Positions 1 through 63,774 of a stretch of DNA of 63,774 nucleotides are shown here, in pieces. The position numbers and the translations under genes are program-made. This stretch comes from Candidatus Acidiferrales bacterium. Its GTDB lineage: Bacteria > Acidobacteriota > Terriglobia > Acidiferrales > UBA7541. Numbering within the stretch: the stretch's first letter is position 1; each line of letters begins with the position of its first letter. The notes under the pieces are model-generated. The model saw only the letters and a program-made list of their open reading frames with translations. It did no database searches and was not told the DNA's origin. Location: assembly GCA_030038535.1 (NCBI GenBank), contig JASHSV010000362.1:1-63774 (forward strand), in the 5' to 3' direction.

Positions 1-190
1 GGACGTAATAACCCTCGCGATGGCGCATGACGCGGTAGGCCATCTTGCGCGCGCCCCACTTTTCCTTCTTGTCCACTTTGCCGCCGCGCTCGGTGACGGC
101 GTGCTCGAGGGTGGAAATGATCTTGTCGACTTCCTCCTCCGGCGTGGCGGGCCGGCAGATGAAAATCAGGTCGTAGAGTCGTTCTTCCAT
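1..190 (-). CDS. rpsF: 30S ribosomal protein S6 (partial, 3' end outside window)
   Basis: Only the first 63 codons are present; the gene runs off the left edge. The N-terminus reads MEERLYDLIFICRP, followed by a stretch with KWGARKMAYRVMRHREGYYV, which is the typical S6 ferredoxin-like fold with the conserved G-x-R-x-[ML]-A-Y motif. S6 binds the central domain of 16S rRNA together with S18 in the 30S subunit. The ATG is preceded by a GAGGA-type ribosome binding site. It follows pth on the same strand with about 53 nt between them, and a palindromic element lies in that spacer. The order rplY-pth-rpsF is common in bacteria. Confidence 0.93.
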   Translation of the reverse strand, partial: MEERLYDLIFICRPATPEEEVDKIISTLEHAVTERGGKVDKKEKWGARKMAYRVMRHREGYYV

Positions 191-211
191 GCTGTCCTCA
201 CTTCCTCAAAT

Positions 212-251
212 GGGGGACGATCCCGAAGCTTCGGGCCGTGCCCCTACAGAG
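212..251 (-). repeat. Palindromic element upstream of rpsF (copy 1)
   Basis: The pth-rpsF spacer contains a perfect 14-nt palindrome, CCCGAAGCTTCGGG (222-235). It is flanked by outer complementary GGGG/CCCC and ACG/CGT segments, so the minus-strand transcript can fold into a long imperfect hairpin beginning CTCTGTAGGGGC. A related element with the same CTCTGT-GGGG lead and a GGCCCG stem lies directly upstream of purH (7461-7496). Both are in the same orientation to the downstream gene. It may be a dispersed REP-like repeat or a 5' leader structure; the function is not known. Confidence 0.5.
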
Positions 252-837
252 CTTCTCCATCCGCCGGCGGCTGCGCCTTGCGGTTGAAGCGATTCATGGC
301 GCGGCGCACGCCCTCACTGACGGCACATTCCACGGCATCCGCCGCGAGTGAGACCAGCTCGGCAGCGGCATTGCGCTCCGCCTTGCCCATGCGGTGCAGG
401 ACGTAGGCGGCGAGATCGCCGACGGGATACTCGGGCTGAATCCCGATGCGCAGGCGAACGAATTCATCCGTGCCCAGCGCGGCAATGACCGACTTCAACC
501 CGTTGTGGCCGCCGGCGCTGCCGCGTTCGCGGATGCGCAGGCTGCCCCAGGGGAGAGCGACATCGTCCACCACAACCAGAATCCGGGCGGGCGGGACCTC
601 GCAGCGCTCCGCGAGATCGGCGACCGCCATGCCGCTCAAGTTCACGTACGTCTGCGGCTTGACCAGCACCACATCCTCATGGGCAACTCGGCCCTTGCCT
701 ACATACGACTTGGCCTCCGGCCGCTCGACGCGGATGGCGGCGCGCCCGGCGAGAAGGTCAATCACCAGGAAGCCGAGGTTATGCGGCGTCCAGGCATACT
801 CGTAACCGGGATTTCCCAATCCGACGATGAGCCACAT
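244..837 (-). CDS. pth: Peptidyl-tRNA hydrolase
   Basis: Releases tRNA from peptidyl-tRNAs that drop off the ribosome. The 197-residue protein begins MWLIVGLGNPG and carries the family signatures: the GLGNPG loop with Asn9, the catalytic His in TPHNLGF (about residue 19), a KPQTYVNLSG segment, the VDDVALP region with the catalytic Asp, and GSAGGHNGLKS. The length is normal for bacterial Pth. A TTG codon at 852 could add five residues, but the ATG at 837 has a well-placed GGAAG ribosome binding site and gives the canonical N-terminus, so I chose it. It sits between rplY and rpsF in a translation-related run. Confidence 0.95.
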   Translation of the reverse strand: MWLIVGLGNPGYEYAWTPHNLGFLVIDLLAGRAAIRVERPEAKSYVGKGRVAHEDVVLVKPQTYVNLSGMAVADLAERCEVPPARILVVVDDVALPWGSLRIRERGSAGGHNGLKSVIAALGTDEFVRLRIGIQPEYPVGDLAAYVLHRMGKAERNAAAELVSLAADAVECAVSEGVRRAMNRFNRKAQPPADGEAL

Positions 838-877
838 GGACGCTTCCGACAAATTCCCGCGGCTCGCAGCCGGATTG

Positions 878-903
878 CCGCGGCGCAGTAGCGAGCGCCG
901 CGG
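878..903 (-). other. Hairpin in rplY-pth spacer
   Basis: A 9-bp perfect inverted repeat (CCGCGGCGC at 878-886 and its complement at 895-903) with an 8-nt loop lies in the 80-nt spacer between rplY and pth. In the minus-strand transcript it forms a very GC-rich stem. No U-tract follows, so it is not a standard intrinsic terminator; an attenuator, processing site or mRNA-stability element is possible. Confidence 0.4.
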
Positions 904-918
904 GGCTCCCGGAGGCCG

Positions 919-1662
919 CTACTTTTTCTTCTCCGATTTCTCGGGCTTTTCGGCCTTGGCGGGCTTCTCCGCCTTGGCGGCCGGGGCCGCTCCCTCTTCG
1001 CCCTCGCCTTCCTCTTCCTTCTTGCCCTTCTTGATGACTTCGGGTTCGGCCGGCGTGGCCGCGGCGGCAGCGGCAGCTTCCGGCGCGACCTCCTCTTCCT
1101 TCTTAGGCGCCACGACGTGCGCGATGACGGTCCTGGCCTCGCTGACGAGCTTCATCCTGGCCGGGTCGAGAGGCAAATCCGAGAAACGAAGCTGCTTGCC
1201 GATCATCAGGCCGGAAACGTCCACGCGGAACTCTTCAGGGATGTCCATGGGCAAGCACTCGATTTCGACCTCGCGCGAAATGACTTCGAAGACGCCGCCC
1301 TGGAGCTTGACGCCCTGGGGATCGCCGGTGGTGTGAACGGGAACGCGGACGCGCATACGAACGTCCTTGGCCACGCGGAGCAGGTCCACATGGAGCAGGA
1401 CGCCGTGGAGGGGGTCGCGCTGCCAATCCTTGAGGACGGCGAGTTCTTCGCTAAGCCCTTCAATTTTTACGTTGAGAAGGGCGTTGTGGCCCGATTCGGT
1501 GCGGAACAGGGGAGCCAGTTGGTGCGCCTCGAGGGCGACGGGGACCGGCTGGCCTGTTCCGCCGTAGAGTACGCCGGGCACTCTTCCGGAACTGCGCAGG
1601 CGGCGCATGGCGTTCTTGCCGCGGTCCTCCCGCTTCTTTCCCTGAATCACAATCTGCTGCAT
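919..1662 (-). CDS. rplY: 50S ribosomal protein L25 / general stress protein Ctc
   Basis: Binds 5S rRNA in the large subunit. The 247-residue protein starts MQQIVIQGKKREDRGKNAMR and has the L25 N-terminal beta-barrel (GRVPGVLYGG), then the TL5/Ctc C-terminal domain. It ends in a long low-complexity tail rich in Ala, Glu and Lys (about residues 185-247). This is the long Ctc form, not the 94-residue E. coli form. The ATG at 1662 has an AAGGA ribosome binding site 4 nt upstream. The reading frame stays open upstream to 1920, but that part has no L25 similarity and overlaps prs. The prs-rplY-pth order supports the call. Confidence 0.94.
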   Translation of the reverse strand: MQQIVIQGKKREDRGKNAMRRLRSSGRVPGVLYGGTGQPVPVALEAHQLAPLFRTESGHNALLNVKIEGLSEELAVLKDWQRDPLHGVLLHVDLLRVAKDVRMRVRVPVHTTGDPQGVKLQGGVFEVISREVEIECLPMDIPEEFRVDVSGLMIGKQLRFSDLPLDPARMKLVSEARTVIAHVVAPKKEEEVAPEAAAAAAATPAEPEVIKKGKKEEEGEGEEGAAPAAKAEKPAKAEKPEKSEKKK

Positions 1663-1723
1663 ACGTCCTTCCCCGCCGCGCGCACCGGAACCCGGGAGGC
1701 GCGGCTGCTGATCTCGATTCGAT

Positions 1724-2668
1724 TTAGATGAACAACTCGCTAATGGAACTTTCCTCGTGAATCGACTGGATGCCACGTGCGAACAGACTCGCCACGCTGA
1801 GGGCTTTGATCTTCCCGCAGGCCTTTGCAGCGGGCGTGAGAGGAATCGTGTCGGTGACGACGACTTCGGTGAGCGCGGATTTCGAGATGCGCTCGACGGC
1901 GGGGCCGGAGAGCACGGCATGGGTGCAGCAGGCGGAAACTGCTGTGGCGCCGTGGTCGAGGAGGGCCTCGGTGGTTTTTACGAGCGTTCCGGCGGTGTCA
2001 ATCATGTCGTCGATGATCAGCGCAGGCCGGCCGCGAACGTCGCCGATGACGTTCATCACTTCGGCTACGTTCATTTCGACGCGCCGCTTGTCCATGATGG
2101 CGAGAGGAGCATTGATTTTCTTCCCGAAGAAGCGGGCTCGCTCGACGCCGCCGGCATCCGGCGAAACGACGGTGTACTGTGCCTTGGCGAGCTTGGCGAA
2201 GTAGTCGACCATCACCGGAGTGGCGTAGAGATGGTCCACGGGAATGTTGAAATAGCCCTGAATCTGCGGGGCGTGCAGATCCATGGTGAGGGCGCGGCTG
2301 GAGCCGGCGGTCTCGAGCAGGTCGGCCACAAGCTTTGCGGATATGGGGACGCGTGGCTTGTCTTTGCGGTCCTGACGGGCGTAGCAGTAGTAGGGCACGA
2401 CGGCGGTGATGCGCCAGGCCGAGGCGCGCTTGAAGGCGTCGATCATCATCAAAAGCTCAACCAGATGCTCGTCCACCGGATGGCAGCAGGGCTGAACGAC
2501 GAAGACGTCGGCTCCGCGCACGTTTTCGAGGATCTGGAAATAGATCTCACCGTCGCTGAAGCGGCCCAGGGCGCATTGGCCCAGCGGGACGTGCAGTGCG
2601 CGTCCGATTTCCTCAGCGAGCGGACGATTGGCCGAGCCCGAAAACAGCTTGAATCGCTCGTCAACCAA
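1724..2668 (-). CDS. prs: Ribose-phosphate pyrophosphokinase (PRPP synthetase)
   Basis: Makes PRPP from ribose 5-phosphate and ATP for nucleotide, histidine and NAD synthesis. The protein has the N-terminal FKLFSGSANRPLAEEIG segment, the conserved RFSDGE block, the ATP-binding YARQDRKDKPR loop, the DLHAPQIQGYF motif and the PRPP-binding loop (ALIIDDMIDTAGTL). The start is uncertain: a TTG at 2668 gives MVDERFKLFSG and 314 residues, the usual family length, while the frame stays open to 2770 without conserved sequence. It lies between ispE and rplY, a conserved arrangement. Confidence 0.93.
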   Translation of the reverse strand: MVDERFKLFSGSANRPLAEEIGRALHVPLGQCALGRFSDGEIYFQILENVRGADVFVVQPCCHPVDEHLVELLMMIDAFKRASAWRITAVVPYYCYARQDRKDKPRVPISAKLVADLLETAGSSRALTMDLHAPQIQGYFNIPVDHLYATPVMVDYFAKLAKAQYTVVSPDAGGVERARFFGKKINAPLAIMDKRRVEMNVAEVMNVIGDVRGRPALIIDDMIDTAGTLVKTTEALLDHGATAVSACCTHAVLSGPAVERISKSALTEVVVTDTIPLTPAAKACGKIKALSVASLFARGIQSIHEESSISELFI

Positions 2669-2789
2669 CAGAACCCCCGACAGCCGCGGCGAGCGCGGCC
2701 TGGAATTCGAGAAAACGGCGAAGATACCGCCGCTGCCACCGGCCCGGCTTCGCCGAACCCGGCAGGCCATCCCACGCGCGCGGGCCCAG

Positions 2790-3671
2790 CTAGCCCTCTA
2801 AAGCGCGGAGATACTCTTCCCTGGTAACCGTCTCCGTGATGAAAACCTGGTCGTCCGGAAACAGATTCGCGGCACGGCGCGCGTGCGCTGGGGACTGGAA
2901 TTCACCGAACACCGCCGAACCGCTGCCCGCCAGCGCTGCTCCCGCAGCTCCATGTTCGAGCAAGGCGCGCTTGATGCGCGCCAGCCGGGGGTGGCGGCGA
3001 AACACCGGTCCCTCGAAATCGTTCTCGAGGGAAGACCCCTGGCCGCTCCAACAGAGAGCGCAGAATCCATTAAGTTTAGGGGCGGCGAGACGAGATGTCA
3101 ACCGCGGCGCGCGGAGCCAGCCGTAGGCCGCGCGCGTGCTGACGGCAACGGCCACGGGAGAAACGACCACGACGAACCGCTTGGGACGGTCGGCCAAGGG
3201 GTAGAGTTCCTCGCCGCGGCCCAATCCGAGCGCGCGACCTCCGTAGAGAAAAAAGGGAACATCGGAGCCGAGTTGGGCGGCAATGCGGGCGAGCCGCTGC
3301 GGGCCGAGCCTGCGACCCGCGAGGCGTTCGATTGCCATCAGGGCAACGGCCGCGTCGCTCGAGCCTCCGCCGAGGCCGCGGCCCACGGGGATGCGCTTCT
3401 CGAGGCGCACGCGGACTCCGGCGCGAAGTCCGAGAGCACGGCGAGCTGCGGCGACAGCGCGCCACACGAGATTTTCGCGCCCCGCGGGCAGGGCGGGATC
3501 GTCGCAGTCGAGGTGGATGGCGCCGCCACGGACGAGTGAGATCTCCAGCGTGTCGTGGAGGCCGATGGATTGAAAAATCGTTCGCAGCTCGTGATACCCG
3601 TCGGGACGGCGGCCGAGAATGCAGAGGCATTCGTTGATTTTTGCGAAGGCGGGAAGACGGATGGACCTCAT
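2790..3671 (-). CDS. ispE: 4-diphosphocytidyl-2-C-methyl-D-erythritol kinase
   Basis: Phosphorylates CDP-methylerythritol in the MEP (non-mevalonate) isoprenoid pathway. The 293-residue GHMP kinase starts MRSIRLPAFAKINECLCILG, with the catalytic Lys at about 11 and the RPDGYHEL motif. The glycine-rich ATP loop PVGRGLGGGSSDAA lies at about 95-108, and the catalytic Asp is in QLGSDVPFFL (about 137). A C-terminal GAALAGSGSAVFGEF GHMP motif is present. It starts 22 nt after the TPR gene stop and is followed by prs. Confidence 0.95.
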   Translation of the reverse strand: MRSIRLPAFAKINECLCILGRRPDGYHELRTIFQSIGLHDTLEISLVRGGAIHLDCDDPALPAGRENLVWRAVAAARRALGLRAGVRVRLEKRIPVGRGLGGGSSDAAVALMAIERLAGRRLGPQRLARIAAQLGSDVPFFLYGGRALGLGRGEELYPLADRPKRFVVVVSPVAVAVSTRAAYGWLRAPRLTSRLAAPKLNGFCALCWSGQGSSLENDFEGPVFRRHPRLARIKRALLEHGAAGAALAGSGSAVFGEFQSPAHARRAANLFPDDQVFITETVTREEYLRALEG

Positions 3672-3693
3672 CGGTGTACCGCGAGGGGAGACG

Positions 3694-5793
3694 TCACGGC
3701 TTGGAAGAAGGGGCGGCGCTTTGCGCCAATTCGCGCTTCAACTGGCTGATTTTCTTGTCGAGCTCGGCGGCCTGGTCGGCCTCGTAATCGGCGGGAACGA
3801 CCTCGTGCCAGAAGGCCTGGGCTCTCGTCCATTCGGCCAGCGCCTGGGTGGGCCGGCCCAGCTTGTAGTACACCTCGCCGAGATGCTCGCGAACGGTGGG
3901 ATCGTGGGAGGTGCGGGCCTCGGCCTTTTCGAGCTCGGAGCGAGCCGCGTCCAGCTTTCCCTGCTTGAAATAGGCCCAGCCGAGGCTGTCGAGGAAAGCG
4001 CCGTTGTACGGCTCGGCGGCCAGAGCGCGCTGGATGAGGCCGACCGCCTCATCGAGGCGGATGCCGCGGTCGGCCAGCATATAACCGTAGTAATTGAGCG
4101 TGGAACTTTCGGCCGGGTCGGCGGCGAGGACGCGTTTGAACTGTTCTTCCGCCAGGTCGAATTTTTTCTGCCGCTCGGCAATGGCGCCCCTGAGAAACCA
4201 GACCATCACGCGGTCGGGCTTGCGTCCGGCAAGCTTCTCCGCATCCGCCGCGGCTTCTTCTGCTTCGTGAAATTTGCGGCCGCGTTCGTACACCTGGGCG
4301 AGGGTGAGGTAGAGCTCGAAATCGTTGGGGGAACTCTTCATGAGGCCGTGAATGAGCGAAGCGCCCTCGAGGGGCTGGCCTTTTTCGGCCAGCAGCGCGG
4401 CGCGGGTGATGACGAACGACCGATCATCGGGATACGCCGCGATCGCCTGCGCGGACTCCTCGAGAGCTTTATCGAGCTGGCGGTCCACGCGGTAGGTATC
4501 GATCAACAGCTCGCGGGCACGTTTGTCCTGGTCGGGGCCGAGCTGGCGCAGGGCGTCGAAGGTCTCGATCGCAGCCGAATAGTTTTCAACTTCGCGGAAG
4601 AGTGCGCCGAGCTGTTCGTAGAGGATGGCCATGGTTGCGGGGCGCTCGGTGCCCTTGGCGGCGGCCACGGCATCGCTGAGGACGCGGATGGCATCGTCAA
4701 AGCGGCCCTGGGCACGGTAGGTGAGCGCTTCGTTGTAAATGACTTCCAGATTGCCGGGCGCATTCTCCTTGGCGCGCATCATGTTTTGCTCGGCCTTGTC
4801 GAGCTGGCCGAGTCGGCGGTAAATCAGGGCGAGACGGAGAAAATGCTGAGGGTCGTTGGGCTCCAGCTCCGAGAGCCGGAGGTATTGTTCGAGCGCGCCC
4901 TCGTATTTTTCCTGGAGGAGCAGGGCCTCGCCCAGACATTTCCGCGCGGAGGCGTTCTCAAGCTGCAGATCGACAGCCTTGCGGCAGGCCTCCTCGGCTC
5001 CGGGATAGTTCTGCTGCTTGGAGTAAGCCTCGCCGAGCATCACCAACCAGTCGGCCGAGGGTGTCTTGCTGACTACCGGCTCGAGCAGAGCTACGGCCTC
5101 CTGGCTGCGTCCCTGATCGAGAAGCAGCAGAGCCATTTGGCGGAGCAATCCTTCATCGTCCGGGGCACGCGAGAGCGCGGCACGCAGAACAGCTTCGGCG
5201 TCGCTATCGCGCTGTTGGAGGCGGTAGAGGCGGGCGAGCCAGAGCTGGGATTCGGAATCGGAGGGATCCAGCCGGACGATTTCGCGGTATTGCCGGATGG
5301 CGAGGTCCACCATTTCCTTTTGCCCCGAGTTGGATTCCATGTCGCCGAGGGAGCGAACGTAAATGCGTGCGAGGATGCGGCGCGCAGGAAGATTTGCGGG
5401 GTCCTGCTTGAGCACACCTTCGGCCTCCGCAATCGCTTCGGGAATGCGGCCAGCGCGCGCATAGGCCTCGGCGAGGCGCTCGCCGATGACGGAGGAATGC
5501 GAATCGAGCTCGTAGGCGCGCTTGTAGGCGGCAATGGCGCGCCCGGCGTATTCGGTGAGACCGGAAACTTCATAGCGATCCTCGTACATCCGGCCGATGG
5601 TGAACTGATAATAGGCTTCGCTCCTGCGGTCCAGTTCGGATTGCGGCGCGGGAGGCGTAGTGGTTGCGGTGGGAGGGTTCTGTGGAGCAAGGGGCGGGGG
5701 AATCTGGGCCGCGAGCGCAACCGAAATCAGCAGCACTAGGGCGGCGAGCACCGCCATCCGCGGCATTAGGTTCGACTGTGGTCTCTCACGCAT
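3694..5793 (-). CDS. Secreted/periplasmic TPR-repeat protein
   Basis: A 699-residue protein with an N-terminal signal sequence (hydrophobic MAVLAALVLLISVALAAQ after a short basic stretch), a proline-rich linker, then tetratricopeptide repeats through almost the whole chain. Recurring patterns include AIAAYKRAYELD, YREIVRLDPSD, YLRLSELEPNDPQ and FKRVLAADPAESS. TPR solenoids mediate protein-protein interaction; the partner is unknown. The ATG at 5793 is preferred to a TTG three codons upstream. Location between purH and ispE gives no specific functional clue. I would call it a periplasmic or outer-membrane-associated scaffold, without further assignment. Confidence 0.8.
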   Translation of the reverse strand: MRERPQSNLMPRMAVLAALVLLISVALAAQIPPPLAPQNPPTATTTPPAPQSELDRRSEAYYQFTIGRMYEDRYEVSGLTEYAGRAIAAYKRAYELDSHSSVIGERLAEAYARAGRIPEAIAEAEGVLKQDPANLPARRILARIYVRSLGDMESNSGQKEMVDLAIRQYREIVRLDPSDSESQLWLARLYRLQQRDSDAEAVLRAALSRAPDDEGLLRQMALLLLDQGRSQEAVALLEPVVSKTPSADWLVMLGEAYSKQQNYPGAEEACRKAVDLQLENASARKCLGEALLLQEKYEGALEQYLRLSELEPNDPQHFLRLALIYRRLGQLDKAEQNMMRAKENAPGNLEVIYNEALTYRAQGRFDDAIRVLSDAVAAAKGTERPATMAILYEQLGALFREVENYSAAIETFDALRQLGPDQDKRARELLIDTYRVDRQLDKALEESAQAIAAYPDDRSFVITRAALLAEKGQPLEGASLIHGLMKSSPNDFELYLTLAQVYERGRKFHEAEEAAADAEKLAGRKPDRVMVWFLRGAIAERQKKFDLAEEQFKRVLAADPAESSTLNYYGYMLADRGIRLDEAVGLIQRALAAEPYNGAFLDSLGWAYFKQGKLDAARSELEKAEARTSHDPTVREHLGEVYYKLGRPTQALAEWTRAQAFWHEVVPADYEADQAAELDKKISQLKRELAQSAAPSSKP

Positions 5794-5880
5794 AAACAAC
5801 AAGTATCCTATATCCGGGGCGCGCCAGAAAGATTGGATGCAGGGAGCGGCGGCAGGCGCTGGCCGACGGGCGCTGCCTGG

Positions 5881-7452
5881 TTAATGGCGGAAATGGCGGA
5901 TGCCAGTGAAAACCATGGCCATTCTCGCTTTGTCGGCCGCGGCGATTACATCGCTATCGCGCACGGAGCCTCCGGGCTGGATTACGGCCATGGCGCCCGC
6001 TTTTGCCGCCTCTTCCACACCGTCGGGAAAAGGGAAAAACGCATCGGACGCAACGACGCTGCCCTCCAGCGGCTTCTGCGCCTTCATCACGGCGAGCTTG
6101 ACGGAATCCACGCGGCTCATCTGCCCGGCCCCGATGCCGAGCGTGTGCCCTTCGGCGGCAAACACAATGGCGTTGGACTTGACGTGCTTGGAGACTTTCC
6201 AAGCGAACAACATCGCGCGCACTTCCGCGTCGGTGGGAGCGCGTTTTGTGGCGGTCTTCAGGTCTTCCGGGCGCAGGCAATGCACATCCGGCTGCTGGAC
6301 GAGCATTCCGCCGGAAATCTGCTTCCATTCGTAGGGGGAATTGTCTTCGTCGGCAGGCATCTCCATCAGACGCACGTTTTTCTTGGCGGCCATGGCGCTG
6401 CGAGCGGCGGAGTCGTAACCGGGCGCGGCCACACATTCGACGAAGAGCTTGGCCAGTTCCTGGGCGGTTAGTCCGTCGAGCGGGCGGTTGAAAGCCACAA
6501 CGCCACCAAACGCCGAAACGGGATCGCACTCGAAGGCCCGGACGTAGGCGTCGCGCAGTTCCGATTGCTCGGCCACGCCACAGGGATTGTTGTGCTTGAT
6601 GATTGCGGCGGCAGGGCGGTCGAACTCGCGCACCAGCTTCCACGCGGCGTCGAGGTCCACCAGATTGTTGTAGGAGAGCTCCTTGCCCTGAAGTTGCCGG
6701 GCACCCGCGAGCCCCACGGGATGGCGCCCCGAGGGGATGTAGAGAGCGGCCCGCTGATGCGGATTTTCGCCATAGCGCATCTGCTGCTCGCGTATGAAGG
6801 CGGTATGAACCCGCTCGGGCAGGGCCGGACGCGCGACCAAGACGAGGCCCCCGGTCTCGGCTGCGAGCCGTTCGAACTCCATGGTAATCATCCCGTCGTA
6901 GCGCGAAGTGGTGGCAAACACCTTGCGCGCGAGGCGCAGGCGCGTGGCGAGAGACAACTCGTGTCCTGCGCTTTCAGTCAACTCCTTCGCCACGGCCTCG
7001 TAATCGGCCGGGTCGCAAACCGCGGCGACGCTCTCGAAATTCTTAGCGGCACTGCGCAGCATGGTGGGCCCGCCGATATCGATGTTCTCGACCAGCTCTT
7101 CCGGAGTGAGCGCCGGCTCGGCGGCGGTGGCTTCAAAGGGATAGAGGTTCACGACCACGAGATCAATGGAGGCAATGCCGTGACGGGCCGCTTCGTCCCT
7201 GTCGGCGGTGACGCCGCGGCGGAAGAGGATGCCGCCGTGCACTTTGGGATGCAGAGTTTTGACGCGTCCGCCGAGCATTTCCGGCCAGCCGGTGAGCTCG
7301 GAGACGTCTTGCACGCGGAGGCCGGAGTCGCGCAGGAGCTTGGCGGTTCCGCCCGTGGAGAAGAGTTGAACGCCGAGGGCGGTGAGCTGGCGGGCGAACT
7401 CCACGACCCCCGATTTGTCGTACACGCTCACCAGTGCCCGCTCAATGGCCAT
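5881..7452 (-). CDS. purH: Bifunctional AICAR transformylase / IMP cyclohydrolase
   Basis: Catalyses the last two steps of de novo IMP synthesis. The 523-residue protein starts MAIERALVSVYDKSGVVEFA with the MGS-like cyclohydrolase domain (about 1-200; STGGTAKLLRDSG and GRVKTLHPKVHGG motifs). The AICAR transformylase domain follows, with LRYGENPHQ-type sequence (MRYGENPHQRAAL), IIKHNNPCGVA and a C-terminal DAFFPFPDGVE segment. The ATG at 7452 has a strong GGAGG ribosome binding site 5 nt upstream; an upstream in-frame extension to 7503 is not conserved. A GC-rich palindrome sits immediately before the ribosome binding site. Confidence 0.96.
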   Translation of the reverse strand: MAIERALVSVYDKSGVVEFARQLTALGVQLFSTGGTAKLLRDSGLRVQDVSELTGWPEMLGGRVKTLHPKVHGGILFRRGVTADRDEAARHGIASIDLVVVNLYPFEATAAEPALTPEELVENIDIGGPTMLRSAAKNFESVAAVCDPADYEAVAKELTESAGHELSLATRLRLARKVFATTSRYDGMITMEFERLAAETGGLVLVARPALPERVHTAFIREQQMRYGENPHQRAALYIPSGRHPVGLAGARQLQGKELSYNNLVDLDAAWKLVREFDRPAAAIIKHNNPCGVAEQSELRDAYVRAFECDPVSAFGGVVAFNRPLDGLTAQELAKLFVECVAAPGYDSAARSAMAAKKNVRLMEMPADEDNSPYEWKQISGGMLVQQPDVHCLRPEDLKTATKRAPTDAEVRAMLFAWKVSKHVKSNAIVFAAEGHTLGIGAGQMSRVDSVKLAVMKAQKPLEGSVVASDAFFPFPDGVEEAAKAGAMAVIQPGGSVRDSDVIAAADKARMAMVFTGIRHFRH

Positions 7453-7460
7453 GCCATCCT

Positions 7461-7496
7461 CCGCGGGCCCGCCGGAGCGGGCCGCCCCCCACAGAG
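7461..7496 (-). repeat. Palindromic element upstream of purH (copy 2)
   Basis: On the minus strand the purH leader contains CTCTGT followed by a run of G and a perfect 7-bp stem, GGCCCGC-TCCG-GCGGGCC, ending next to the GGAGG ribosome binding site. The lead sequence and stem resemble the element upstream of rpsF (212-251), in the same orientation and distance class. It may be a shared leader motif or a dispersed palindromic repeat. Confidence 0.45.
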
Positions 7497-7503
7497 ACCA
7501 CAC

Positions 7504-7509
7504 ATTCTA
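7504..7509 (-). promoter_or_regulatory. Possible -10 box for purH
   Basis: Minus-strand TAGAAT lies about 52 nt upstream of the purH ATG, in the 153-nt spacer before the gene. No convincing -35 hexamer stands 17 nt upstream, so this is only a tentative sigma-70-like site. Confidence 0.25.
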
Positions 7510-7605
7510 CGCGTGAATGAGGCCGCACAGGATTGCGACTGTGGAGCGCGGCGCGCCGCAGCAGGAAATTCGGGGAGAGCGGAGGAGCAGGGCAAACGGT
7601 GAGAA

Positions 7606-8319
7606 CTACTGTCCCTTGACGCGAGCCTTCAATTTAATCTGGCCATTCTCGATCTGGACGGCATATTCGACCGCGTCGCATTTGGCCTGCTGCTTGAGCT
7701 GCGCGGTCTTCTGACGGACGAAGGAGGTGAAATTTTCGAGGGTGAGGGCGTCCGTTTTCTCCCCCGCGCTCTTTTTGGCTTCGAGCAGGACGGAATAGAG
7801 ATCGTGAACCTTCTCGCGCTCGCGGTCGGGGTCCGAACAGGCCACCACATAGCCGCCCGGCTCGCCCACAAGTTCCGTGGCGCTCCGGCGGGGCGGCCGG
7901 GGAGACGCTGCGGCAACTGGAACCGGAGCCTCGGCAGGGGCTTTGGGCGGAGGAGGCGGGGGCAGGGGCGAGGCCGCGCGCCGCTCCTCTTCAATCGCGC
8001 GGGCGGCGGCGCCGAAGTGGCGCTGCACCGTGCCTTCTTCCTTGGCCTTCATGCGCTTGCGGAAAATGTCCTGATACTTGGCAAAGGTCTGGGCGAGGTT
8101 GTTGTAGCGGAAGCGCTGGCCATAGGACATGTCGGCGCCGCGCTCGGAATAGCGCTTGACGAGCTGTTCAATGCGCCAGATCGTATCGTTCGGGGGACGA
8201 GAGCGGCCGCCACCGAAGTACTGTTCGTACTCGATCTTGAGCGCGCGGATGTCCCGTTCGAGCTGGCCCAATTCCTCGTCGATCTTATCCATAGGGTGAT
8301 AAGGGCAGGCGTCTTCCAT
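7606..8319 (-). CDS. Conserved coiled-coil protein of unknown function
   Basis: A 237-residue soluble protein. The first 110 residues form charged, predicted alpha-helical or coiled-coil sequence (KIDEELGQLERDIRALKIEY, then YFGGGRSRPPNDTIWRIEQL and RFRYNNLAQTFAKYQDIFRKR). A Pro/Ala-rich linker follows (about 120-155), then a C-terminal helical domain. The pattern 'Leu-Glu-Arg-Asp-Ile...YFxGxxxxPP...FRxNNL' resembles a myxobacterial/acidobacterial domain of unknown function (possibly the MXAN_5187 C-terminal type), from memory only. Start choice is uncertain between ATGs at 8319 and 8292; neither has a strong ribosome binding site. It precedes purH by about 150 nt on the same strand. Confidence 0.7.
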   Translation of the reverse strand: MEDACPYHPMDKIDEELGQLERDIRALKIEYEQYFGGGRSRPPNDTIWRIEQLVKRYSERGADMSYGQRFRYNNLAQTFAKYQDIFRKRMKAKEEGTVQRHFGAAARAIEEERRAASPLPPPPPPKAPAEAPVPVAAASPRPPRRSATELVGEPGGYVVACSDPDREREKVHDLYSVLLEAKKSAGEKTDALTLENFTSFVRQKTAQLKQQAKCDAVEYAVQIENGQIKLKARVKGQ

Positions 8320-8421
8320 CGTAGAGCCTGGAGTGGACGGGGTCAACCGGCGTGCCTATGCGGTAACTGAACGAGGGGACAGGTTGCGCGGCCCAATGCC
8401 CCGTGCTGGAATGGAGTTCCC

Positions 8422-9840
8422 ATGACGCTTCGCGAACGTGATCCTGGCGCCCTGCTCCGCCGTTTGCCCTCGGTGGACGAACTGCTGCGGCGTCCCGCGC
8501 TCGAAGAACTGGCGGCGCGGTCAGGCCGCGCGGTGGTGCTGACCGCTGCCCGGTCCGTGCTGGACCGGTTGAGGGCTGAAATCTCGCTCGGAGCGGAGTT
8601 CACGGAGGGGAGTTTCGACATCGAGGCGCTGGAAGGCGCAGTGCGGGACGAGGCGGCGCGGGACACTTCGCATTCGCTCCGCGCGGTGATCAATGCGACC
8701 GGGGTGGTGCTGCACACGAATTTGGGCCGCGCGCCCATCGGAGGGGCCGCGCTCGAGCATCTGGCCGAATGCGCCCGGGGCTACTCCAACCTCGAGTACG
8801 ACCTGGCGGCCGGACAGCGCGGCAAACGCGACGTGCACACGGCGCGGTTACTTGCGCGGGTGCTGGGATCGGAGGCCGCGCTGGTGGTGAACAACAACGC
8901 GGCTGCCGTGTTTCTGGTGCTCCACGCACTGGCGCGCGGCGGAGAAGCAATCGTCTCTCGCGGCGAGCTGATCGAAATCGGCGATGGATTCCGGATTCCG
9001 GAGATCATGGCGGCGAGCGGGGCAGTGTTGCGCGAAGTGGGAACGACGAACCGCACTCACCTCTCGGATTACGAAGGAGCGATCGGCGCGGAGACGCGCC
9101 TGTTGATGTCCGTGCACCCATCGAATTTTCGGATTGTGGGCTTTGCCGGACGGCCATCGCTCGCTGAACTGGTGGCGCTTGGCCGGCGCGCGGGAGTGCC
9201 GGTGTATGAAGACCTGGGCTCGGGCTGCCTGGCGGACCTTGCGCCTTATGGCCTGGACGAACCTATGGCGCAGACGAGCATCGCAGCGGGGGCGGACATA
9301 ATCACGTTCAGCGGAGACAAACTGCTGGGGGGCCCGCAGGCGGGAATCATTGCGGGGCGAAGAGCGCTCCTGGAGCGGGTTCGGCGGAATCCGCTCTACC
9401 GGGCGCTGCGCGTGGACAAATTGACCATTGCGGCGATGGAGACGACGCTTTCGGCAGTCGTGCGAGGTGCGCTGGACGAGATTCCTACGCTGCGCATGAT
9501 CCGGATGCCGGCCGAGGAAGTTGAGCGGCGCGCCCGTGCGTTTGCCGCCGCTCTGGCCGCGCGGCTGGCGACGAGCGAGGTGGAGATCGAAGTGTCGCCG
9601 GGCCAATCGGTGGTAGGCGGCGGGTCAACTCCGGATCAGCACTTGCCGACCTATTTGATTCGAGTTTCCACGCTCCGTTTCTCCGCGGCAGAAATCGAAA
9701 CGCGCCTGCGGCAATCTCCCAGCGGTCCATCGCCCGTAATTGCGCGCATCGAAGACGAACGCCTAGTGCTGGATCTGCGCACCGTGGACCCGGGAGAAGA
9801 ATCGTTGCTGGCGGACGCTCTGCTCGCCGCGCTCGGTTGA
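8422..9840 (+). CDS. selA: L-seryl-tRNA(Sec) selenium transferase
   Basis: A PLP enzyme that converts Ser-tRNA(Sec) to Sec-tRNA(Sec) using selenophosphate. The 472-residue length matches SelA. It shows the N-terminal helical domain (LLRRLPSVDELL), the INATGVVLHTNLGRAP motif, the VNNNAAAVFL cofactor region, and the PLP-lysine motif TFSGDKLLGGPQAG with Lys300. No selB, selD or tRNA(Sec) is visible in the window. SelA-like PLP enzymes of other function exist, but full length and motifs favour true SelA. It stands divergent from the 7606-8319 gene. Confidence 0.9.
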   Translation: MTLRERDPGALLRRLPSVDELLRRPALEELAARSGRAVVLTAARSVLDRLRAEISLGAEFTEGSFDIEALEGAVRDEAARDTSHSLRAVINATGVVLHTNLGRAPIGGAALEHLAECARGYSNLEYDLAAGQRGKRDVHTARLLARVLGSEAALVVNNNAAAVFLVLHALARGGEAIVSRGELIEIGDGFRIPEIMAASGAVLREVGTTNRTHLSDYEGAIGAETRLLMSVHPSNFRIVGFAGRPSLAELVALGRRAGVPVYEDLGSGCLADLAPYGLDEPMAQTSIAAGADIITFSGDKLLGGPQAGIIAGRRALLERVRRNPLYRALRVDKLTIAAMETTLSAVVRGALDEIPTLRMIRMPAEEVERRARAFAAALAARLATSEVEIEVSPGQSVVGGGSTPDQHLPTYLIRVSTLRFSAAEIETRLRQSPSGPSPVIARIEDERLVLDLRTVDPGEESLLADALLAALG

Positions 9841-9847
9841 ACGCGCG

Positions 9848-10138
9848 ATGAATGACCGGCTAGAAGGCCGCGGGCCGACAGAACCGCCGAGTGAATCCCC
9901 ACAGCCGGACCAAAGCGCGAAGCGCGGCGTTCGCCGCGTTCTGCTCATCATGCTCGGCGGTATCTCGCTGGCCTTCTGTTCCTATGTGGCGTTCTTCAGC
10001 CTGGAGCGGCCGGGCGTGGCGGAAAGCGCAGCAAAGGTCACCTACGCATCGCTGTTTTTCGCCGGCGTCATCTTGTTTCTAGGCGGATGCGCTCAGGCAA
10101 TCGGGCTTTTCTACAAGAGGTTCAGGGGCGATCCTTGA
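9848..10138 (+). CDS. Small two-TM membrane protein
   Basis: A 96-residue protein that starts 8 nt after selA, so it is probably co-transcribed. It has a charged, proline-rich N-terminus (about 1-30) and then two hydrophobic segments (about 31-51, LLIMLGGISLAFCSYVAFF; about 64-86, VTYASLFFAGVILFLGGCAQ), ending in a basic tail. I do not recognise a family. The coupling to selA may be only operon adjacency. Confidence 0.55.
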   Translation: MNDRLEGRGPTEPPSESPQPDQSAKRGVRRVLLIMLGGISLAFCSYVAFFSLERPGVAESAAKVTYASLFFAGVILFLGGCAQAIGLFYKRFRGDP

Positions 10139-10200
10139 AAGAGGGAAAGCACATCGGCACCTCTAGACGCTCTCCAGCCATGATTGGGTGAGCCGCAGTG

Positions 10201-11226
10201 ATGCTTGCCTGCCGGATCAAAGGAAAACGGCTAGAAGTCGTTGCGAAGGCCGTGCCCAAACCGCTGCCCGGGTGGGCCCTGGTGCGCGTGCGGCTGGCGG
10301 GAATCTGCAAGACCGACCTGGAAATTCTGAGGGGATATCACAACTTCCGGCGCACGCCGGGACATGAGTTTGTGGGCGAAGTAATGGCGTGCGGCGACAG
10401 TGGCGAGGCGGGGCGGCGCGCAGAGAAGCGCTGGGTGGGGCGGCGTGTGACGGGCGAAATCAACATCACCTGCCGCGGCATGGGCCTGCGAGTGCTGTGC
10501 GAATTCTGCCAGCGGGGCATTCCGACGCACTGCGCACGCCGACGAGTGCTTGGGATCATGGACCACGATGGAGCATTTGCGGAGTATTTGACGCTGCCGC
10601 TCGCGAACCTGCACGCTGTGCCGCCGGGCGTGCCGGACGAGTGCGCGGTGTTTACGGAGCCGCTGGCGGCCGCGTGCCAGATCGTTGCGCAGGTGCCTGC
10701 CGCTGGGCCGGGGGCTGCGGTGGCGGTTATGGGAGACGGCAAACTCGGCCAGTTGATCGTTCGAGTGCTCGCGGCAGCGGGAGCGCAGGTTACACTTTTC
10801 GGCCGCCACAGGAAAAAATTGGAGCTTGCAGCGGGACGCGGCGTAACCACAGTTCTCCTGCCGAAACGCCCGCCAGCACGCGGCGGGAGAAGCCGACGCC
10901 GATTTCCTTTTGTCGTGGATGCGACGGGATCGCCAGAGGGCTTCGCGGCAGCCATTGGAATGACCGAGGCGCGCGGCACGCTGATCCTGAAAAGCACGTT
11001 TCACGGCGCAGCACATGTGGAGACGTGGCCGATCGTGGTGGATGAATTGACGGTGGTGGGTTCACGGTGCGGGGCATTCGAGCGGGCGCTCGAACTGCTG
11101 CGGACGGGCCGGGTGGACCCGCGCCCGCTCATCGCGCGCGTATTTCCGCTGCGCGAGGCTCAGGCGGCGATTCGCGAATCACAACGCCCGGGCGTGGTGA
11201 AAGTATTGCTCGATCCGCGGGCCTGA
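10201..11226 (+). CDS. Zinc-dependent medium-chain (MDR) alcohol dehydrogenase-like protein
   Basis: A 341-residue MDR-family NAD(P)-dependent oxidoreductase. Visible motifs are the catalytic-zinc Cys in GICKTDLEILRG, GHEFVGEV with the zinc-binding His-Glu, the structural-zinc cysteines around ITCRGMG and LCEFCQRGIPTHC, FTEPLAAACQ, and a nucleotide-binding VAVMGDGKLGQL. The layout resembles threonine or sorbitol dehydrogenases, but the substrate cannot be read from sequence. A GTG lies one codon upstream; I chose the ATG. It converges on larB. Confidence 0.83.
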   Translation: MLACRIKGKRLEVVAKAVPKPLPGWALVRVRLAGICKTDLEILRGYHNFRRTPGHEFVGEVMACGDSGEAGRRAEKRWVGRRVTGEINITCRGMGLRVLCEFCQRGIPTHCARRRVLGIMDHDGAFAEYLTLPLANLHAVPPGVPDECAVFTEPLAAACQIVAQVPAAGPGAAVAVMGDGKLGQLIVRVLAAAGAQVTLFGRHRKKLELAAGRGVTTVLLPKRPPARGGRSRRRFPFVVDATGSPEGFAAAIGMTEARGTLILKSTFHGAAHVETWPIVVDELTVVGSRCGAFERALELLRTGRVDPRPLIARVFPLREAQAAIRESQRPGVVKVLLDPRA

Positions 11227-11240
11227 CCGTTTGGGCAGGC
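11221..11240. terminator. Convergent-gene hairpin
   Basis: GCCTGACCGTTTGGGCAGGC forms a stem (GCCTG/CAGGC plus inner CC/GG around one mismatch) with a GTTT loop, between the stop of the dehydrogenase and the stop of larB. It has no U-tract on either strand. It could act as a bidirectional 3'-end structure for the two convergent genes. Confidence 0.4.
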
Positions 11241-11246
11241 GGCGGT

Positions 11247-12002
11247 CTAAATGCGGTTGATGCAGGAGGCCACGCAGGCGGCGCCGAACCCGTTGTCGAT
11301 ATTCACCACGCTTACATTCGAGGCGCAACTATTGAGCATGGCCAGCAGCGCGGCGACGCCGCCAAAACTCGCGCCATAGCCGACGCTGGTGGGCACGGCG
11401 ATGACAGGCGCGGAAACGAGCCCGGCGACGACGCTGGGCAGCGCGCCTTCCATGCCCGCCACGCAAATGATGACGCGGGCGGCGGAAATCTGTTCGCGAT
11501 GGCGGAGGAGGCGGTGCAGGCCGGCGACCCCGACGTCGTAGATGGCTTCGGCGCGATTGCCGAGCGCGCGCGCTGCGACGAGCGCTTCTTCAGCGACGGG
11601 AATGTCACTGGTGCCCGCGGAGACCACTAATATGGTTCCCTTTCCGCGAAGGGCGGGGTCGCGTTCGACGAGAATCGCACGGGAGAGCGGATGGAATTTG
11701 GCAGCGGGCGCCAGCCGCTTTACGGCCGCGTACATGGCTTTGTCGGCGCGAGTGACCAGGATGTTGTGCCGGCCGTTGCGCCGCGCCAGCATGGTGCGCA
11801 CGATGCCAGCGACCTGCAGGGGAGTTTTGCCGCGTCCGAAGACGACCTCGGCGAAGCCCTGGCGGAGAGAGCGATGGTGGTCCACTTTCGCGAATCCGAG
11901 ATCTTCAAAGGGCAGGTTGCGGAGGCGGTCGATGGCCGCGGACTCGGCGAGGCGGCCCGCGCGGACATCGCGAAGCATCTGGCGCAGTGTTTTTTCATCC
12001 AT
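11247..12002 (-). CDS. larB: Pyridinium-3,5-biscarboxylic acid mononucleotide synthase (nickel-pincer cofactor)
   Basis: LarB carboxylates nicotinic acid adenine dinucleotide in the first step of nickel-pincer nucleotide synthesis, the cofactor of lactate racemase and related enzymes. The 251-residue protein has the N-terminal helical LarB region (ending [12 protein letters not shown]), then a PurE-like domain: [42 protein letters not shown] and [13 protein letters not shown]. PurE was considered, but the length and N-terminal domain indicate LarB. Neither larC, larE nor larA is in the window. Confidence 0.92.
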
Positions 12003-12011
12003 CGCGGCCCG

Positions 12012-12020
12012 ATTCTATCA
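12012..12020 (-). promoter_or_regulatory. Extended -10 promoter for larB
   Basis: The minus strand reads TGATAGAAT, an extended -10 (TGn plus TAGAAT), ending only 9 nt before the larB ATG. Initiation about 7 nt downstream would give a leaderless or nearly leaderless mRNA. No good -35 is evident, which is consistent with an extended -10 site. Confidence 0.35.
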
Positions 12021-12138
12021 TCGCGGATGGTTCGAATCGTTCGACTGCGCCGGATAGGCTGCAAGAAAACGACGAACCGGAGGCGGAGAACGGCCGAATT
12101 TTTTGCGCGGGGCGCACGGGCTGGGTAGACTGGAGTTG

Positions 12139-12558
12139 ATGGAACGGAAGAGCCACTTTCGATACGTAGCCTTGCCGCTGGCGGTGGTGTTGACCGTATA
12201 TGCGCTGACACTGGGTCTCCCGTGGACGCCCATGCGAGTCGCCGGCGTCGCAATGATGATCCTGGGATTCCTTTTCTGGGGGATCGCGCACGTCCAACTC
12301 GGCGACTCTTTCAGCGTGAGGCCGGAGGCGCGACAACTGGTGACCCACGGAATTTACTCGCGTATCCGGAATCCGATTTACGTGTTCAGCGCGATTGCAA
12401 TAGCGGGAGCCCCCCTGGCTTTCGAGAAGCCGCTGTGGCTGCTGGTGTTCGTGGTGATTCTCCCCGTGCAGCTTATCCGGAGCCGGCGCGAGGCGCGGGT
12501 GTTGGAGGATAAATTCGGCGAGCAATACCGGGAATACGCGCGGCACACGTGGATTTAG
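12139..12558 (+). CDS. Isoprenylcysteine carboxyl methyltransferase-like membrane protein
   Basis: A 139-residue protein with about four hydrophobic segments. The C-terminal half carries the ICMT/PEMT family signature: LVTHGIYSRIRNPIYV followed by a REARVLEDKFGEQYREYARH segment. This fold binds SAM at the membrane. Bacterial members methylate unknown lipid or small substrates. The ATG at 12139 is preceded by GGAG, so I prefer it over an upstream in-frame codon at 12103. It is divergent from larB. Confidence 0.75.
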   Translation: MERKSHFRYVALPLAVVLTVYALTLGLPWTPMRVAGVAMMILGFLFWGIAHVQLGDSFSVRPEARQLVTHGIYSRIRNPIYVFSAIAIAGAPLAFEKPLWLLVFVVILPVQLIRSRREARVLEDKFGEQYREYARHTWI

Positions 12559-12579
12559 GGGCAAATAGAGAGGGTTTTC

Positions 12580-12609
12580 TTGACTTTGGCGGAAACGGCT
12601 GCGTAGCAT
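12580..12609 (+). promoter_or_regulatory. Possible sigma-70 promoter for ubiX-mqnP-mqnE
   Basis: TTGACT (12580-12585) and TAGCAT (12604-12609) are 18 nt apart, 19 nt upstream of the ubiX ATG. The -35 matches consensus 5/6 and the -10 4/6. Positioned to drive the menaquinone gene set. Confidence 0.35.
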
Positions 12610-12628
12610 CGATCAACGGCAGAGTCAG

Positions 12629-13306
12629 ATGACGAACGACGCGGACAAGGTGATCACGGTAGCGGTGACGGGGGCGAGCGGCGCGCTGTGCGCTCAGACG
12701 ATGGTGCGCATGCTGGACGCCGATGACCGCGTGGCGCGCGTGCACTTTATGGTTACCTCCAGCGGCATGCGCGTGCTGGCCGACGAGTTGGGCATCCGCG
12801 CCAGCGAGCCGCGGAAACTGGCGGCGAGGCTGGCCGGAACGCCGGCGGCAAAATTCGAGGGACTGCTGAATGCGGATATCGGTGCGTCCATCGCCTCCGG
12901 GAGCCATCCGGCGGACGGAATGGTGGTGGTGCCATGTTCGGTGAACACGCTGGCAAAAATCGCGAGCGGTCTCGCCGACGACCTGGTGGGACGTGCGGCG
13001 GACGTGTGCCTGAAAGAAGGCCGGCGACTGGTGCTCTGCGTGCGCGAGACGCCGCTGAGCCGGATTCACCTGGAGAACATGCTGCGGGCGCAGGCGGCGG
13101 GAGCAGTCATCATGCCGATAGTTCCGGCGTTTTACGCGGGCGCAAAGACCATCGACGACCTAGTGATGCAGTACGTCTGCCGCGTGCTGGCACATCTGGA
13201 TTTGCCGCAGGAGGCGCAATTCCGTTGGCAGGGCCAGGCAGAACTCGCAGCGCGGCGGTTGGCAGTAGCGCCGCGCCCCGAGCGGAGCCGCCGAGGCACA
13301 AAATAG
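12629..13306 (+). CDS. ubiX: UbiX-family flavin prenyltransferase
   Basis: Makes prenylated FMN, the cofactor of UbiD-type decarboxylases. The 225-residue flavoprotein shows VAVTGASGALCAQTMV at the N-terminus (FMN loop), a DIGASIASGSHPADGMVVVPCS segment and the C-terminal RETPLSRIHLENMLRAQAAGA motif, all diagnostic of UbiX/Pad1. It heads a run with a UbiA-type prenyltransferase and mqnE. In futalosine-pathway bacteria such a UbiX serves the decarboxylation step of menaquinone synthesis; the partner UbiD-like enzyme is not in the window. Confidence 0.9.
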   Translation: MTNDADKVITVAVTGASGALCAQTMVRMLDADDRVARVHFMVTSSGMRVLADELGIRASEPRKLAARLAGTPAAKFEGLLNADIGASIASGSHPADGMVVVPCSVNTLAKIASGLADDLVGRAADVCLKEGRRLVLCVRETPLSRIHLENMLRAQAAGAVIMPIVPAFYAGAKTIDDLVMQYVCRVLAHLDLPQEAQFRWQGQAELAARRLAVAPRPERSRRGTK

Positions 13307-13337
13307 CGCCCGCCGCGCGGGGGGAAGACTTCTGGTT

Positions 13338-14216
13338 ATGGCTACGCTGCTCGACAAAACCCGAACCACGCTGGTGATGATCAAATTCGAACACTCGGTG
13401 TTCGCGCTGCCCTTTGCGCTGACCGGGGCGCTGCTGGCTGCGCGGTACGCAGGGCCGGGCTGGCCGGAATGGCGGCAAATCGGGTGGATCGTGGTGGCGA
13501 TGGTGGGAGCGCGGTCGGCGGCCATGACGCTGAACCGGATCGCAGACCTGGAATACGACCGGCGGAATCCGCGAACGGCCAGCCGGGCGCTGGTAACCGG
13601 GGTGCTCACGCAGCGGTTCGCCTGGAGCTTCGCACTGCTGAGCTCGGCGGTGCTCGTATTTGCGGCGTGGAAGCTGAACCGGCTCGCGCTACTGCTCTCG
13701 CCGGTAGCCCTCGGGGCGCTATTCCTCTATTCGTACACGAAGCGGTTTACCGCCTACTCGCACCTAGTGCTGGGATTGTGCCTGGGAATCGCCCCGGCGG
13801 CCGCTTGGATCGCGGTGACGGGCTCGCTCGACTGGCGCATGGTGGTGCTCTGCGGCGCCGTGACGCTTTGGGTGGCCGGTTTCGACGTGCTCTACGCCCT
13901 GCAGGACGTGGAATTCGACCGAGGCGCGGGACTGCATTCCATTCCCGAGCGATTCGGCGTGGGGCAGGCACTGTGGATGGCGCGAGTGATGCACGTTTTC
14001 GTGGTGGCGTTGCTGGGGTGGCTGGCGTGGAGTTTTCAACTGGCCTGGCCGGCGTGGGCGGGAGTCGCAGCGGTGGCAGGACTGCTGGTGTATGAGCATT
14101 CCCTGGTGGGGCCGAACGACCTTTCCCGCCTGGACGCAGCATTTTTTACAACCAACGGCTTTATTAGTATTCTGTTCTTTGTGTCGTGGGGCACGGCGCT
14201 GTGGGTGGGACGGTAG
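13338..14216 (+). CDS. mqnP: UbiA-family polyprenyltransferase (menaquinone, MqnP-type)
   Basis: Integral membrane prenyltransferase that attaches the isoprenoid tail to an aromatic ring. The 292-residue protein has about eight membrane segments and the two Asp-rich UbiA motifs: NRIADLEYDRRNPRTASR (about 62-79) and the later DVLYALQDVEFDRGAGLHS. It lies between ubiX and mqnE, so the substrate is probably 1,4-dihydroxy-6-naphthoate or a related futalosine-pathway intermediate, not 4-hydroxybenzoate. The gene symbol is by context. Confidence 0.86.
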   Translation: MATLLDKTRTTLVMIKFEHSVFALPFALTGALLAARYAGPGWPEWRQIGWIVVAMVGARSAAMTLNRIADLEYDRRNPRTASRALVTGVLTQRFAWSFALLSSAVLVFAAWKLNRLALLLSPVALGALFLYSYTKRFTAYSHLVLGLCLGIAPAAAWIAVTGSLDWRMVVLCGAVTLWVAGFDVLYALQDVEFDRGAGLHSIPERFGVGQALWMARVMHVFVVALLGWLAWSFQLAWPAWAGVAAVAGLLVYEHSLVGPNDLSRLDAAFFTTNGFISILFFVSWGTALWVGR

Positions 14217-14225
14217 CGCGCGAAC

Positions 14226-15377
14226 ATGCCTGAATTACATATTTCCGACGCACGGCTGGAGCCGATCGCGAAAAAAGTGCTGGCGGGAGTGCGGCTGGAC
14301 GCGGCCGACGGGCTCGCACTCTACCGCTCACCGGACCTGCTGGCGGTGGGCTGGATGGCAAACCATGTGCGCGAGAAGCGGCATGGGAAAACGACGTATT
14401 TCAACATCAACCGGCACATCAATCCCACCAACGTGTGCACGGCACACTGCCGGCTGTGCGCATTTGGACGGTCGCCGGACGCGCCCGGGGCGTACACGTA
14501 TGCGCTCGATGAGGTGTGGCAGCGCGCAGCGGAGGGTGTGGCGGAAGGCGCGACGGAGTTTCACATCGTCGGCGGGCTACATCCCGATCTGCCGTTCGAG
14601 TATTACCTCGACCTGATACGGGGTCTGAAGCAGAGATTTCCGCAGGTGCATTTGAAAGTCTTCACGATGGTGGAGATCGGCTACCTCTCACGCATCACAA
14701 AGCTTTCTGTTCGCGACGTGCTGGTGAAACTGAAGGAAGCGGGAGTGGACTCGATGCCGGGCGGCGGGGCGGAGATTTTCAATCCGCGAGTGCGCAAAGT
14801 GATCTGCGACCACAAGACCAGCGGACGGCAGTGGCTGGACATCGCGCGAACGGCGCACGAGCTGGGCCTGCGGTCGAACGCGACGATGTTGTTCGGCCAC
14901 ATCGAAACGCCGGAGGAACGGGTGGAGCACCTGCTCTTGCTGCGGCAGCTCCAGGACGAGACGCACGGGTTCGTCGCGTTCATTCCACTGGAGTTTCACC
15001 CGGAAAACACGGCGCTGGCGCACCTGCCGAAGCCGACGGGGTATGACGACCTGAAATGCATCGCCGTGTCGCGGCTTCTGCTGGACAACTTCGAACACAT
15101 CAAAGCGTACTGGATCATGCTGACGCCGAGAATCGCGCAAATCGCGCTGAAATTCGGTGCGAACGACATGGACGGCACGGTAATCGAGGAAAAAATCTAC
15201 CATGACGCGGGCGCGACCACGCCGCAGGAGCTGACGCGGAGCGAGCTGGAACGGTTGATCCGCGAAGCGGGTTTTGAGCCGGTGGAACGCGACACGCTAT
15301 ACCGTCCCGTGGACCGCTCGAAACTGCCTCCTCTAACCAGGCATCCCAACACCACACTGGTCACTCTCACTACCTAG
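14226..15377 (+). CDS. mqnE: Aminofutalosine synthase (radical SAM)
   Basis: Forms 6-amino-6-deoxyfutalosine from 3-[(1-carboxyvinyl)oxy]benzoate and SAM in the futalosine menaquinone pathway. The 383-residue protein has the radical-SAM cluster motif CTAHCRLC (Cys71, Cys75, Cys78). It also has the conserved HIVGGLHPDLPFEYY, MPGGGAEIFNPRVRK and FIPLEFHPENTALAH segments, and a C-terminal TIVEEKIYHDAGA-like block (here GTVIEEKIYHDAGATTP). MqnC is the closest alternative, but length and motifs favour MqnE. It begins 9 nt after the prenyltransferase. Confidence 0.93.
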   Translation: MPELHISDARLEPIAKKVLAGVRLDAADGLALYRSPDLLAVGWMANHVREKRHGKTTYFNINRHINPTNVCTAHCRLCAFGRSPDAPGAYTYALDEVWQRAAEGVAEGATEFHIVGGLHPDLPFEYYLDLIRGLKQRFPQVHLKVFTMVEIGYLSRITKLSVRDVLVKLKEAGVDSMPGGGAEIFNPRVRKVICDHKTSGRQWLDIARTAHELGLRSNATMLFGHIETPEERVEHLLLLRQLQDETHGFVAFIPLEFHPENTALAHLPKPTGYDDLKCIAVSRLLLDNFEHIKAYWIMLTPRIAQIALKFGANDMDGTVIEEKIYHDAGATTPQELTRSELERLIREAGFEPVERDTLYRPVDRSKLPPLTRHPNTTLVTLTT

Positions 15378-15386
15378 AGGTTACCC

Positions 15387-16121
15387 ATGAAGAAAGCGTG
15401 CCTTTTGGCGCTGGCGATCAGCGCGGGGATTTACTTGGACGCTTCGGCGCAGACCGCAGACGAAATCATCGCGAAAAACCTTGCGGCACGCGGAGGGATC
15501 GAGAAGGTGCGCGCAATCCGGTCGATGGTGATGACGGACAGCGTGAGCACGCCGGACGGAAGAGGCACCCCGCTGAGAATATTCGCGCTGCGCCCCGGCC
15601 GGATCCGGGAGGAGTTAACGGTGGGACAAAGCAGGTCCATAAAGGCATTCGACGGGCAGACGGGATGGATACAGAATCCAGGGCCCCGCGGTGCGTCGGC
15701 GCGGGCGCTGACCGGGGGGGACCTCGACGAACTGCGCGATGACGCCGAGAACGCGATCGACGGAGTGCTGGCCGACTACGCCGCGAAGGGCAGCCGGGTG
15801 GAGTATACAGGAACGCAAACCGTAGATGGGAAGCCCTGTTACAAACTAAAGGTGACGCTACACACCGGCCACACGCAGTATCAATACATCGATACCGGGA
15901 CCTATCTTGAAGTGCGACAAGACATATTGGGAACGATGGACGGCAAAGCATCGGCCATCGAGCAGACGCTAGGCGAGTACCGCAGCGAAGGCGGCGTGAT
16001 GTTCGCGCACACGATTGTGAGCGTGATGCGCGGCCGGCCGGAGCGAAGCACGATGACAATACAGAGAATCGAAATCAATCCACCGGTTGACGAGAGAGTC
16101 TTCAGTATGCCGAGACGATAA
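15387..16121 (+). CDS. Periplasmic LolA-fold / lipoprotein-sorting-like protein
   Basis: A 244-residue secreted protein. An N-terminal signal peptide (MKKACLLALAISAGIYLDASA, likely cleaved before QTADE) is followed by repeated beta-strand sequence starting with ARGGIEKVRAIRSMVMTDSV. The latter is common in outer-membrane lipoprotein-sorting-like proteins of the LolA/LolB fold, which bind hydrophobic molecules. It begins 9 nt after mqnE with a GAGG ribosome binding site, so it is probably co-transcribed. A direct role in menaquinone synthesis is not supported. Confidence 0.72.
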   Translation: MKKACLLALAISAGIYLDASAQTADEIIAKNLAARGGIEKVRAIRSMVMTDSVSTPDGRGTPLRIFALRPGRIREELTVGQSRSIKAFDGQTGWIQNPGPRGASARALTGGDLDELRDDAENAIDGVLADYAAKGSRVEYTGTQTVDGKPCYKLKVTLHTGHTQYQYIDTGTYLEVRQDILGTMDGKASAIEQTLGEYRSEGGVMFAHTIVSVMRGRPERSTMTIQRIEINPPVDERVFSMPRR

Positions 16122-16135
16122 GCCTGAGCGCCCGG

Positions 16136-17476
16136 TCATGCTGCCGAGCTGCGTGAGCGTCCGCCCGATCGAAATGCCTGCCAGACCAGAAGCGCAAAGA
16201 ACGGCCCGTATTCCAGCCAGAGGAAAAACGGATCGAATTTCCAGTCGCCGGTGATTCCATATCCAATCAGCACATGGTAGGAGAGAAATTGAAGGACGGT
16301 GAGCAGGAGCCACGCCGGGTTGGGGAAGAAAACGAGGAGAGGAACAACCCAGAGGAAATACCACGAGAAGGCGTTCTGAGAGAGGAGCGGCACAGCGCCG
16401 AACAGCAGATAGGCGGCACGCAGCGGCTCGATGTTGCGAATTGCGGCCCAGAGCGCGATACCGGCCACGATGCCCACGCCGATGCCCCAGGCCCAATCGT
16501 CGGACCCGCTGAACCATTTCAGAACCGAGTAGAGGCTGGCGTTATTCACCCAATGTCTGCGATAGGGTTGAAAGAGGCCGAGAATGCCCGGCCAAGCGGC
16601 GCGAAAGGGCCAGCACGCAGCGGCTGCAAGGACTGAGGAAAGGCCCAAGCCCGCCCACGAGCGCGGTTTGCGCGGCCAACCGGTGCGCCGCAGCCAGAGC
16701 GGCGCGAGCAGGATGGGATAGAATTTCGCGAGCACCGCGGCGCCGAGGGCCAGCGTTGACAGTACTATGCGCCTCTCTATAATCAAGAAGAGCGCGGCGG
16801 CGGAAAACAGCATGGCTAGCGGGTCGTTATGCCCGCTGGCTGCAAACTCGACGACCACCAGCGGATTCCACGCATAGATGGCCAGCGAATACTCTCTTCG
16901 GCGCGAGCGGCGAATCCAGAACGCCAATAGGGCAATCAGCAGGGATTCTGCGAGGAGCAGGGGGCCTTTGAAGACGAGCAGCTTGGGGGAAGCAGCGGCA
17001 GTGCCGCGCAAAACGAGTTCCGTAACCGGCGGGTAGATGTTGGGCATTTCCTGGTTCGAAACGTGGGGCCAATAGGCGTCGCGGAAACCGGCCAGGCGAG
17101 GGTCGTCGGGCGCAATCGCATAAGGGTTCCAGCCGGCGCGCTGGATGAGGCCGTCCCAGCGGTAGCGGTAGAGATCATCGGAGAGGCTGGGCTCGAGCCA
17201 GACGAGAGTGAAACGGAAGAGGAACGCGGCGGCAAGGATGATCCAGAGAAGCCCGCGACGATCCCCGGCGCGTTCGAGAAAATAGAGCGCGACAAGATAC
17301 ACAACGCCGGCCACGAGTCCAACGAGGATTGTTTCGATGACATGCATTTTCAAGTCGTTGAGGCGCAGGAGCAGGAGGAACAAGCCTTCAAGGGCCGCGG
17401 CGCAGGCGCAGGCAGCCAGGAACGGCGAACGGGCGGGAGAGCGGTTGTCGCGGGAGACCACGTAAGGTGAATTCAC
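16136..17476 (-). CDS. GT-C membrane glycosyltransferase (GT87/DUF2029-like)
   Basis: A 446-residue polytopic protein with about 10-12 hydrophobic segments. The first extracytoplasmic loop carries the acidic motif SLSDDLYRYRWDG (about 95-107), characteristic of GT-C mannosyltransferase-like enzymes that use polyprenyl-phosphate sugars. NIYPPVTELV and NPLVVVEFAASGHND are further family-like segments. The start called is a GTG at 17476 overlapping the divergent gene start by 10 nt; another start is possible. Substrate unknown; probably cell-envelope glycan or glycolipid. Confidence 0.75.
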   Translation of the reverse strand: MNSPYVVSRDNRSPARSPFLAACACAAALEGLFLLLLRLNDLKMHVIETILVGLVAGVVYLVALYFLERAGDRRGLLWIILAAAFLFRFTLVWLEPSLSDDLYRYRWDGLIQRAGWNPYAIAPDDPRLAGFRDAYWPHVSNQEMPNIYPPVTELVLRGTAAASPKLLVFKGPLLLAESLLIALLAFWIRRSRRREYSLAIYAWNPLVVVEFAASGHNDPLAMLFSAAALFLIIERRIVLSTLALGAAVLAKFYPILLAPLWLRRTGWPRKPRSWAGLGLSSVLAAAACWPFRAAWPGILGLFQPYRRHWVNNASLYSVLKWFSGSDDWAWGIGVGIVAGIALWAAIRNIEPLRAAYLLFGAVPLLSQNAFSWYFLWVVPLLVFFPNPAWLLLTVLQFLSYHVLIGYGITGDWKFDPFFLWLEYGPFFALLVWQAFRSGGRSRSSAA

Positions 17477-19098
17477 TCTTTAGCCTGGGAATGTGGCTGG
17501 CAGGGACGCAGGGGCCATTCTCCACCGTATGGCAGCGGCTGACGGACAAGACGTTTCGCGGCCTCTATCAGCCGAACGGGTTCGACGTGGCCATCCTGCT
17601 GCCGTACTTTGTGGTGCTGGTGGTGCTGGCGGCGTACGGGGGCCATCGCTACTGGCTGGTCTATAATTTTTTCAAACACCGGCACGTGGAACCGGGGCCT
17701 CCGCCTGCACAATCCGAGTGGCCAAAGGTTACCATACAGCTTCCCGTCTTCAACGAACGGTACGTGGTGGACCGTCTGGTGGAGTCCGTGGTGCGGCTGG
17801 ACTATCCGCGCGAAAAGCTCGAGATCCAGGTGTTGGACGATTCGACGGACGAAACCATAGATGTGGCGCGCGCGTGCGTGGAGCGCTGCCAGACGCTCGG
17901 CTTCAGCATTCACTACTTGCACCGCGATAACCGCGAAGGTTTCAAGGCCGGCGCCCTCGCGGAGGGGATGAAGACGGCGACGGGGGAGTTCATCTGCATC
18001 TTTGATGCGGATTTCCAGCCGCACACGGATTTTCTGCGACGGACAATCCCATACTTCCAGAACCCAAGAATCGGGATGGTCCAGGCGCGGTGGACCTACA
18101 TGAACCGGCACTATTCGTCGCTGACCGAGGTGGAGGCGATCCTGCTTGACGGCCATTTTGTGATGGAGCACGGCGGGAGATACCGGGAGGGTAGCTTTTT
18201 CAACTTCAACGGCACGGCCGGCGTTTGGCGGCGGACGACTATAGAGGACGCGGGCGGCTGGGAACACGACACGCTGACTGAAGACACCGATCTTTCCTAC
18301 CGCGCGCAGCTCCGCGGCTGGAAATTTCTATACTTGATGGACCTGGAATGTCCGTCGGAGCTGCCGGTGGACATGAATTCCTTCAAATCGCAACAGGCCC
18401 GCTGGGCGAAGGGCCTGACACAAGTGGCGAGGAAGAGCCTGCCGCGGATTCTGCGGGCGCCTATACCGTTGCACATCAAAGCCGAAGCGTTTTTCCATCT
18501 TACGGCAAACCTCAGCTACCCGCTGATGATGCTGCTCTCGACGCTGCTGCTCCCGGCCATGATCGTGCGGTTCTACCAGGGATGGCTGCAGGTGTTGGCC
18601 ATCGATCTGCCGCTGTTTCTGGCCTCGACGTGCTCCATATCGAGCTTCTACCTGATGTCGCAGCGCGAGCTCTACCCGAAGACGTGGAAGCGGAGCATCC
18701 TCTATCTTCCCTTCGTGATGGCGCTGGGGATCGGAATCGGAGTGCGCAACTCGATCGCCGTGATCGAAGCGCTGCTGGGCATCCGGTCCGAATTCGTGCG
18801 CACGCCGAAATTCCGGATCGAGGGAGAACAACCCGAGAACTGGATCGCGAAGGCGTATCTCCGGCGTTCGGGATGGATGCCGTGGCTCGAGGTAACACTC
18901 GGGGTTTACTTCGCTCTTGCGGTTGTTTATTCGCTGCAGAACGAAAACTACGCAACCGTGCCGTTCCTGCTGCTGTTCGTGGGAGGCTATGCGTACACGG
19001 GCGCGATGTCGCTGGGGCAGGGTTATCTGGAGCGGATGCGGTTTGGACTCGCATCGGGAGAGACGCGGCCAGCGGCGACGGGCGCGCCGAGTTTTTGA
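17467..19098 (+). CDS. Processive GT2 glycosyltransferase (CslA/cellulose-synthase-like)
   Basis: A 543-residue membrane GT2 enzyme: an N-terminal membrane segment (about 38-58), a cytosolic GT-A domain and four or more C-terminal membrane segments. The catalytic motifs are complete: DDSTDE, DADFQP, TEDTDLSYR and QQARWAKG (the QxxRW motif of processive beta-glycosyltransferases). Closest known types are beta-mannan/glucan synthase-like enzymes. The GTG at 17467 shares a palindrome with the divergent gene start; an ATG at 17491 is an alternative. Confidence 0.86.
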   Translation: MNSLFSLGMWLAGTQGPFSTVWQRLTDKTFRGLYQPNGFDVAILLPYFVVLVVLAAYGGHRYWLVYNFFKHRHVEPGPPPAQSEWPKVTIQLPVFNERYVVDRLVESVVRLDYPREKLEIQVLDDSTDETIDVARACVERCQTLGFSIHYLHRDNREGFKAGALAEGMKTATGEFICIFDADFQPHTDFLRRTIPYFQNPRIGMVQARWTYMNRHYSSLTEVEAILLDGHFVMEHGGRYREGSFFNFNGTAGVWRRTTIEDAGGWEHDTLTEDTDLSYRAQLRGWKFLYLMDLECPSELPVDMNSFKSQQARWAKGLTQVARKSLPRILRAPIPLHIKAEAFFHLTANLSYPLMMLLSTLLLPAMIVRFYQGWLQVLAIDLPLFLASTCSISSFYLMSQRELYPKTWKRSILYLPFVMALGIGIGVRNSIAVIEALLGIRSEFVRTPKFRIEGEQPENWIAKAYLRRSGWMPWLEVTLGVYFALAVVYSLQNENYATVPFLLLFVGGYAYTGAMSLGQGYLERMRFGLASGETRPAATGAPSF

Positions 19099-19222
19099 AG
19101 GGGCGGGCGGCGGATAACCACGGAGAAGGCGACGCCAAGAGCTTTGTTCCTGCGAAGAGTCGCGGAATCCGAATGACGAAACGAGTGGGCGTTTTGTCCT
19201 GAGTCGAGGCCCGTCATTCCTG

Positions 19223-19254
19223 TATGATTCCCGCGTGTCGCCGAGATAGCGGGA
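19223..19254 (+). promoter_or_regulatory. Possible -10 box and hairpin before UXS gene
   Basis: In the 204-nt spacer before the sugar decarboxylase there is TATGAT (19223-19228, 5/6 match to a -10). It is followed by a 6-bp inverted repeat, TCCCGC/GCGGGA (19229-19234 and 19249-19254). A clear -35 at the right spacing is lacking. The rest of the spacer has no recognisable feature. Confidence 0.3.
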
Positions 19255-19302
19255 GATTCGAGCAGACCGAATGATCCAACTGAGACGAACCGAGCGGAAG
19301 CG

Positions 19303-20289
19303 ATGCGCGCGGTAATCACTGGCGGAGCCGGATTTCTCGGCTCGCACCTCTGCGAAAAACTCCTGGATGACTCATGGGACGTGCTCTGCGTGGACAACCT
19401 GGTGACGGGAGCGGAGCAGAATATCTCGCATCTGCTGGCGAACCAGCATTTCCGAGTTCAGAAGCACGACGCGAGCCTGTACATCGACGTACCGGGCCCG
19501 GTGGATTACGTGCTCCATTTCGCCTCGCCAGCCAGTCCGGTGGATTACGCGCGGCTGCCCATCCAAACGCTCAAGGTGGGAGCACTGGGAACACACAACT
19601 CGCTGGGGCTCGCGATGGCGAAGAAGGCAAAATTCCTGCTGGCATCCACGTCGGAATGCTATGGCGATCCGCTGGTGTCGCCGCAGCCGGAAACATACTG
19701 GGGCAACGTGAATCCGATCGGCCCGCGCGGAGTCTACGATGAGGCGAAGCGGTATGCGGAAGCCATGACCATGGCTTACCACCGCTGGCACGGAGTAGAC
19801 ACGCGCATCGTGCGCATCTTCAACACCTACGGCCCGAGGATGCGGCTGAACGACGGTCGCGCACTGCCGAATTTCATCTACCAAGCGCTGACCGGTGCGC
19901 CGATCACGGTATATGGCGACGGATCGCAGACGCGCAGTTTCTGCTACGTGAGCGATCTGATAGAAGGAATCTACAGGCTGATGCAATCGGACGAGCATCT
20001 GCCCACAAACATCGGAAACCCGCGGGAAATCACGATTCTGGAATTTGCCCAACAAGTGAAAACGCTGACCGGATCGGCGTCGGAGATCGTTTTCAAGCCG
20101 CTTCCCCAGGACGATCCGAAGCAGCGCTGCCCCGACATTACGAAAGCACGAACGATTCTGAGCTGGGAACCCCGGGTGACGCTCGAAGAAGGGCTCCGGG
20201 TCACACTGGACTATTTCAAGGCGCAGATTGAAGAAATGAAGAGGGGTCAGGGCCAGAGGGGCGGCGGCGAGCAAAAGACGAAGAGTTGA
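19303..20289 (+). CDS. UDP-glucuronate decarboxylase (UDP-xylose synthase) type SDR
   Basis: An extended SDR of 328 residues producing UDP-xylose or a UDP-4-keto-pentose from UDP-glucuronate. Motifs are the NAD-binding [22 protein letters not shown] (diagnostic of the UXS group), STSECYGDP, the catalytic YDEAKR, and [10 protein letters not shown] with [14 protein letters not shown]. All catalytic residues are present. It stands at the edge of the polysaccharide locus on the opposite strand and probably supplies a pentose donor. Other UXS-like decarboxylase/epimerases remain possible. Confidence 0.87.
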
Positions 20290-20649
20290 TTCCTCGCACC
20301 CGCCCGTCATCCGTTCTCACGGTCTTTTAGCAATTCGCGCCGCACGTCCCCGGTCAAGCCTTAGTGCAGCCCATTCCCTCGCGGAGCTTACTCTGCGTAT
20401 TCGTGGGAAAACCTCATCACACGTGCAGTGCCGAGGAAATGGGCGGCGGGGGAAGAGGATTGTGAGAGAGGAGAGGAGGGCCGATCAGCAGGCGGGGGGA
20501 AAGGAAGCAGAAGAAAGACCCGGGCAGGAGGGAGGAGTCAGCGCGGCATCAAGTAAGCAGTGGCAACAAGAAGATTGGATCCGCGAGGGTGGGAGCGGAA
20601 ACTGCCCCGACGATGATTTCGCCGCCGCAGAGATGCCGGGCGGCCTCTC
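20290..20649. other. 360-nt gap between convergent genes
   Basis: Lies between the stops of the UXS gene and the heparinase-like gene. Near its left end CCGT-TCTC-ACGG followed by TCTTTT (20311-20328) could be a weak intrinsic terminator for the UXS transcript. The middle (about 20440-20560) is strongly purine-biased on the plus strand. A 97-codon open frame at 20423-20716 has low-complexity composition and overlaps the next gene, so I do not call it a gene. Nothing else recognised. Confidence 0.4.
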
Positions 20650-22740
20650 TCACGGGAGTATGGAACCCAGAGGCACTTCGACGGCCGGAAACTCCGCAGG
20701 AGTGAAAACAAACTGAATTTCGGGGCGGCCGGCAAGCCGCGCACGAAATTCGAGAATAGGCGCGGGCAATTTGCAGCCGAATCGCGGGCTGATCCAGCCA
20801 GTGAGGGAACGAGATGCGAGCTCGTGGGGTGCGAAGGCCGTCCAGACGGCAAGCGAAACGGGACCCAGGCGCCACCGGGAATGAGGCGCCATGCCGGGTG
20901 CGGGCGGTGGGGCAGGCTCGGAGCGGATAGTTTCGGGAACGATACCGGGCGCCAAATGGAAATACCATGCGATGGTGACAGGAACGGCGAGTTCGAGAAC
21001 GTCGTGCACCGCGAGAGAATCATCCGGGAGCAGGCGGAGTCCGCGACGAACGGCAGCGCGTTCAGGCAGGCGCGTGTAGCCGGAGTGTGAACCGGAGAAG
21101 AACGTGCCAGAGGAGTCTACCTGCCACCGGTGGTTCCGGCTGCGGGTGTCGTCCACGATGCGGAACAGAAGCGCGGGCCAAAAGCGGTTCTGTTCGGCGC
21201 CGGCGACTTCAATGGTGTTGTGATAGCGGGTGGAACGGAACAGATTGCGGAGTTCGGGATCACCGGAATAACAGGGCAGGCCGGGGTCCACTACAACCGG
21301 ATTCCCATCGAGGGAGAATTCGAAGCTGAGCTGGTCGTTGTGGGCATGATTGGCCCAGCCGCCGACCCCGAGGGGACCACAGCGAATGCTTCCGCGGACG
21401 CGGGGCGAAGAGAAAAAATAAAAACCGGCATCCTCGAAGGCCTGGGAGCGTTGGGCAGAATTGCCGCGGAGCGGCGCGGCCGGCTCAGACGGAGGGCCCA
21501 ACCGCCAGAAAATGTCCGCTTCGACTCTCGCGGGCGTGGGGCGGCCCGCGAAGGCATCGCCGATGGCGGCAAGAACGCGAACTGGTGGGATGGAAGAGCC
21601 TCCAAAAGGAAGGACGCGCCCGTCATCGGTATCGCCCCAGATAGGGGGATCGGTCTGTGCCGCGCGGCCGGCACACAGCGCGGAAAGAAACTCGAACATG
21701 AGGGGGAGCCGAACAGCGAACGCAGGAGAAGTGGCGCGCGCCATGGCGGCAGCGAGATTTCCGTTGCTTCGGGGGACCTGATCCTGGGAGCGGGCAGCGC
21801 GGCGAACCAGGACGAGCGCAGCTGAAAGAAAGAGTTCGGTGACGAAAGCATGGTAGGCCGAGGATCCTTCGCGGGCAATACCGTCGAGGCCGGTCTGAGT
21901 GGTCATTTCGCGGAGGAGCTCGCCGCGAGCAAACTCGAGCCACTCGCGGCCTTCGGCAGTGGATTCAAATAACGCGCCGAGCCAAAGCAGGCCGACAACA
22001 CAGGCGAGGTAGTGATTGGCGCGGGCGACCGGGTTCCACTCGCGAAAAGCCCAGAGATGACGGCCATGAAGAAACAGGCTTTGCGACAGATCGCGCGCGA
22101 GTGGCGCGTCCAATTGACCGGAGACGGCGGCGATAGACGCGGCCTGAATCCAATTGACGGCGCGGAGCGCAATTTCCATGGGCATAGCCCAGTGGATGCC
22201 GCGAGGCCAGGGATTCTGAGCGATCCAATGCTTTGCCAGGGCAGTGAAAACTTGCGTGAACCGGCGGTCACCGGTTACGGCGGCGGCAGCGGCGAGAGTC
22301 AAACCGTGGTGGAAGCGCGCCAGTTCCCACGGGCGTTTCACATCGGAGCCGGCAGGGGCATCGAGCAGGCGCAAATGGCCGGCATGTTCGAGCGGCCAGC
22401 AATAACCGGAGATCCAATCGCGGTCCCACTGCGGCTGGGGACCGAGAGCGGCCCAGTCGCCGAAGATCTCGAATTCACCGCGGGAGATACGCTCGGCGCG
22501 GGCGACGGTCTCCGCGGCCCATGGCGCGTGCAAAAGGCAGGCGGAATCAAGAGCAGGCGCAGGAATGAACAGAGAGGCTGACGCGCGAATTTCCTCGCTG
22601 CCAAGCACGGTGAGACCGTCTTCGAGGGCGGGGTGCATGCGAGCACGTCCGCGGCGCCACAATTCGCCCGCGACGAAGCGGAGAGTAGGGCCGGGCTGCC
22701 TGCGCGCCTGAGCGGCAAGATAGGCGAGGAGCTGACTCAT
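20650..22740 (-). CDS. Heparinase II/III-like polysaccharide lyase
   Basis: A 696-residue protein with an N-terminal alpha/alpha-toroid-like region and a C-terminal beta-sandwich region. The heparinase II/III signature is clear near residues 430-480: GVGGWANHAHNDQLSFEF, then VVVDPGLPCYSGD and RNLFRSTRYHNTIEV. Such proteins in O-antigen/EPS loci are thought to trim or modify glycan containing uronic acids. No signal peptide is obvious, which is unusual for a secreted lyase but common for locus-linked members. It is the last gene of the minus-strand series, 44 nt after the WecA-like gene. Confidence 0.82.
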   Translation of the reverse strand: MSQLLAYLAAQARRQPGPTLRFVAGELWRRGRARMHPALEDGLTVLGSEEIRASASLFIPAPALDSACLLHAPWAAETVARAERISRGEFEIFGDWAALGPQPQWDRDWISGYCWPLEHAGHLRLLDAPAGSDVKRPWELARFHHGLTLAAAAAVTGDRRFTQVFTALAKHWIAQNPWPRGIHWAMPMEIALRAVNWIQAASIAAVSGQLDAPLARDLSQSLFLHGRHLWAFREWNPVARANHYLACVVGLLWLGALFESTAEGREWLEFARGELLREMTTQTGLDGIAREGSSAYHAFVTELFLSAALVLVRRAARSQDQVPRSNGNLAAAMARATSPAFAVRLPLMFEFLSALCAGRAAQTDPPIWGDTDDGRVLPFGGSSIPPVRVLAAIGDAFAGRPTPARVEADIFWRLGPPSEPAAPLRGNSAQRSQAFEDAGFYFFSSPRVRGSIRCGPLGVGGWANHAHNDQLSFEFSLDGNPVVVDPGLPCYSGDPELRNLFRSTRYHNTIEVAGAEQNRFWPALLFRIVDDTRSRNHRWQVDSSGTFFSGSHSGYTRLPERAAVRRGLRLLPDDSLAVHDVLELAVPVTIAWYFHLAPGIVPETIRSEPAPPPAPGMAPHSRWRLGPVSLAVWTAFAPHELASRSLTGWISPRFGCKLPAPILEFRARLAGRPEIQFVFTPAEFPAVEVPLGSILP

Positions 22741-22784
22741 CGAATCCTGAAGACCAAATTCGCGGGACGGGGGAGAGTGAACGA

Positions 22785-24350
22785 TCAGCGGCGAACGCCC
22801 GCAGCGGCCTTCAGCGATGCGGCAGCCAGGGGCGCGGGAGCGACGAGGGGAGTGGCAGAGCGCGATTCCTTAAGCGATGCCATCAACGCGGGCCCAAAGG
22901 TATCGGAAATCAGCTCGACCAGAGACTGCATGCGGAACAGCGGCGCGCGGCGGTCGAAGGCGTGGCCGATGCGCACGAGGCCGGAGGAGCCGAAAGAGCC
23001 CGCCAACGGGATTTCGAGCGCCCACATGGAATCCTGCCGATAGCCGGAGCTGCGCGGGAGGCCGGTGCCAGCAGTCGAACCAGCATAGGGCTCCCATTCA
23101 AATTCGCTCACAACGTCCCCGTTGGCGGTGCGAACCTCGCAGCGGGCCTGAGCAAAACCGAGAAGCTCGAGCAGGCCCGAAAGACAGGTCCACATTTCCT
23201 GGGCCGAAGCGGCGCTCTGCATCTCTCCAATAGCCTTGCGAATCGCAATCTGGTTGCGCAACACAGCAGGCTGGCTGGAAAGAGCGAGCCGGATGTGTGC
23301 ATCGAGCTCGGTGAACTCCGGATACCGCATCTGCGCGACAACGATCCAAGCGAGGGCACCGCAGACGACGGCAATCAGGGGAGCCACCGAGCCGGAGTAG
23401 TTGACCAGCAGAATGGAACTCAGCGCGAAGAGGGCTGCGAGAGCATAAAGGACAAATACGGCGAGGCGCTTGGCGACGCCGACTTTGAGGAGGCGATGAT
23501 GCAGATGGTCTTCGTCGCGGGCGAACAGAGGACGTCCGCTGAGCAAACGCCGCAGAGTGGTGACGGCGACTTCCAAGAGGGGCAATCCAAAAATCAAAAT
23601 CGGAATGGCCATGGTGACCATCACCGGCCCTTTTTGCTCGCTGACAATGGAAAGCGCACCGAGCGCGAGGCCTACGGTGAGGCTGCCGGAATCGCCCAGA
23701 TAGATTTTCGCGGGATGAAAGTTGTGCGGCAGAAAGCCGAGCAGAGCACCAGCAATTGCCGCAGCGGCCGCAGCGACGAAGACATTGATGCCGAGAGCAG
23801 CCAGCAGGAACAGGGAAACACCGGCGAACATGCCGACCCCCGCGGCCAAGCCATCGAGTCCATCGATCAGGTTAAAAGCATTTGAGATAGCGGCGAGCCA
23901 AAGGACGGTGATCGGCAACCCGAACCAGCCAAGAGCAAGCGGAGTGTGCGTGAACGGATTGGACAGGATGTCGACGCGAAAGCCGAAGGCATAGAGGGCG
24001 AGTGCAGCGGCGATCTGGACGGCAAGTTTCTGCCAGGGGCGGGCCCCTTTCAGGTCGTCATACAAGCCAACAAAAAAAACAGCAAGACAGGCAACGGCGA
24101 GCGCAATGCCGGGCTTGCCCGCCGCCAAGAGGAAATCGGTTACCATATTTCGAAGCAGGACGGCGGCAGCGAGCGAAAGCAAAATCGCGGCGAAAACGGA
24201 AAGCCCGCCGAGCCGGGGGATGCCGTGACCGGAAGTATCGTCGCCCTCGCGCTTGGCCCAGCCATGCGCGGCGGCCAGACGCGCGATCCAGAAGGTGATG
24301 AGATAGGAAAGCGCACTGGCAGTGAGAAGAATGAATATGTACGTTCTCAT
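22785..24350 (-). CDS. WecA-like undecaprenyl-phosphate sugar-1-phosphate transferase with C-terminal extension
   Basis: Transfers a sugar 1-phosphate (in WecA, GlcNAc-1-P) to undecaprenyl phosphate to start glycan assembly. The 521-residue protein has about ten membrane segments. MraY/WecA motifs include GIPRLGGLSVF, FVGLYDDLKG, NAFNLIDGLDGLAAG, KIYLGDSGSL and the cytosolic DEDHLHHRLL. About 170 residues follow the membrane domain (about 350-521); they look soluble and weakly GAF-like, which typical WecA proteins lack. Its ATG overlaps the stop of the downstream-written GT4 gene's neighbour by 4 nt (ATGA at 24347-24350). Confidence 0.88.
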   Translation of the reverse strand: MRTYIFILLTASALSYLITFWIARLAAAHGWAKREGDDTSGHGIPRLGGLSVFAAILLSLAAAVLLRNMVTDFLLAAGKPGIALAVACLAVFFVGLYDDLKGARPWQKLAVQIAAALALYAFGFRVDILSNPFTHTPLALGWFGLPITVLWLAAISNAFNLIDGLDGLAAGVGMFAGVSLFLLAALGINVFVAAAAAAIAGALLGFLPHNFHPAKIYLGDSGSLTVGLALGALSIVSEQKGPVMVTMAIPILIFGLPLLEVAVTTLRRLLSGRPLFARDEDHLHHRLLKVGVAKRLAVFVLYALAALFALSSILLVNYSGSVAPLIAVVCGALAWIVVAQMRYPEFTELDAHIRLALSSQPAVLRNQIAIRKAIGEMQSAASAQEMWTCLSGLLELLGFAQARCEVRTANGDVVSEFEWEPYAGSTAGTGLPRSSGYRQDSMWALEIPLAGSFGSSGLVRIGHAFDRRAPLFRMQSLVELISDTFGPALMASLKESRSATPLVAPAPLAAASLKAAAGVRR

Positions 24351-25645
24351 CCGGGCTCCTCGACAGATGGAAGTGGACTGGAATGCGACCGGGCTGAATC
24401 CGATGCAGCAGAGGCGGGCGCGAGACGCGCGAGCAGTTCGGAATAACCTTTCGCGAGGCTCTCACGCAGAAATTCACGCTCGACAAATTGGCGACCGCTC
24501 TCTGCGAACCGCCGGCAAAGGGCAGGGTCGGACGCAAGGAGGCGAATTGCGGCGGCGAGCTGCCGGGCATTTTCCGGCTCGATAGAAATCCCGGCGGAGG
24601 CGCGCTCAAGCAGGCCGCGGGCTTCGCCTTCTACCCCGAGGATGACGGGACGGCCGAGGGCCATGATTTCGAGCAGTTTGGAGGGAACCACGGTGCGGAA
24701 GGTATCGTTGCGACGCAGCAGTACGGCGCAGGCGGAAGATTCCGCGATCCAGCGCGGCACCTCGGCGCGAGGCCGTTCGCCGCAGAATTCCACGTTGGTG
24801 AGCCCCCGCGCACGCGCCTGGGATTCCAGTGCCTGCCGGCAGGCTCCCTCGCCGACGAAGCGGAAATGAAACCGGGGATCGTCGCGTAGGAGGGCGGCGG
24901 CTTCCAGAATCGTTTCCAGGTGATGGGCCATCCCGATAGTGCCGATGTACGTGACCTCGAAAGGCCGTCCACCGCATGCGGCCGCAGAATCCGAAAGGGG
25001 CGCGCCCGCAGCGAGGAAGGCGCGGTCCACGCCGTTCGGCACTACGGTAACGCGCTCTGCCGGAACGCCCATGCGCACGATGACCTCGCGCTGCGATTCT
25101 GTAACGGTGACGATATGCGCAGCGCGCGCATACAAACCCCTTGCAATCCGCTCCAAGCCGCGCACGAGCAGCGACTGTCTGCCGGAGGCACCCACCGCAA
25201 TCAGGGACTCCGGCCACAGGTCGCGCACCTCCATGACCAGGGGCACCCGAAACCATCGTGCGAGGAGTTGACCCGCTGCGGCGCAGAGCAATTGTGGCGA
25301 GGTGGCAACGATCACGTCGGGACGCGGCAGGCGCAGGGCTCCGGTGAGGAAAGCAGAGGCCATAAAAGACGAATAATTGAGGGAGCGGCGGATCTTTCCG
25401 CGATTGGCAGCGGGGAAAATCCACGTGCGGTGAACGTGGACCCCGTCCAACTCTTCACGCAGGAAGCCGCGACGAAACGCACGGCGGTAATCGGGGTGGA
25501 TGCGACCGGTGGGATGATGCGGGAACCCGGTGAGGATATGAACATCGTGCCCGGCGGCGGCCCAAAGGCGTCCCAGACCGGCAACACGGCCCGCCGGCGC
25601 TCCCATTTCCGGCGGGAAATAGTGCGAGACGTAGAGGATTCTCAT
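24347..25645 (-). CDS. GT4 glycosyltransferase (WbuB-like)
   Basis: A 432-residue cytosolic GT-B enzyme starting MRILYVSHYFPPEMGAPAGR, the N-terminal pattern of WbuB-type transferases. It has the N-terminal Rossmann domain with VMEVRDLWPESLIAVGA, VVPNGVDRAFL, and the C-terminal donor-binding domain with LLEIMALGRPVILGVEGEA. It would add an early sugar on the undecaprenyl carrier, in line with being next to the WecA-like gene. Its start overlaps the AsnB stop by 4 nt, indicating coupled translation. The frame is open further upstream, inside asnB, without homology. Confidence 0.87.
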   Translation of the reverse strand: MRILYVSHYFPPEMGAPAGRVAGLGRLWAAAGHDVHILTGFPHHPTGRIHPDYRRAFRRGFLREELDGVHVHRTWIFPAANRGKIRRSLNYSSFMASAFLTGALRLPRPDVIVATSPQLLCAAAGQLLARWFRVPLVMEVRDLWPESLIAVGASGRQSLLVRGLERIARGLYARAAHIVTVTESQREVIVRMGVPAERVTVVPNGVDRAFLAAGAPLSDSAAACGGRPFEVTYIGTIGMAHHLETILEAAALLRDDPRFHFRFVGEGACRQALESQARARGLTNVEFCGERPRAEVPRWIAESSACAVLLRRNDTFRTVVPSKLLEIMALGRPVILGVEGEARGLLERASAGISIEPENARQLAAAIRLLASDPALCRRFAESGRQFVEREFLRESLAKGYSELLARLAPASAASDSARSHSSPLPSVEEPG

Positions 25646-27567
25646 GCGACTGCCTCCGCGCGCTGCGGGACCGGGTCCGCAGGACGCGCGGCGTCCAAAT
25701 ACTGCCGGGCCCACTCTTCCAACACGAGCAGGCCCCAGAGGTGCAAAGCGTAATCCCTGCGGCCGCTGGAAAATTCCTCTCGCAGTTTCGCCACAGCCTC
25801 CGGACGGAACCAACCGCGCTGACGAACGGCCGCGGGAGAAAGATAACGATCGACCAGTGGGGCGAGTTCGTTGCGCAGCCAGCGTCCAAGCGGCGGGTTC
25901 AGGCCCAGCTTGGAGCGGCGGAGCGTTTCTTCCGGGAGCATCGGCTGCATCGCGGAGCGCAGGAGGCGCTTCGTCAGGCTGCCACGCAGCTTTTGATGGG
26001 CCGGAAGGCGGAGGGCGAATTCCACCAAACGGTGGTCCGTGAACGGCAGGCGGAGCTCGAGGCCGTGAGCCATGCTCATGCGGTCGCCATACTGGAGAAC
26101 GTTGTGAGGGAGAAATGAGTGCAGATCGACGTAACAGGCTTGGCCCAGGGGATCGCAGCCAGCAACTTCCGCGAACCGCCGTTCGAGGAACAGTTCGGCG
26201 GAGTGGTCTCCAAGCGCGGCGCGAAATTCCGACGAATACAGTCCGGTGCGCATGGCCGGATTGAAGTAGGCGACCCAGGAGATGTACGCGCTCTGCCAGG
26301 ATCCGTTGTCGCCGGCGAGAAATTCGCGGGCGCGGCGACGAGCGTGACGGCCGCCGGTGCCTTCCGGGATGCGCTCGGCAAGGACGGCTGCAGTGCGACG
26401 GAGCGGCCCTGGTATCGCACCCCAAACGCGGCGCAGTCGCACGCCCAGGTAGCGGGGATAACCTAGAAAAAGCTCATCACCGGCGTCCCCCGCGAGCGCG
26501 ACGGTGACGTGGCGCCGAGTGGCTTCCGAAAGTGCATGGACGAGGAGCGCAGTCGGGTTGCCAAACGGCTCGTCAAAGAGCGACACAATGCGCGGCAAAA
26601 GATCTGCACAATCGGGGCGAATGGTCAGTTCGCGATGATCGGTTCCGTAGCGACTGGAAACCAGGCGGGCGAACTCGAGTTCGGTGTAATGCTCCTCGCC
26701 GGCGCCGAAGCCGAGACTGAACGTGCGCACAGGGCCAGCCTGCCCACGCGCAGCGAGGGCAACGATACTGCTGGAATCAAGGCCTCCGCTGAGAAATGCG
26801 CCGAGCGGAACATCGCTCACCAGGCGCAGCCGCACGGATTCGTCCAGCAGGGCGAGCAACTCGCCGGCATTGGCTTCGGCCCCCTCTCCGGCAGGGAGGG
26901 GGCGGGGCTGCCAGTAGCGGCAAAGCTGCGCGGCGCCGTTCGAATAGCGCATCCAGTGGGCAGGCGGGAGTTCCTCGATATCCTCGAAAATGGTCTGAGG
27001 TGCGGGAACGTAGAGATAGGCAAGGTAGTCGTCCAGCGCAGAGGGCCTGAGGCGCCGCGAAACTGCAGGGTGCGCGAGCAGCGCTTTGATCTCGGAGCCG
27101 AACAGAAGGCGGCCGCCGGCCGTGGAGTAATAGAGCGGTTTGACGCCGAGGCGGTCGCGTACGAGCCATAAGGCGCGCTCGCGAGCGTCCCAAATGACAA
27201 ATGCAAACATGCCACGGAGGCGTTCGAGTGCGCCCACATCCCAGCGAGCCCAAGCCTCAAGCAATACTTCCGTGTCCGATCTGGTGTGAAAGACTGTGCC
27301 GAGAGATTCGAGCTCGCGGCGGAGCTCACGGAAATTGTAGATTTCGCCGTTGAAAACGATCGTCCAGCGACCATCGGCGCTGGTCATCGGCTGGCGACCG
27401 CCCGGAAGATCGATGATGGCGAGACGGCGATGGCCAAGGCTGGCGCCCGCAGGCCCCGGGGCGTGGAAGTATCCCTCGCCATCGGGGCCACGGTGGGCCA
27501 ACGCCGTGGTCATGCGCTCGAGCACCCGGGAATCGATTTCGGGTACTCCGCCTGTTATGCCGCACAT
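25642..27567 (-). CDS. Asparagine synthase-like amidotransferase (paralogue 1)
   Basis: A 641-residue class II glutamine amidotransferase. The N-terminal glutaminase begins MCGITGG with Cys2 intact, followed by HRGPDGEGYF and the VFNGEIYNFREL loop. The synthetase domain has the ATP PP-loop FLSGGLDSSSIVAL. In polysaccharide loci AsnB-like enzymes are thought to amidate uronic-acid or amino-acid substituents rather than make free asparagine; this is inferred from context. The ATG at 27567 removes an unconserved upstream extension. It is paired with a GT4 (4-nt overlap), as is the second paralogue at 28814-30706. Confidence 0.88.
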   Translation of the reverse strand: MCGITGGVPEIDSRVLERMTTALAHRGPDGEGYFHAPGPAGASLGHRRLAIIDLPGGRQPMTSADGRWTIVFNGEIYNFRELRRELESLGTVFHTRSDTEVLLEAWARWDVGALERLRGMFAFVIWDARERALWLVRDRLGVKPLYYSTAGGRLLFGSEIKALLAHPAVSRRLRPSALDDYLAYLYVPAPQTIFEDIEELPPAHWMRYSNGAAQLCRYWQPRPLPAGEGAEANAGELLALLDESVRLRLVSDVPLGAFLSGGLDSSSIVALAARGQAGPVRTFSLGFGAGEEHYTELEFARLVSSRYGTDHRELTIRPDCADLLPRIVSLFDEPFGNPTALLVHALSEATRRHVTVALAGDAGDELFLGYPRYLGVRLRRVWGAIPGPLRRTAAVLAERIPEGTGGRHARRRAREFLAGDNGSWQSAYISWVAYFNPAMRTGLYSSEFRAALGDHSAELFLERRFAEVAGCDPLGQACYVDLHSFLPHNVLQYGDRMSMAHGLELRLPFTDHRLVEFALRLPAHQKLRGSLTKRLLRSAMQPMLPEETLRRSKLGLNPPLGRWLRNELAPLVDRYLSPAAVRQRGWFRPEAVAKLREEFSSGRRDYALHLWGLLVLEEWARQYLDAARPADPVPQRAEAVA

Positions 27568-27611
27568 GGTTGTGTGGAGTGGAGTGTGCGCAGTCGAGCG
27601 AGAATCAGGAA

Positions 27612-28817
27612 TCAGGCCACGTGTGCGGCAACCGCCACGCGAGCCGCGCGCTGGGCAGAGAGCTCGCGAAGGAGCTCCAGGAGCCGCAGCACGTGATCTT
27701 CCCAAAGGAAATTACGCACCCTGGCGGCCCCTCGCCGCGTCATCTGGGCGCACAGCGTCGCGTCCCCGGCCAAACGCTCCAAGGCGGCGGCAAGAGCTTC
27801 CGCATCGCGCGGCGGAAAATATTGCGCCGCGTCGCCGCAAATCTCCCGGTGAATGGGGATACCGGAAGCGATCACCGGCAGTCCGGCCGCCATCGCTTCC
27901 ACGAGCGGATGGCCGAATGATTCGCAGAGAGAGGGAAAGACGAAAATATCCGCGAGGCGATAGGCCTCCCAGATCTCCTCGTAAGGCAGAACGCCAAGGT
28001 AGCGGACCGAGTCGCCGAGCCCTGTGAGAAGCTGCCGCTCGGCCGGCGGCATCTCTGTGTGCTGGCCGCGCTGTGAGCCGTGACGGGGGGACTCGAGCGT
28101 TAGCGCCAGTTCGATGTTGGTTCGACCGCGTTCGCGGAGAAAGGAAACAGCGCGGAGAAGAGTGGCGAGATCTTTGTGGTCGGCATAGTGCGAGACCCAG
28201 AGAACGCGGAGAGTGCGGTCCGGCTGCGCGGCGGGCGGCGGTGGAAGCGTGACGGTGGAGAGCCTCGCTCGCGGCACACCGTAGGGAATCACGCGGGTCC
28301 GGGACTCGGGGATGCGGGCATAGCGCAGAAGGTCAGCGAGCATGGCGTCCGATGGAGTGACCACGCAGTCGGCGTGACCGGCAGAGCGGCACACCAGCCA
28401 GCGGCGGAGCGCCGTCTCTGCGCGGAACGCGGCGGTTTTTCCGGGGAGCACGTGCTCGCAATATTCCGGTGAAAAGTAAATCGGGATACGAACCAGCAGG
28501 GCTTGCGGGCAGGGACAGGCGATCATTCCGAAGTTTGCGGAACTGAAAAGCACCTCGGGGCGCTCCTGCGCAACGAGCCGGCGCAGGGTAACCTGGTCCC
28601 ACCACCAGCGGCGCGCGTACGAGCCAGAAGCCGCGCGGCTTTCGAGGATGCGGACGCGTTCGCTCTCGACTGCAATTTCGCGGGCGCGGTCGGGGGGAAC
28701 GACGAGTACAAAACGATCCTCGTGCGCTGCGAGCGAATCGAGCGAGCGGGCAAGATTGCGCACGTAGGTAGCGGCGCCACCCAGTTTCGCGGAAACGGCG
28801 TTGACCAGAACCTTCAT
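27612..28817 (-). CDS. GT4 glycosyltransferase
   Basis: A 401-residue GT-B enzyme starting MKVLVNAVSAKLGGAATYVR, a common N-terminus of GT4 enzymes of O-antigen loci. The donor-binding domain has LRVLWVSHYADHKDLATLL, the VRYLGVLPYEEIWEAYRLADIFVFPSLCESFG segment and EAMAAGLPVIAS with the E-x7-E type arrangement. The acceptor and sugar are unknown. Its ATG overlaps the stop of AsnB paralogue 2 by 4 nt. The same frame extends far upstream within that gene, but only from 28817 does it show GT4 homology. Confidence 0.87.
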   Translation of the reverse strand: MKVLVNAVSAKLGGAATYVRNLARSLDSLAAHEDRFVLVVPPDRAREIAVESERVRILESRAASGSYARRWWWDQVTLRRLVAQERPEVLFSSANFGMIACPCPQALLVRIPIYFSPEYCEHVLPGKTAAFRAETALRRWLVCRSAGHADCVVTPSDAMLADLLRYARIPESRTRVIPYGVPRARLSTVTLPPPPAAQPDRTLRVLWVSHYADHKDLATLLRAVSFLRERGRTNIELALTLESPRHGSQRGQHTEMPPAERQLLTGLGDSVRYLGVLPYEEIWEAYRLADIFVFPSLCESFGHPLVEAMAAGLPVIASGIPIHREICGDAAQYFPPRDAEALAAALERLAGDATLCAQMTRRGAARVRNFLWEDHVLRLLELLRELSAQRAARVAVAAHVA

Positions 28818-30706
28818 GCCGCCAGATTCTGCGCTGCCCAGTGCTGCAAGACGTAAAACATCCAGACGCGCGACCAGTGACAACGGCCCGCGAGGAACCC
28901 CGACCAGATGTCGCGCACTCCCTCCCAATTGATGGCGGATTCGAGGACGGGGCCGGGCTCGGCCAGCGCCGACTGCACGGAGGATCGCAGTTCGCCGCGA
29001 AGCCACTGGTCCCACGGGAATTCGAAGCCGCGTTTGGGCTGGTGGAGGATCTTCGGCGGAAGCTCGCGGCCCGCAGCGACCACCAAGAGCGGTTTGCGCT
29101 GGCGGCCCTGGAGTTTCCACCGGCCGGGGATCTCGAGGGCCTTCTCGGTGACTCGATGATCGAGGAGCGGAACGCGCACCTCGAGCGAATTTGCCATGCT
29201 CATCGAATCCGTGTCGCGCAGCAAGGTGTTGCGAAGATATACGAGCAGTTCCAAGCAGGAGACGCGGTTGACCGGATCGTGGCGCGCGATGAGCCGCTGC
29301 TGCCGCGCGAATTCTTCGCCGAAAACCTGGAATTCGACTTCGAGCAGTCGTTCGGGCCGAAGCAGGCGGGCAATCTGATCCGGAGAAAAGATGAGGCGGG
29401 AAACGTAGAAGGGGTGGGGAAACGCGTCGCGGCTGCGCAGCCAGAGGGCCATCTTCTGGCCGCGGCTGCTGCCACCGAGGAACTGGCTCATGGAACTGCC
29501 GGCAGCCCGGCGAATCCATCCCGGCACAGCGCGTTCGGTCCATTCCATGCGGGGAACCAGCCGGAAGCTGCGATAGCCTGCAAACTGCTCGTCGCCGCCG
29601 AGGCCGGAGAGCGCGACAGTGACGCCGGCCTGCTTGGTGACGCGAGAAACCATATAGGTGTTTATGCCGTCCACGGTGGGCTGGTCCATGGCGGCCACAG
29701 CGGTGGGAAGGTTCGCGATCAGGTCGCTCTGAGAAACGGTGATCTCGTGGTGCTCGGTGCCGATGAGGCGCGCCACCTGCCGGGCCTTGACGCCCTCGGC
29801 GAATTGTTCTTCGGCAAAGGTGACCGTAAACGTCTTGAGCCGGGTGCAGTGACGCGCAGCGATGGCGGCGACCACGGTGGAGTCGAGGCCACCGCTCAGA
29901 AAGACGCCGAGAGGCACATCGCTGACCAGCCGCATGCGCACGGCCGCATCGAGCTCGGCACGGAGCTCTTCCACCCGCCCGGAGCGGACGCGCGCGTCGC
30001 CGTTGAGCGGCAGTGTGGCGGCCGGCAGCTCCCAAAAGCGCTTGATATCGAACGCGCCGCTCTTCCAGCGCACCAGGCATCCGGCTGGCAGGAGGCGCAC
30101 GCCACGCACCATGGTGGACGGCTCCTGCACCGCACCGAACTTCAGGAAGGTATCGAGGCCGGTGACGTCCAATTCGCGGGCGATCAGACCGCTGGAAAGG
30201 AGCGCGCGCAGCTCCGAAGCAAAAACAAAGCGTCCCGGAGGGGCAGCATAGTAGAGCGGCTTGACTCCCAGCCGGTCGCGGACGACAAGCAGCGTTTGCC
30301 GTGCAGGATCCCAGAGCGCAAACGCAAACATGCCGCGCAGACGCTCAATCACCTTCTCTCCCCACTCGCGGTAGCCGACCAGGATTACTTCCGTGTCGCC
30401 GGCGGACCGGAACCGATGACCGCGGGCGACGAGCTCGGTTCGAAGCTCCTCGAAATTGAAAATTTCCCCGTTGAAGACGAGCGCGGATCCCGTGACAGGG
30501 TCCACCATGGGCTGATGGCCTGCCGGCGAAAGATCCTGGATAGCCAGGCGCCGCGCACCAATCCGCAGAGATCCTCCGGAATGCGGATGGAACTCCGCCG
30601 AGCCTTCATCATCGGGACCGCGCGGGATCATCTGGCGCAGCATGGCGGCCAGAGGCTCGTGCCGGCCTGCGTCGCGCTCCTCCCACCATCCACAGATGCC
30701 GCACAT
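28814..30706 (-). CDS. Asparagine synthase-like amidotransferase (paralogue 2)
   Basis: A 630-residue glutamine-hydrolysing amidotransferase beginning MCGICGWWEE with Cys2, RGPDDEGSAEF, LVFNGEIFNFEEL, and the synthetase PP-loop FLSGGLDSTVVAAI. The QAGVTVALSGLGGDEQFAGY segment matches the second ATP-binding motif of AsnB. Both active sites look intact. Similar in architecture to paralogue 1 but clearly diverged. Forms the first of two AsnB-then-GT4 pairs, so it likely amidates a nascent or nucleotide-linked sugar or its substituent. True asparagine synthesis cannot be excluded. Confidence 0.88.
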   Translation of the reverse strand: MCGICGWWEERDAGRHEPLAAMLRQMIPRGPDDEGSAEFHPHSGGSLRIGARRLAIQDLSPAGHQPMVDPVTGSALVFNGEIFNFEELRTELVARGHRFRSAGDTEVILVGYREWGEKVIERLRGMFAFALWDPARQTLLVVRDRLGVKPLYYAAPPGRFVFASELRALLSSGLIARELDVTGLDTFLKFGAVQEPSTMVRGVRLLPAGCLVRWKSGAFDIKRFWELPAATLPLNGDARVRSGRVEELRAELDAAVRMRLVSDVPLGVFLSGGLDSTVVAAIAARHCTRLKTFTVTFAEEQFAEGVKARQVARLIGTEHHEITVSQSDLIANLPTAVAAMDQPTVDGINTYMVSRVTKQAGVTVALSGLGGDEQFAGYRSFRLVPRMEWTERAVPGWIRRAAGSSMSQFLGGSSRGQKMALWLRSRDAFPHPFYVSRLIFSPDQIARLLRPERLLEVEFQVFGEEFARQQRLIARHDPVNRVSCLELLVYLRNTLLRDTDSMSMANSLEVRVPLLDHRVTEKALEIPGRWKLQGRQRKPLLVVAAGRELPPKILHQPKRGFEFPWDQWLRGELRSSVQSALAEPGPVLESAINWEGVRDIWSGFLAGRCHWSRVWMFYVLQHWAAQNLAA

Positions 30707-30708
30707 AC

Positions 30709-31923
30709 TCAGGCCGCTCCTGCTGCGGCACGCGCCGCGGTGAGGGCATTCGATTGCCGCGCCACGTAGAGCGCCTCGGGGACCTGGGCGGCCAGCCAGC
30801 GTTCCCAGCGCGCGGAAAAATGCTCGAAGCGATACATCAGCTCGACGCGACGGCGGCCTGCCTCCCCCATGGCACGGCGGCGATCCTCGTCGGAAAGCAG
30901 GGCGATAAGAGCGTCGGCAAGCTGGTCGGTGCGGCCAGGAGTGACGAGGATGCCGGTGACACCGTCTTCGACCACTTCCGGAGCCGCCGCGGCCCGCACG
31001 GCGACGACCGGCAGACGGCTGGACATGGCCTCAAGAAAGACGATGCCGAAGCCTTCGACTTGAGTCGGCAATACGAAGACATCGGCCTGCGCGTAGGATT
31101 GCCACAAGTCATCGCTCCGGCGGGCGCCGGGCAGCTCGGTTCGCTCCTCGAAACCGAGACTGCGGACGAGGTCAGCCAAACGCGGGAAGTCGCCGCCGCC
31201 ACCGACTACGCGGTAGCGAACGCTGGGAAACCGCGCGATGACGGCCGGAAGAGCCTGCAGCACGAGGTCGATACCCTTTCCCTCGCGGTCCGCGCGGCTG
31301 AGCCGCGTGACGCTCAGGAGCAGAGGGCCGCCAGAGCGAGATCCGGCAGCGCCTGCAGCGGAGCCGGCGGCCGATTCGCGGATCCAAGCCGGGTCGAGGC
31401 CGTGAGGGATGACCGTGATGCGTTCGGGAGAAATGCCCTGAACGTCCGCGAGCTTCTGCGCGGTGAAAGCGCTGGGAGCCACAAAAGAGTCCACGCGCGC
31501 GAGACACCTTGCGACGCGCGCCGCGAGCGGCTGCCACACCTCGGTGCCGTGAGCGAGCAAAGCCACACGAGCCTGTGGAGCGAGTGCGCGCACCGCTTCC
31601 ACAAGAGGCAGCAGCGATACGTGAGTGAACAGCACGAGATGGGGGTGTGCCGAGGCCAGAGTCTTTGTCAAACGCCAAGCCAGACGGCGGCGGCTGCGTT
31701 CCCCGCCGTGCCAGCGCACGGGCGCGTCGCCGGTCATCATTGCGGGGAAATGCTCGGATCCATCCATATAGCTGAACACGTCAAGCTGCAGCGGGGTCCG
31801 GAGTGCAAATTCACGGAGGGCGTCGACGAGCAGACGATTGACGTACTGAATTCCACCATAGCTGCGGAAAAATTCCGTGCCTACCAACAAAACGCGCAGA
31901 CGGCGCTGGCGGTCGCGGCTCAT
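30709..31923 (-). CDS. GT4 glycosyltransferase
   Basis: A 404-residue GT-B enzyme. The N-terminus (LRVLLVGTEFFRSYGGIQYV) has the glycine-rich GT4 loop. The middle has ERITVIPHGLD, and the C-terminal donor site has LLLSVTRLSRADREGKGID and VEGFGIVFLEAMSSRLPVV (E-x7-E). It ends 3 nt before the AsnB2 ATG and its own ATG overlaps the upstream GT4 stop by 4 nt. Sugar specificity unknown. Confidence 0.86.
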   Translation of the reverse strand: MSRDRQRRLRVLLVGTEFFRSYGGIQYVNRLLVDALREFALRTPLQLDVFSYMDGSEHFPAMMTGDAPVRWHGGERSRRRLAWRLTKTLASAHPHLVLFTHVSLLPLVEAVRALAPQARVALLAHGTEVWQPLAARVARCLARVDSFVAPSAFTAQKLADVQGISPERITVIPHGLDPAWIRESAAGSAAGAAGSRSGGPLLLSVTRLSRADREGKGIDLVLQALPAVIARFPSVRYRVVGGGGDFPRLADLVRSLGFEERTELPGARRSDDLWQSYAQADVFVLPTQVEGFGIVFLEAMSSRLPVVAVRAAAAPEVVEDGVTGILVTPGRTDQLADALIALLSDEDRRRAMGEAGRRRVELMYRFEHFSARWERWLAAQVPEALYVARQSNALTAARAAAGAA

Positions 31924-33101
31924 GCCGGCACGGGCTGTCGCGCGGCGGCCTTGCGGCGCGCCGCCGTTTCCTCAATGGCATGGAGTGTGGCCCGATTGAT
32001 GCCGTCCCAGGGGCTCATGCGCGCGCGCTGCTCACCGTTGCTCACGAGGCGACGGCGCAAATCGGGGTCGTCCATCAGCCGGCGCATGGCGCGGGCCAGT
32101 GCTGCGGAATCGGCGGGGTCGTCGAGCAGGATGGCGCTCTCGTCGTCCAAAACTTCGGCTACTCCCATCTGCCGGGTGATGATGGACGGAACGCCGCAGG
32201 CCGCGGCTTCGAGTGGAACCATGCCGAACGGCTCGTAAAAGGACGGAGCCACAAGTGCATCCGCCGCGGCGTAGTAGGAAATGATGTCGGCGCGGCGCGG
32301 CGGGAAGCGCACGCGGCCGGCCACACCTGCGCGCGCCGCGTAGCGCCGGTAGGGCTCGGGATCGTAAGGGCCGACGGCATAGACCAGCGCGCCCGGAACG
32401 CTGGCGAGCGCGTCCAGAAGGGTGACCAGGCATTTCCTCACCCAGTCGGTGCCCACAAAGAGAAAGCAAAAATCGGCAGGTGCGAGTCCCAACTCCTTGC
32501 GAGCGGAATCACGCAGTTGCCAGCGGCGCTCGCGGTTGAAGGCGGAGGTATCCACGCCCGAGTGCGCGACAACGAGGCGATCGGGCGAGGCGCCGTAGCA
32601 GCTCATCAGGTCGCGGCGAACGACTTCGGCGGGACAGATGACTTTTTCGAGCCGGGGCGAGGCGTAGAACCGATCTTCGAGCCGGGAATACCAATTCGCA
32701 TAGAGCGAGCGATGCCAGCGCCGCAGGCGGTCGTCGAGCGTGGCGGGCGCGGGCTGGAAGCGTCCGCTGCGAAGCAGGTCGCGCTGGCGGGCCTGACAGA
32801 AATGCGCTGTAGAGACGTTTATCTGTGCGCAGTTCGCCCCGGGGGAATAGACGCAGTCGTAGGCTCCGTGGCGCCGCTCCCCGCGCCAGACTGCCAGCGA
32901 GGCGGCCGCGAAGAAGCTGAGCTGCCGCGCGAGTCCCGGGCCAGGCAGAGCCGGCACGGAATGATGACATACGTGCACGTCCGCCTCGCCGCTCCACAGG
33001 TGAGAGTAGAGACACACTTCGTGATCGCGCGCCAGTGCCTTGACGAGCGCCGCTGTAGCGCGCTCGGTTCCACCGGTGGAGTGGAGCTCCGGCGTCACCA
33101 C
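31920..33101 (-). CDS. GT4 glycosyltransferase (start uncertain)
   Basis: A 393-residue GT-B enzyme from a GTG at 33101, giving MVTPELHSTGGTER, the GT4 N-terminal loop. Later motifs include VVAHSGVDTSAFN, FLFVGTDWVRKCL and SFYEPFGMVPLEAAACGVPSIIT (E-x7-E). This start omits part of the usual first beta-strand: in-frame sequence upstream encodes LRIAV immediately before. A CTG at 33170, just after the methyltransferase stop and next to a GAGG-like site, could be the true start. No ATG, GTG or TTG is available between the upstream stop and 33101 in this frame. Confidence 0.82.
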   Translation of the reverse strand: MVTPELHSTGGTERATAALVKALARDHEVCLYSHLWSGEADVHVCHHSVPALPGPGLARQLSFFAAASLAVWRGERRHGAYDCVYSPGANCAQINVSTAHFCQARQRDLLRSGRFQPAPATLDDRLRRWHRSLYANWYSRLEDRFYASPRLEKVICPAEVVRRDLMSCYGASPDRLVVAHSGVDTSAFNRERRWQLRDSARKELGLAPADFCFLFVGTDWVRKCLVTLLDALASVPGALVYAVGPYDPEPYRRYAARAGVAGRVRFPPRRADIISYYAAADALVAPSFYEPFGMVPLEAAACGVPSIITRQMGVAEVLDDESAILLDDPADSAALARAMRRLMDDPDLRRRLVSNGEQRARMSPWDGINRATLHAIEETAARRKAAARQPVPA

Positions 33102-33173
33102 AGCGATGCGGAGGCCATTGCCCGGCTGGAGGCCGGTGGTTTGGAGAGCAGGAGCGGTTGCAGCGGCCAGGAG

Positions 33174-33932
33174 CTACCTCACACAGATGGCCACAAACTG
33201 ATTGGCCTGACGAAGCTGAGAGCGTTCGATTACCCAGTAATCGGGCACAGCGGCCTCGCCCACGGGCACTTCAAAGGCTTGCTGCAGCCGCTCGCGCTGC
33301 CCATTGGGAAGCAGGCGCAGACGCAGATTGAATACATCCAGCGCACGCAGCGTGGAATAGAGCCGGTTGCCCCGCCGGCGCTGACCAAAGATCTGGACCT
33401 CGCGGAAGTGCCTATTCAGAACGCGGCGGAAACCGGAAAGATCCAGCATGTTGATGTGAAAAGGATTGGACTGGCCGATCGACTTCATGTGCACGTCGGC
33501 GGTAACCACGTTTGGAGTGGAGAGAATCAGCCTTCCCCGGGGATCCAGGACCCGGAGGCACTCCATCAAGAAGTCATCGTGGCTTTCCAGGTGTTCGAAG
33601 ACTTCGAAGCAGACGATCAAATCGAAACGGGACGAAGGAAAGGCCAGGCGTTGACAATCCATGCGCGCAAAGGCGACGCCCGGACCGGCAAAGTGCTCGC
33701 GCGCATACCCGACAGCCTGAGGTGCGTTGTCGATTCCCACAACTGAGTGTGCTTTCTCCCGCAGCAGCCGCGAGCCGTAACCCGTGCCGCAACCGGCGTC
33801 GAGCACGCGTTCGCCACCCTTCATGTTTTTGAATGCGAAGCGATACCGAGCCAGGTGGTGGTGGTAGGAGACGCGGTCCGGCCCGTCGGGACGCGGCCGC
33901 TCATCATCGAGCGTGAGACTCTGCGGCTTCAC
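33174..33932 (-). CDS. Class I SAM-dependent methyltransferase
   Basis: A 252-residue protein with the Methyltransf_11/23-type core: motif I RVLDAGCGTGYGSRLL (about 43-58), DLIVCFEVFEHLESHDDFL (motif II, about 104-122) and GRLILSTPNVVTADVHM. The long C-terminal part after the core suits a large acceptor. Starts with GTG in a GTGA overlap with the GT4 upstream. Likely O-methylates a sugar or a carrier-linked glycan, by context. Confidence 0.82.
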   Translation of the reverse strand: MKPQSLTLDDERPRPDGPDRVSYHHHLARYRFAFKNMKGGERVLDAGCGTGYGSRLLREKAHSVVGIDNAPQAVGYAREHFAGPGVAFARMDCQRLAFPSSRFDLIVCFEVFEHLESHDDFLMECLRVLDPRGRLILSTPNVVTADVHMKSIGQSNPFHINMLDLSGFRRVLNRHFREVQIFGQRRRGNRLYSTLRALDVFNLRLRLLPNGQRERLQQAFEVPVGEAAVPDYWVIERSQLRQANQFVAICVR

Positions 33933-35146
33933 GGCACCGGCTCCGTGAGCATTTGCATGCTTTCAATCCTCGTTGCCCACAACCGCCAGAGCTCGGTGGA
34001 GAACACCGCCGCTGCGCGATGGGGTTCAAATTCTTCTTCAGCATGCCGCCGGGCGGCCCCGCCTAGCTCAGCCCGCAGCGCGGGGTTCGCGAGCAGGACT
34101 TCCAGCCAGGCGGCCATGGCCACTTCGTCTCCCGGGGCGGTGAGCCAGCCGGTGCGCTTGTGGTCGATCATCTCCAGCGGACCGCCGGCGGCGGAGGCCA
34201 GGACGGTGCGGCCGCAGGCCATCGCCTCCGCAACCACCAATCCCCATGGTTCCGGCTCGACGGACGCGTGCACTACTACGTCACAGGCGTTCATCCAATC
34301 CTCAGGATTCGCGCGGTTCCCCAGAAACCGCACGCGCCCGGCCAGCAGCGGCTCCTCTGCCATGCGTCGAAGCTCCTCCGCATATTCCGGCTCGAGCCCG
34401 AACAAAGAGCCGCCCACGACTACAGCCATGAAGCGCGTGCCGCGACCGGCCATCAAACCGGCGGCGCGAAGGAAGATGTGCTGGCCCTTCCAATGCTGCA
34501 ACCGCCCGAAGATGCCGATAAGCGGCTGGTCAGCCGGAATGCCCTCTTCCTTGCGAACGCGGGCGCCGGCTGAGGGATTCGGACGAAATCTTTCGAGATC
34601 CACTCCGTAGCGCACCAACCGGATGCATGGATGCCCCGGAAAATCACGGGCGAGCAGTTGCTCTGTGAACTTGGAATTGGCATAAAGCGCGTCTGCCGCA
34701 AGCATGCGTTCGGCGCGAGCAATGGGGATCCTGCCTTCCGGAAGTGACGCCTGCGTATAGCCGTGAACCCACCAAGCGCAGGGACGCCGGGCAATACTCG
34801 CGGCTGGGCGGGCAAACAGGTTTGCATGGCCGCCATTGCTCACCACGACGTCGATCTCCTGCTTGCGGATCAGCTTATGCAGCGCCCGAATCTTGGCGGC
34901 CGTGCTGGCCACATTGCGAAAGCGCCCACGAGGCAAGCGAAAGACAGGTATCCCCAGACCTTCGAAGAGTTCCGGCAGGCGGCCTTCTCCAAAACCGAGA
35001 GAGGCAACTACGGGTTCGACCGCAGTTCTCTCCAAGTTCTCGAGCATGGTCAACAGCGCCACTTCCGCACCGCCGACCTCCGTTGTGCTTTGGACGAAGA
35101 GCACGCGGAGCGCACGCTGCGGAGCCGCCGGAGTCAGTTTAGGCAT
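33929..35146 (-). CDS. GT4 glycosyltransferase
   Basis: A 405-residue GT-B enzyme starting MPKLTPAAPQRALRVLFVQS. GT4 features are TTEVGGAEVALLTML, WWVHGYTQASLPEGR, LVRYGVDLERFRPN, the donor-site GIFGRLQHWKGQHIFLRA and PEPWGLVVAEAMACGRTVLAS (E-x7-E). The ATG at 35146 lies 19 nt after the stop of the GT-C gene; the ribosome binding site is weak and the frame is open upstream, but homology begins here. Confidence 0.86.
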   Translation of the reverse strand: MPKLTPAAPQRALRVLFVQSTTEVGGAEVALLTMLENLERTAVEPVVASLGFGEGRLPELFEGLGIPVFRLPRGRFRNVASTAAKIRALHKLIRKQEIDVVVSNGGHANLFARPAASIARRPCAWWVHGYTQASLPEGRIPIARAERMLAADALYANSKFTEQLLARDFPGHPCIRLVRYGVDLERFRPNPSAGARVRKEEGIPADQPLIGIFGRLQHWKGQHIFLRAAGLMAGRGTRFMAVVVGGSLFGLEPEYAEELRRMAEEPLLAGRVRFLGNRANPEDWMNACDVVVHASVEPEPWGLVVAEAMACGRTVLASAAGGPLEMIDHKRTGWLTAPGDEVAMAAWLEVLLANPALRAELGGAARRHAEEEFEPHRAAAVFSTELWRLWATRIESMQMLTEPVP

Positions 35147-35165
35147 GTCAAAAGGATCGATGAAA

Positions 35166-36734
35166 TCAATTGTTCGTTCTCGCTGCGGATTCGTTTCCGC
35201 CTGCGCACTGGTAGGTCCGCACTTCGATCCGCCAGGCTGGCTGCCGCGCGCTGGCGAACCAGCGCTGTTTCCATGCGAACCCGGTGTCGGCCATCTCGCG
35301 TTCCACACCGTCGAGATGGCAATTCTCGTCGAGCGCTGCCTCAGTAGCCGCCGTGGATCCCCAGTACGCCTCATCGGTGGCGCCCTTGACCAATAGCGTG
35401 GTCGGGCCGTACACCTGTCCCGCCTGGAGCCACTGGATGGGATCAAACAACTGAGGATGTTTCAGCCATACCGGGTAAGAACCGACAAAATCGCTGGCTC
35501 CGATCCCGCTCGGGGAGCGCATGGCGTCCGTCAGGTAAAAGAAAAACGAAGGATTGTTGCCGATCACCACCGCTCCCCTCTTCACCTCGCCGGCAGCCTG
35601 TTCGGCCACCGGCTCCCACGGCTCGATGAGCCGGGGCGCCGCGTAATACCGCCGGGAAAGAATTCCGAACCACCCGATGGCCGCAACCAGGCTCAGTGCC
35701 AGGATCGCGCCTTTTCGAATTCCGGGACGGGTCACGCTGCCAAGCATCGCGGCCAGAGAAATCAAGAGCCACGGGGAAAGGAACAGCAGCCGCTTGGTGT
35801 TGATCAGATTCAGCAGCGTCATCACCAGAGTGCAGGCCAGGAAAATCAGGAACAGGCGGCGCGCCGCCGGCGGGCCGTGGCGCAGGACGAGAACGGAGCA
35901 GAAGGCGATAGCCGAAAGCGCGGGGATGCTGAAATACCAGAACCACGGGGCAACCGATTCGCTCACAAAAAGCGTGTACAGGTTGTAACCGCAGAAGAAC
36001 ATCGTGGCGACCGCGGAATAGACAGGGCGCAGTATCCCCTGATCCGCGAAGACGCGGAACACCAGCGCATGCAGCAAGGGCACAAAGCCAAGCAGAACGA
36101 CAACGACGGTCGCACCTGCCGCAGCCACGCGCTTCGCATCGCCGCGGTGCCGGATCCAGAAATCGAGTGCGAGAAAGCCGATCAGGACAGCCAGGAAATA
36201 GTTCGTGTAAACGGCCAGCTCGCAGGCCACCACCAGCAACACCCACCTTCCCCATGCCGGTTTCGCTTCCAGCCACAGATACGCGAAGGTGAGTAGCGCG
36301 AGGGTGAAGAAGGAAAACGAATACCAACCTGCGATCCTCCCAAAGTGAAAGCCATAGGGGAACACCACGCCGATCCAGAGGGCGGCACGGGAGGCCGCGG
36401 CTCCTGCTACCAATCCCGCGGCCTGAACGCTGAACCACAGTCCGAGCAGGTAGAAGGTGATGGCCGGCACGCGCAGCAGGCTGACGCGACCTCCGCTCAA
36501 ACGCAGCCATCCGGCAAGCAGCAGGTCGTAAAGGGGCGGATGGCGGTGCAGCCCCGTGCCGTTGGTAAAGGAGTGGATGGTCTGCTGAGCCGGAATCGTG
36601 GCGTCCAGAAGCATGGCAATTTCATCGTCCATGAACGTGAACCAGCGATTCGTAAGCAACATCACGGTTCCCAGGGCGAGGAGGACCAGGACGGTGAGCA
36701 GGGTGTTCCGCGCCGTGTTCTGTGCAGCGTACAT
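35166..36734 (-). CDS. GT-C membrane glycosyltransferase (PMT/ArnT-like)
   Basis: A 522-residue protein with about 10-11 membrane segments in the first 400 residues and a soluble C-terminal region. The first extracytoplasmic loop has the acidic motif RWFTFMDDEIAMLLDA, followed by HRHPPLYDLLLAGWLRL, a layout typical of GT39/GT83-like GT-C enzymes using polyprenyl-phosphate sugars. One of at least five GT-C proteins in the window. Acceptor unknown, probably the exported glycan or a lipid. Confidence 0.75.
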   Translation of the reverse strand: MYAAQNTARNTLLTVLVLLALGTVMLLTNRWFTFMDDEIAMLLDATIPAQQTIHSFTNGTGLHRHPPLYDLLLAGWLRLSGGRVSLLRVPAITFYLLGLWFSVQAAGLVAGAAASRAALWIGVVFPYGFHFGRIAGWYSFSFFTLALLTFAYLWLEAKPAWGRWVLLVVACELAVYTNYFLAVLIGFLALDFWIRHRGDAKRVAAAGATVVVVLLGFVPLLHALVFRVFADQGILRPVYSAVATMFFCGYNLYTLFVSESVAPWFWYFSIPALSAIAFCSVLVLRHGPPAARRLFLIFLACTLVMTLLNLINTKRLLFLSPWLLISLAAMLGSVTRPGIRKGAILALSLVAAIGWFGILSRRYYAAPRLIEPWEPVAEQAAGEVKRGAVVIGNNPSFFFYLTDAMRSPSGIGASDFVGSYPVWLKHPQLFDPIQWLQAGQVYGPTTLLVKGATDEAYWGSTAATEAALDENCHLDGVEREMADTGFAWKQRWFASARQPAWRIEVRTYQCAGGNESAARTNN

Positions 36735-36740
36735 GAACGC

Positions 36741-38234
36741 TCAGCGGGCAAAGCTCCAAGATGGACGAGAGGCGTCAACCGGCTGGCTCGCTGTGGGGCT
36801 CTCGGTGGCCTGAATCCGAAGCAATGCCGCCAGCAGACCCAGAAAGAACCAGAAGTAGAAATTCATCGGCGGTATATCGAGCGGCTGGCCGATGGGAAAG
36901 GTCAGAATATTGGTTATGCAGAAACTGGCCACAACGCAGCCGATGGTTTTCAAATCCTGATCGCGCAGGGCTTTGGCCTGTCGAAAGCTTTCCAAGAGGA
37001 GTGCGCCCGTAAACACAGCGAAGAGGGCAAGGCCGGCCAGTCCGCATTCGTTCCGGATGCGCGCAAACTGGTTTTCCGAACCGACGACAGACACGCTCGT
37101 GGATTCGAGCCGGTTGGAGGCCGCGCATCCGATCCCCGCACCGAGCCCCACGATGGGCGATTCCGTGGCCGCTTCAAATTCTCCGACGGCAAGCGCCAGG
37201 TTCCTGTCGCGCACCATCTCCATGTCGAAGATGCTGGCGAAACGCGCCTGCACGGTCGGTCCCAGAAACATCATGGAGCTGAACAAACAAGCAACGATGA
37301 ACAGCGAGGGCATGATCGCCTGCCGAATACGTCCCATGAGGCCGAAGGCCAGAAACAGTGAGACGAACAGGAGGATGAACGGGCCACGGCCGCCTGTGCT
37401 GAGTGTTCCGCAGGCCTGGGCCAGCAGCGCCACGCGCGTCATTATCTTGTCCATCGGCCGAGGGGAAATCATCATCAGCGCAATGGTGAGCATCGCCGCC
37501 ACCCACAAGAACTGCGAAAGTCCGGCCGTGGATGCAAACGTGGAGATGGTGCGAAAGTAGAATCCCATTTCGGGATGCTTTGGGTCGTTCGCATAGAAGA
37601 TGGCACGCTGAAAATTCGGAGAGATGCGCAACAACAATTCGGGCCCCGTGAAGTATTGCACCACTCCGAAAATGGCTATGGGAATGCTTATCCAGTTCTG
37701 GAAGCGCAGAAACCGTATCACCTGCTCCCGGTCGTTGAAGAACCAGTAGCCCACGATGAAGCAGAGGAAAAACAGGAGCGTTACGCGTGCCCCGATCAAG
37801 CCGACCAGGATCGTAGGCAGGTACGGATTGAAAATCTCCGCCGTGTAATAGACGGCGAAACCAAAGAAGGGAACCACCCATCCGGTGTGAGGAACGGGAA
37901 ACATCCGCCGGGCGATCAGGGCAATGGACAACCGGAAGAAGATGAGGAGGAGCTGCGCATCTTTCAACAGATTGAGCGCCGTGGAGCCGTAAGCATTAAC
38001 CAAAAAGCCCTCGACCAGGACGTAGAAGGCAAAGAGATAGACGGAAGCGCGCCACCAGGCAAACGTGAAACAAACGTCGGCGAAGATAAACACGCCCGCA
38101 ATCAAGGGCATGTACTGCTGGTAGGCCACGCGAAGCGCGATCCAGGGCAGGGCGAAAACCACCAGCAGCAGCACCGGCACGGTGAGCAGGAGGTCGGGGC
38201 CAACACGCCGGTTGGCGGTGATATCGAAGTTCAC
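36741..38234 (-). CDS. O-antigen ligase/polymerase-like membrane protein
   Basis: A 497-residue protein with about 12 hydrophobic segments and the large periplasmic loop typical of Wzy/WaaL-family proteins. Near the C-terminal end, ATESPIVGLGAGIG and SENQFARIRNECGLAGLALF resemble the conserved ligase/polymerase region. It could polymerise repeat units or ligate glycan to an acceptor. GTG start in a 4-nt GTGA overlap with the GT4 downstream in transcription order (38231-39472). A second member is at 59486-60790. Confidence 0.72.
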   Translation of the reverse strand: MNFDITANRRVGPDLLLTVPVLLLVVFALPWIALRVAYQQYMPLIAGVFIFADVCFTFAWWRASVYLFAFYVLVEGFLVNAYGSTALNLLKDAQLLLIFFRLSIALIARRMFPVPHTGWVVPFFGFAVYYTAEIFNPYLPTILVGLIGARVTLLFFLCFIVGYWFFNDREQVIRFLRFQNWISIPIAIFGVVQYFTGPELLLRISPNFQRAIFYANDPKHPEMGFYFRTISTFASTAGLSQFLWVAAMLTIALMMISPRPMDKIMTRVALLAQACGTLSTGGRGPFILLFVSLFLAFGLMGRIRQAIMPSLFIVACLFSSMMFLGPTVQARFASIFDMEMVRDRNLALAVGEFEAATESPIVGLGAGIGCAASNRLESTSVSVVGSENQFARIRNECGLAGLALFAVFTGALLLESFRQAKALRDQDLKTIGCVVASFCITNILTFPIGQPLDIPPMNFYFWFFLGLLAALLRIQATESPTASQPVDASRPSWSFAR

Positions 38235-39472
38235 GTCCTGGTTCCCCCTGGGTCCGTTACGGCCGCCACGGCCCCGCGTTCAACGGAAGGCTGGCCCTCG
38301 CCGGAGTCGGGCAGAAGCGCATCCGCCCTGCGGAACGCCGCTGCTGTGATCGGCCAATCGAAACGCGCAGCGTACAGTTCCTGAAGGTTGCGGCCCATGC
38401 GCGCCGCCACGGCGGGATCGCCGGCGAGCCGGCGGATGCCGGCAGCGAGAGCTGCCGCGGTGCTCTGTTCAGCGAACCACACATGCTCACCGTGAGTGAA
38501 TTCGGCCTGGTCGCGGCCGCCGGGCTGGCGCACGGCCACAACGGGCAAGCCGTGAGCCGCGGCGGCCATGAAGGCGCCACTGCGCGTCAAGTGGCCGTCG
38601 GGCTGCGGGAGGACGAACACATCGGAGGCCTGAAGCGCGCGGGACATCTCTGCTGCTTCGAGCCTGCCCGACCACCACACGGCCTCTTGAATTCCCGCCG
38701 CCTGTGCCGCGAGTTTCAGGCGCGCGACGTAGTCCGGTGAAGCCGCGGCAAAATTGCCGAGCATCCACAGGCGCGGCGGATTCGAACTGCGCAGGAGGGC
38801 GACCGCCTGGATCAGTGCTTCATAGTTCTTGGCGGGGTGGAACAGGCCGAACGTGGCGACCACGAGTTCGCCGGGAGCAACACCGCGCTCGCGCCGGAAG
38901 CCGGCGCGTTCGGTTTCGGCGAATGGGACTACGGGGATATTGCTCGAATTCGGCCGGTAGCGGATCTTCTCGCGCCACCAGGGGAACAACCGCTCCAGGG
39001 ACGCGACGCGCGAGCGCATGTTGACCGCGGCCGACTTTACCGCGGCGAGGATAAGCGCCACGTGAAGCCATTGGGCGAGCGCTACAGGCGTCCGGAGCGG
39101 ATGCTGACGCATACTGATTGCCAGCTCGTGCAGGCCCGCGTGCACGGGAATTCTCCGCCGCCGGAGGCCGAACAAAAGAGCATTGAGCCACCATGCAAAG
39201 CCCCAGCGCCCCCAGGCGTACCCCGAGTATTCGAGCTGCACGTGGTCGGGCGCGAAGGCGGCAACGGCCTCGATGGCCGGCTGCAAGTCACGCCAGCCGC
39301 GCAGAGATTGTTCGCGTAAGCCGAACGATAATTGGCGTGGCGCATCCGCGGGTTCGGTGAGCACGGTCACGCTGTTGCCGGCTGCAGCCAGTTCTCGAGC
39401 GAGGCGGCTGGCGTAATCCCCCACCCCGCAGGAGACCGGCGGAAAGTTCTTCGTGATGAGCAACACGCGCAT
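38231..39472 (-). CDS. GT4 glycosyltransferase
   Basis: A 413-residue GT-B enzyme with the N-terminus MRVLLITKNFPPVSCGVGDY, where the GVGDYA loop is typical of GT4. The C-terminal domain carries VVATFGLFHPAKNYEALIQA and the donor site around DVFVLPQPDGHLTRSGAFMAAAAHGLPVV, in which the first acidic residue of the usual E-x7-E pattern is not obvious. That may mean an unusual donor or reduced activity. It lies between two membrane proteins. Confidence 0.8.
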   Translation of the reverse strand: MRVLLITKNFPPVSCGVGDYASRLARELAAAGNSVTVLTEPADAPRQLSFGLREQSLRGWRDLQPAIEAVAAFAPDHVQLEYSGYAWGRWGFAWWLNALLFGLRRRRIPVHAGLHELAISMRQHPLRTPVALAQWLHVALILAAVKSAAVNMRSRVASLERLFPWWREKIRYRPNSSNIPVVPFAETERAGFRRERGVAPGELVVATFGLFHPAKNYEALIQAVALLRSSNPPRLWMLGNFAAASPDYVARLKLAAQAAGIQEAVWWSGRLEAAEMSRALQASDVFVLPQPDGHLTRSGAFMAAAAHGLPVVAVRQPGGRDQAEFTHGEHVWFAEQSTAAALAAGIRRLAGDPAVAARMGRNLQELYAARFDWPITAAAFRRADALLPDSGEGQPSVERGAVAAVTDPGGTRT

Positions 39473-39475
39473 CGG

Positions 39476-41206
39476 CTATTGGTGCGGCCTGAGCTGGCCG
39501 GCGCCGTCACTGTGATCGGAGGGCCCGGCAATTTGCGAGGTGTTATCGGTGGCCTTGGGCACGTAAATGATGAAGGCGACGCGCGCGGGCGCCGGGAGTC
39601 CCGTGGCCAGGCGCCGGGTATCGCTGGCGGGGTACACGATTTCCTGGCCGGGCTGATAATTCTCGAGAAAGTCTGAGCGATACACTGCCGCCACGACGTC
39701 TTCGCCCCAGGCGCCATCTTGAACCACCGCGCTGAATCGCTTGTTGCGGAATGCATCGTGGAGTTCTTCGCGCAGAGGGGCGACAGTGCGCGGGTCTCCG
39801 GACACGAGGAGCGTGCACAGGTTGAGTATGTGCGCGAAGCCCTGTTTTCCAGCGATGGCTGCGAGGTAGGTGTGGTTGGGTACGTACACAGGGCCTGGAA
39901 TCTGGGCAATCTTAGCCAGCACTTCTCTGCCCAATTCGACGTCCCTGCTCCCGGGAACCACGAGGCGAGGGTCGTAGACCAGTGCGCAGGACTGAATCAA
40001 TAACGCGGCGAAAAGCACGCTCTGGCCGAGACGGGCGCGATCGCCGGCGTGCGTTGCAAGGAGGACCAAAGCCCGATGGGCCCCCAAACCGGTAGCCAAG
40101 GAGAGGAAGAAATAAACCGGAAGGCGGCCGTTGAGATACGCGCCCCAGTTGAGACTGTAAAGCCAGGAGGCGGCGAGCATGCCCGCCCCGAAACAAAAAT
40201 AAAACCACGCGTCACGGCGGTCTTTCTCGTGCGCGGCAGCCAGGAAAAAGAGCACACAGAAGGCAACGGCGATGGGAAGAACACGAAAGATGTCGTTGAT
40301 CCAGAAGAGCACGATGTGGCTTTTCATGGTGAGGAACGAGGAGGTCAGCGAAAACAAATAAAACGTGGACCAACCCCCGCTGCGGAGATGCAACAGCGCT
40401 ATTCCACCTGCGCCCAGCACGCCCGCCGCGCCGGCAAACGCAGCGAAGAGACGAAAGCCGAGAGAGCCGGCATAAATCACGAGCGGGAGGATGACGATCA
40501 AGGCGGTCTGCTTGGTGAGGAAGGCAAGGGCAGTGCATCCGCCCGCGAGCGCCAGCCACGCTGTTCCGCGCTTCCAGCGGAGCAGATAGGCACCCAGGAC
40601 GAGCAGGAACAAATAGAGCGAATCCGTCCGCGCCAATTCGAGCCAGTCGCCCGTTTCTCGGAATGTGGCCGCGAACAAGCCCACGCTGACCAGCGAACAA
40701 TAATGGCTGGAGGTTTCCTTGCGGACGAACTGGTAGAGCACGGCAAAGCAACCGAGTGACGCCAGAATGGACACAAGCCGCAGCGGCGCGAAGCCGGGAC
40801 CCAGCAGTTTCGCTGCCAGCGCTGACACGTAGAAATACACGGGAGTGTAAACCATGGGCACATAATCGAAACTGGGCGCGGCATAGAGCGGTTGTCCGCG
40901 CAACACGCGTTCCACCTGCTCCAACGCGCTTCCCTCCAAGCGCTCGAGGTCGAAGGGATAAACCATTCGCCGGTAGGCCACAAAGAGATAGACGCCGATG
41001 TACAGAATCGCCGCGCCGATAACTGCCCATCGCAGCGCAGATGGAATCCAGCCGGAGAGGACCTTTGTCAGGAGGCTCCCTGCTGCCGCGGGCGCGTGCG
41101 TATCGACGCTGTCCAGGTCTGTGGTCAACGTGGCGGCGGATAACGCTGCCACACCGTGCGCGTCGGGCTTTCCGGGCTGAAGAGGATTCCTGAGTGTCCA
41201 GCGCAT
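39476..41206 (-). CDS. GT-C-type membrane protein
   Basis: A 576-residue protein with a long N-terminal cytosolic part (about 1-60), about 11-12 membrane segments and a soluble C-terminal domain (about 440-576). The first external loop contains PFDLERLEGSALEQVERVL and a DYVPMVYTPVYFY segment, similar to uncharacterised GT-C proteins with an acidic loop-1 motif. It begins 4 nt after the methyltransferase gene stop. Function inferred as lipid-linked sugar transfer on the periplasmic side. Confidence 0.65.
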   Translation of the reverse strand: MRWTLRNPLQPGKPDAHGVAALSAATLTTDLDSVDTHAPAAAGSLLTKVLSGWIPSALRWAVIGAAILYIGVYLFVAYRRMVYPFDLERLEGSALEQVERVLRGQPLYAAPSFDYVPMVYTPVYFYVSALAAKLLGPGFAPLRLVSILASLGCFAVLYQFVRKETSSHYCSLVSVGLFAATFRETGDWLELARTDSLYLFLLVLGAYLLRWKRGTAWLALAGGCTALAFLTKQTALIVILPLVIYAGSLGFRLFAAFAGAAGVLGAGGIALLHLRSGGWSTFYLFSLTSSFLTMKSHIVLFWINDIFRVLPIAVAFCVLFFLAAAHEKDRRDAWFYFCFGAGMLAASWLYSLNWGAYLNGRLPVYFFLSLATGLGAHRALVLLATHAGDRARLGQSVLFAALLIQSCALVYDPRLVVPGSRDVELGREVLAKIAQIPGPVYVPNHTYLAAIAGKQGFAHILNLCTLLVSGDPRTVAPLREELHDAFRNKRFSAVVQDGAWGEDVVAAVYRSDFLENYQPGQEIVYPASDTRRLATGLPAPARVAFIIYVPKATDNTSQIAGPSDHSDGAGQLRPHQ

Positions 41207-41210
41207 ACGG

Positions 41211-42152
41211 TCAGTGAGAGGCTGTGGCTGCCGCGGCCGCCCTGGTTCTTGACGAGGCCGCGGGTTTCCGCGCCGTCATCGTAAGAAAAAATCCCCAGCG
41301 AGGTTCCACCCAGCCGCGGAGAAACGAGAACGGGAAATATTTCAGGTCGCGGCGAATGAAACAGAAATCCTGCATGCCGGAGAACAATTCGCGCATTTCC
41401 CGCTCGGTCCAGAAGCCCGAACGAGGGATGAAGTTGTCCTGCCCGGCGAAGCTCGTGTCTGCGCTTGTGGCGAGCAAACGTTCGCGGGAGAGCCCGTGCT
41501 GCTTCGATATGGCGTAAAGATGGCGGAACTTTTCCGGCGCCCAGCGGAGAAACGCTTCGAGCGGGCGCACATGAAGCATCAGCCAAATGAGCGGGCGAAC
41601 GATCCAGTTGACCAGCAGATAGTGGTACGACTCGCGGTTGTAGAACATTACGCGCACGATGCCGCCGGGCGCCGTGACGCGTACCAGTTCGCGGCAGGCT
41701 TCAGGGGTGCCCACGATGTGATGGATCACTCCGATGGACATGGCAAGGCCAAAGGTGTTGTCGGCAAAAGGAAGCGCGACCGCGTCTCCCGTAACGAAAC
41801 GCTTGCGCAGGCCCGCAAAGTCAAAATGCCTGTGCGCAAGACCGAGGGTGCGGAAGCTGTAATCGAGCCCGGTGTAGTCGATCCCATTTTCCGTGAGGAA
41901 GCGCGCGTCCTTGCCGATGCCACAGCCGACTTCCAAAACCTTCCGGCCGCGGCAGGATTCCAGGAAATCGAGGCGCATCTGATCGATGGTCTGCTTCCAT
42001 TTTTCGTAGATGGCCTCAAAGGACTCGCGGGAGCCGACTTCGTACGGCACGCTGTCTGTGGAAATGGGATGAGTGTCCCAGTAGCGGCGCAGATCCTGCT
42101 TCTCCGTTTCCGGCGAATTTCGGGGAGGGGCCGGCGATTCAAGCAGACTCAT
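41211..42152 (-). CDS. Class I SAM-dependent methyltransferase
   Basis: A 313-residue protein with motif I KVLEVGCGIGKDARFL and the DYTGLDYS acidic loop, AVALPFADNTFGLAMSIGVIHHI (motif II/III) and GIVRVMFYNRESYHYLL. The C-terminal part (about 190-313) is long and family-specific. The ATG at 42152 overlaps the GT-C gene stop by 4 nt. The frame runs further upstream inside that gene without methyltransferase sequence. Substrate unknown. Confidence 0.8.
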   Translation of the reverse strand: MSLLESPAPPRNSPETEKQDLRRYWDTHPISTDSVPYEVGSRESFEAIYEKWKQTIDQMRLDFLESCRGRKVLEVGCGIGKDARFLTENGIDYTGLDYSFRTLGLAHRHFDFAGLRKRFVTGDAVALPFADNTFGLAMSIGVIHHIVGTPEACRELVRVTAPGGIVRVMFYNRESYHYLLVNWIVRPLIWLMLHVRPLEAFLRWAPEKFRHLYAISKQHGLSRERLLATSADTSFAGQDNFIPRSGFWTEREMRELFSGMQDFCFIRRDLKYFPFSFLRGWVEPRWGFFLTMTARKPAASSRTRAAAAATASH

Positions 42153-43918
42153 CGGGCGCCCATCGTCCTGCGGCGGTAAATCGTGACGCGCAAGCCGGCG
42201 CGCGTGTCGAGATCGGCGGCGACTGCCAGGCTCTTCATCTTGCTTGCGGCTGAGCCGTAGTTCTCCTGCCATGCAAAAACCCAGGGGTACAGACGTCCGC
42301 GAAACGGCGACCCGGGCTCGTGATCGAGAATCACCAGACTTGCATCCGGGTTTTGCGAGAACGCTTTTTCCAACTGCTGGGCGTAGAAGGGCGAAGGCTG
42401 CGCCGAGATGCCCCAGCTCGTGGGAAGGTCGGCGTAGGGCAGAGCCGGCATGTCCTGCAACTCGCCGGAAGCAGGATTCATGAGGAATAGCTGGAGCATC
42501 GGCGTGTTGATCCCCTCGTCGGCGTAGCCGGCTACCAGCAAGGTCTGCTGGCGGCTGGTATTGTCGCGGATGAAATTCAGCCCCTGGAGCAAGGTTGCTT
42601 GTTGCGCGGGGCTCGGGGCTACCTGGGTCTTCGAGAAGAACTGCCCGGCCGATGCGGGGGCTGCCCAGACGGAATATGCGAGCGCGGCAACAAGTACGGC
42701 CGAAGCCGCGAAGCGGAGGCTCAACGAAAGCCTGGAGAATTCCCGAGCGAGACTTGCGCCAGTGAGAGACGCCGTTATGGCCACTGCACCCCAAATGAAA
42801 CGGCCATCTTTCTGCAAGTGCAGGATGGAGCTAACGGCCTGAAGCACAACGTAGAGCAACGCGGTGCGCGCCGCTGGCTTGCTCCATCCCTTCCAGGCCC
42901 AGTAGATCACGCCTATGAGAAGTATTACTGCGAGGGCGGGGGTAGAAGCGTATTCCCGGAAAAAGGAGCGTGGGTAATACAGAAGAGAGTCCCCCGGGCC
43001 CAACGGGTCGAAGGGAAAGCCGTTAAGATAGCGGAGGAGTTGGCGCACACCATCCACCATTAGAAACGCGGTCAAGGGCAGCAGGGCGCTGGCCGCGAGC
43101 AGAAACCAGGGGCGCGTAAGCGGCGCCAGAAATCCGCGGGGGTCTTTCGCCAGGCGCGCGCGAATCTCGGGATAGGCCAATCCGAGGAACAACGCCGTTA
43201 GCAGGAAAATCCCGACGTTGCATTTGATCTCATAAGACAAACAGGCCAGAAACCCTGTGGCCACCGCCGCCCATCGCCCGCCGTTTCGGGCGAAGCGGGC
43301 CCCGGCAATGAGGCAAAAGGCTGTCGTCACCAGGGCAAAGCTGTCGTAGAGGCTCCTCGAGGTGTAATAGAGGAACATGGGCGAGGTGCCCCAAAGGACG
43401 CCCGCTATCGCAGCCGCATAGGCCTTTCCTTCGTCCGCCAGTTCGGCGGCGAGCCACACAATGCCCACCCAAGCGAGAAACCCCGCGACCAGGCTGGCGG
43501 TTCGCGCCGCCTGCAAAGTGTTGCTCCCAAAGATAAATCCCAAGGCGAGACAATAGGGCGAGAGGAACGGCCCGCCGAGAATCAGGTGGTAATTCCAGGT
43601 TTCCCGCGCGAGGGCATGAAGACCGCCGCTGCGCAAGGCGTGCCAAATCTGAACAGCGCCTCTAAAGTAGCCCGACTCGTCGTAGATCGGCAACCAGGGC
43701 GTAGCGATGAACTCCCGGTAAGCCCAAATCAGCAAAGCCATCGCCGAGATTGCGGAGGCTGCGAGGGCTCCCACGGCCGTCCAGTGCCGCGCCGATAAGC
43801 GATCCCGCTCCATCGCGGGCTGCAGTCCTGTCCCAGCGAGTTCGCGCGTGCTCACGGAAGCCTCAGGAGCGCCGGCACAATCCGCCGGCGCGCTGCGAAC
43901 CTGCGGCGCATCTCCCAT
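42149..43918 (-). CDS. GT-C-type membrane glycosyltransferase-like protein
   Basis: A 589-residue protein with about 12 hydrophobic segments after a polar N-terminus. Loop 1 carries the acidic motif PIYDESGYFRGAVQIWHAL. A soluble C-terminal region (about 470-589) ends in YGSAASKMKSLAVAADLDTRAGLRVTIYRR, which is frequent in GT39-like proteins. Start chosen at the ATG at 43918; an ATG at 43813 is an alternative. Divergent from the 43966 gene with only 47 nt between starts, so promoters there must be compact. Confidence 0.7.
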   Translation of the reverse strand: MGDAPQVRSAPADCAGAPEASVSTRELAGTGLQPAMERDRLSARHWTAVGALAASAISAMALLIWAYREFIATPWLPIYDESGYFRGAVQIWHALRSGGLHALARETWNYHLILGGPFLSPYCLALGFIFGSNTLQAARTASLVAGFLAWVGIVWLAAELADEGKAYAAAIAGVLWGTSPMFLYYTSRSLYDSFALVTTAFCLIAGARFARNGGRWAAVATGFLACLSYEIKCNVGIFLLTALFLGLAYPEIRARLAKDPRGFLAPLTRPWFLLAASALLPLTAFLMVDGVRQLLRYLNGFPFDPLGPGDSLLYYPRSFFREYASTPALAVILLIGVIYWAWKGWSKPAARTALLYVVLQAVSSILHLQKDGRFIWGAVAITASLTGASLAREFSRLSLSLRFAASAVLVAALAYSVWAAPASAGQFFSKTQVAPSPAQQATLLQGLNFIRDNTSRQQTLLVAGYADEGINTPMLQLFLMNPASGELQDMPALPYADLPTSWGISAQPSPFYAQQLEKAFSQNPDASLVILDHEPGSPFRGRLYPWVFAWQENYGSAASKMKSLAVAADLDTRAGLRVTIYRRRTMGAR

Positions 43919-43965
43919 GCTAAGATAGCGGCCGCTGCCGTTGGATTTTGGGCCACGGAGCATTC

Positions 43966-44979
43966 GTGCATCCGACCGACGACGCCAAAACTGGTGCGAG
44001 CACTCCCGATCCTCTGCCGTTGACGGTTCTGATTCCTGTTTTCAATGATTGGACTGTGGCCGACGCGCTCGTCGCCAAGCTGGATGCCGCATTCAACAAG
44101 CACGGACTCACCGGGCGTGTTGTGTTCGTGGATGATGGCTCCACGGAGCCGGCTCCCCAAAAGTTTCCGCAGACGACGCCGCAGACGCTCAAAGAAGTCT
44201 GCATCCTGGAGCTCAAAAAGAATCTGGGTCACCAGCGCGCTCTAGCTGTGGGCCTCGTGCATCTCCACCAGAGCGGCGTCCAAGGCGTGATCGTGCTCAT
44301 GGACGGAGACGGAGAAGACGAGCCCTATGAAATTCCACGCCTGCTGGAAGAATTTGGCAGGCAGGGACGGCGGAAAGTCGTGTTCGCGGCGCGGGGCCGA
44401 AGAGCAGAAGGCGTAATTTTCAAGCTCTGTTATCAAATCTATCGCACGATTCACCGGCTGCTGGTGGGATTCGATATCCGGATCGGCAATTTCAGCGCCG
44501 TGCCAGCCAGTTTCCTGGAACCGCTCGCCGTGACCCCGGACCTGTGGAACCACTACGCGGCGTGCGTAATCAAGATGAAATTGCCGCACGTATCGATACC
44601 GGTCGACCGCTCGAAACGGCTGGCGGGAGAGTCGAAAATGGATTTTGTGGGTCTGGTGATCCACGGGCTGAGCGCCATGTCCGTCTTCGGCGACGCGGTC
44701 GGGGTGCGTCTGCTCACAGCCACCGGCGTATTCGCGGTGGCCACGGTTGTTCTGATGATTGCCGCGGTGGTGGTCAAATTCACCACGGATCTGGCGATTC
44801 CGGGCTGGGCGACCACGGCGACCGGCTTGCTGCTTGTGCTGTTCTGCCAATGCCTCCTGCTTTCCCTGATTTTCACCTTCGTGGTTCTCTTCAGCCGCGG
44901 GCAATCGAGCTTCGTTCCGGTGCGGGACTGTCCGCTCTTCATCCGCGGGGAGAGAACCGTGTTCACACGGCATGACTGA
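43966..44979 (+). CDS. GT2 polyprenyl-phosphate sugar synthase-like (DPM1/GtrB-like)
   Basis: A 337-residue protein: a GT-A domain beginning LTVLIPVFNDWTVADALV with VVFVDDGST, LKKNLGHQRALAVGL and the catalytic VLMDGDGEDEPYEI, then two C-terminal membrane segments (about 225-250, 265-300). This architecture is that of enzymes that load a sugar on undecaprenyl/dolichyl phosphate. The product would be the donor for the GT-C proteins around it. GTG start at 43966 preceded by GGAG; a TTG at 43948 is possible. One of only two plus-strand genes inside the minus-strand locus. Confidence 0.83.
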   Translation: MHPTDDAKTGASTPDPLPLTVLIPVFNDWTVADALVAKLDAAFNKHGLTGRVVFVDDGSTEPAPQKFPQTTPQTLKEVCILELKKNLGHQRALAVGLVHLHQSGVQGVIVLMDGDGEDEPYEIPRLLEEFGRQGRRKVVFAARGRRAEGVIFKLCYQIYRTIHRLLVGFDIRIGNFSAVPASFLEPLAVTPDLWNHYAACVIKMKLPHVSIPVDRSKRLAGESKMDFVGLVIHGLSAMSVFGDAVGVRLLTATGVFAVATVVLMIAAVVVKFTTDLAIPGWATTATGLLLVLFCQCLLLSLIFTFVVLFSRGQSSFVPVRDCPLFIRGERTVFTRHD

Positions 44980-45676
44980 GGCCCGCTACGTCGGCACGGA
45001 ACTGGAGATCTTCGCTCACGCTACCAACTGGAAGTCCTATGTGCGCTCGCAGGTGCGTCCTTATCTGACGGGCGACGTTCTGGAAGTTGGGGCGGGGATT
45101 GGCGCCGCGACGCTCGCATTGAACGAAGGCGGTCCACGGCGATGGGTGTGTCTCGAACCGGACTCCACTCTGGCCGCGAGAATCCAGGCGACCGTCTCCA
45201 CCTCCCTGCGGAATTGTGAAATTGTGATTGGAACGCTCGACACTATGGATTCGAAAAGCCAGTTCGACGCCATTCTTTACATGGACGTCCTGGAACACAT
45301 CGAGAACGACGCCGGAGAACTGGCCCGTGCTACGCAACATCTGAACCCAACCGGCCATCTGGTGGTTGTGGCGCCTGCGATGCCGTGGCTCTATTCGCCA
45401 TTCGACGCAGCCATCGGCCACCATCGTCGGTATACAAGAAACTCCCTGCGCGCGATCGCGCCGCCAGACTTGCAGGAAGAAAAGTGCATATATCTGGATT
45501 CGCTCGGGATGCTGGCCTCGGCGGCAAACCGGCTATTGCCGCGCTCGCCAGCTCCTCGTCTCGGCCAGATTCGTTTCTGGGACCGATTCTTGGTCCCAAT
45601 CTCCCGGTTCACAGACATTGTGCTGGCCCACTCGCTGGGAAGATCGGTTCTGGCCGTTTGGCAGAAAAAGCGCTAG
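44972..45676 (+). CDS. Class I SAM-dependent methyltransferase
   Basis: A 234-residue protein overlapping the GT2 stop by 8 nt. Motif I is DVLEVGAGIGAATLAL, the acidic loop CLEPDST, and FDAILYMDVLEHIENDAGEL (motif II). The GHHRRYTRNSLRAIAPPD segment is typical of the methyltransferase family often paired with dolichyl-phosphate-mannose-synthase-like GT2s in exopolysaccharide loci. Acceptor unknown. Confidence 0.82.
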   Translation: MTEARYVGTELEIFAHATNWKSYVRSQVRPYLTGDVLEVGAGIGAATLALNEGGPRRWVCLEPDSTLAARIQATVSTSLRNCEIVIGTLDTMDSKSQFDAILYMDVLEHIENDAGELARATQHLNPTGHLVVVAPAMPWLYSPFDAAIGHHRRYTRNSLRAIAPPDLQEEKCIYLDSLGMLASAANRLLPRSPAPRLGQIRFWDRFLVPISRFTDIVLAHSLGRSVLAVWQKKR

Positions 45677-45680
45677 GCAT

Positions 45681-45697
45681 CGTTCCAGGCTCGAACG
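45681..45697. terminator. Short hairpin between convergent genes
   Basis: CGTTC-CAGGCTC-GAACG lies in the 31-nt gap between the convergent methyltransferase and GT-C genes. The stem is only 5 bp and no U-tract follows; weak support for a shared 3'-end structure. Confidence 0.2.
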
Positions 45698-45707
45698 GGC
45701 GTGAAGG

Positions 45708-47213
45708 TCATGGAACGAAGACTGGACGCTCCTGCGGCATCGGCTGCCAGGGCGGGAGCAGCTTCCTCGCGAGAATCACAGAGCCGAGCATGGCCAAAAG
45801 CAGGGCGACGAGAAACCCAATCCATCGCGGCACGTGCACCACCGGGAGAACCCACCACCATACGGCCACAATGCGCAGGGCTCTGGACTCCTCAACCGAG
45901 TAGCGCGGAACTTCCCTCTGTCCAAACAGCTCGGAGGCGTTCATGCCCCGCGCATCCTGAATCTCTCGAAAAGCACCCGGCCAGATGTGAAGGAGCGGGG
46001 CATGACGAAGAGACCAGGCCGTGTCCGTCCCCACGTGGATCCCCTGTTGTGACAACTCCGCGAAGTAACGCTCGTAGAAGGTGAACAATGTCGGCGCGCT
46101 CAATAGAAATCCTAGAAGTGTCAGCACAACGAGGGCCTTCCGGCTGCGGCCCTGCATCAGGCCCGCGAGCGCGCACAATCCAGGAATGCCCGGCAGCAGA
46201 TACCGCGGCCCCCAGGACCAGCCGCCGCGCCAATCCAAATAGAAAGCGTGGAATACGTGAAAGGCCGCGAAGACAGTGACAATCGCGAGGGCCTCGCACT
46301 TCTTTTGCCGCACCGCCAGTGGAAAAGCAAATAGGGCCAGAACAACCGGCGGACAATACCAGAAGAGTCCGCAGCCCGGACTTACGAGCAGCCCGGAGAA
46401 TCCGGATAGAAAGACGGACGGATCGAAGCCCATGGCGCGACCAAAATCGAGCGGATGGCCGAACCGCATCACGTTGTAGCCCATGTAGAAAACTCCTGCC
46501 ACACTCGCGCCGATAAGGGGCAAGAGACAGATCCGGAGAGGGGCGCGCTTGAGGAGCAAGTATGCGGACAAAATCGGCGCCAGCAGCACACCCGTGGGCT
46601 TGGCGAGTACGGCCAGCCCAGCAAAACAAGCTGCGAGCGCAAGTTCCCGCCGCGATCCGCCAATTGTCAGGCAAAGGGCAGTAACGGTAAGAAACGCGAG
46701 AAGCGAGTCGGCATAAAACACTCGAGCATAGGCAAGGGCAACCGTACCCAAGCCAAAACTTACGCCGGCCAGCCAGGCGCCTTTGGTGTCCGCTCCCAAT
46801 CGCAGAGCGAGCACGACAACCGCGCCTGCCGTGGCTGCCACGAGCGCTCCCATCATGGGCAGCACGGACACCTCGGCAAGATAGTGGAATGGGAGGCCCG
46901 TTAGATGACTGACCAGAAGCGCGGCAAATACGAACGGCACGGCGAGGACGGCAAGAAGCGGGTACCAGTTGGAGTAGAACCTGCCACCCACTCCCGGCGT
47001 CCCCACGTTTTCGGGCACAGTGAAGTTGTGCTGAGTCACCAAAGACTCTGAGACGGCGAGCGTGGAGGCGCCGTCGCTCGAATAGATCCCCGGAGCCAAG
47101 CATGACAGGTAAATCAGGAGGAGCCCGACGGCTACCTGCAGCGCCAGCCGGTATTCCGGCGAGAGCCGTTGCTTTACAGAATCTGCTTTATGACCGGAAA
47201 AATCGCGGGTCAT
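45708..47213 (-). CDS. GT-C-type membrane glycosyltransferase-like protein
   Basis: A 501-residue polytopic protein with about 11-12 membrane segments. The first loop has GIYSSDGASTLAVSESLVTQ with an acidic Asp, followed by a FYSNWYPLLAVLAVPFVF segment. This is a GT39-like pattern seen in many uncharacterised bacterial membrane glycosyltransferases. It starts 30 nt after the GT4-methyltransferase fusion gene. Donor likely polyprenyl-phosphate-linked, by family. Confidence 0.7.
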   Translation of the reverse strand: MTRDFSGHKADSVKQRLSPEYRLALQVAVGLLLIYLSCLAPGIYSSDGASTLAVSESLVTQHNFTVPENVGTPGVGGRFYSNWYPLLAVLAVPFVFAALLVSHLTGLPFHYLAEVSVLPMMGALVAATAGAVVVLALRLGADTKGAWLAGVSFGLGTVALAYARVFYADSLLAFLTVTALCLTIGGSRRELALAACFAGLAVLAKPTGVLLAPILSAYLLLKRAPLRICLLPLIGASVAGVFYMGYNVMRFGHPLDFGRAMGFDPSVFLSGFSGLLVSPGCGLFWYCPPVVLALFAFPLAVRQKKCEALAIVTVFAAFHVFHAFYLDWRGGWSWGPRYLLPGIPGLCALAGLMQGRSRKALVVLTLLGFLLSAPTLFTFYERYFAELSQQGIHVGTDTAWSLRHAPLLHIWPGAFREIQDARGMNASELFGQREVPRYSVEESRALRIVAVWWWVLPVVHVPRWIGFLVALLLAMLGSVILARKLLPPWQPMPQERPVFVP

Positions 47214-47243
47214 TGCGAGCGCACCGATCTCAAAGCCTTTCGC

Positions 47244-49163
47244 TCAAGCAGCACCCGATATCGGCTTTCGGGCTACGAGTTCAATGCCCTGGGCCCACCA
47301 GCGGCGGAAGGGCTGCGGAATCGAATCGATGTTGATGCGCACCGGCCGGCCACATAGCGTTCCCCGGTAATGCAGCCTGTCGACCTCCAGTCCGGGCGGA
47401 AGAATCTGTTCCAGCTCGCGAGCGGTGAATTCCCGCACGTGCGAGGGCTCGAGCACCATACGGCGGAGCATGGCGCGGTAGAACCACCGCGGATGCCAGG
47501 GGCGAAGATATTGCAACCGGTTCGGAGTGGTGAGCAGGAGTTTCCCGCCGGGACGCAATACGCGGTGGACTTCGCGCAGGAGAAGATCCGGGCGGGCCAA
47601 ATGTTCGATGACCTCAACCGCCAGGACCCAGTCGAACGTGGCGGAAGGAAACGCGAGCGCGCACGCATCGCCCTCCACGAGACTTTCTACGCCGAACGTC
47701 TTCCTGCCGAATTCGAGCAGCCGGGCATCACGATCCACAGCAATCACGGAGTTTGAAGGCTCTCGCTGGAAATACGCAGCCTTCCAACCGGTGCCGCAAC
47801 CGAGATCGAGAATACGGCCGGCGATGTGAAGATCGTCCCACTGCTCCATCTCGCGAAAGCCATTCGGGGCCTGTTGCAGCTCTTCGCTCAGCTTGACGAG
47901 GACTCCGGCGAGGCGTTCGCCGGGATCCTCCCTGAGTTCATCGCTCCACCGGCCTTCCTGAAGAACAAACCGCCGTGGCTGCTTCTCCGTGGCTTCTGCG
48001 AGGAGCGTCTCCCATTTTTCGGCGGCCGCATCCCAAGTTAGGCCTCGCGCGGCGTCCCGGGCGGCGGAGCCCAAGCGAACGCGAGTTGGGGCAGAGCCGA
48101 TGAGGTCAGAAAGGGAACGCGCAAGCGCAGCGGCATCTCCCGGGGGCACGAGGAGACCATTCACGCCGTGCGTGATTACGTCGCGCATGCCGCAGATGTT
48201 CGTTGTGACGCAAGGAAGTCCCGCGGCCATGGCCTCGAGGAGCGTGAGCGGCATGCCTTCAAAATGCGAGGGTAGAACGTAAATCTGGTCGAGCCCGAGG
48301 AGCAGGGGAAGCTCCTCGCGGCAGACGGAGGGCAAAACGTCCACGGCGCTGCGATCCGCAGGCGCGAAGTCTTCGCGCACTACATCAACCGGAGTCCCCG
48401 ACCCTAGCACTGCGGCACGCAGGCCGGGCCGGGACTGCCGCAGCTCCGAAAATACAGCCGAGAATTCACGCGTACCTTTTCTAGGGATCCAGGATCCCGC
48501 AAACAGAAGACGCGGCTCCGCCATTGGCGCCCACTCGACGCGGAACAAATCCGCATCCACGCCGTTGTTCATGCGGTGGATGCGCGCGGAGGGAACTTCC
48601 CAGCGGCGTTCGATATATCGAGCGTCGTCGCTCGAAAGGCATACGACCGCGTCCGCGTGGCAGAGCGAATAATTCGCCTGCGCCAATTCCGTGATCGGAT
48701 GGACCACTTTTGTCTTAAGGGTTCGCCTGGCTTTCTCCGCTCCCAGGTCCCAGCAGTGTTGCTCCACGCCGTGCGACATCACCACGCATGGCGGGAGCGC
48801 GGCGTTCCACTTGCGTGCGAATGTATAAGCCATTCCGGAAGGCTCGTGAATGACCACGACGTCGTATTTCACCGCGTTTCGCGCCACACGCCGCGCTGCA
48901 GCGACAGGAAACGCAAAACGTGCAAGACGTCCCGAGCTCAACGCGGCCGAAACGTCCTCGCGCAGAAGCGTTTCGACCGTATGCCCGCGGCGGCGAAGCG
49001 CGCTGGCGAGCGAAAGCACAGCGTTCCCGGCGCCCGTCCGCAAATCGCCGCTGAATCCGGCGACGAACAGGATTCGCAGCAGGCGCGTGGCTGCACGCGT
49101 GGCTGGGGGCGGCTCGGCTCGCACGGCCGTAACCGGCGCAACCATGGCAGCGGTTTGGTTCAT
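47244..49163 (-). CDS. GT4 glycosyltransferase fused to SAM methyltransferase
   Basis: A 639-residue two-domain protein. Residues about 28-400 are a complete GT4 enzyme: RILFVAGFSGDLRTGAGNAV, MNNGVDADLFRV, LLFAGSWIPRKGTREF and SHFEGMPLTLLEAMAAGLPCVTT (E-x7-E). After a short linker, about 430-600 is a class I methyltransferase: RILDLGCGTGWKAAYF (about 450), FDWVLAVEVIEHLARPDLLL (about 515) and GGKLLLTTPNRLQYLRP. The frame is continuous with no stop between the domains. Presumably adds a sugar and methylates the product or a neighbouring position. The ATG at 49163 follows the upstream methyltransferase stop by 16 nt. Confidence 0.86.
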   Translation of the reverse strand: MNQTAAMVAPVTAVRAEPPPATRAATRLLRILFVAGFSGDLRTGAGNAVLSLASALRRRGHTVETLLREDVSAALSSGRLARFAFPVAAARRVARNAVKYDVVVIHEPSGMAYTFARKWNAALPPCVVMSHGVEQHCWDLGAEKARRTLKTKVVHPITELAQANYSLCHADAVVCLSSDDARYIERRWEVPSARIHRMNNGVDADLFRVEWAPMAEPRLLFAGSWIPRKGTREFSAVFSELRQSRPGLRAAVLGSGTPVDVVREDFAPADRSAVDVLPSVCREELPLLLGLDQIYVLPSHFEGMPLTLLEAMAAGLPCVTTNICGMRDVITHGVNGLLVPPGDAAALARSLSDLIGSAPTRVRLGSAARDAARGLTWDAAAEKWETLLAEATEKQPRRFVLQEGRWSDELREDPGERLAGVLVKLSEELQQAPNGFREMEQWDDLHIAGRILDLGCGTGWKAAYFQREPSNSVIAVDRDARLLEFGRKTFGVESLVEGDACALAFPSATFDWVLAVEVIEHLARPDLLLREVHRVLRPGGKLLLTTPNRLQYLRPWHPRWFYRAMLRRMVLEPSHVREFTARELEQILPPGLEVDRLHYRGTLCGRPVRINIDSIPQPFRRWWAQGIELVARKPISGAA

Positions 49164-49179
49164 CACCTGCGTCTCACAG

Positions 49180-49995
49180 TCAGGAGATTTTCTGAAACGC
49201 GACGGCCACATTAATGGCCACGTAGGGGCCGAGCCGGGCGTCAATCCCGTCCCAGAGAGCCTCCCAATTGAGGGCGAGCGGACCCGGCTGATACCCGTTG
49301 GCCGCGGACGCGGCTTTGCCGTTGCGGGGCGTCAGCAGCTTGTGCAGCGTCCGATGCGGATGGACCAGCAGCCGGTCCATAAGCCTTCCATGCTGGTAGC
49401 CCACCGCGCCCGTCACCTTGAGCCCGTAATGTGGCGCCCAGCGACGCAGCTCCGCAGCGCTATATTCCGTCTCCCATCCCCACGGCCAGTTGCCCTCGCG
49501 CATGGCCTGATGTTTCCGCAGGGTATAGACATTAAATTTCTGCGGCACGTCTACCACGAGCGCTCCGCCCGGCCGCAGGACGCGAACCTGCTCGCGCATG
49601 GCGGGTGCAGGATCGCGGAAGTGCTCGAGCACGCCCTGGCTGAACACCAGATCGAACTCGCCGTCGAGAAAGGGAAGCGCCGTCAAATCGCCCGCAAACG
49701 CGCGCAGGCTTACGCCCAACTGGTCCGCATTTTCCCGAGCCACCCGAATCGCCTTCTCCGAAAGGTCGCAAACGTAAGCGCCGAGCGCGGGACGGCCCGC
49801 AGCCAACAAACAGCTGTCGAGGGCTGTGCCGCAGCCCACCTCGAGCGTACGCGCCGCGCGCGTCTCCGGCAGCAGCCGCTCCAGTAGCTTGAGCAGCGGC
49901 CGGCGCGAACTGCGGTGGATGGCGAGCTGAGTCCCGAGCGGCCCTTTAAAGTGAGCCCAAAATACCTCGTAAAATTGGCGATCGTTCGTTTTCAC
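49180..49995 (-). CDS. Class I SAM-dependent methyltransferase
   Basis: A 271-residue protein with motif I ARTLEVGCGTALDSCLLA, the YVCDLSEKA acidic loop, FDLVFSQGVLEHFRDPAPAM and GGALVVDVPQKFNVYTLRKH. The GTG at 49995 forms a GTGA overlap with the GT2 stop; longer in-frame sequence upstream lies inside the GT2 gene and is not conserved. The C-terminal region after the core is about 90 residues. Substrate unknown. Confidence 0.82.
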   Translation of the reverse strand: MKTNDRQFYEVFWAHFKGPLGTQLAIHRSSRRPLLKLLERLLPETRAARTLEVGCGTALDSCLLAAGRPALGAYVCDLSEKAIRVARENADQLGVSLRAFAGDLTALPFLDGEFDLVFSQGVLEHFRDPAPAMREQVRVLRPGGALVVDVPQKFNVYTLRKHQAMREGNWPWGWETEYSAAELRRWAPHYGLKVTGAVGYQHGRLMDRLLVHPHRTLHKLLTPRNGKAASAANGYQPGPLALNWEALWDGIDARLGPYVAINVAVAFQKIS

Positions 49996-51041
49996 GGTGA
50001 GAGGGATTCGACCGTTTCCGCGGGCAGAAAGTGTCGACGCAGATGAAGCGACGCACCTCCCAGGGCGTGTCGGTTCCGCAGCTTCTCGAACGCCCCGTAG
50101 CCAAGCAGCAAACCGACATAGGTCATCAGGCAGCGATAGGCGCGGTACCGGCGCGTCCACAGCGGTCCATAAACGAGGCTATGTAGCTGGAGATGCCTAA
50201 AGAACTCCAGCCGCCCCGCCCGCGTCGCGTGAAACCGATTCTGCTGTTCGATGAGGTCGAACCGGCTCATGAAAGCAGCGAGGTCGGGCGCGCGCGTGTC
50301 GAAGCCGTGAGCATCGAGCCACGCCCTGGTCTCCTGCGTCAGGGCACTCGTTGCACGCAACCTGCGTTCCACGCGCTCCGCGTCGCCCTCGCCGAAGTGG
50401 AAGCGGTTGTTCGTGTGCAGCCGGTATTTGAACAGCGGTTCGTTCAGAATCGCCACCGGAGCAAGGAAGAGCAGCAGCACCTGGAGATAGGCGTCCACCA
50501 AGAGGCTCATGGAATCGGGAATCGGGAAAACCGCGCCCGCAATGGATTTTCGGAAAAGCAAACCGGAGGTGGAGCTGGTGCCGTAGCGAAGCAGGTCCAT
50601 GCGAGTCGGCGGAAATTCCCCCGACAACACCGGAAGATCGGGATCCTCAAGCGACGTCTGCTGGGTGGTGTTCCATACCCACCGTTTGTGGAGGAGCATG
50701 CCGCAGGCGGGCTGGCGGTCAAACGTCTCCACGGCGCGGCGAATCTTCTGCGGTAACCACACGTCGTCGGCGTCCAGGAGCGCGATGATCTCGCCTCGCG
50801 CGTGGATGTAGCCGAGATTGACGGCAGAAGCCTGTCCGCCGTTTGGCTTCCAGAGATACCGAACGTGATCTCCGAATTTCGCCACACGCTCACGCGTGTC
50901 GTCCGTGGAGCCATCGTCGACGAGCAGGATTTCCATTTCCGAAGCGGGAGAATCCTGCGCAAGCACGCTTTCGATCGCCTCTTCGACAAAGCGCCCATAG
51001 TTATACGTATTGATCAGCGCGGTGACGCGAGGCGAACTCAT
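49992..51041 (-). CDS. GT2 glycosyltransferase (tandem paralogue A)
   Basis: A 349-residue GT-A enzyme. RVTALINTYNYGRFVEEAIESV, ILLVDDGSTDDT, GGQASAVNLG and ALLDADDVWLPQKI are standard GT2 donor-site motifs. Over the first 110 residues it is strongly similar to the neighbouring gene at 51038-52123; the C-terminal acceptor half is more diverged, suggesting duplication then change of specificity. ATGA overlap at 51038-51041. Confidence 0.87.
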   Translation of the reverse strand: MSSPRVTALINTYNYGRFVEEAIESVLAQDSPASEMEILLVDDGSTDDTRERVAKFGDHVRYLWKPNGGQASAVNLGYIHARGEIIALLDADDVWLPQKIRRAVETFDRQPACGMLLHKRWVWNTTQQTSLEDPDLPVLSGEFPPTRMDLLRYGTSSTSGLLFRKSIAGAVFPIPDSMSLLVDAYLQVLLLFLAPVAILNEPLFKYRLHTNNRFHFGEGDAERVERRLRATSALTQETRAWLDAHGFDTRAPDLAAFMSRFDLIEQQNRFHATRAGRLEFFRHLQLHSLVYGPLWTRRYRAYRCLMTYVGLLLGYGAFEKLRNRHALGGASLHLRRHFLPAETVESLSP

Positions 51042-52123
51042 CGCAGCTCCAGGGTCTCCGTGCGGCCTGCACCGGCCGCGGACTCGAAATCGCGCCGAAG
51101 CGCAGGCACCAACGATTCACGCAGGCGCGGCAGCGAAAGTGAGCGGCGGTAGAATTGCTGCGCGGCATAAAAGCCGTGATAGCCGAGCGCGAAACCGACG
51201 CCTGCTTTCAAATCGTCGAAGACCCGGAAGGCGGGCGACCAGAGTGGAGAATAGAGCCGGTGTTGCCGGCGCAAATGCGCGAAAAACTCCGTGCGTCCTG
51301 GGGGACGCATGACGAATTGCTGAAGCTGCTCCACCAGCGCCATGCGCTCCAGAATGAGTGCGGCCGCGGGGGTACGGCCGAGGAAACCGTTGCGATCTAG
51401 CCAGCGGCGTGTTTCCTCTATCGCACAGCGGAAAGAATCGTTGCTCCTTTTTGCGCGCACCGGATCGGGCCTCGCGGAATAGGTGAGATTGGTGTCGTGC
51501 TGACGGTATCGCGCCAGGCACTCCGCAACGGTCGCCACCGGAGCGCAAAAGATCGCCGTGGCAATGATAAAGCTGTCGGCGAGCACCGTCAGGCTCTCCG
51601 GCAAGGGGAAGATGCGGCGGGCGACGTCTCTGCGGAGCGTGGTCCACGAGGTGCTCACGCTGCCGAACCGCAAGATGGCGTCCTCCGAGTCGGGAAGGTA
51701 GCCGTTCAAGGACACGAACGACGCATCGTCCTCGCAGCGGCCGTCCTCCGGGCACCAATACTGGCAGCGGTGGAAGATGGTTCCGGCATCGGCGTGCTGC
51801 GCGAATTCCTCCATGACGCGGCGAATCTTGTGCGGAAGCCACACGTCGTCCGCATCGAGCAGAGCAATGATCTCGCCGCGCGACTGCGCGAATCCCACGT
51901 TAAGCGCGGAGGCTTGACCGCCATTCTCCTTGCGGACATAGCGAATGCGATCCGAGTAGTGTGCGGCGACCCGGGAAGTGGAGTCGGTCGAGCCGTCGTC
52001 CACCACCAGGATTTCCATCTCGCCTGCGGGGAAATCCTGCGCCAGGACGCTTTCGATCGCCTCCGCGAGGAAGGGCTCCTGGTTGTACGTGTCAATGAGC
52101 GCAGTAACGCGCGGATGTGACAT
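51038..52123 (-). CDS. GT2 glycosyltransferase (tandem paralogue B)
   Basis: A 361-residue GT-A enzyme with RVTALIDTYNQEPFLAEAIESV, ILVVDDGSTDST, GGQASALNVGF and ALLDADDVWLPHKIRR. It shares near-identical donor-domain blocks with paralogue A. The central part contains several Cys residues (CQYWCPEDGRC) absent from paralogue A. It begins 7 nt after the FkbM gene stop. Sugar specificity unknown. Confidence 0.87.
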   Translation of the reverse strand: MSHPRVTALIDTYNQEPFLAEAIESVLAQDFPAGEMEILVVDDGSTDSTSRVAAHYSDRIRYVRKENGGQASALNVGFAQSRGEIIALLDADDVWLPHKIRRVMEEFAQHADAGTIFHRCQYWCPEDGRCEDDASFVSLNGYLPDSEDAILRFGSVSTSWTTLRRDVARRIFPLPESLTVLADSFIIATAIFCAPVATVAECLARYRQHDTNLTYSARPDPVRAKRSNDSFRCAIEETRRWLDRNGFLGRTPAAALILERMALVEQLQQFVMRPPGRTEFFAHLRRQHRLYSPLWSPAFRVFDDLKAGVGFALGYHGFYAAQQFYRRSLSLPRLRESLVPALRRDFESAAGAGRTETLELR

Positions 52124-52130
52124 GGGTCTG

Positions 52131-53081
52131 CTACTTCCGGTATGCGTAAATCAACAGGTCTTGAAAACTCTCGCGAGCCGACGTCTGCCAGGGCATAGTC
52201 CGAATCTGATAGCCGAAGCCGTTGTCTTCCAACAGGCGAAGCGTATGGGAGAGAGCGTCCTCTCGCGGATTAATGTGATGGTGATATTCGACCACCATCT
52301 GCCTGATTTGAGCGAGCCGGCCCGACCGCGCCAGCTCCTCCAACACTTCCACCTCCGCGCCCTCGATGTCCATTTTCAGAAAGTCTACGGGCTCGGTAAT
52401 GAAGTTCGAGAGGGGAACGCCGTTCACGATTTGAGGCTTACCCTCCAGGCGCGGCTGACGCAGGCTATTCCACCCGGAACCGGGCTGGGTTGAGCTTTCG
52501 AAGAGTGCCACGGGCCCTTCAGCCGCCGTCAAAGCCAGATTGTGCAGCTCCACTCCCGTGAGCCGATTGACCTCCACGTTTCGCGAGAGCATCTCGAATG
52601 TCTGCTTGCTGGGCTCGAAGGCCACCAAGCGCGCTGCGGGATAGAGCCGCTTGAAGAAAAACAGTGCTACCCCGATGTTGCTCCCGCAATCGAAGACCAG
52701 CGGGTTACTCGCTTCGCAGGAGAATTCATAGTCGCGGCGGAGAAAGATTTCCTCGACGAAAAACGAAAGGGACTGGTAGTCAAAAGCCTCCACGGAAAAA
52801 CCGAGCACATTTTCTTTCACAAATCGCCGGCCCGGTGACAACTTCATCAGAAACTGCTTCTTCCGCATTCGAAGCACGAGCAGGGCGAGCGCCCAACGCT
52901 CCGCTCTGCGGGAGTGGTGAAATGCATGAAGCACATCGCCAAACGCACGTGCGGCAAACGCGACTGCGTTCCGCGCCCGGACCAGCGCGGGTACGCCCCG
53001 CCCGGGAGAAGCAACGAGCGGCGCCTGGGCCGTCGCTTCCGCAGGTTGCGCCAGGTTTGAGGATGGGGCGCTGGCTGACAT
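52131..53081 (-). CDS. FkbM-family methyltransferase
   Basis: A 316-residue protein with a basic N-terminal half and a C-terminal FkbM-type methyltransferase domain: VFDCGSNIGVALFFFKRLYP (SAM motif), ARLVAFEPSKQTFEML, VDFLKMDIEGAEVEVLEELA and MVVEYHHHINPRED. FkbM family members O-methylate sugars or polyketides. Within this locus a sugar hydroxyl is the likely target. An AGAAAAGAA sequence precedes the ATG. Confidence 0.85.
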   Translation of the reverse strand: MSASAPSSNLAQPAEATAQAPLVASPGRGVPALVRARNAVAFAARAFGDVLHAFHHSRRAERWALALLVLRMRKKQFLMKLSPGRRFVKENVLGFSVEAFDYQSLSFFVEEIFLRRDYEFSCEASNPLVFDCGSNIGVALFFFKRLYPAARLVAFEPSKQTFEMLSRNVEVNRLTGVELHNLALTAAEGPVALFESSTQPGSGWNSLRQPRLEGKPQIVNGVPLSNFITEPVDFLKMDIEGAEVEVLEELARSGRLAQIRQMVVEYHHHINPREDALSHTLRLLEDNGFGYQIRTMPWQTSARESFQDLLIYAYRK

Positions 53082-53096
53082 TTCTTTTCTAGCGCT

Positions 53097-54170
53097 TCAG
53101 GCCCTGGCAGCGGTCTGTCGCTGGGCCATCTCCGCTTCGAGGATCTCTTTGAGAATCTTATCGAGCGAGTGCGTGATTTCCCAGTTGGGGTAGTGGGACC
53201 GGAACTTGGCGAGATTCGAGATGTAGCAGATGTGGTCGCCGGTGCGCGGCTGGTCGCGGTACTCGCGACGAATCTTGTTACCGCTGAGCTGCTCGATGCG
53301 CGCGACGGCTTCGAGTATGGAAATGCTGTTCGCGCGGCCGCCGCCGATGTTGTACACCTCACCGGGGCGGGGATTTCGCGCGAATTCCTCGACGGCGCGG
53401 ATGACGTCGAAACTGTGGATGTTGTCGCGCACCTGCTTCCCCTTGTAGCCGAAAATCGTGTAGGTTTGCCCGCTGAGCGCCACCTTCACCAGATAGGAAA
53501 GAAAGCCGTGGAGCTCGACGCCGGAGTGGTTCGGCCCGGTCAGACAGCCCCCGCGGAAAATGCCGACATTCATGCCGAAGTAACGGCCGTACTCCTGCGC
53601 GACAAGGTCGGCCGCGGCCTTCGAAGCGCCGAACAGGGAGTGGAGTGTGCGGTCGATGCGGCAATTTTCGTCAATCCCCTCGAAATCCTCCGGACGCGCG
53701 TAGTCGTAGCGGGTTTCCAGCTCGACGAGCGGCAGTTCGTTCGGCGCGTCGCCATAGACTTTATTCGTGCTCAAGAAAATGAAGGGCGCCTCGGGGCAAA
53801 ACTGGCGTGCGGCTTCGAGCAGGCAGATGGTGCCGAGAGCGTTCACATCGAAATCGAGGAGTGGGATTTCGCGTGCCTTGTCGTGCGAGGGTTGCGCGGC
53901 GCAGTGCAGGATGAGCTCGAAGCGTTCGGCGCTGAAGAGTTCGAAAATCTTCTCCCGGTCGCGGATGTCGAGATCCAGCGGACGGAAATTCCGAGTCGCA
54001 CTTTTGAGCCGTGCGAGGTTCCAGGACGTGTCGCCGGGAGGGCCGAAGAAGACTTGGCGCATGTTGTTGTCGATGCCGATGACGCGATGGCCCTGGCGGT
54101 CGAAGTGTTCAACGGCTTCCGAACCAATCAGTCCGCTCGAGCCGGTGACGAGGATGCGCAGCAGCTTCAC
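53097..54170 (-). CDS. CDP-paratose 2-epimerase-like SDR (catalytic Tyr replaced by Phe)
   Basis: A 357-residue extended SDR similar to CDP-tyvelose/CDP-paratose epimerases. The NAD loop is [28 protein letters not shown] is typical of the family, as are [15 protein letters not shown] and [17 protein letters not shown]. The catalytic Y-x3-K motif instead reads F-G-A-S-K ([13 protein letters not shown], codon TTC), with Ser/Thr and Lys retained. Activity may be altered, non-oxidative, or assisted by another residue. Starts with GTG, overlapping the GT-A-like gene's stop by 4 nt. Confidence 0.85.
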
Positions 54171-55099
54171 GGCTTGCTTCTCGTCGTTCCCAAGCGGGTC
54201 CGTAGCGAGTCAAATCTCTCCTTGCGGAGTCCCAGAGCGTGCCGGAGGGGCCGGGAAACGCGCAGCGAGGCCGAGAGCCCGTTATAAGCCACGCGAGAGA
54301 GCGCGCGGCGGATCAACGAAACATGGCGGGACCAGTTAGGAACGAGGCCGCGCGCCGCGAGGCGATGGGTGGCATCGTCAACTGTGCCCACCCAATGAAG
54401 GCCTCCGCCCACCTCGATATTTCGCATGGCAAGCTCATCTTGCCACACGCCGATGGCGCCCTGCAGGTGGTAGGCGTAATCGTGGTTCTGATGAATGGCG
54501 AGGACCGAGGCCGTGGCGTCGATCACAGGCACGTGCATCGAGAGAGCGCGCCAGACAAGCCAGTTGTCCCAGGCGACCCGGCCGATGACGAAAGGAGGAA
54601 TCGCGTCGTACAAGCCGCGCGGGAAAACAAAGTAGTCGATCCATTGTCCCGGGCGCTCGACGCCCTCGCATAACGCGCGCTGGCGGAGCCGGGAGGACCA
54701 ATCTGCTTCCTCGAACGCGATCGGCTCGGTAACGTCCAGATCACGGCGGCGGCCGAGCAGGAGGAAGCGCAGCGACTGTTGCGACACGCGGCGCACCGCC
54801 TCCAGCAGGTCCGGCAGAAACAGCATGTCGCAATTGGCGAAACACATCAGAGGATTGCGGGCGATCTGCTGGGCGTGGGCGAAGAAGGCATTCAGATATT
54901 TGAGCCCAGACGGGTGCCTTGGCGCCTCGGGGATTTGACGGATGGCCAATTCGCGGGCAACTTCCGATGCGCCCTCGTCGTCACCAAACAGAATGACTTC
55001 GACCGCAGGACCGAGGCGCGTCCAACTGGCCAGCGCATTGCGCTGAATGGTGCCGATGTGCCCGCGAAATGGCTTCGGAGTCGTGAACAGTGTCAGCAT
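54167..55099 (-). CDS. GT-A-like protein of unknown specificity
   Basis: A 310-residue protein. An N-terminal [29 protein letters not shown] and [19 protein letters not shown] (a DxD-like CDM site) suggest a GT-A nucleotide-sugar-binding fold. [29 protein letters not shown] is a distinctive later block. I recognise this as a recurring uncharacterised glycosyltransferase-like family in polysaccharide loci, with no confident donor. Overlaps the epimerase start by 4 nt. Confidence 0.6.
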
Positions 55100-55130
55100 G
55101 GAGATGGCCGGACTCGCTAAGACCGTTGCT

Positions 55131-55868
55131 TCATTCGGGCCCAGGTCTCGTCAATACAAAACAGCCCAGCGCGTACCGGCTCCGCATCACCTGGTGGTAA
55201 TCCGCGGTCGCAGTGAAATGCAGAGCTTCGGCCCGATCGACCAGAGCCCACTGACACCGCTCATCCTTCACCCAATAAACTTCCTTGCTCACCGTGAAAG
55301 CCTCGAGCAGGCGCGGCAGCCGTTCAGCGCCGTAGACACGATGCAGCGGAGCGAAGACCGCATCACGCCCGACCGGAACTGTCAGGAGCATGCGCCCTCC
55401 CCCCTTTAGCATGCGCAGCATGCGTGCCATCGCTAGCAGGTCTCCGTCGCCGTTAGCGTCGTCCTTCGCCACGCTGTATCGCGAAGGAATCCCCACGTGC
55501 TCGACGGAGGAGCAGTTAAGAATGACGTCAAAATGATTCTCAGGCATCTCTTCGCGAAGGATGTCGGCCTTCCGGAACTCAACGGATGGATGAGTCCAGA
55601 GAAATCGCTGTGGCTCCAGATCCATTGCGAGCACGTGATATCCGCGCTGGGCGGCCAGGAGCGACAAGAAGCCGGGCCCACAGCCGAAATCCAGCGCTTT
55701 CCCGGGTCCCGGAGGCAACTCAGCGCCTATAAAGGCGTACTCGACTTCGCGATCACCAGCGAGGCCGCCCACGGCGCCGTCGTCCGCGCGGGAATTGCGC
55801 ATATCGCGAAGCCGACCGTAGAGCCCTTCGGGCAAATAGAGCGGAACGTGTACGCTGACCCGCTTCAT
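55131..55868 (-). CDS. Class I SAM-dependent methyltransferase
   Basis: A 245-residue protein starting MKRVSVHVPLYLPEGLYG. Motif I is KALDFGCGPGFLSLLAAQ, with VLAMDLEPQRF, FDVILNCSSVEHVGIPSRYS and GRMLLTVPVGRDAVF. The ATG at 55868 sits in an ATGA overlap with the next methyltransferase; the longer open frame to 55970 is not homologous. It is the second of two consecutive methyltransferases immediately downstream of Wzt. Confidence 0.82.
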   Translation of the reverse strand: MKRVSVHVPLYLPEGLYGRLRDMRNSRADDGAVGGLAGDREVEYAFIGAELPPGPGKALDFGCGPGFLSLLAAQRGYHVLAMDLEPQRFLWTHPSVEFRKADILREEMPENHFDVILNCSSVEHVGIPSRYSVAKDDANGDGDLLAMARMLRMLKGGGRMLLTVPVGRDAVFAPLHRVYGAERLPRLLEAFTVSKEVYWVKDERCQWALVDRAEALHFTATADYHQVMRSRYALGCFVLTRPGPE

Positions 55869-56665
55869 AGAGAACCCGAAAGGCGCCTGCGCACTGAAGC
55901 CACTTTTTCCGGCCACGGTTTCGTCAGCAGCCGCCCCAGGCTCCGCAGCGGCGCTCCCAGCCGGTCCCATGCCGTAGTCCAGGGATCCAGTTTGGCGGAT
56001 GGCTCCGGCACGCTCTCAAGTTGCGACAAATTGAGCTCCCCACGCGAAGCAACCAGCATCGTGCGAGATTTCTTCTGCCGCAGGGAGTTGCGGTAAGCCG
56101 GGTGCTCGGGATTCTTCCTAAGGCTATAAACGAAGGAAAAGCCCGCGCGATACATGAGTTTCGCAAGACAAGCTTCCGACGGGTAAAAGGCCACGAACTG
56201 AAGGCCCTGATCCGCCGTCCGGCATTCGTCGCGCAATTCCATCAGTGGAAGATTGGATGGAAGGCACATGCTTTCGACTAGGAGAACCTTTCCTGTAAGA
56301 GCATGCAGATTGCGCAGAGCCCGAAATGGATTTTCCAGATGATAGAGCAGGCCGAAACAGAGCACCACATCCGCGGGGCCGTACCTCCGTACCCCGTCGT
56401 CTTCCAGGTTCGCGGTGAAAAACTGCACCCGGGGATAGCGGCTGGCCGCGAGCACAGCGTTTTCTGCCCTGCCGTCCAGGCCTGTTACGCGAAATCCCTC
56501 GGAATGAAGAACGCCCGAGAAATATCCGGAACCACAACCCACATCGAGAGCGGTCTCTGCGTTCAATTTTTTCTTCAGCCCGTCCAGCAGCGGGCGCATG
56601 ACGGCTTCCCGGCTCTCATTGAGCGTGGCATAGTGAGCCTGGTCGAAGACCGGTGCCGATTTCAT
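55865..56665 (-). CDS. Class I SAM-dependent methyltransferase
   Basis: A 266-residue protein with FDQAHYATLNESREAVM at the N-terminus, motif I TALDVGCGSGYFSGVL, VTGLDGRAENAVLA and ADVVLCFGLLYHLENPFRAL. It resembles methyltransferases linked to O-antigen modification. Its ATG overlaps the Wzt stop by 4 nt. In ABC-dependent O-antigens, terminal methylation adjacent to Wzt commonly caps the chain; that role is inferred here. Confidence 0.83.
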   Translation of the reverse strand: MKSAPVFDQAHYATLNESREAVMRPLLDGLKKKLNAETALDVGCGSGYFSGVLHSEGFRVTGLDGRAENAVLAASRYPRVQFFTANLEDDGVRRYGPADVVLCFGLLYHLENPFRALRNLHALTGKVLLVESMCLPSNLPLMELRDECRTADQGLQFVAFYPSEACLAKLMYRAGFSFVYSLRKNPEHPAYRNSLRQKKSRTMLVASRGELNLSQLESVPEPSAKLDPWTTAWDRLGAPLRSLGRLLTKPWPEKVASVRRRLSGSL

Positions 56666-57894
56666 AGGCGATTCTCTTCGCTCTCAGCCCGAAACTCCGA
56701 CGGCAAGTTCATAACGCCGTTCCATTCGTCGAGGGGATGTTGGTGGTTTTCCGTGGCGACGATCATCTCCGGCGCGCCATGCCACATATCAACCAACCCA
56801 TGGTCATCCCAGAGGCTCACCTGCCAGGTGAAGGCGCCGGGGCGCAGAGGCAGGACGGGGAATCGGTATCGAAACGCGCAGATGCCAGGTGAGAGATGCA
56901 GGTTCTGTTCCGCGTGGCCCCAAATCAATTGCTGATTGGAGTCAAACAAGGACACGCCGTGAATCCCGTGGTGGATTGGCTGGTGGACATCCAAAAAGAA
57001 ACACACCTCGACGGGGCCAAGCACGTCGAGGATGTGCCGCTCTTCCCCGCGCCGCTCGACGATCTCCCAGCGCAGGAAACGTGCCCTGTAGTTCTGATCG
57101 CCGCTCGGCACCCGATCCTTGCGCTCGCCCGCGCTCATGGCCAATTCGTATGCGCCGACCACTTCCGCGGTCTTTCCTTGCCGGCGAACCCCGCCTTCCA
57201 GCCAAATGACATTACGACACAGCCGTCGAATCTGATTCATTTGGTGACTGACGAAAAGGACAGTGCGGCCTCCGCGGGTGACCTCGTCCATTTTGCCCAA
57301 GCATTTCTTCTGGAACTCGAGGTCGCCGACGGCAAGCACTTCATCCACTAGCAGCACCTCCGGCTCGAGGTGCGCGGCCACGGAAAACGCCAGGCGGAGC
57401 TGCATGCCGCTCGAGTAATGCTTCAGCGGCGTGTCGAGAAACGTTTCCACACCGGAAAACGCCACAATCTCGTCGAACTTGCGGCGAATCTCCCGGCGCT
57501 TCATTCCCAGGATCGACCCGGAAAAGTAGATATTCTCACGGCCCGTGAGTTCGGGATGAAAGCCCGTGCCGACTTCCAGCAAGCTGCCCACGCGCCCGCG
57601 CACCTCGGCGCCGCCTTCCGTGGGCATCGTGATGCCTGCAAGGATTTTGAGAAGCGTGGATTTGCCGGCGCCGTTACGGCCGACGATTCCGATCGTTTCG
57701 CCCTCCTCCACCGCAAACGAAACGTCGCGCAGCGCCCAGATGTGCGCTTGCCCATTCCCGTTGGAAACCGCGCGGCGGCGGAAGGGCGCCGTCACCGCAC
57801 GTGCGAGCACGTCGCGCAGGGCGATATACCGCTCCCGTTCGCCCAGACGAAAGCGCTTGCCGAGCCCGTCAACTCGAATCGCCGCAGCAGACAT
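56662..57894 (-). CDS. wzt: Polysaccharide ABC exporter ATPase with C-terminal extension (Wzt-like)
   Basis: A 410-residue ATPase that powers glycan export with Wzm. The nucleotide-binding domain has Walker A GRNGAGKST, a signature HYSSGMQLRLAFS and Walker B EVLLVDEVLAVGD, then the H-loop (VLFVSHQMNQIRR). About residues 245-410 form a beta-rich extension matching the carbohydrate-recognition domain of Wzt proteins that bind a terminal modification of the O-antigen. ATG at 57894; a GTG one codon upstream is an alternative. Overlaps the methyltransferase gene by 4 nt. Confidence 0.92.
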   Translation of the reverse strand: MSAAAIRVDGLGKRFRLGERERYIALRDVLARAVTAPFRRRAVSNGNGQAHIWALRDVSFAVEEGETIGIVGRNGAGKSTLLKILAGITMPTEGGAEVRGRVGSLLEVGTGFHPELTGRENIYFSGSILGMKRREIRRKFDEIVAFSGVETFLDTPLKHYSSGMQLRLAFSVAAHLEPEVLLVDEVLAVGDLEFQKKCLGKMDEVTRGGRTVLFVSHQMNQIRRLCRNVIWLEGGVRRQGKTAEVVGAYELAMSAGERKDRVPSGDQNYRARFLRWEIVERRGEERHILDVLGPVEVCFFLDVHQPIHHGIHGVSLFDSNQQLIWGHAEQNLHLSPGICAFRYRFPVLPLRPGAFTWQVSLWDDHGLVDMWHGAPEMIVATENHQHPLDEWNGVMNLPSEFRAESEENRL

Positions 57895-57915
57895 CACAGT
57901 TTCGCGGAGGCCGCC

Positions 57916-58827
57916 CTACACCACATCCGCCACCGTTGCTTCCATGCGCCGGAAATACCAGAGGCCCACAATGAGCATCACGAGGACGGCGCTTGCCGAC
58001 GCGGCGACGAGCCCCCAGCTGGGAGCATTTTGGCCGGTAACCGACCAGCGAAATCCGTCAATCACGCCAACCATTGGATTTAGACCGTAAAGAGTCCGCC
58101 AGCGCTCCGGCACGAGACTGGAGGGATACGCCACGGGCGACGCAAACAGCCAGAACTGCACCAGGAAGGGCATCACGTAGCGGACGTCTCTGTAAAGCGC
58201 ATTCAGCGCCGCAAGCCAAAGCCCCGCGCCCAGTGCGGTGAGCATCGCGAGCAGCAAAAATGCGGGCAGAAACACAAGCCACGGACCGGGCGTCACACGG
58301 TAGTAGAGCGCCATCCCGGCGAGCAGGACGAGCGCGATGGCAAAATCCACGAGGCCCGAGAAGACGGCGGACAGTGGCAGCAAAACGCGCGGGAAATAGA
58401 CCTTTGTGATCACACGCTGGTTTTCCACCACGCTGGTCGTGGCGCCAGAGAGTGCGCCCGCGAAATACGTCCAGGGCAGCAGCGCGGCATAGAAGAAGAG
58501 CGGATAGGGGATGCCGCCCGATGGAATCTTCGCCAGCCTGCCGAAAAACAGGGTGAAGACCAGCATTGTGGCAACTGGCTGAATTACCGCCCAGCCCGCT
58601 CCGATCACCGTCTGTTTGTAACGTACTTTGATCTCGCGCCACACCAGGAAATAGAGCAATTCGCTGTAATCGGCCAGCTCCCTCAGGTTCAGAGCATGCA
58701 AGCGGCCGGGCGGCGCGATGCGCTTCACAGGAAGCGCGTGTGCCGTGCCGTGCGGCTCGGTGGCCACGGAGGCGCTTCTGGCGGCGACTGCCAGTGCTTC
58801 CTCCACGGGATTCGATTTCGTGCTCAT
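57916..58827 (-). CDS. wzm: Polysaccharide ABC exporter permease (Wzm-like)
   Basis: A 303-residue ABC-2-type membrane protein with an N-terminal cytosolic segment (about 1-45) and six predicted membrane spans. The LRELADYSELLYFLVWREIKVRYKQTVIG N-terminal gate sequence and the C-terminal LNPMVGVIDGFRW region are typical of Wzm/RfbA-like permeases. It forms the pore for undecaprenyl-linked glycan flipping with the adjacent ATPase. ATG start; 21 nt before wzt. Confidence 0.91.
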   Translation of the reverse strand: MSTKSNPVEEALAVAARSASVATEPHGTAHALPVKRIAPPGRLHALNLRELADYSELLYFLVWREIKVRYKQTVIGAGWAVIQPVATMLVFTLFFGRLAKIPSGGIPYPLFFYAALLPWTYFAGALSGATTSVVENQRVITKVYFPRVLLPLSAVFSGLVDFAIALVLLAGMALYYRVTPGPWLVFLPAFLLLAMLTALGAGLWLAALNALYRDVRYVMPFLVQFWLFASPVAYPSSLVPERWRTLYGLNPMVGVIDGFRWSVTGQNAPSWGLVAASASAVLVMLIVGLWYFRRMEATVADVV

Positions 58828-58857
58828 GGCCGGATGTATAAAGGGCTTGGGCGCGCG

Positions 58858-59466
58858 CTACAGAGGAATGACTTCGTACCCCGCAAGTTCGACTGCAACA
58901 GCCTGGCGTATGGCGTCCACGGCCACAACCAATCGATCCTGTTTTTTGACCCGCACCAGAATTCCTTCGACTCCCGCTAGAGCACCGCTGGCGATTTTGA
59001 CGCGCTGGCCGACCCGGAGATAACGGTGCGGGTGGAGCAGTGCTCTCTCGTCCGCCAGCCTGCGGAGCGCCGCGATTTGCTCAGCGGGCACCTCTGCATA
59101 GGTCTGCCCGAAACCCACGATGCGCACGACGCCGACCGTGCGCAGGATCGCGGTGCGCTCTGCAGATGCAGGAGCGAATTGCGCGAACAAATATCCACGG
59201 AACATCGGGACTTCAACCTTTTGGTAACGGTCCTGCCAACGATGCACTTCCAAGCGCAGCGGCAGAAAAACGGGCAGCCGCTTTCGGTCGAGCTGCTCGG
59301 CCACCTGTTTTTCGAATCGCGAGCGCGTGTAAAGAGCGAACCAAGCTGAGGCCCCGACCGCTTCCGTCCTCTGGGGCGCTGTGAGCGGCGCAGCAGGCAG
59401 GAAACGGAATTGATGGAGTTCGGACAAAGCTCCGCCCTTGTCGGTTACATGGCAAACACAATGCAA
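58858..59466 (-). CDS. NusG paralogue, UpxY/RfaH-like antiterminator
   Basis: A 202-residue protein from a TTG start. An NGN domain (WFALYTRSRFEKQVAEQLDR and RGYLFAQF, about 42-120) is followed by a KOW domain (RVGQRVKIASGALAGVEGILVR, about 150-175). The long N-terminal extension and position before wzm-wzt match locus-specific NusG paralogues such as UpxY and RfaH. These bind RNA polymerase and allow transcription through long polysaccharide operons. The start is uncertain; a later TTG at 59427 is another choice. Confidence 0.84.
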   Translation of the reverse strand: MHCVCHVTDKGGALSELHQFRFLPAAPLTAPQRTEAVGASAWFALYTRSRFEKQVAEQLDRKRLPVFLPLRLEVHRWQDRYQKVEVPMFRGYLFAQFAPASAERTAILRTVGVVRIVGFGQTYAEVPAEQIAALRRLADERALLHPHRYLRVGQRVKIASGALAGVEGILVRVKKQDRLVVAVDAIRQAVAVELAGYEVIPL

Positions 59467-59485
59467 CCGACTGAAACCAAAGTCG

Positions 59486-60790
59486 TTACGACTCGTCCCA
59501 GCCGCGCGATGTGAGCAGCGCGGCTAAAACGGCGAAACAGGACGCATTGGCCGGAATATGAAGATTAAAGTCCAGCCACCCATGCACCATAAACGCGATG
59601 CAACCCGCGGCGATTGCCGCGAGCAACGCGCCTGTTGCCGTTCCACTGGAACGCGCGAGGTTACGCACTGCCTCGCGTCCCCCGGCGAACAGCATCCACA
59701 CCGCCAGCAGACCGCCGATCGAACCCGTCTCAGCAAGAAATTGCAGGTAGTCGTTATGGGCGTGCGTCCAAACCAGATCCGTGGCGAAAGAACGCGCGGC
59801 GGGAAACCGCGTGGCAAATGTGTCGAGTCCCGAGCCGATCACCGGGGTCTCGCGGATCAGCCGGAAGGTGTCTTTCCACGCCACGATGCGGTATGCGGCC
59901 GCGTCTTCCTGCTGGAATTGATTGGGGCGCAGAACGGATTCATAGCGCGCCAACAATTCGCCGCGCTCAAGAGCGAGCACAGCGCCCCCAGTTACGAACA
60001 TGGCTGCGAGCAGCGGCAGTACAGCGCGTTTTCCAGCGCGCTGCGCTGCGATCAAGAGCGAAAAGGCCACGACCGCCATCCCCAGTGAAAGGGCACCGCC
60101 GCGCGAGCCGGAAAGCACCACGGCCCCGCCCATCACCACCGCCAGCGCGGTCCAGAACCAGCGCTGCGCCAGCCGGTGATCCGGCACAAGCGCCTGGCCC
60201 AGAGCGAGCGGGCACAGCATTTCCATCAATCCGGCGAAATGGTTACGGTTCACATATGGACCGAACATGCGGCCGCCGTTTTCAAGCTTCCAGGTCCAAT
60301 ACAGCCGCCCATCCGCGGTCAAGTACTGCGCGATGCCCATGACCGCGATCAGAAATCCCGCCACTGCGAGCGCCGCGCAGAAGGTACGCAGCCGCAGCGG
60401 CGTATGCACGGTGCCTGCCGCGGCCATGGCCAGCGAGATATAACCCACCCAACGCAGCCACTCGACTTCACTGGCCACCGGAGCCGGCGACAGATCTGTG
60501 GCCCAGTGTATGGCCGTAAACGCAACAAGAACGAGTGCGGGAATGGCCATGGGGTGACCCAGCATGGACACACGCCCGCGGAAAATCTCATCCAGCATCC
60601 ACATCAGGAAGATGCACCAGGACGCCGCCACCAGAACCAAGGCGGCAAGATGCGACGTAGCCCCGAATGCCAGGGGCGCAGCAATCAAGACAGCGCACAC
60701 GCCACCAGCCACGATGCGACCGGAAAGCGTGGCGTCGGCGGATTGTTCGCGCACCGGCCAGGCTTCGGCATGGCTGATGAGCACGCTCAT
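59486..60790 (-). CDS. O-antigen ligase-family membrane protein
   Basis: A 434-residue protein with about 12 membrane segments. The family core includes GRMFGPYVNRNHFAGLMEM, VLSGSRGGALSLG and, in the large loop, ETPVIGSGLDTFATRFP with WTHAHNDYLQFLAETGSIGG, which is the classic ligase/Wzy_C signature containing a conserved His and Arg/Ser region. It could ligate or polymerise the glycan. Coupled by an ATGA overlap to the TPR gene upstream. A second, more divergent family member lies at 36741-38234. Confidence 0.85.
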   Translation of the reverse strand: MSVLISHAEAWPVREQSADATLSGRIVAGGVCAVLIAAPLAFGATSHLAALVLVAASWCIFLMWMLDEIFRGRVSMLGHPMAIPALVLVAFTAIHWATDLSPAPVASEVEWLRWVGYISLAMAAAGTVHTPLRLRTFCAALAVAGFLIAVMGIAQYLTADGRLYWTWKLENGGRMFGPYVNRNHFAGLMEMLCPLALGQALVPDHRLAQRWFWTALAVVMGGAVVLSGSRGGALSLGMAVVAFSLLIAAQRAGKRAVLPLLAAMFVTGGAVLALERGELLARYESVLRPNQFQQEDAAAYRIVAWKDTFRLIRETPVIGSGLDTFATRFPAARSFATDLVWTHAHNDYLQFLAETGSIGGLLAVWMLFAGGREAVRNLARSSGTATGALLAAIAAGCIAFMVHGWLDFNLHIPANASCFAVLAALLTSRGWDES

Positions 60791-62115
60791 CGCGCCGTTC
60801 CTTTTCCGGACTTTGTGCGCGCGGACTCCGCGCCCGCGAGCGGATCTTTCTGCAGCCTCTGCCAGTGGACGGCTGCCAGGCAGAGTTGACCGCTGGCAGG
60901 AGGCTGGTCAGCAGCCACCCCGGGCCGCTCGAGCGCCACCTGCGCCAGATGAGTATGGGGCCCTGCGGCAAACTCGGCGGAAACGTCCTCCCAGCCCGTG
61001 CTGCCCACCACACGATCCGTCATCGCGGACTCCTGGCCGGTCGCGCCGAGGCCAGAAACGGAGAGGAATGCGCCGGTGCGTGTAGCCAGATGCCGCACAC
61101 GAATTTTCGCGGTCAGAAGATACCGATCGCCGGGCTCGACGATTACAGGGTGCGAGATGTGGTAGAAATTCGCGCGAGAGCGGTCTCCGAAATCCGCACA
61201 CAGGCAAGTTTCGCCCGGCAGCGGCCCCTCATCGTTCACGTACACCGAGGTTTCCGGCTGAGGGACCACTTTCCAGTCGAACCCAAAGCCGAGCATGGGC
61301 CGTCGAAAATCGCTGTTGTAGAGCGGCTCGGCAAGGTCTTCCGGATCCGCTCCGATCCAGCCGCGCCGGACGGAATCCGACCATACGCGGCCGGCCAGTT
61401 CGCCATCGCCCTGCGCGATCAACGCGTCGAGAAAACGCTGGAGATAGAACCCCGAGGGAGAAATCCCGGTGGCCATGACGCGGTTCCAGAGCGCGGCCGT
61501 CGATTTCGGCTCCATGCGGTTACAGACGTACGCGGTTACATCGTCAATGGCCGTGCGGTCAGCCGGCAGAACGGTTTCGATCAACGTACTGAGATCCGCA
61601 ACCTCGGAGAGCTGCGGAATTACCCTTGACGCGTAGGGCGGCGCGACGGCTAGAAGATCGTGCCCGAACTCCAACGCGCGGCCCGCCTGATTGTTGCGCA
61701 GGGCAAAACTCATGGATTGCCACAACATCAGCGGAGTGCGGGGTTCGGCCGCGCGCGCAGTGTCGAGCGCGCTTTCGGCCCCGGAGACGTCACCCGCGTT
61801 CTCACGCGCCTGGGAGAGTTCCACCCAATAAGTGCCGGAGTGCGGGTCGAGGCGCGTGGCTTCGTCGAGCGCGGCCACCGCGGCGGCGGGACTTCCGGAC
61901 TCCGAGAAGAGCTCAGCGCGGCCCAGGCGCCAGTAAATTTCCGCGTTGCGAGGCTCAAGCTGCAGTGCGTGCTCGAGGCTACTCACGGTTCCTTCCTGGG
62001 CCAGACGCTCGGCGTGGAAGTGTTTCCATAACTCGAGTGACAAGGCCACCGTCGCCGCGACCAGGAAAGCTGCGGCAAGAATCCTGCTGGGCCAGCGTTC
62101 CAGAACCAGTTCCAT
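60787..62115 (-). CDS. Membrane-anchored TPR protein with C-terminal beta-rich domain
   Basis: A 442-residue protein. One N-terminal membrane anchor (about 11-28) precedes TPR repeats (about 40-150: ALQLEPRNAEIYWRLGRAEL and ATRLDPHSGTYWVELSQA). A C-terminal domain (about 270-430) rich in beta strands ends with LSVSGLGATGQESAMTDRVVGS-like strands and a WEDVSAEFAAGPHTHLAQVALERPG segment, reminiscent of carbohydrate-binding jelly rolls. It overlaps the ligase gene by 4 nt and is next to the BY-kinase gene. Probably part of the periplasmic assembly machine; its partner is likely the ligase. Confidence 0.7.
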   Translation of the reverse strand: MELVLERWPSRILAAAFLVAATVALSLELWKHFHAERLAQEGTVSSLEHALQLEPRNAEIYWRLGRAELFSESGSPAAAVAALDEATRLDPHSGTYWVELSQARENAGDVSGAESALDTARAAEPRTPLMLWQSMSFALRNNQAGRALEFGHDLLAVAPPYASRVIPQLSEVADLSTLIETVLPADRTAIDDVTAYVCNRMEPKSTAALWNRVMATGISPSGFYLQRFLDALIAQGDGELAGRVWSDSVRRGWIGADPEDLAEPLYNSDFRRPMLGFGFDWKVVPQPETSVYVNDEGPLPGETCLCADFGDRSRANFYHISHPVIVEPGDRYLLTAKIRVRHLATRTGAFLSVSGLGATGQESAMTDRVVGSTGWEDVSAEFAAGPHTHLAQVALERPGVAADQPPASGQLCLAAVHWQRLQKDPLAGAESARTKSGKGTAR

Positions 62116-62277
62116 CGATCTTCAGCTGCTTCTGAAGCCTCCCCTTTCAGCATAAGGCGGGCTTAGACTGCGTTTGTCCACTGGCGCGTTCAGCAAATCA
62201 TCCCGAGCAAGGCGCGCAGATGCGACCCGGGAGAATCGCCCCCGAACTTCTCTGACCCAGAAAGCTCCCCCGCCGGA
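62116..62277. other. 162-nt spacer between BY-kinase and TPR genes
   Basis: Contains no recognisable gene or repeat. On the minus strand it could carry a promoter or 3' end for the kinase transcript, but I see no strong -10/-35 pair or hairpin with U-tract. Confidence 0.3.
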
Positions 62278-63774
62278 CTACGATCTGGGCCGCGGCTCCC
62301 CGCGCCCATCGCCCTTTTCTTCATGGCCGTAACCATAGCCCTGCCCTTCGACCAGGTGGCGGTAATAGTCGCCGTAGTAGTTCGAGTAGTAGTATTTGTA
62401 ATCCACAGAACGCACGTCCACATTGTTCAGCACGATTCCCAGGATGCGCGCGTTCACGCTATTCATCAGTTTTGCCGTGTGCTTCAACGTTTCGCGCGTG
62501 GTCACGCCGCCGTGTACCACCAGCATGACGCCATCCGCGTGCGCGGCCAGAATCATGCTGTCCGCAACGCTGATCGCTGGGGGCGAATCGAGAACGATGA
62601 AGTCGAAGTGCCTGCGCAGCTCTGCGAAGAGCGCCTCAAGCGGTTCCGAGCTGAGCAATTCCGCAGGGTTCGGCGGCGTGGGCCCAGACGTAATCACGTA
62701 CAAATTCGGCACTTGCCGCACCGGACGCGCCAAGTCCTCTGGCGCGGCCTGGCTGGTGAGAAAGGTACTCAGCCCGCGGTCGTTGCTCATCTGGAAAGAG
62801 CGGTGAATGCGCGGCCGGCGCAGGTCCGTGTCGACCAGTGCAACGCGGTCGCCGCGCTGTGCAAGCGTAATTGCCAAGTTTAACGCCGTGGTCGTCTTCC
62901 CCTCGCGGGGCTGCCCGCTGGAGATGAGGATAAGCTGCGGCGCGTGGCGCGCGGCAGACAGCAGGATCGAGGTGCGCAACGCCCTGTAGGCTTCCGACAC
63001 GACCGACTGCGGCTGCGACACGGTGGCAAGCTCGGAAGTCGTCCCGGTGGTCGCCGCGGACTGCGCCAGCGGTCTGCGCCGAGCCGCGTAGGACATCACG
63101 CTGGAAACTGCGGGGATGATGCCCAGAACCGGCAGGTTGACGAGCTGCTCGACTTCCTCCGGAATTTTCACCGAATTGTCCAGATATTCATTGAAGAGTG
63201 CCAGCGCGCATCCCAGCGCCAGCCCGACCACCACGCTCAGCATCAGGTTCAGCGACTTGCGCGGGCGAATCGGACTGATCGGCGGGCGCGCGCGGTCCAC
63301 AACATGGATATTGCTTGACCGCAATCCCGACGAGATACCCGCCTCCTTCAGCCTCTGCAACAAGCCTTCGTAAAGCTGCTGGTTCGTTTCGTAATCGCGG
63401 CGCAGCAGGCTGTACTCCACCAGCTTGGAATTTAGCGTGTTCGCTTCATTCTTCTGCTGGTCGAAAGCTTTCCGCAGCAACTGTTCCCTGTTGAGAGCGG
63501 CCTGGTAATCGGTCTCGATCCGGCTCGCTTCCGCTTGTTCCTGGCTCTGGATCTGCGAATCCAGGTCCTGGAGCTGCCGTTCGAGTTGCAGCACTCTGGG
63601 ATGCTTCGGTCCCAGCGTGCCTCGCGCGTCCGTCAGTTGGCCGGAAATAGCATAGCGTTGCTTCTGCAGCTCTTGGATCATCGCATTCTGCACGACCGCA
63701 GTCAGTTCGCTCAAGCGATGCGTTTTCACCAGCTCGTATTGGGATTCCTTCGCAATCCGGTCGGCTTCGGCCTC
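62278..63774 (-). CDS. Wzz-type polysaccharide co-polymerase / BY-kinase (partial, 5' end outside window)
   Basis: The 498 residues seen are the C-terminal part of a tyrosine autokinase that controls chain length and export. Sequence at the edge is coiled-coil rich, followed by the Pro-rich RPPISPIRPRKSLNLMLSVV membrane segment. The cytosolic kinase has Walker A SGQPREGKTTTALNLA, Walker A' VALVDTDLRRP, and Walker B FDFIVLDSPPA. The tail has a Tyr cluster (DYKYYYSNYYGDYYRH) for autophosphorylation. Its frame remains open at the window edge with no start codon context. Confidence 0.93.
   Translation of the reverse strand, partial: EAEADRIAKESQYELVKTHRLSELTAVVQNAMIQELQKQRYAISGQLTDARGTLGPKHPRVLQLERQLQDLDSQIQSQEQAEASRIETDYQAALNREQLLRKAFDQQKNEANTLNSKLVEYSLLRRDYETNQQLYEGLLQRLKEAGISSGLRSSNIHVVDRARPPISPIRPRKSLNLMLSVVVGLALGCALALFNEYLDNSVKIPEEVEQLVNLPVLGIIPAVSSVMSYAARRRPLAQSAATTGTTSELATVSQPQSVVSEAYRALRTSILLSAARHAPQLILISSGQPREGKTTTALNLAITLAQRGDRVALVDTDLRRPRIHRSFQMSNDRGLSTFLTSQAAPEDLARPVRQVPNLYVITSGPTPPNPAELLSSEPLEALFAELRRHFDFIVLDSPPAISVADSMILAAHADGVMLVVHGGVTTRETLKHTAKLMNSVNARILGIVLNNVDVRSVDYKYYYSNYYGDYYRHLVEGQGYGYGHEEKGDGRGEPRPRS

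Follow-up and report, generated by a model that had tools for sequence, protein, structure and literature searches.

The window, the whole 63,774-nucleotide stretch of Candidatus Acidiferrales contig JASHSV010000362.1 that was analyzed, carries a gene cluster in which a single frame codes for both a family GT4 glycosyltransferase (GT) and a class I methyltransferase (MT) dependent on S-adenosylmethionine (SAM). The features discussed below are as follows.

47244..49163, minus strand: fused gene, GT4 plus class I SAM-dependent MT, 639 amino acids
47988..49082, minus strand: GT4 half with GT-B fold, residues 28 to 392 (Pfam, EX7E residues, Foldseek)
47823..47987, minus strand: linker or N-terminal extension of the MT, residues 393 to 447 (76% identical in the fused relative G001; low model confidence)
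47247..47822, minus strand: MT half, residues 448 to 639 (Pfam, SAM motif I, class I)
49180..49995, minus strand: separate class I MT, 16 bases upstream of the fusion (GTGA overlap with the upstream GT2 gene; same order in G001)
49992..51041, minus strand: GT2 glycosyltransferase, PF00535 (ATGA overlap with the next GT2 gene; syntenic in G001 and relatives)
51038..52123, minus strand: second GT2 glycosyltransferase (Pfam)
56662..57897, minus strand: Wzt-like ATPase of a polysaccharide-export ABC transporter (Wzt_C at 29.5 bits, just below the cut-off of 30.4)
57916..58827, minus strand: Wzm-like permease of a polysaccharide-export ABC transporter
58858..59466, minus strand: UpxY-family transcription antiterminator, a NusG paralogue (above the NCBIfam cut-off)
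59486: O-antigen-ligase-type gene
62278: BY-kinase-type gene
33174..33932, minus strand: separate class I MT, GTGA-coupled to the upstream GT4 gene at 33929-35446 (41% identity over 102 residues to the fused MT)

On the minus strand, positions 47244-49163 form one frame that runs from an ATG to a stop codon without interruption and codes for 639 amino acids. The mechanically called open reading frame offers TTG 49244 as an alternative start, but the relative in G001 begins, with a GTG, where the window gene has ATG 49163. Pfam domains PF13439 (residues 44 to 205) and PF00534 (residues 213 to 370; E value, 6e-29) in the GT4 half and PF08241 (residues 452 to 543; E value, 6e-22) in the MT half all scored above the curated cut-offs. 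Residues E302 and E310 of the GT4 half and the D453-LGCGTG stretch of the MT half, the EX7E motif of GT4 enzymes and SAM motif I, respectively, were retained in both fused orthologues (2/2). The protein thus has at least one GT domain and at least one MT domain in a single uninterrupted frame; its first half combines PF13439/PF00534 with EX7E, for which retaining transfer is predicted, and its second half combines a Rossmann-type domain with SAM motif I. Membership in families as broad as GT4 and the class I MTs does not point to a substrate, and, as to sugar O-methyltransferase activity of the MT half, none of the 25 NCBIfam models listed scored at its cut-off.

The structural prediction agrees with this domain assignment: the AlphaFold model begins with a GT-B enzyme and continues into an MT core. 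The best Foldseek matches of the predicted GT4 half were the GT-B enzymes PglA, GlgM, ManT, MshA, and BshA. In the model, about 54 residues separate the last GT helix (377-393) from the first MT strand (449-454). The pTM was 0.57 and the pLDDT was below 50 at residues 397-446, so how the two domains sit relative to each other cannot be read from the model, and no claim of facing active sites can be made. The first-pass annotation had described a complete GT4 enzyme and a complete class I methyltransferase joined by a short linker in one frame. The open 639-residue frame and the Pfam scores bear out the two complete domains, and a linker does join them, but "short" is slightly generous for a stretch of about 54 residues that is modeled at low confidence.

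A fusion of the same build is present in a second genome of the genus, in contig JASHRU010000017.1 (G001:C143). The two 639-residue proteins are 68% identical in a gap-free alignment, and the GT2 and MT genes that lie upstream of the fusion in the window do so in G001 as well. G001 counts as one independent relative, with L009, L028, and L067 being one and the same contig. Nei-Gojobori counting (script) on the window and G001 genes gave low dN/dS values along most of the protein (GT4 half, 0.22; linker, 0.19; MT half, 0.18) and a higher one, 0.66, over the first 27 residues. Both halves of the fusion are under purifying selection.

These comparisons bear on whether a frameshift or misassembly conceals a stop between two genes, an explanation that is extremely improbable. 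Nothing was found in its favor; the two assemblies are fragmented (369 and about 430 contigs). Against it, the same 639-residue frame occurs in two genomes at 68% identity with no alignment gap, and this recurrence, together with selection on both halves, indicates that the fusion is not a sequencing error. The first-pass annotation had named such an error, or homologues that are always split, as grounds for abandoning the fusion; neither was found, and its suggestion of looking for the same fusion in other genomes yielded the fused homologue in G001. That synonymous sites differ less in the MT core than in the GT (pS 0.38 vs 0.62) was considered as an anomaly and dropped, since sliding values lay within the local range; pS was 0.40 for the neighboring GT2 gene and 0.57 for the MT gene at 49180.

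The BY-kinase-type, O-antigen-ligase-type, UpxY, and Wzm- and Wzt-like genes, together with the MT domains, identify the cluster as a surface polysaccharide locus of the ABC-transporter type. The exporter is also found in relatives. Among seven Wzt-like proteins, the Wzt_C domain was above the cut-off of 30.4 bits in one (L098, 30.6 bits), below it in five, including that of the window (29.5 bits), and absent in one. The UpxY gene (58858-59466, minus strand) lies directly upstream of the exporter genes, a position that hints at antitermination during transcription of the long cluster. Eight MT domains (at 33174, 41211, 44972, the fusion, 49180, an FkbM-type domain at 52131, 55131, and 55865) are spread over about 23 kb of the cluster (33174-56665), and their number suggests that the glycan is probably heavily methylated.

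The fusion occurs once in its own genome. When its MT half plus linker was searched against 95 genomes of the order, scores were 557.9 bits in G000 and 454.2 bits in G001, the only two members of the genus in the set, and 62.4 bits or less elsewhere. The fused methyltransferase is therefore confined to these two genus members among the 95 genomes. A search with the GT4 half, which covered 101 genomes (own, genus, family, order, and class), recovered ten near-full-length stand-alone GT4 proteins from the same family (L010-L019, with flanks L056-L065), at 29 to 36% identity and with no MT in frame. Such stand-alone relatives show that sugar transfer does not depend on the MT.

In a tree of 27 GT4 proteins, the two fused and ten stand-alone proteins formed one clade (support, 100/99), with the fused pair sister to the ten. 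In a second tree, to which more distant GT4 proteins of the phylum were added, the ten again grouped together (100/99) and the fork joining the fused pair was left open. Because the surrounding GT4s are mostly stand-alone, the simplest reading, which is not proven, is that the MT was most likely gained in this genus onto a pre-existing GT4; it is from this pattern that we infer the direction of change. Searches of viral, phage, and plasmid sequences with the fusion gave no record that covers 80% of it: the query's patterns matched nothing in the viral collection, phage records gave weak matches only (none of 26 matching records covers 80% of the query), and none of 984 matching plasmid records covers 80% of the window protein.

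The loci of the ten stand-alone relatives resemble that of the fusion. A GT2 gene lies next upstream of the GT4 gene, directly or across one MT gene, in 7/10, and an MT gene lies next upstream of the GT4 in 4/10. Two of the three loci without a GT2 gene there are on short contigs, and the third has an unassigned stretch between the GT2 and the MT. Longer flanks were available for eight of the ten loci; a Wzm-like permease was present in seven of these, Wzm- plus Wzt-like genes in six, a close match (at least 594 bits) to the epimerase-like gene at 53097 in five, and the gene at 54167 in six. In one relative (G043, L056), a second GT4 copy split by stops (4941-5375 and 5379-6107, plus strand) lies beside the intact one and resembles a decaying duplicate.

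It had also been proposed from the sequence that separate GT and MT genes in the locus are translationally coupled, and that they show an intermediate step toward fusion. The coupling is real. The GT2 gene at 49992-51041 and the MT gene at 49180-49995 share a GTGA (49992-49995), the GT4 gene at 33929-35446 and the MT gene at 33174-33932 share another (33929-33932), and the GT2 gene at 43948-44979 overlaps the MT gene at 44972-45676 (plus strand) by 8 bases (44972-44979). The inference drawn from it is not supported. The GTs at 49992-51041 and 43948-44979 are GT2 enzymes, a fold class other than GT4, and 4-base overlaps are common, being found at 8 of the 21 listed junctions between 30.7 and 58.8 kb, between several kinds of genes that include pairs other than GT and MT. 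Moreover, the fused MT is C-terminal, whereas in those four of the stand-alone relatives that have an adjoining MT gene, this gene lies upstream of the GT4 gene.

The pair at 33 kb has the order of the fusion, GT4 then MT, and its MT (33174) is the best match to the fused MT among MTs of the genome (41% over 102 residues), which makes it a candidate parent at most. The MT tree (140 alignment columns) did not place the fused MT beside any coupled MT, and none of six partner groupings was rejected by approximately unbiased (AU) tests (P values, 0.11 to 0.44). The alignment neither backs nor rejects as parents the MT at 49180, the upstream MTs of the relatives, the MT at 33174, the Azospirillum fusions, or the GT2-MT proteins described below. 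An intermediate step of coupled genes is thus not supported; it is neither shown nor needed.

GT-MT pairings in one chain are already known elsewhere, and the present fusion adds a further example. A tblastn search of plasmid records recovered 616-residue Azospirillum proteins (WP_149200976.1 and WP_014249802.1), annotated "glycosyltransferase," that have a GT4 followed by a class I MT in a single frame. When an Azospirillum fusion was used as the query, 3 of 2,417 matching records covered at least 80% of it, and all three were from Azospirillum. The Azospirillum proteins differ from the window fusion in their low identity to it (about 26%), in a GT4 half that belongs to another GT4 branch (AU P value, 0.0005 for a clade with the window pair), and in the adjoining gene, which within the stretch shown is an oligosaccharide flippase rather than an ABC exporter in both records.

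Among 396 genomes of the phylum, for which the best three candidates per genome were considered, 11 had a match to the window protein at an E value of 1e-25 or better. At least two of these 11 (G370 and G394, from one genus of another family, f84) have a GT4 and a class I MT, in that order, in a single frame (L111, 1204-3495, minus strand, and L114, 1150-3258, minus strand), and a third (G281) spans GT4 and MT as two adjoining genes. The GT4 halves of the two f84 proteins are 91% identical and belong to a branch other than that of the window pair (AU P value, 0.0025 for a clade with it). A single clade of all six fused GT4 halves was rejected (AU P value, 6e-5), which indicates at least two origins of the GT4-MT arrangement; one and two origins of the Azospirillum and f84 fusions were indistinguishable (AU P value, 0.38). 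The end of PF00534 and the start of PF08241 are separated by 81 residues in both genus members, by 83 and 77 residues in the Azospirillum proteins, and by 90 and 89 residues in the f84 proteins. Single chains in another family of the order (L085, 1824-3485, plus strand, 554 residues; L087, 1648-3279, plus strand, 544 residues) likewise share one frame between GT and MT, with a GT2 instead of a GT4. No paper on a GT4-MT fusion was among those listed in searches of a limited open-access collection.

It is possible that the two domains were joined for co-expression or localization only, with the MT targeting a residue or intermediate other than the product of the GT4. The MT genes are many and vary in position within the cluster and among the relatives, and the tree singled out no nearest partner of the fused MT; both points count in favor of this reading. 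However, the linker is under as much constraint as the MT (dN/dS, 0.19), and GT-MT chaining recurs in unrelated lineages. Thus, it seems unlikely that the fusion serves convenience alone.

Two characterized enzymes, in each of which the methylated sugar is one added by the same chain, offer closer guides to function. WsaE, of the S-layer glycan of Geobacillus stearothermophilus, is described as an N-terminal MT followed by two rhamnosyltransferases, with the MT methylating an alpha-1,3-linked rhamnose (PMC2943079). By that description, it resembles the fusion in being one soluble chain with MT and GT domains that acts on an ABC-exported glycan and methylates a rhamnose, and differs in its N-terminal MT and its two GT domains (MT-GT-GT). 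A064R of chlorovirus PBCV-1 (638 residues, GT-GT-MT) has, like the fusion, a C-terminal class I MT, and this MT is described as methylating O-2 of the terminal rhamnose, the product of the same chain (PMC9614988). As described, one of its GT domains has a GT-A fold and the other belongs to a new family, neither being a GT4, and the protein is viral and builds an N-glycan.

By analogy with these precedents, the GT4 half would add a sugar and the MT half would methylate that sugar. The observed fusion, with its intact motifs, conservation, synteny, lineage-limited distribution, and recurrence elsewhere, is best accounted for by a bifunctional enzyme, gained in this genus, that helps to build a Wzm/Wzt-exported polysaccharide and whose MT methylates the glycan built by the GT4. 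We assign this reading a probability of about 0.58. Its GT4 half would use a nucleotide sugar as donor and add one sugar, with its configuration retained, to a growing lipid-linked glycan. Its C-terminal MT would then use SAM to O-methylate that glycan, most likely at the newly added sugar, and the product would be a surface polysaccharide exported by the Wzm/Wzt-type ABC transporter. The enzyme would have arisen in this genus when an MT domain joined the C terminus of a GT4, an enzyme that in relatives still stands alone in a comparable locus. We infer the substrate, the order of the two reactions, and the position of the methyl group. Points against this reading are the stand-alone relatives, in which the GT4 has no need of the MT, the breadth of the two enzyme families, the low-confidence domain arrangement in the model, and the open fork in the second GT4 tree. 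That methylation is tied to glycan building, as the first-pass annotation had suggested, is a sensible reading of the fusion.

That annotation had raised methylation directly after sugar addition and, as the alternative, a cap that stops chain extension; either may apply. In such a scheme, the GT4 would add the last sugar and the MT would methylate it, so that growth stops and the chain is marked for the carbohydrate-binding domain of Wzt, in parallel to the methyl-phosphate ends of E. coli O9a and the proposed O-methyl end of O101. The locus does have Wzm- and Wzt-like genes, and the Wzt_C-like tail scores 29.5 bits in the window and 30.6 bits in L098 (cut-off, 30.4). Export is described as restricted to terminated chains, with the end group sensed by the carbohydrate-binding module of the transporter (PMC11231755), and O-methylation of O101 requires an MT gene, a result interpreted in that report as end-capping (PMC13168486).

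The ABC-type terminators covered in PMC11231755, however, have a coiled-coil ruler in the protein, and none was found in the fusion; a home-made heuristic heptad score was no better than for shuffled sequences, and the low-confidence model has no long helix in the linker. WbdD of E. coli O9a is described as an MT, a kinase, and a coiled coil (PMC3482155); by that description, it is likewise a methyltransferase tied to an ABC-exported polysaccharide and lacks the GT of the fusion. Compared with this combination of MT, kinase, and coiled-coil ruler, the fusion has the MT, with no Pfam kinase family and, by the heuristic score, no coiled coil. In addition, any of the seven other MT genes in the cluster, two of which adjoin the Wzt gene, could be the terminator, and relatives with the same type of locus are without a fused MT. 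A capping role therefore appears rather unlikely; if the methyl group is an end cap, the fusion would be a terminator lacking the usual ruler. It is doubtful, though conceivable, that GT4-then-MT is a recurrent, independently assembled transfer-and-methylate module (with the Pfam domains 77 to 90 residues apart across the six cases) that serves here as a ruler-free, kinase-free single-chain terminator for ABC export.

The fusion is of interest because fused domains hint directly at the sugar transfer that a given methyltransferase serves, and such assignments are seldom easy in clusters rich in both. This soil-type bacterium bears a genuine two-enzyme single protein within a surface-polysaccharide cluster, and the occurrence of one GT4 both with and without an MT, in the same type of locus within one bacterial family, makes the addition of an MT testable by comparison.

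Two other arrangements in the cluster were observed. The gene at 54167, which had no Pfam or NCBIfam match, is conserved among the relatives, and it recurs together with the epimerase-like gene at 53097 (the two span 53097-55099 in the window) at the same locus in several family members (L092-L104). Toward the far end of the cluster, a heparinase II/III-like protein (20650-22740, minus strand) is encoded beside a WecA/MraY-type sugar-phosphate transferase (22785-24350, minus strand).
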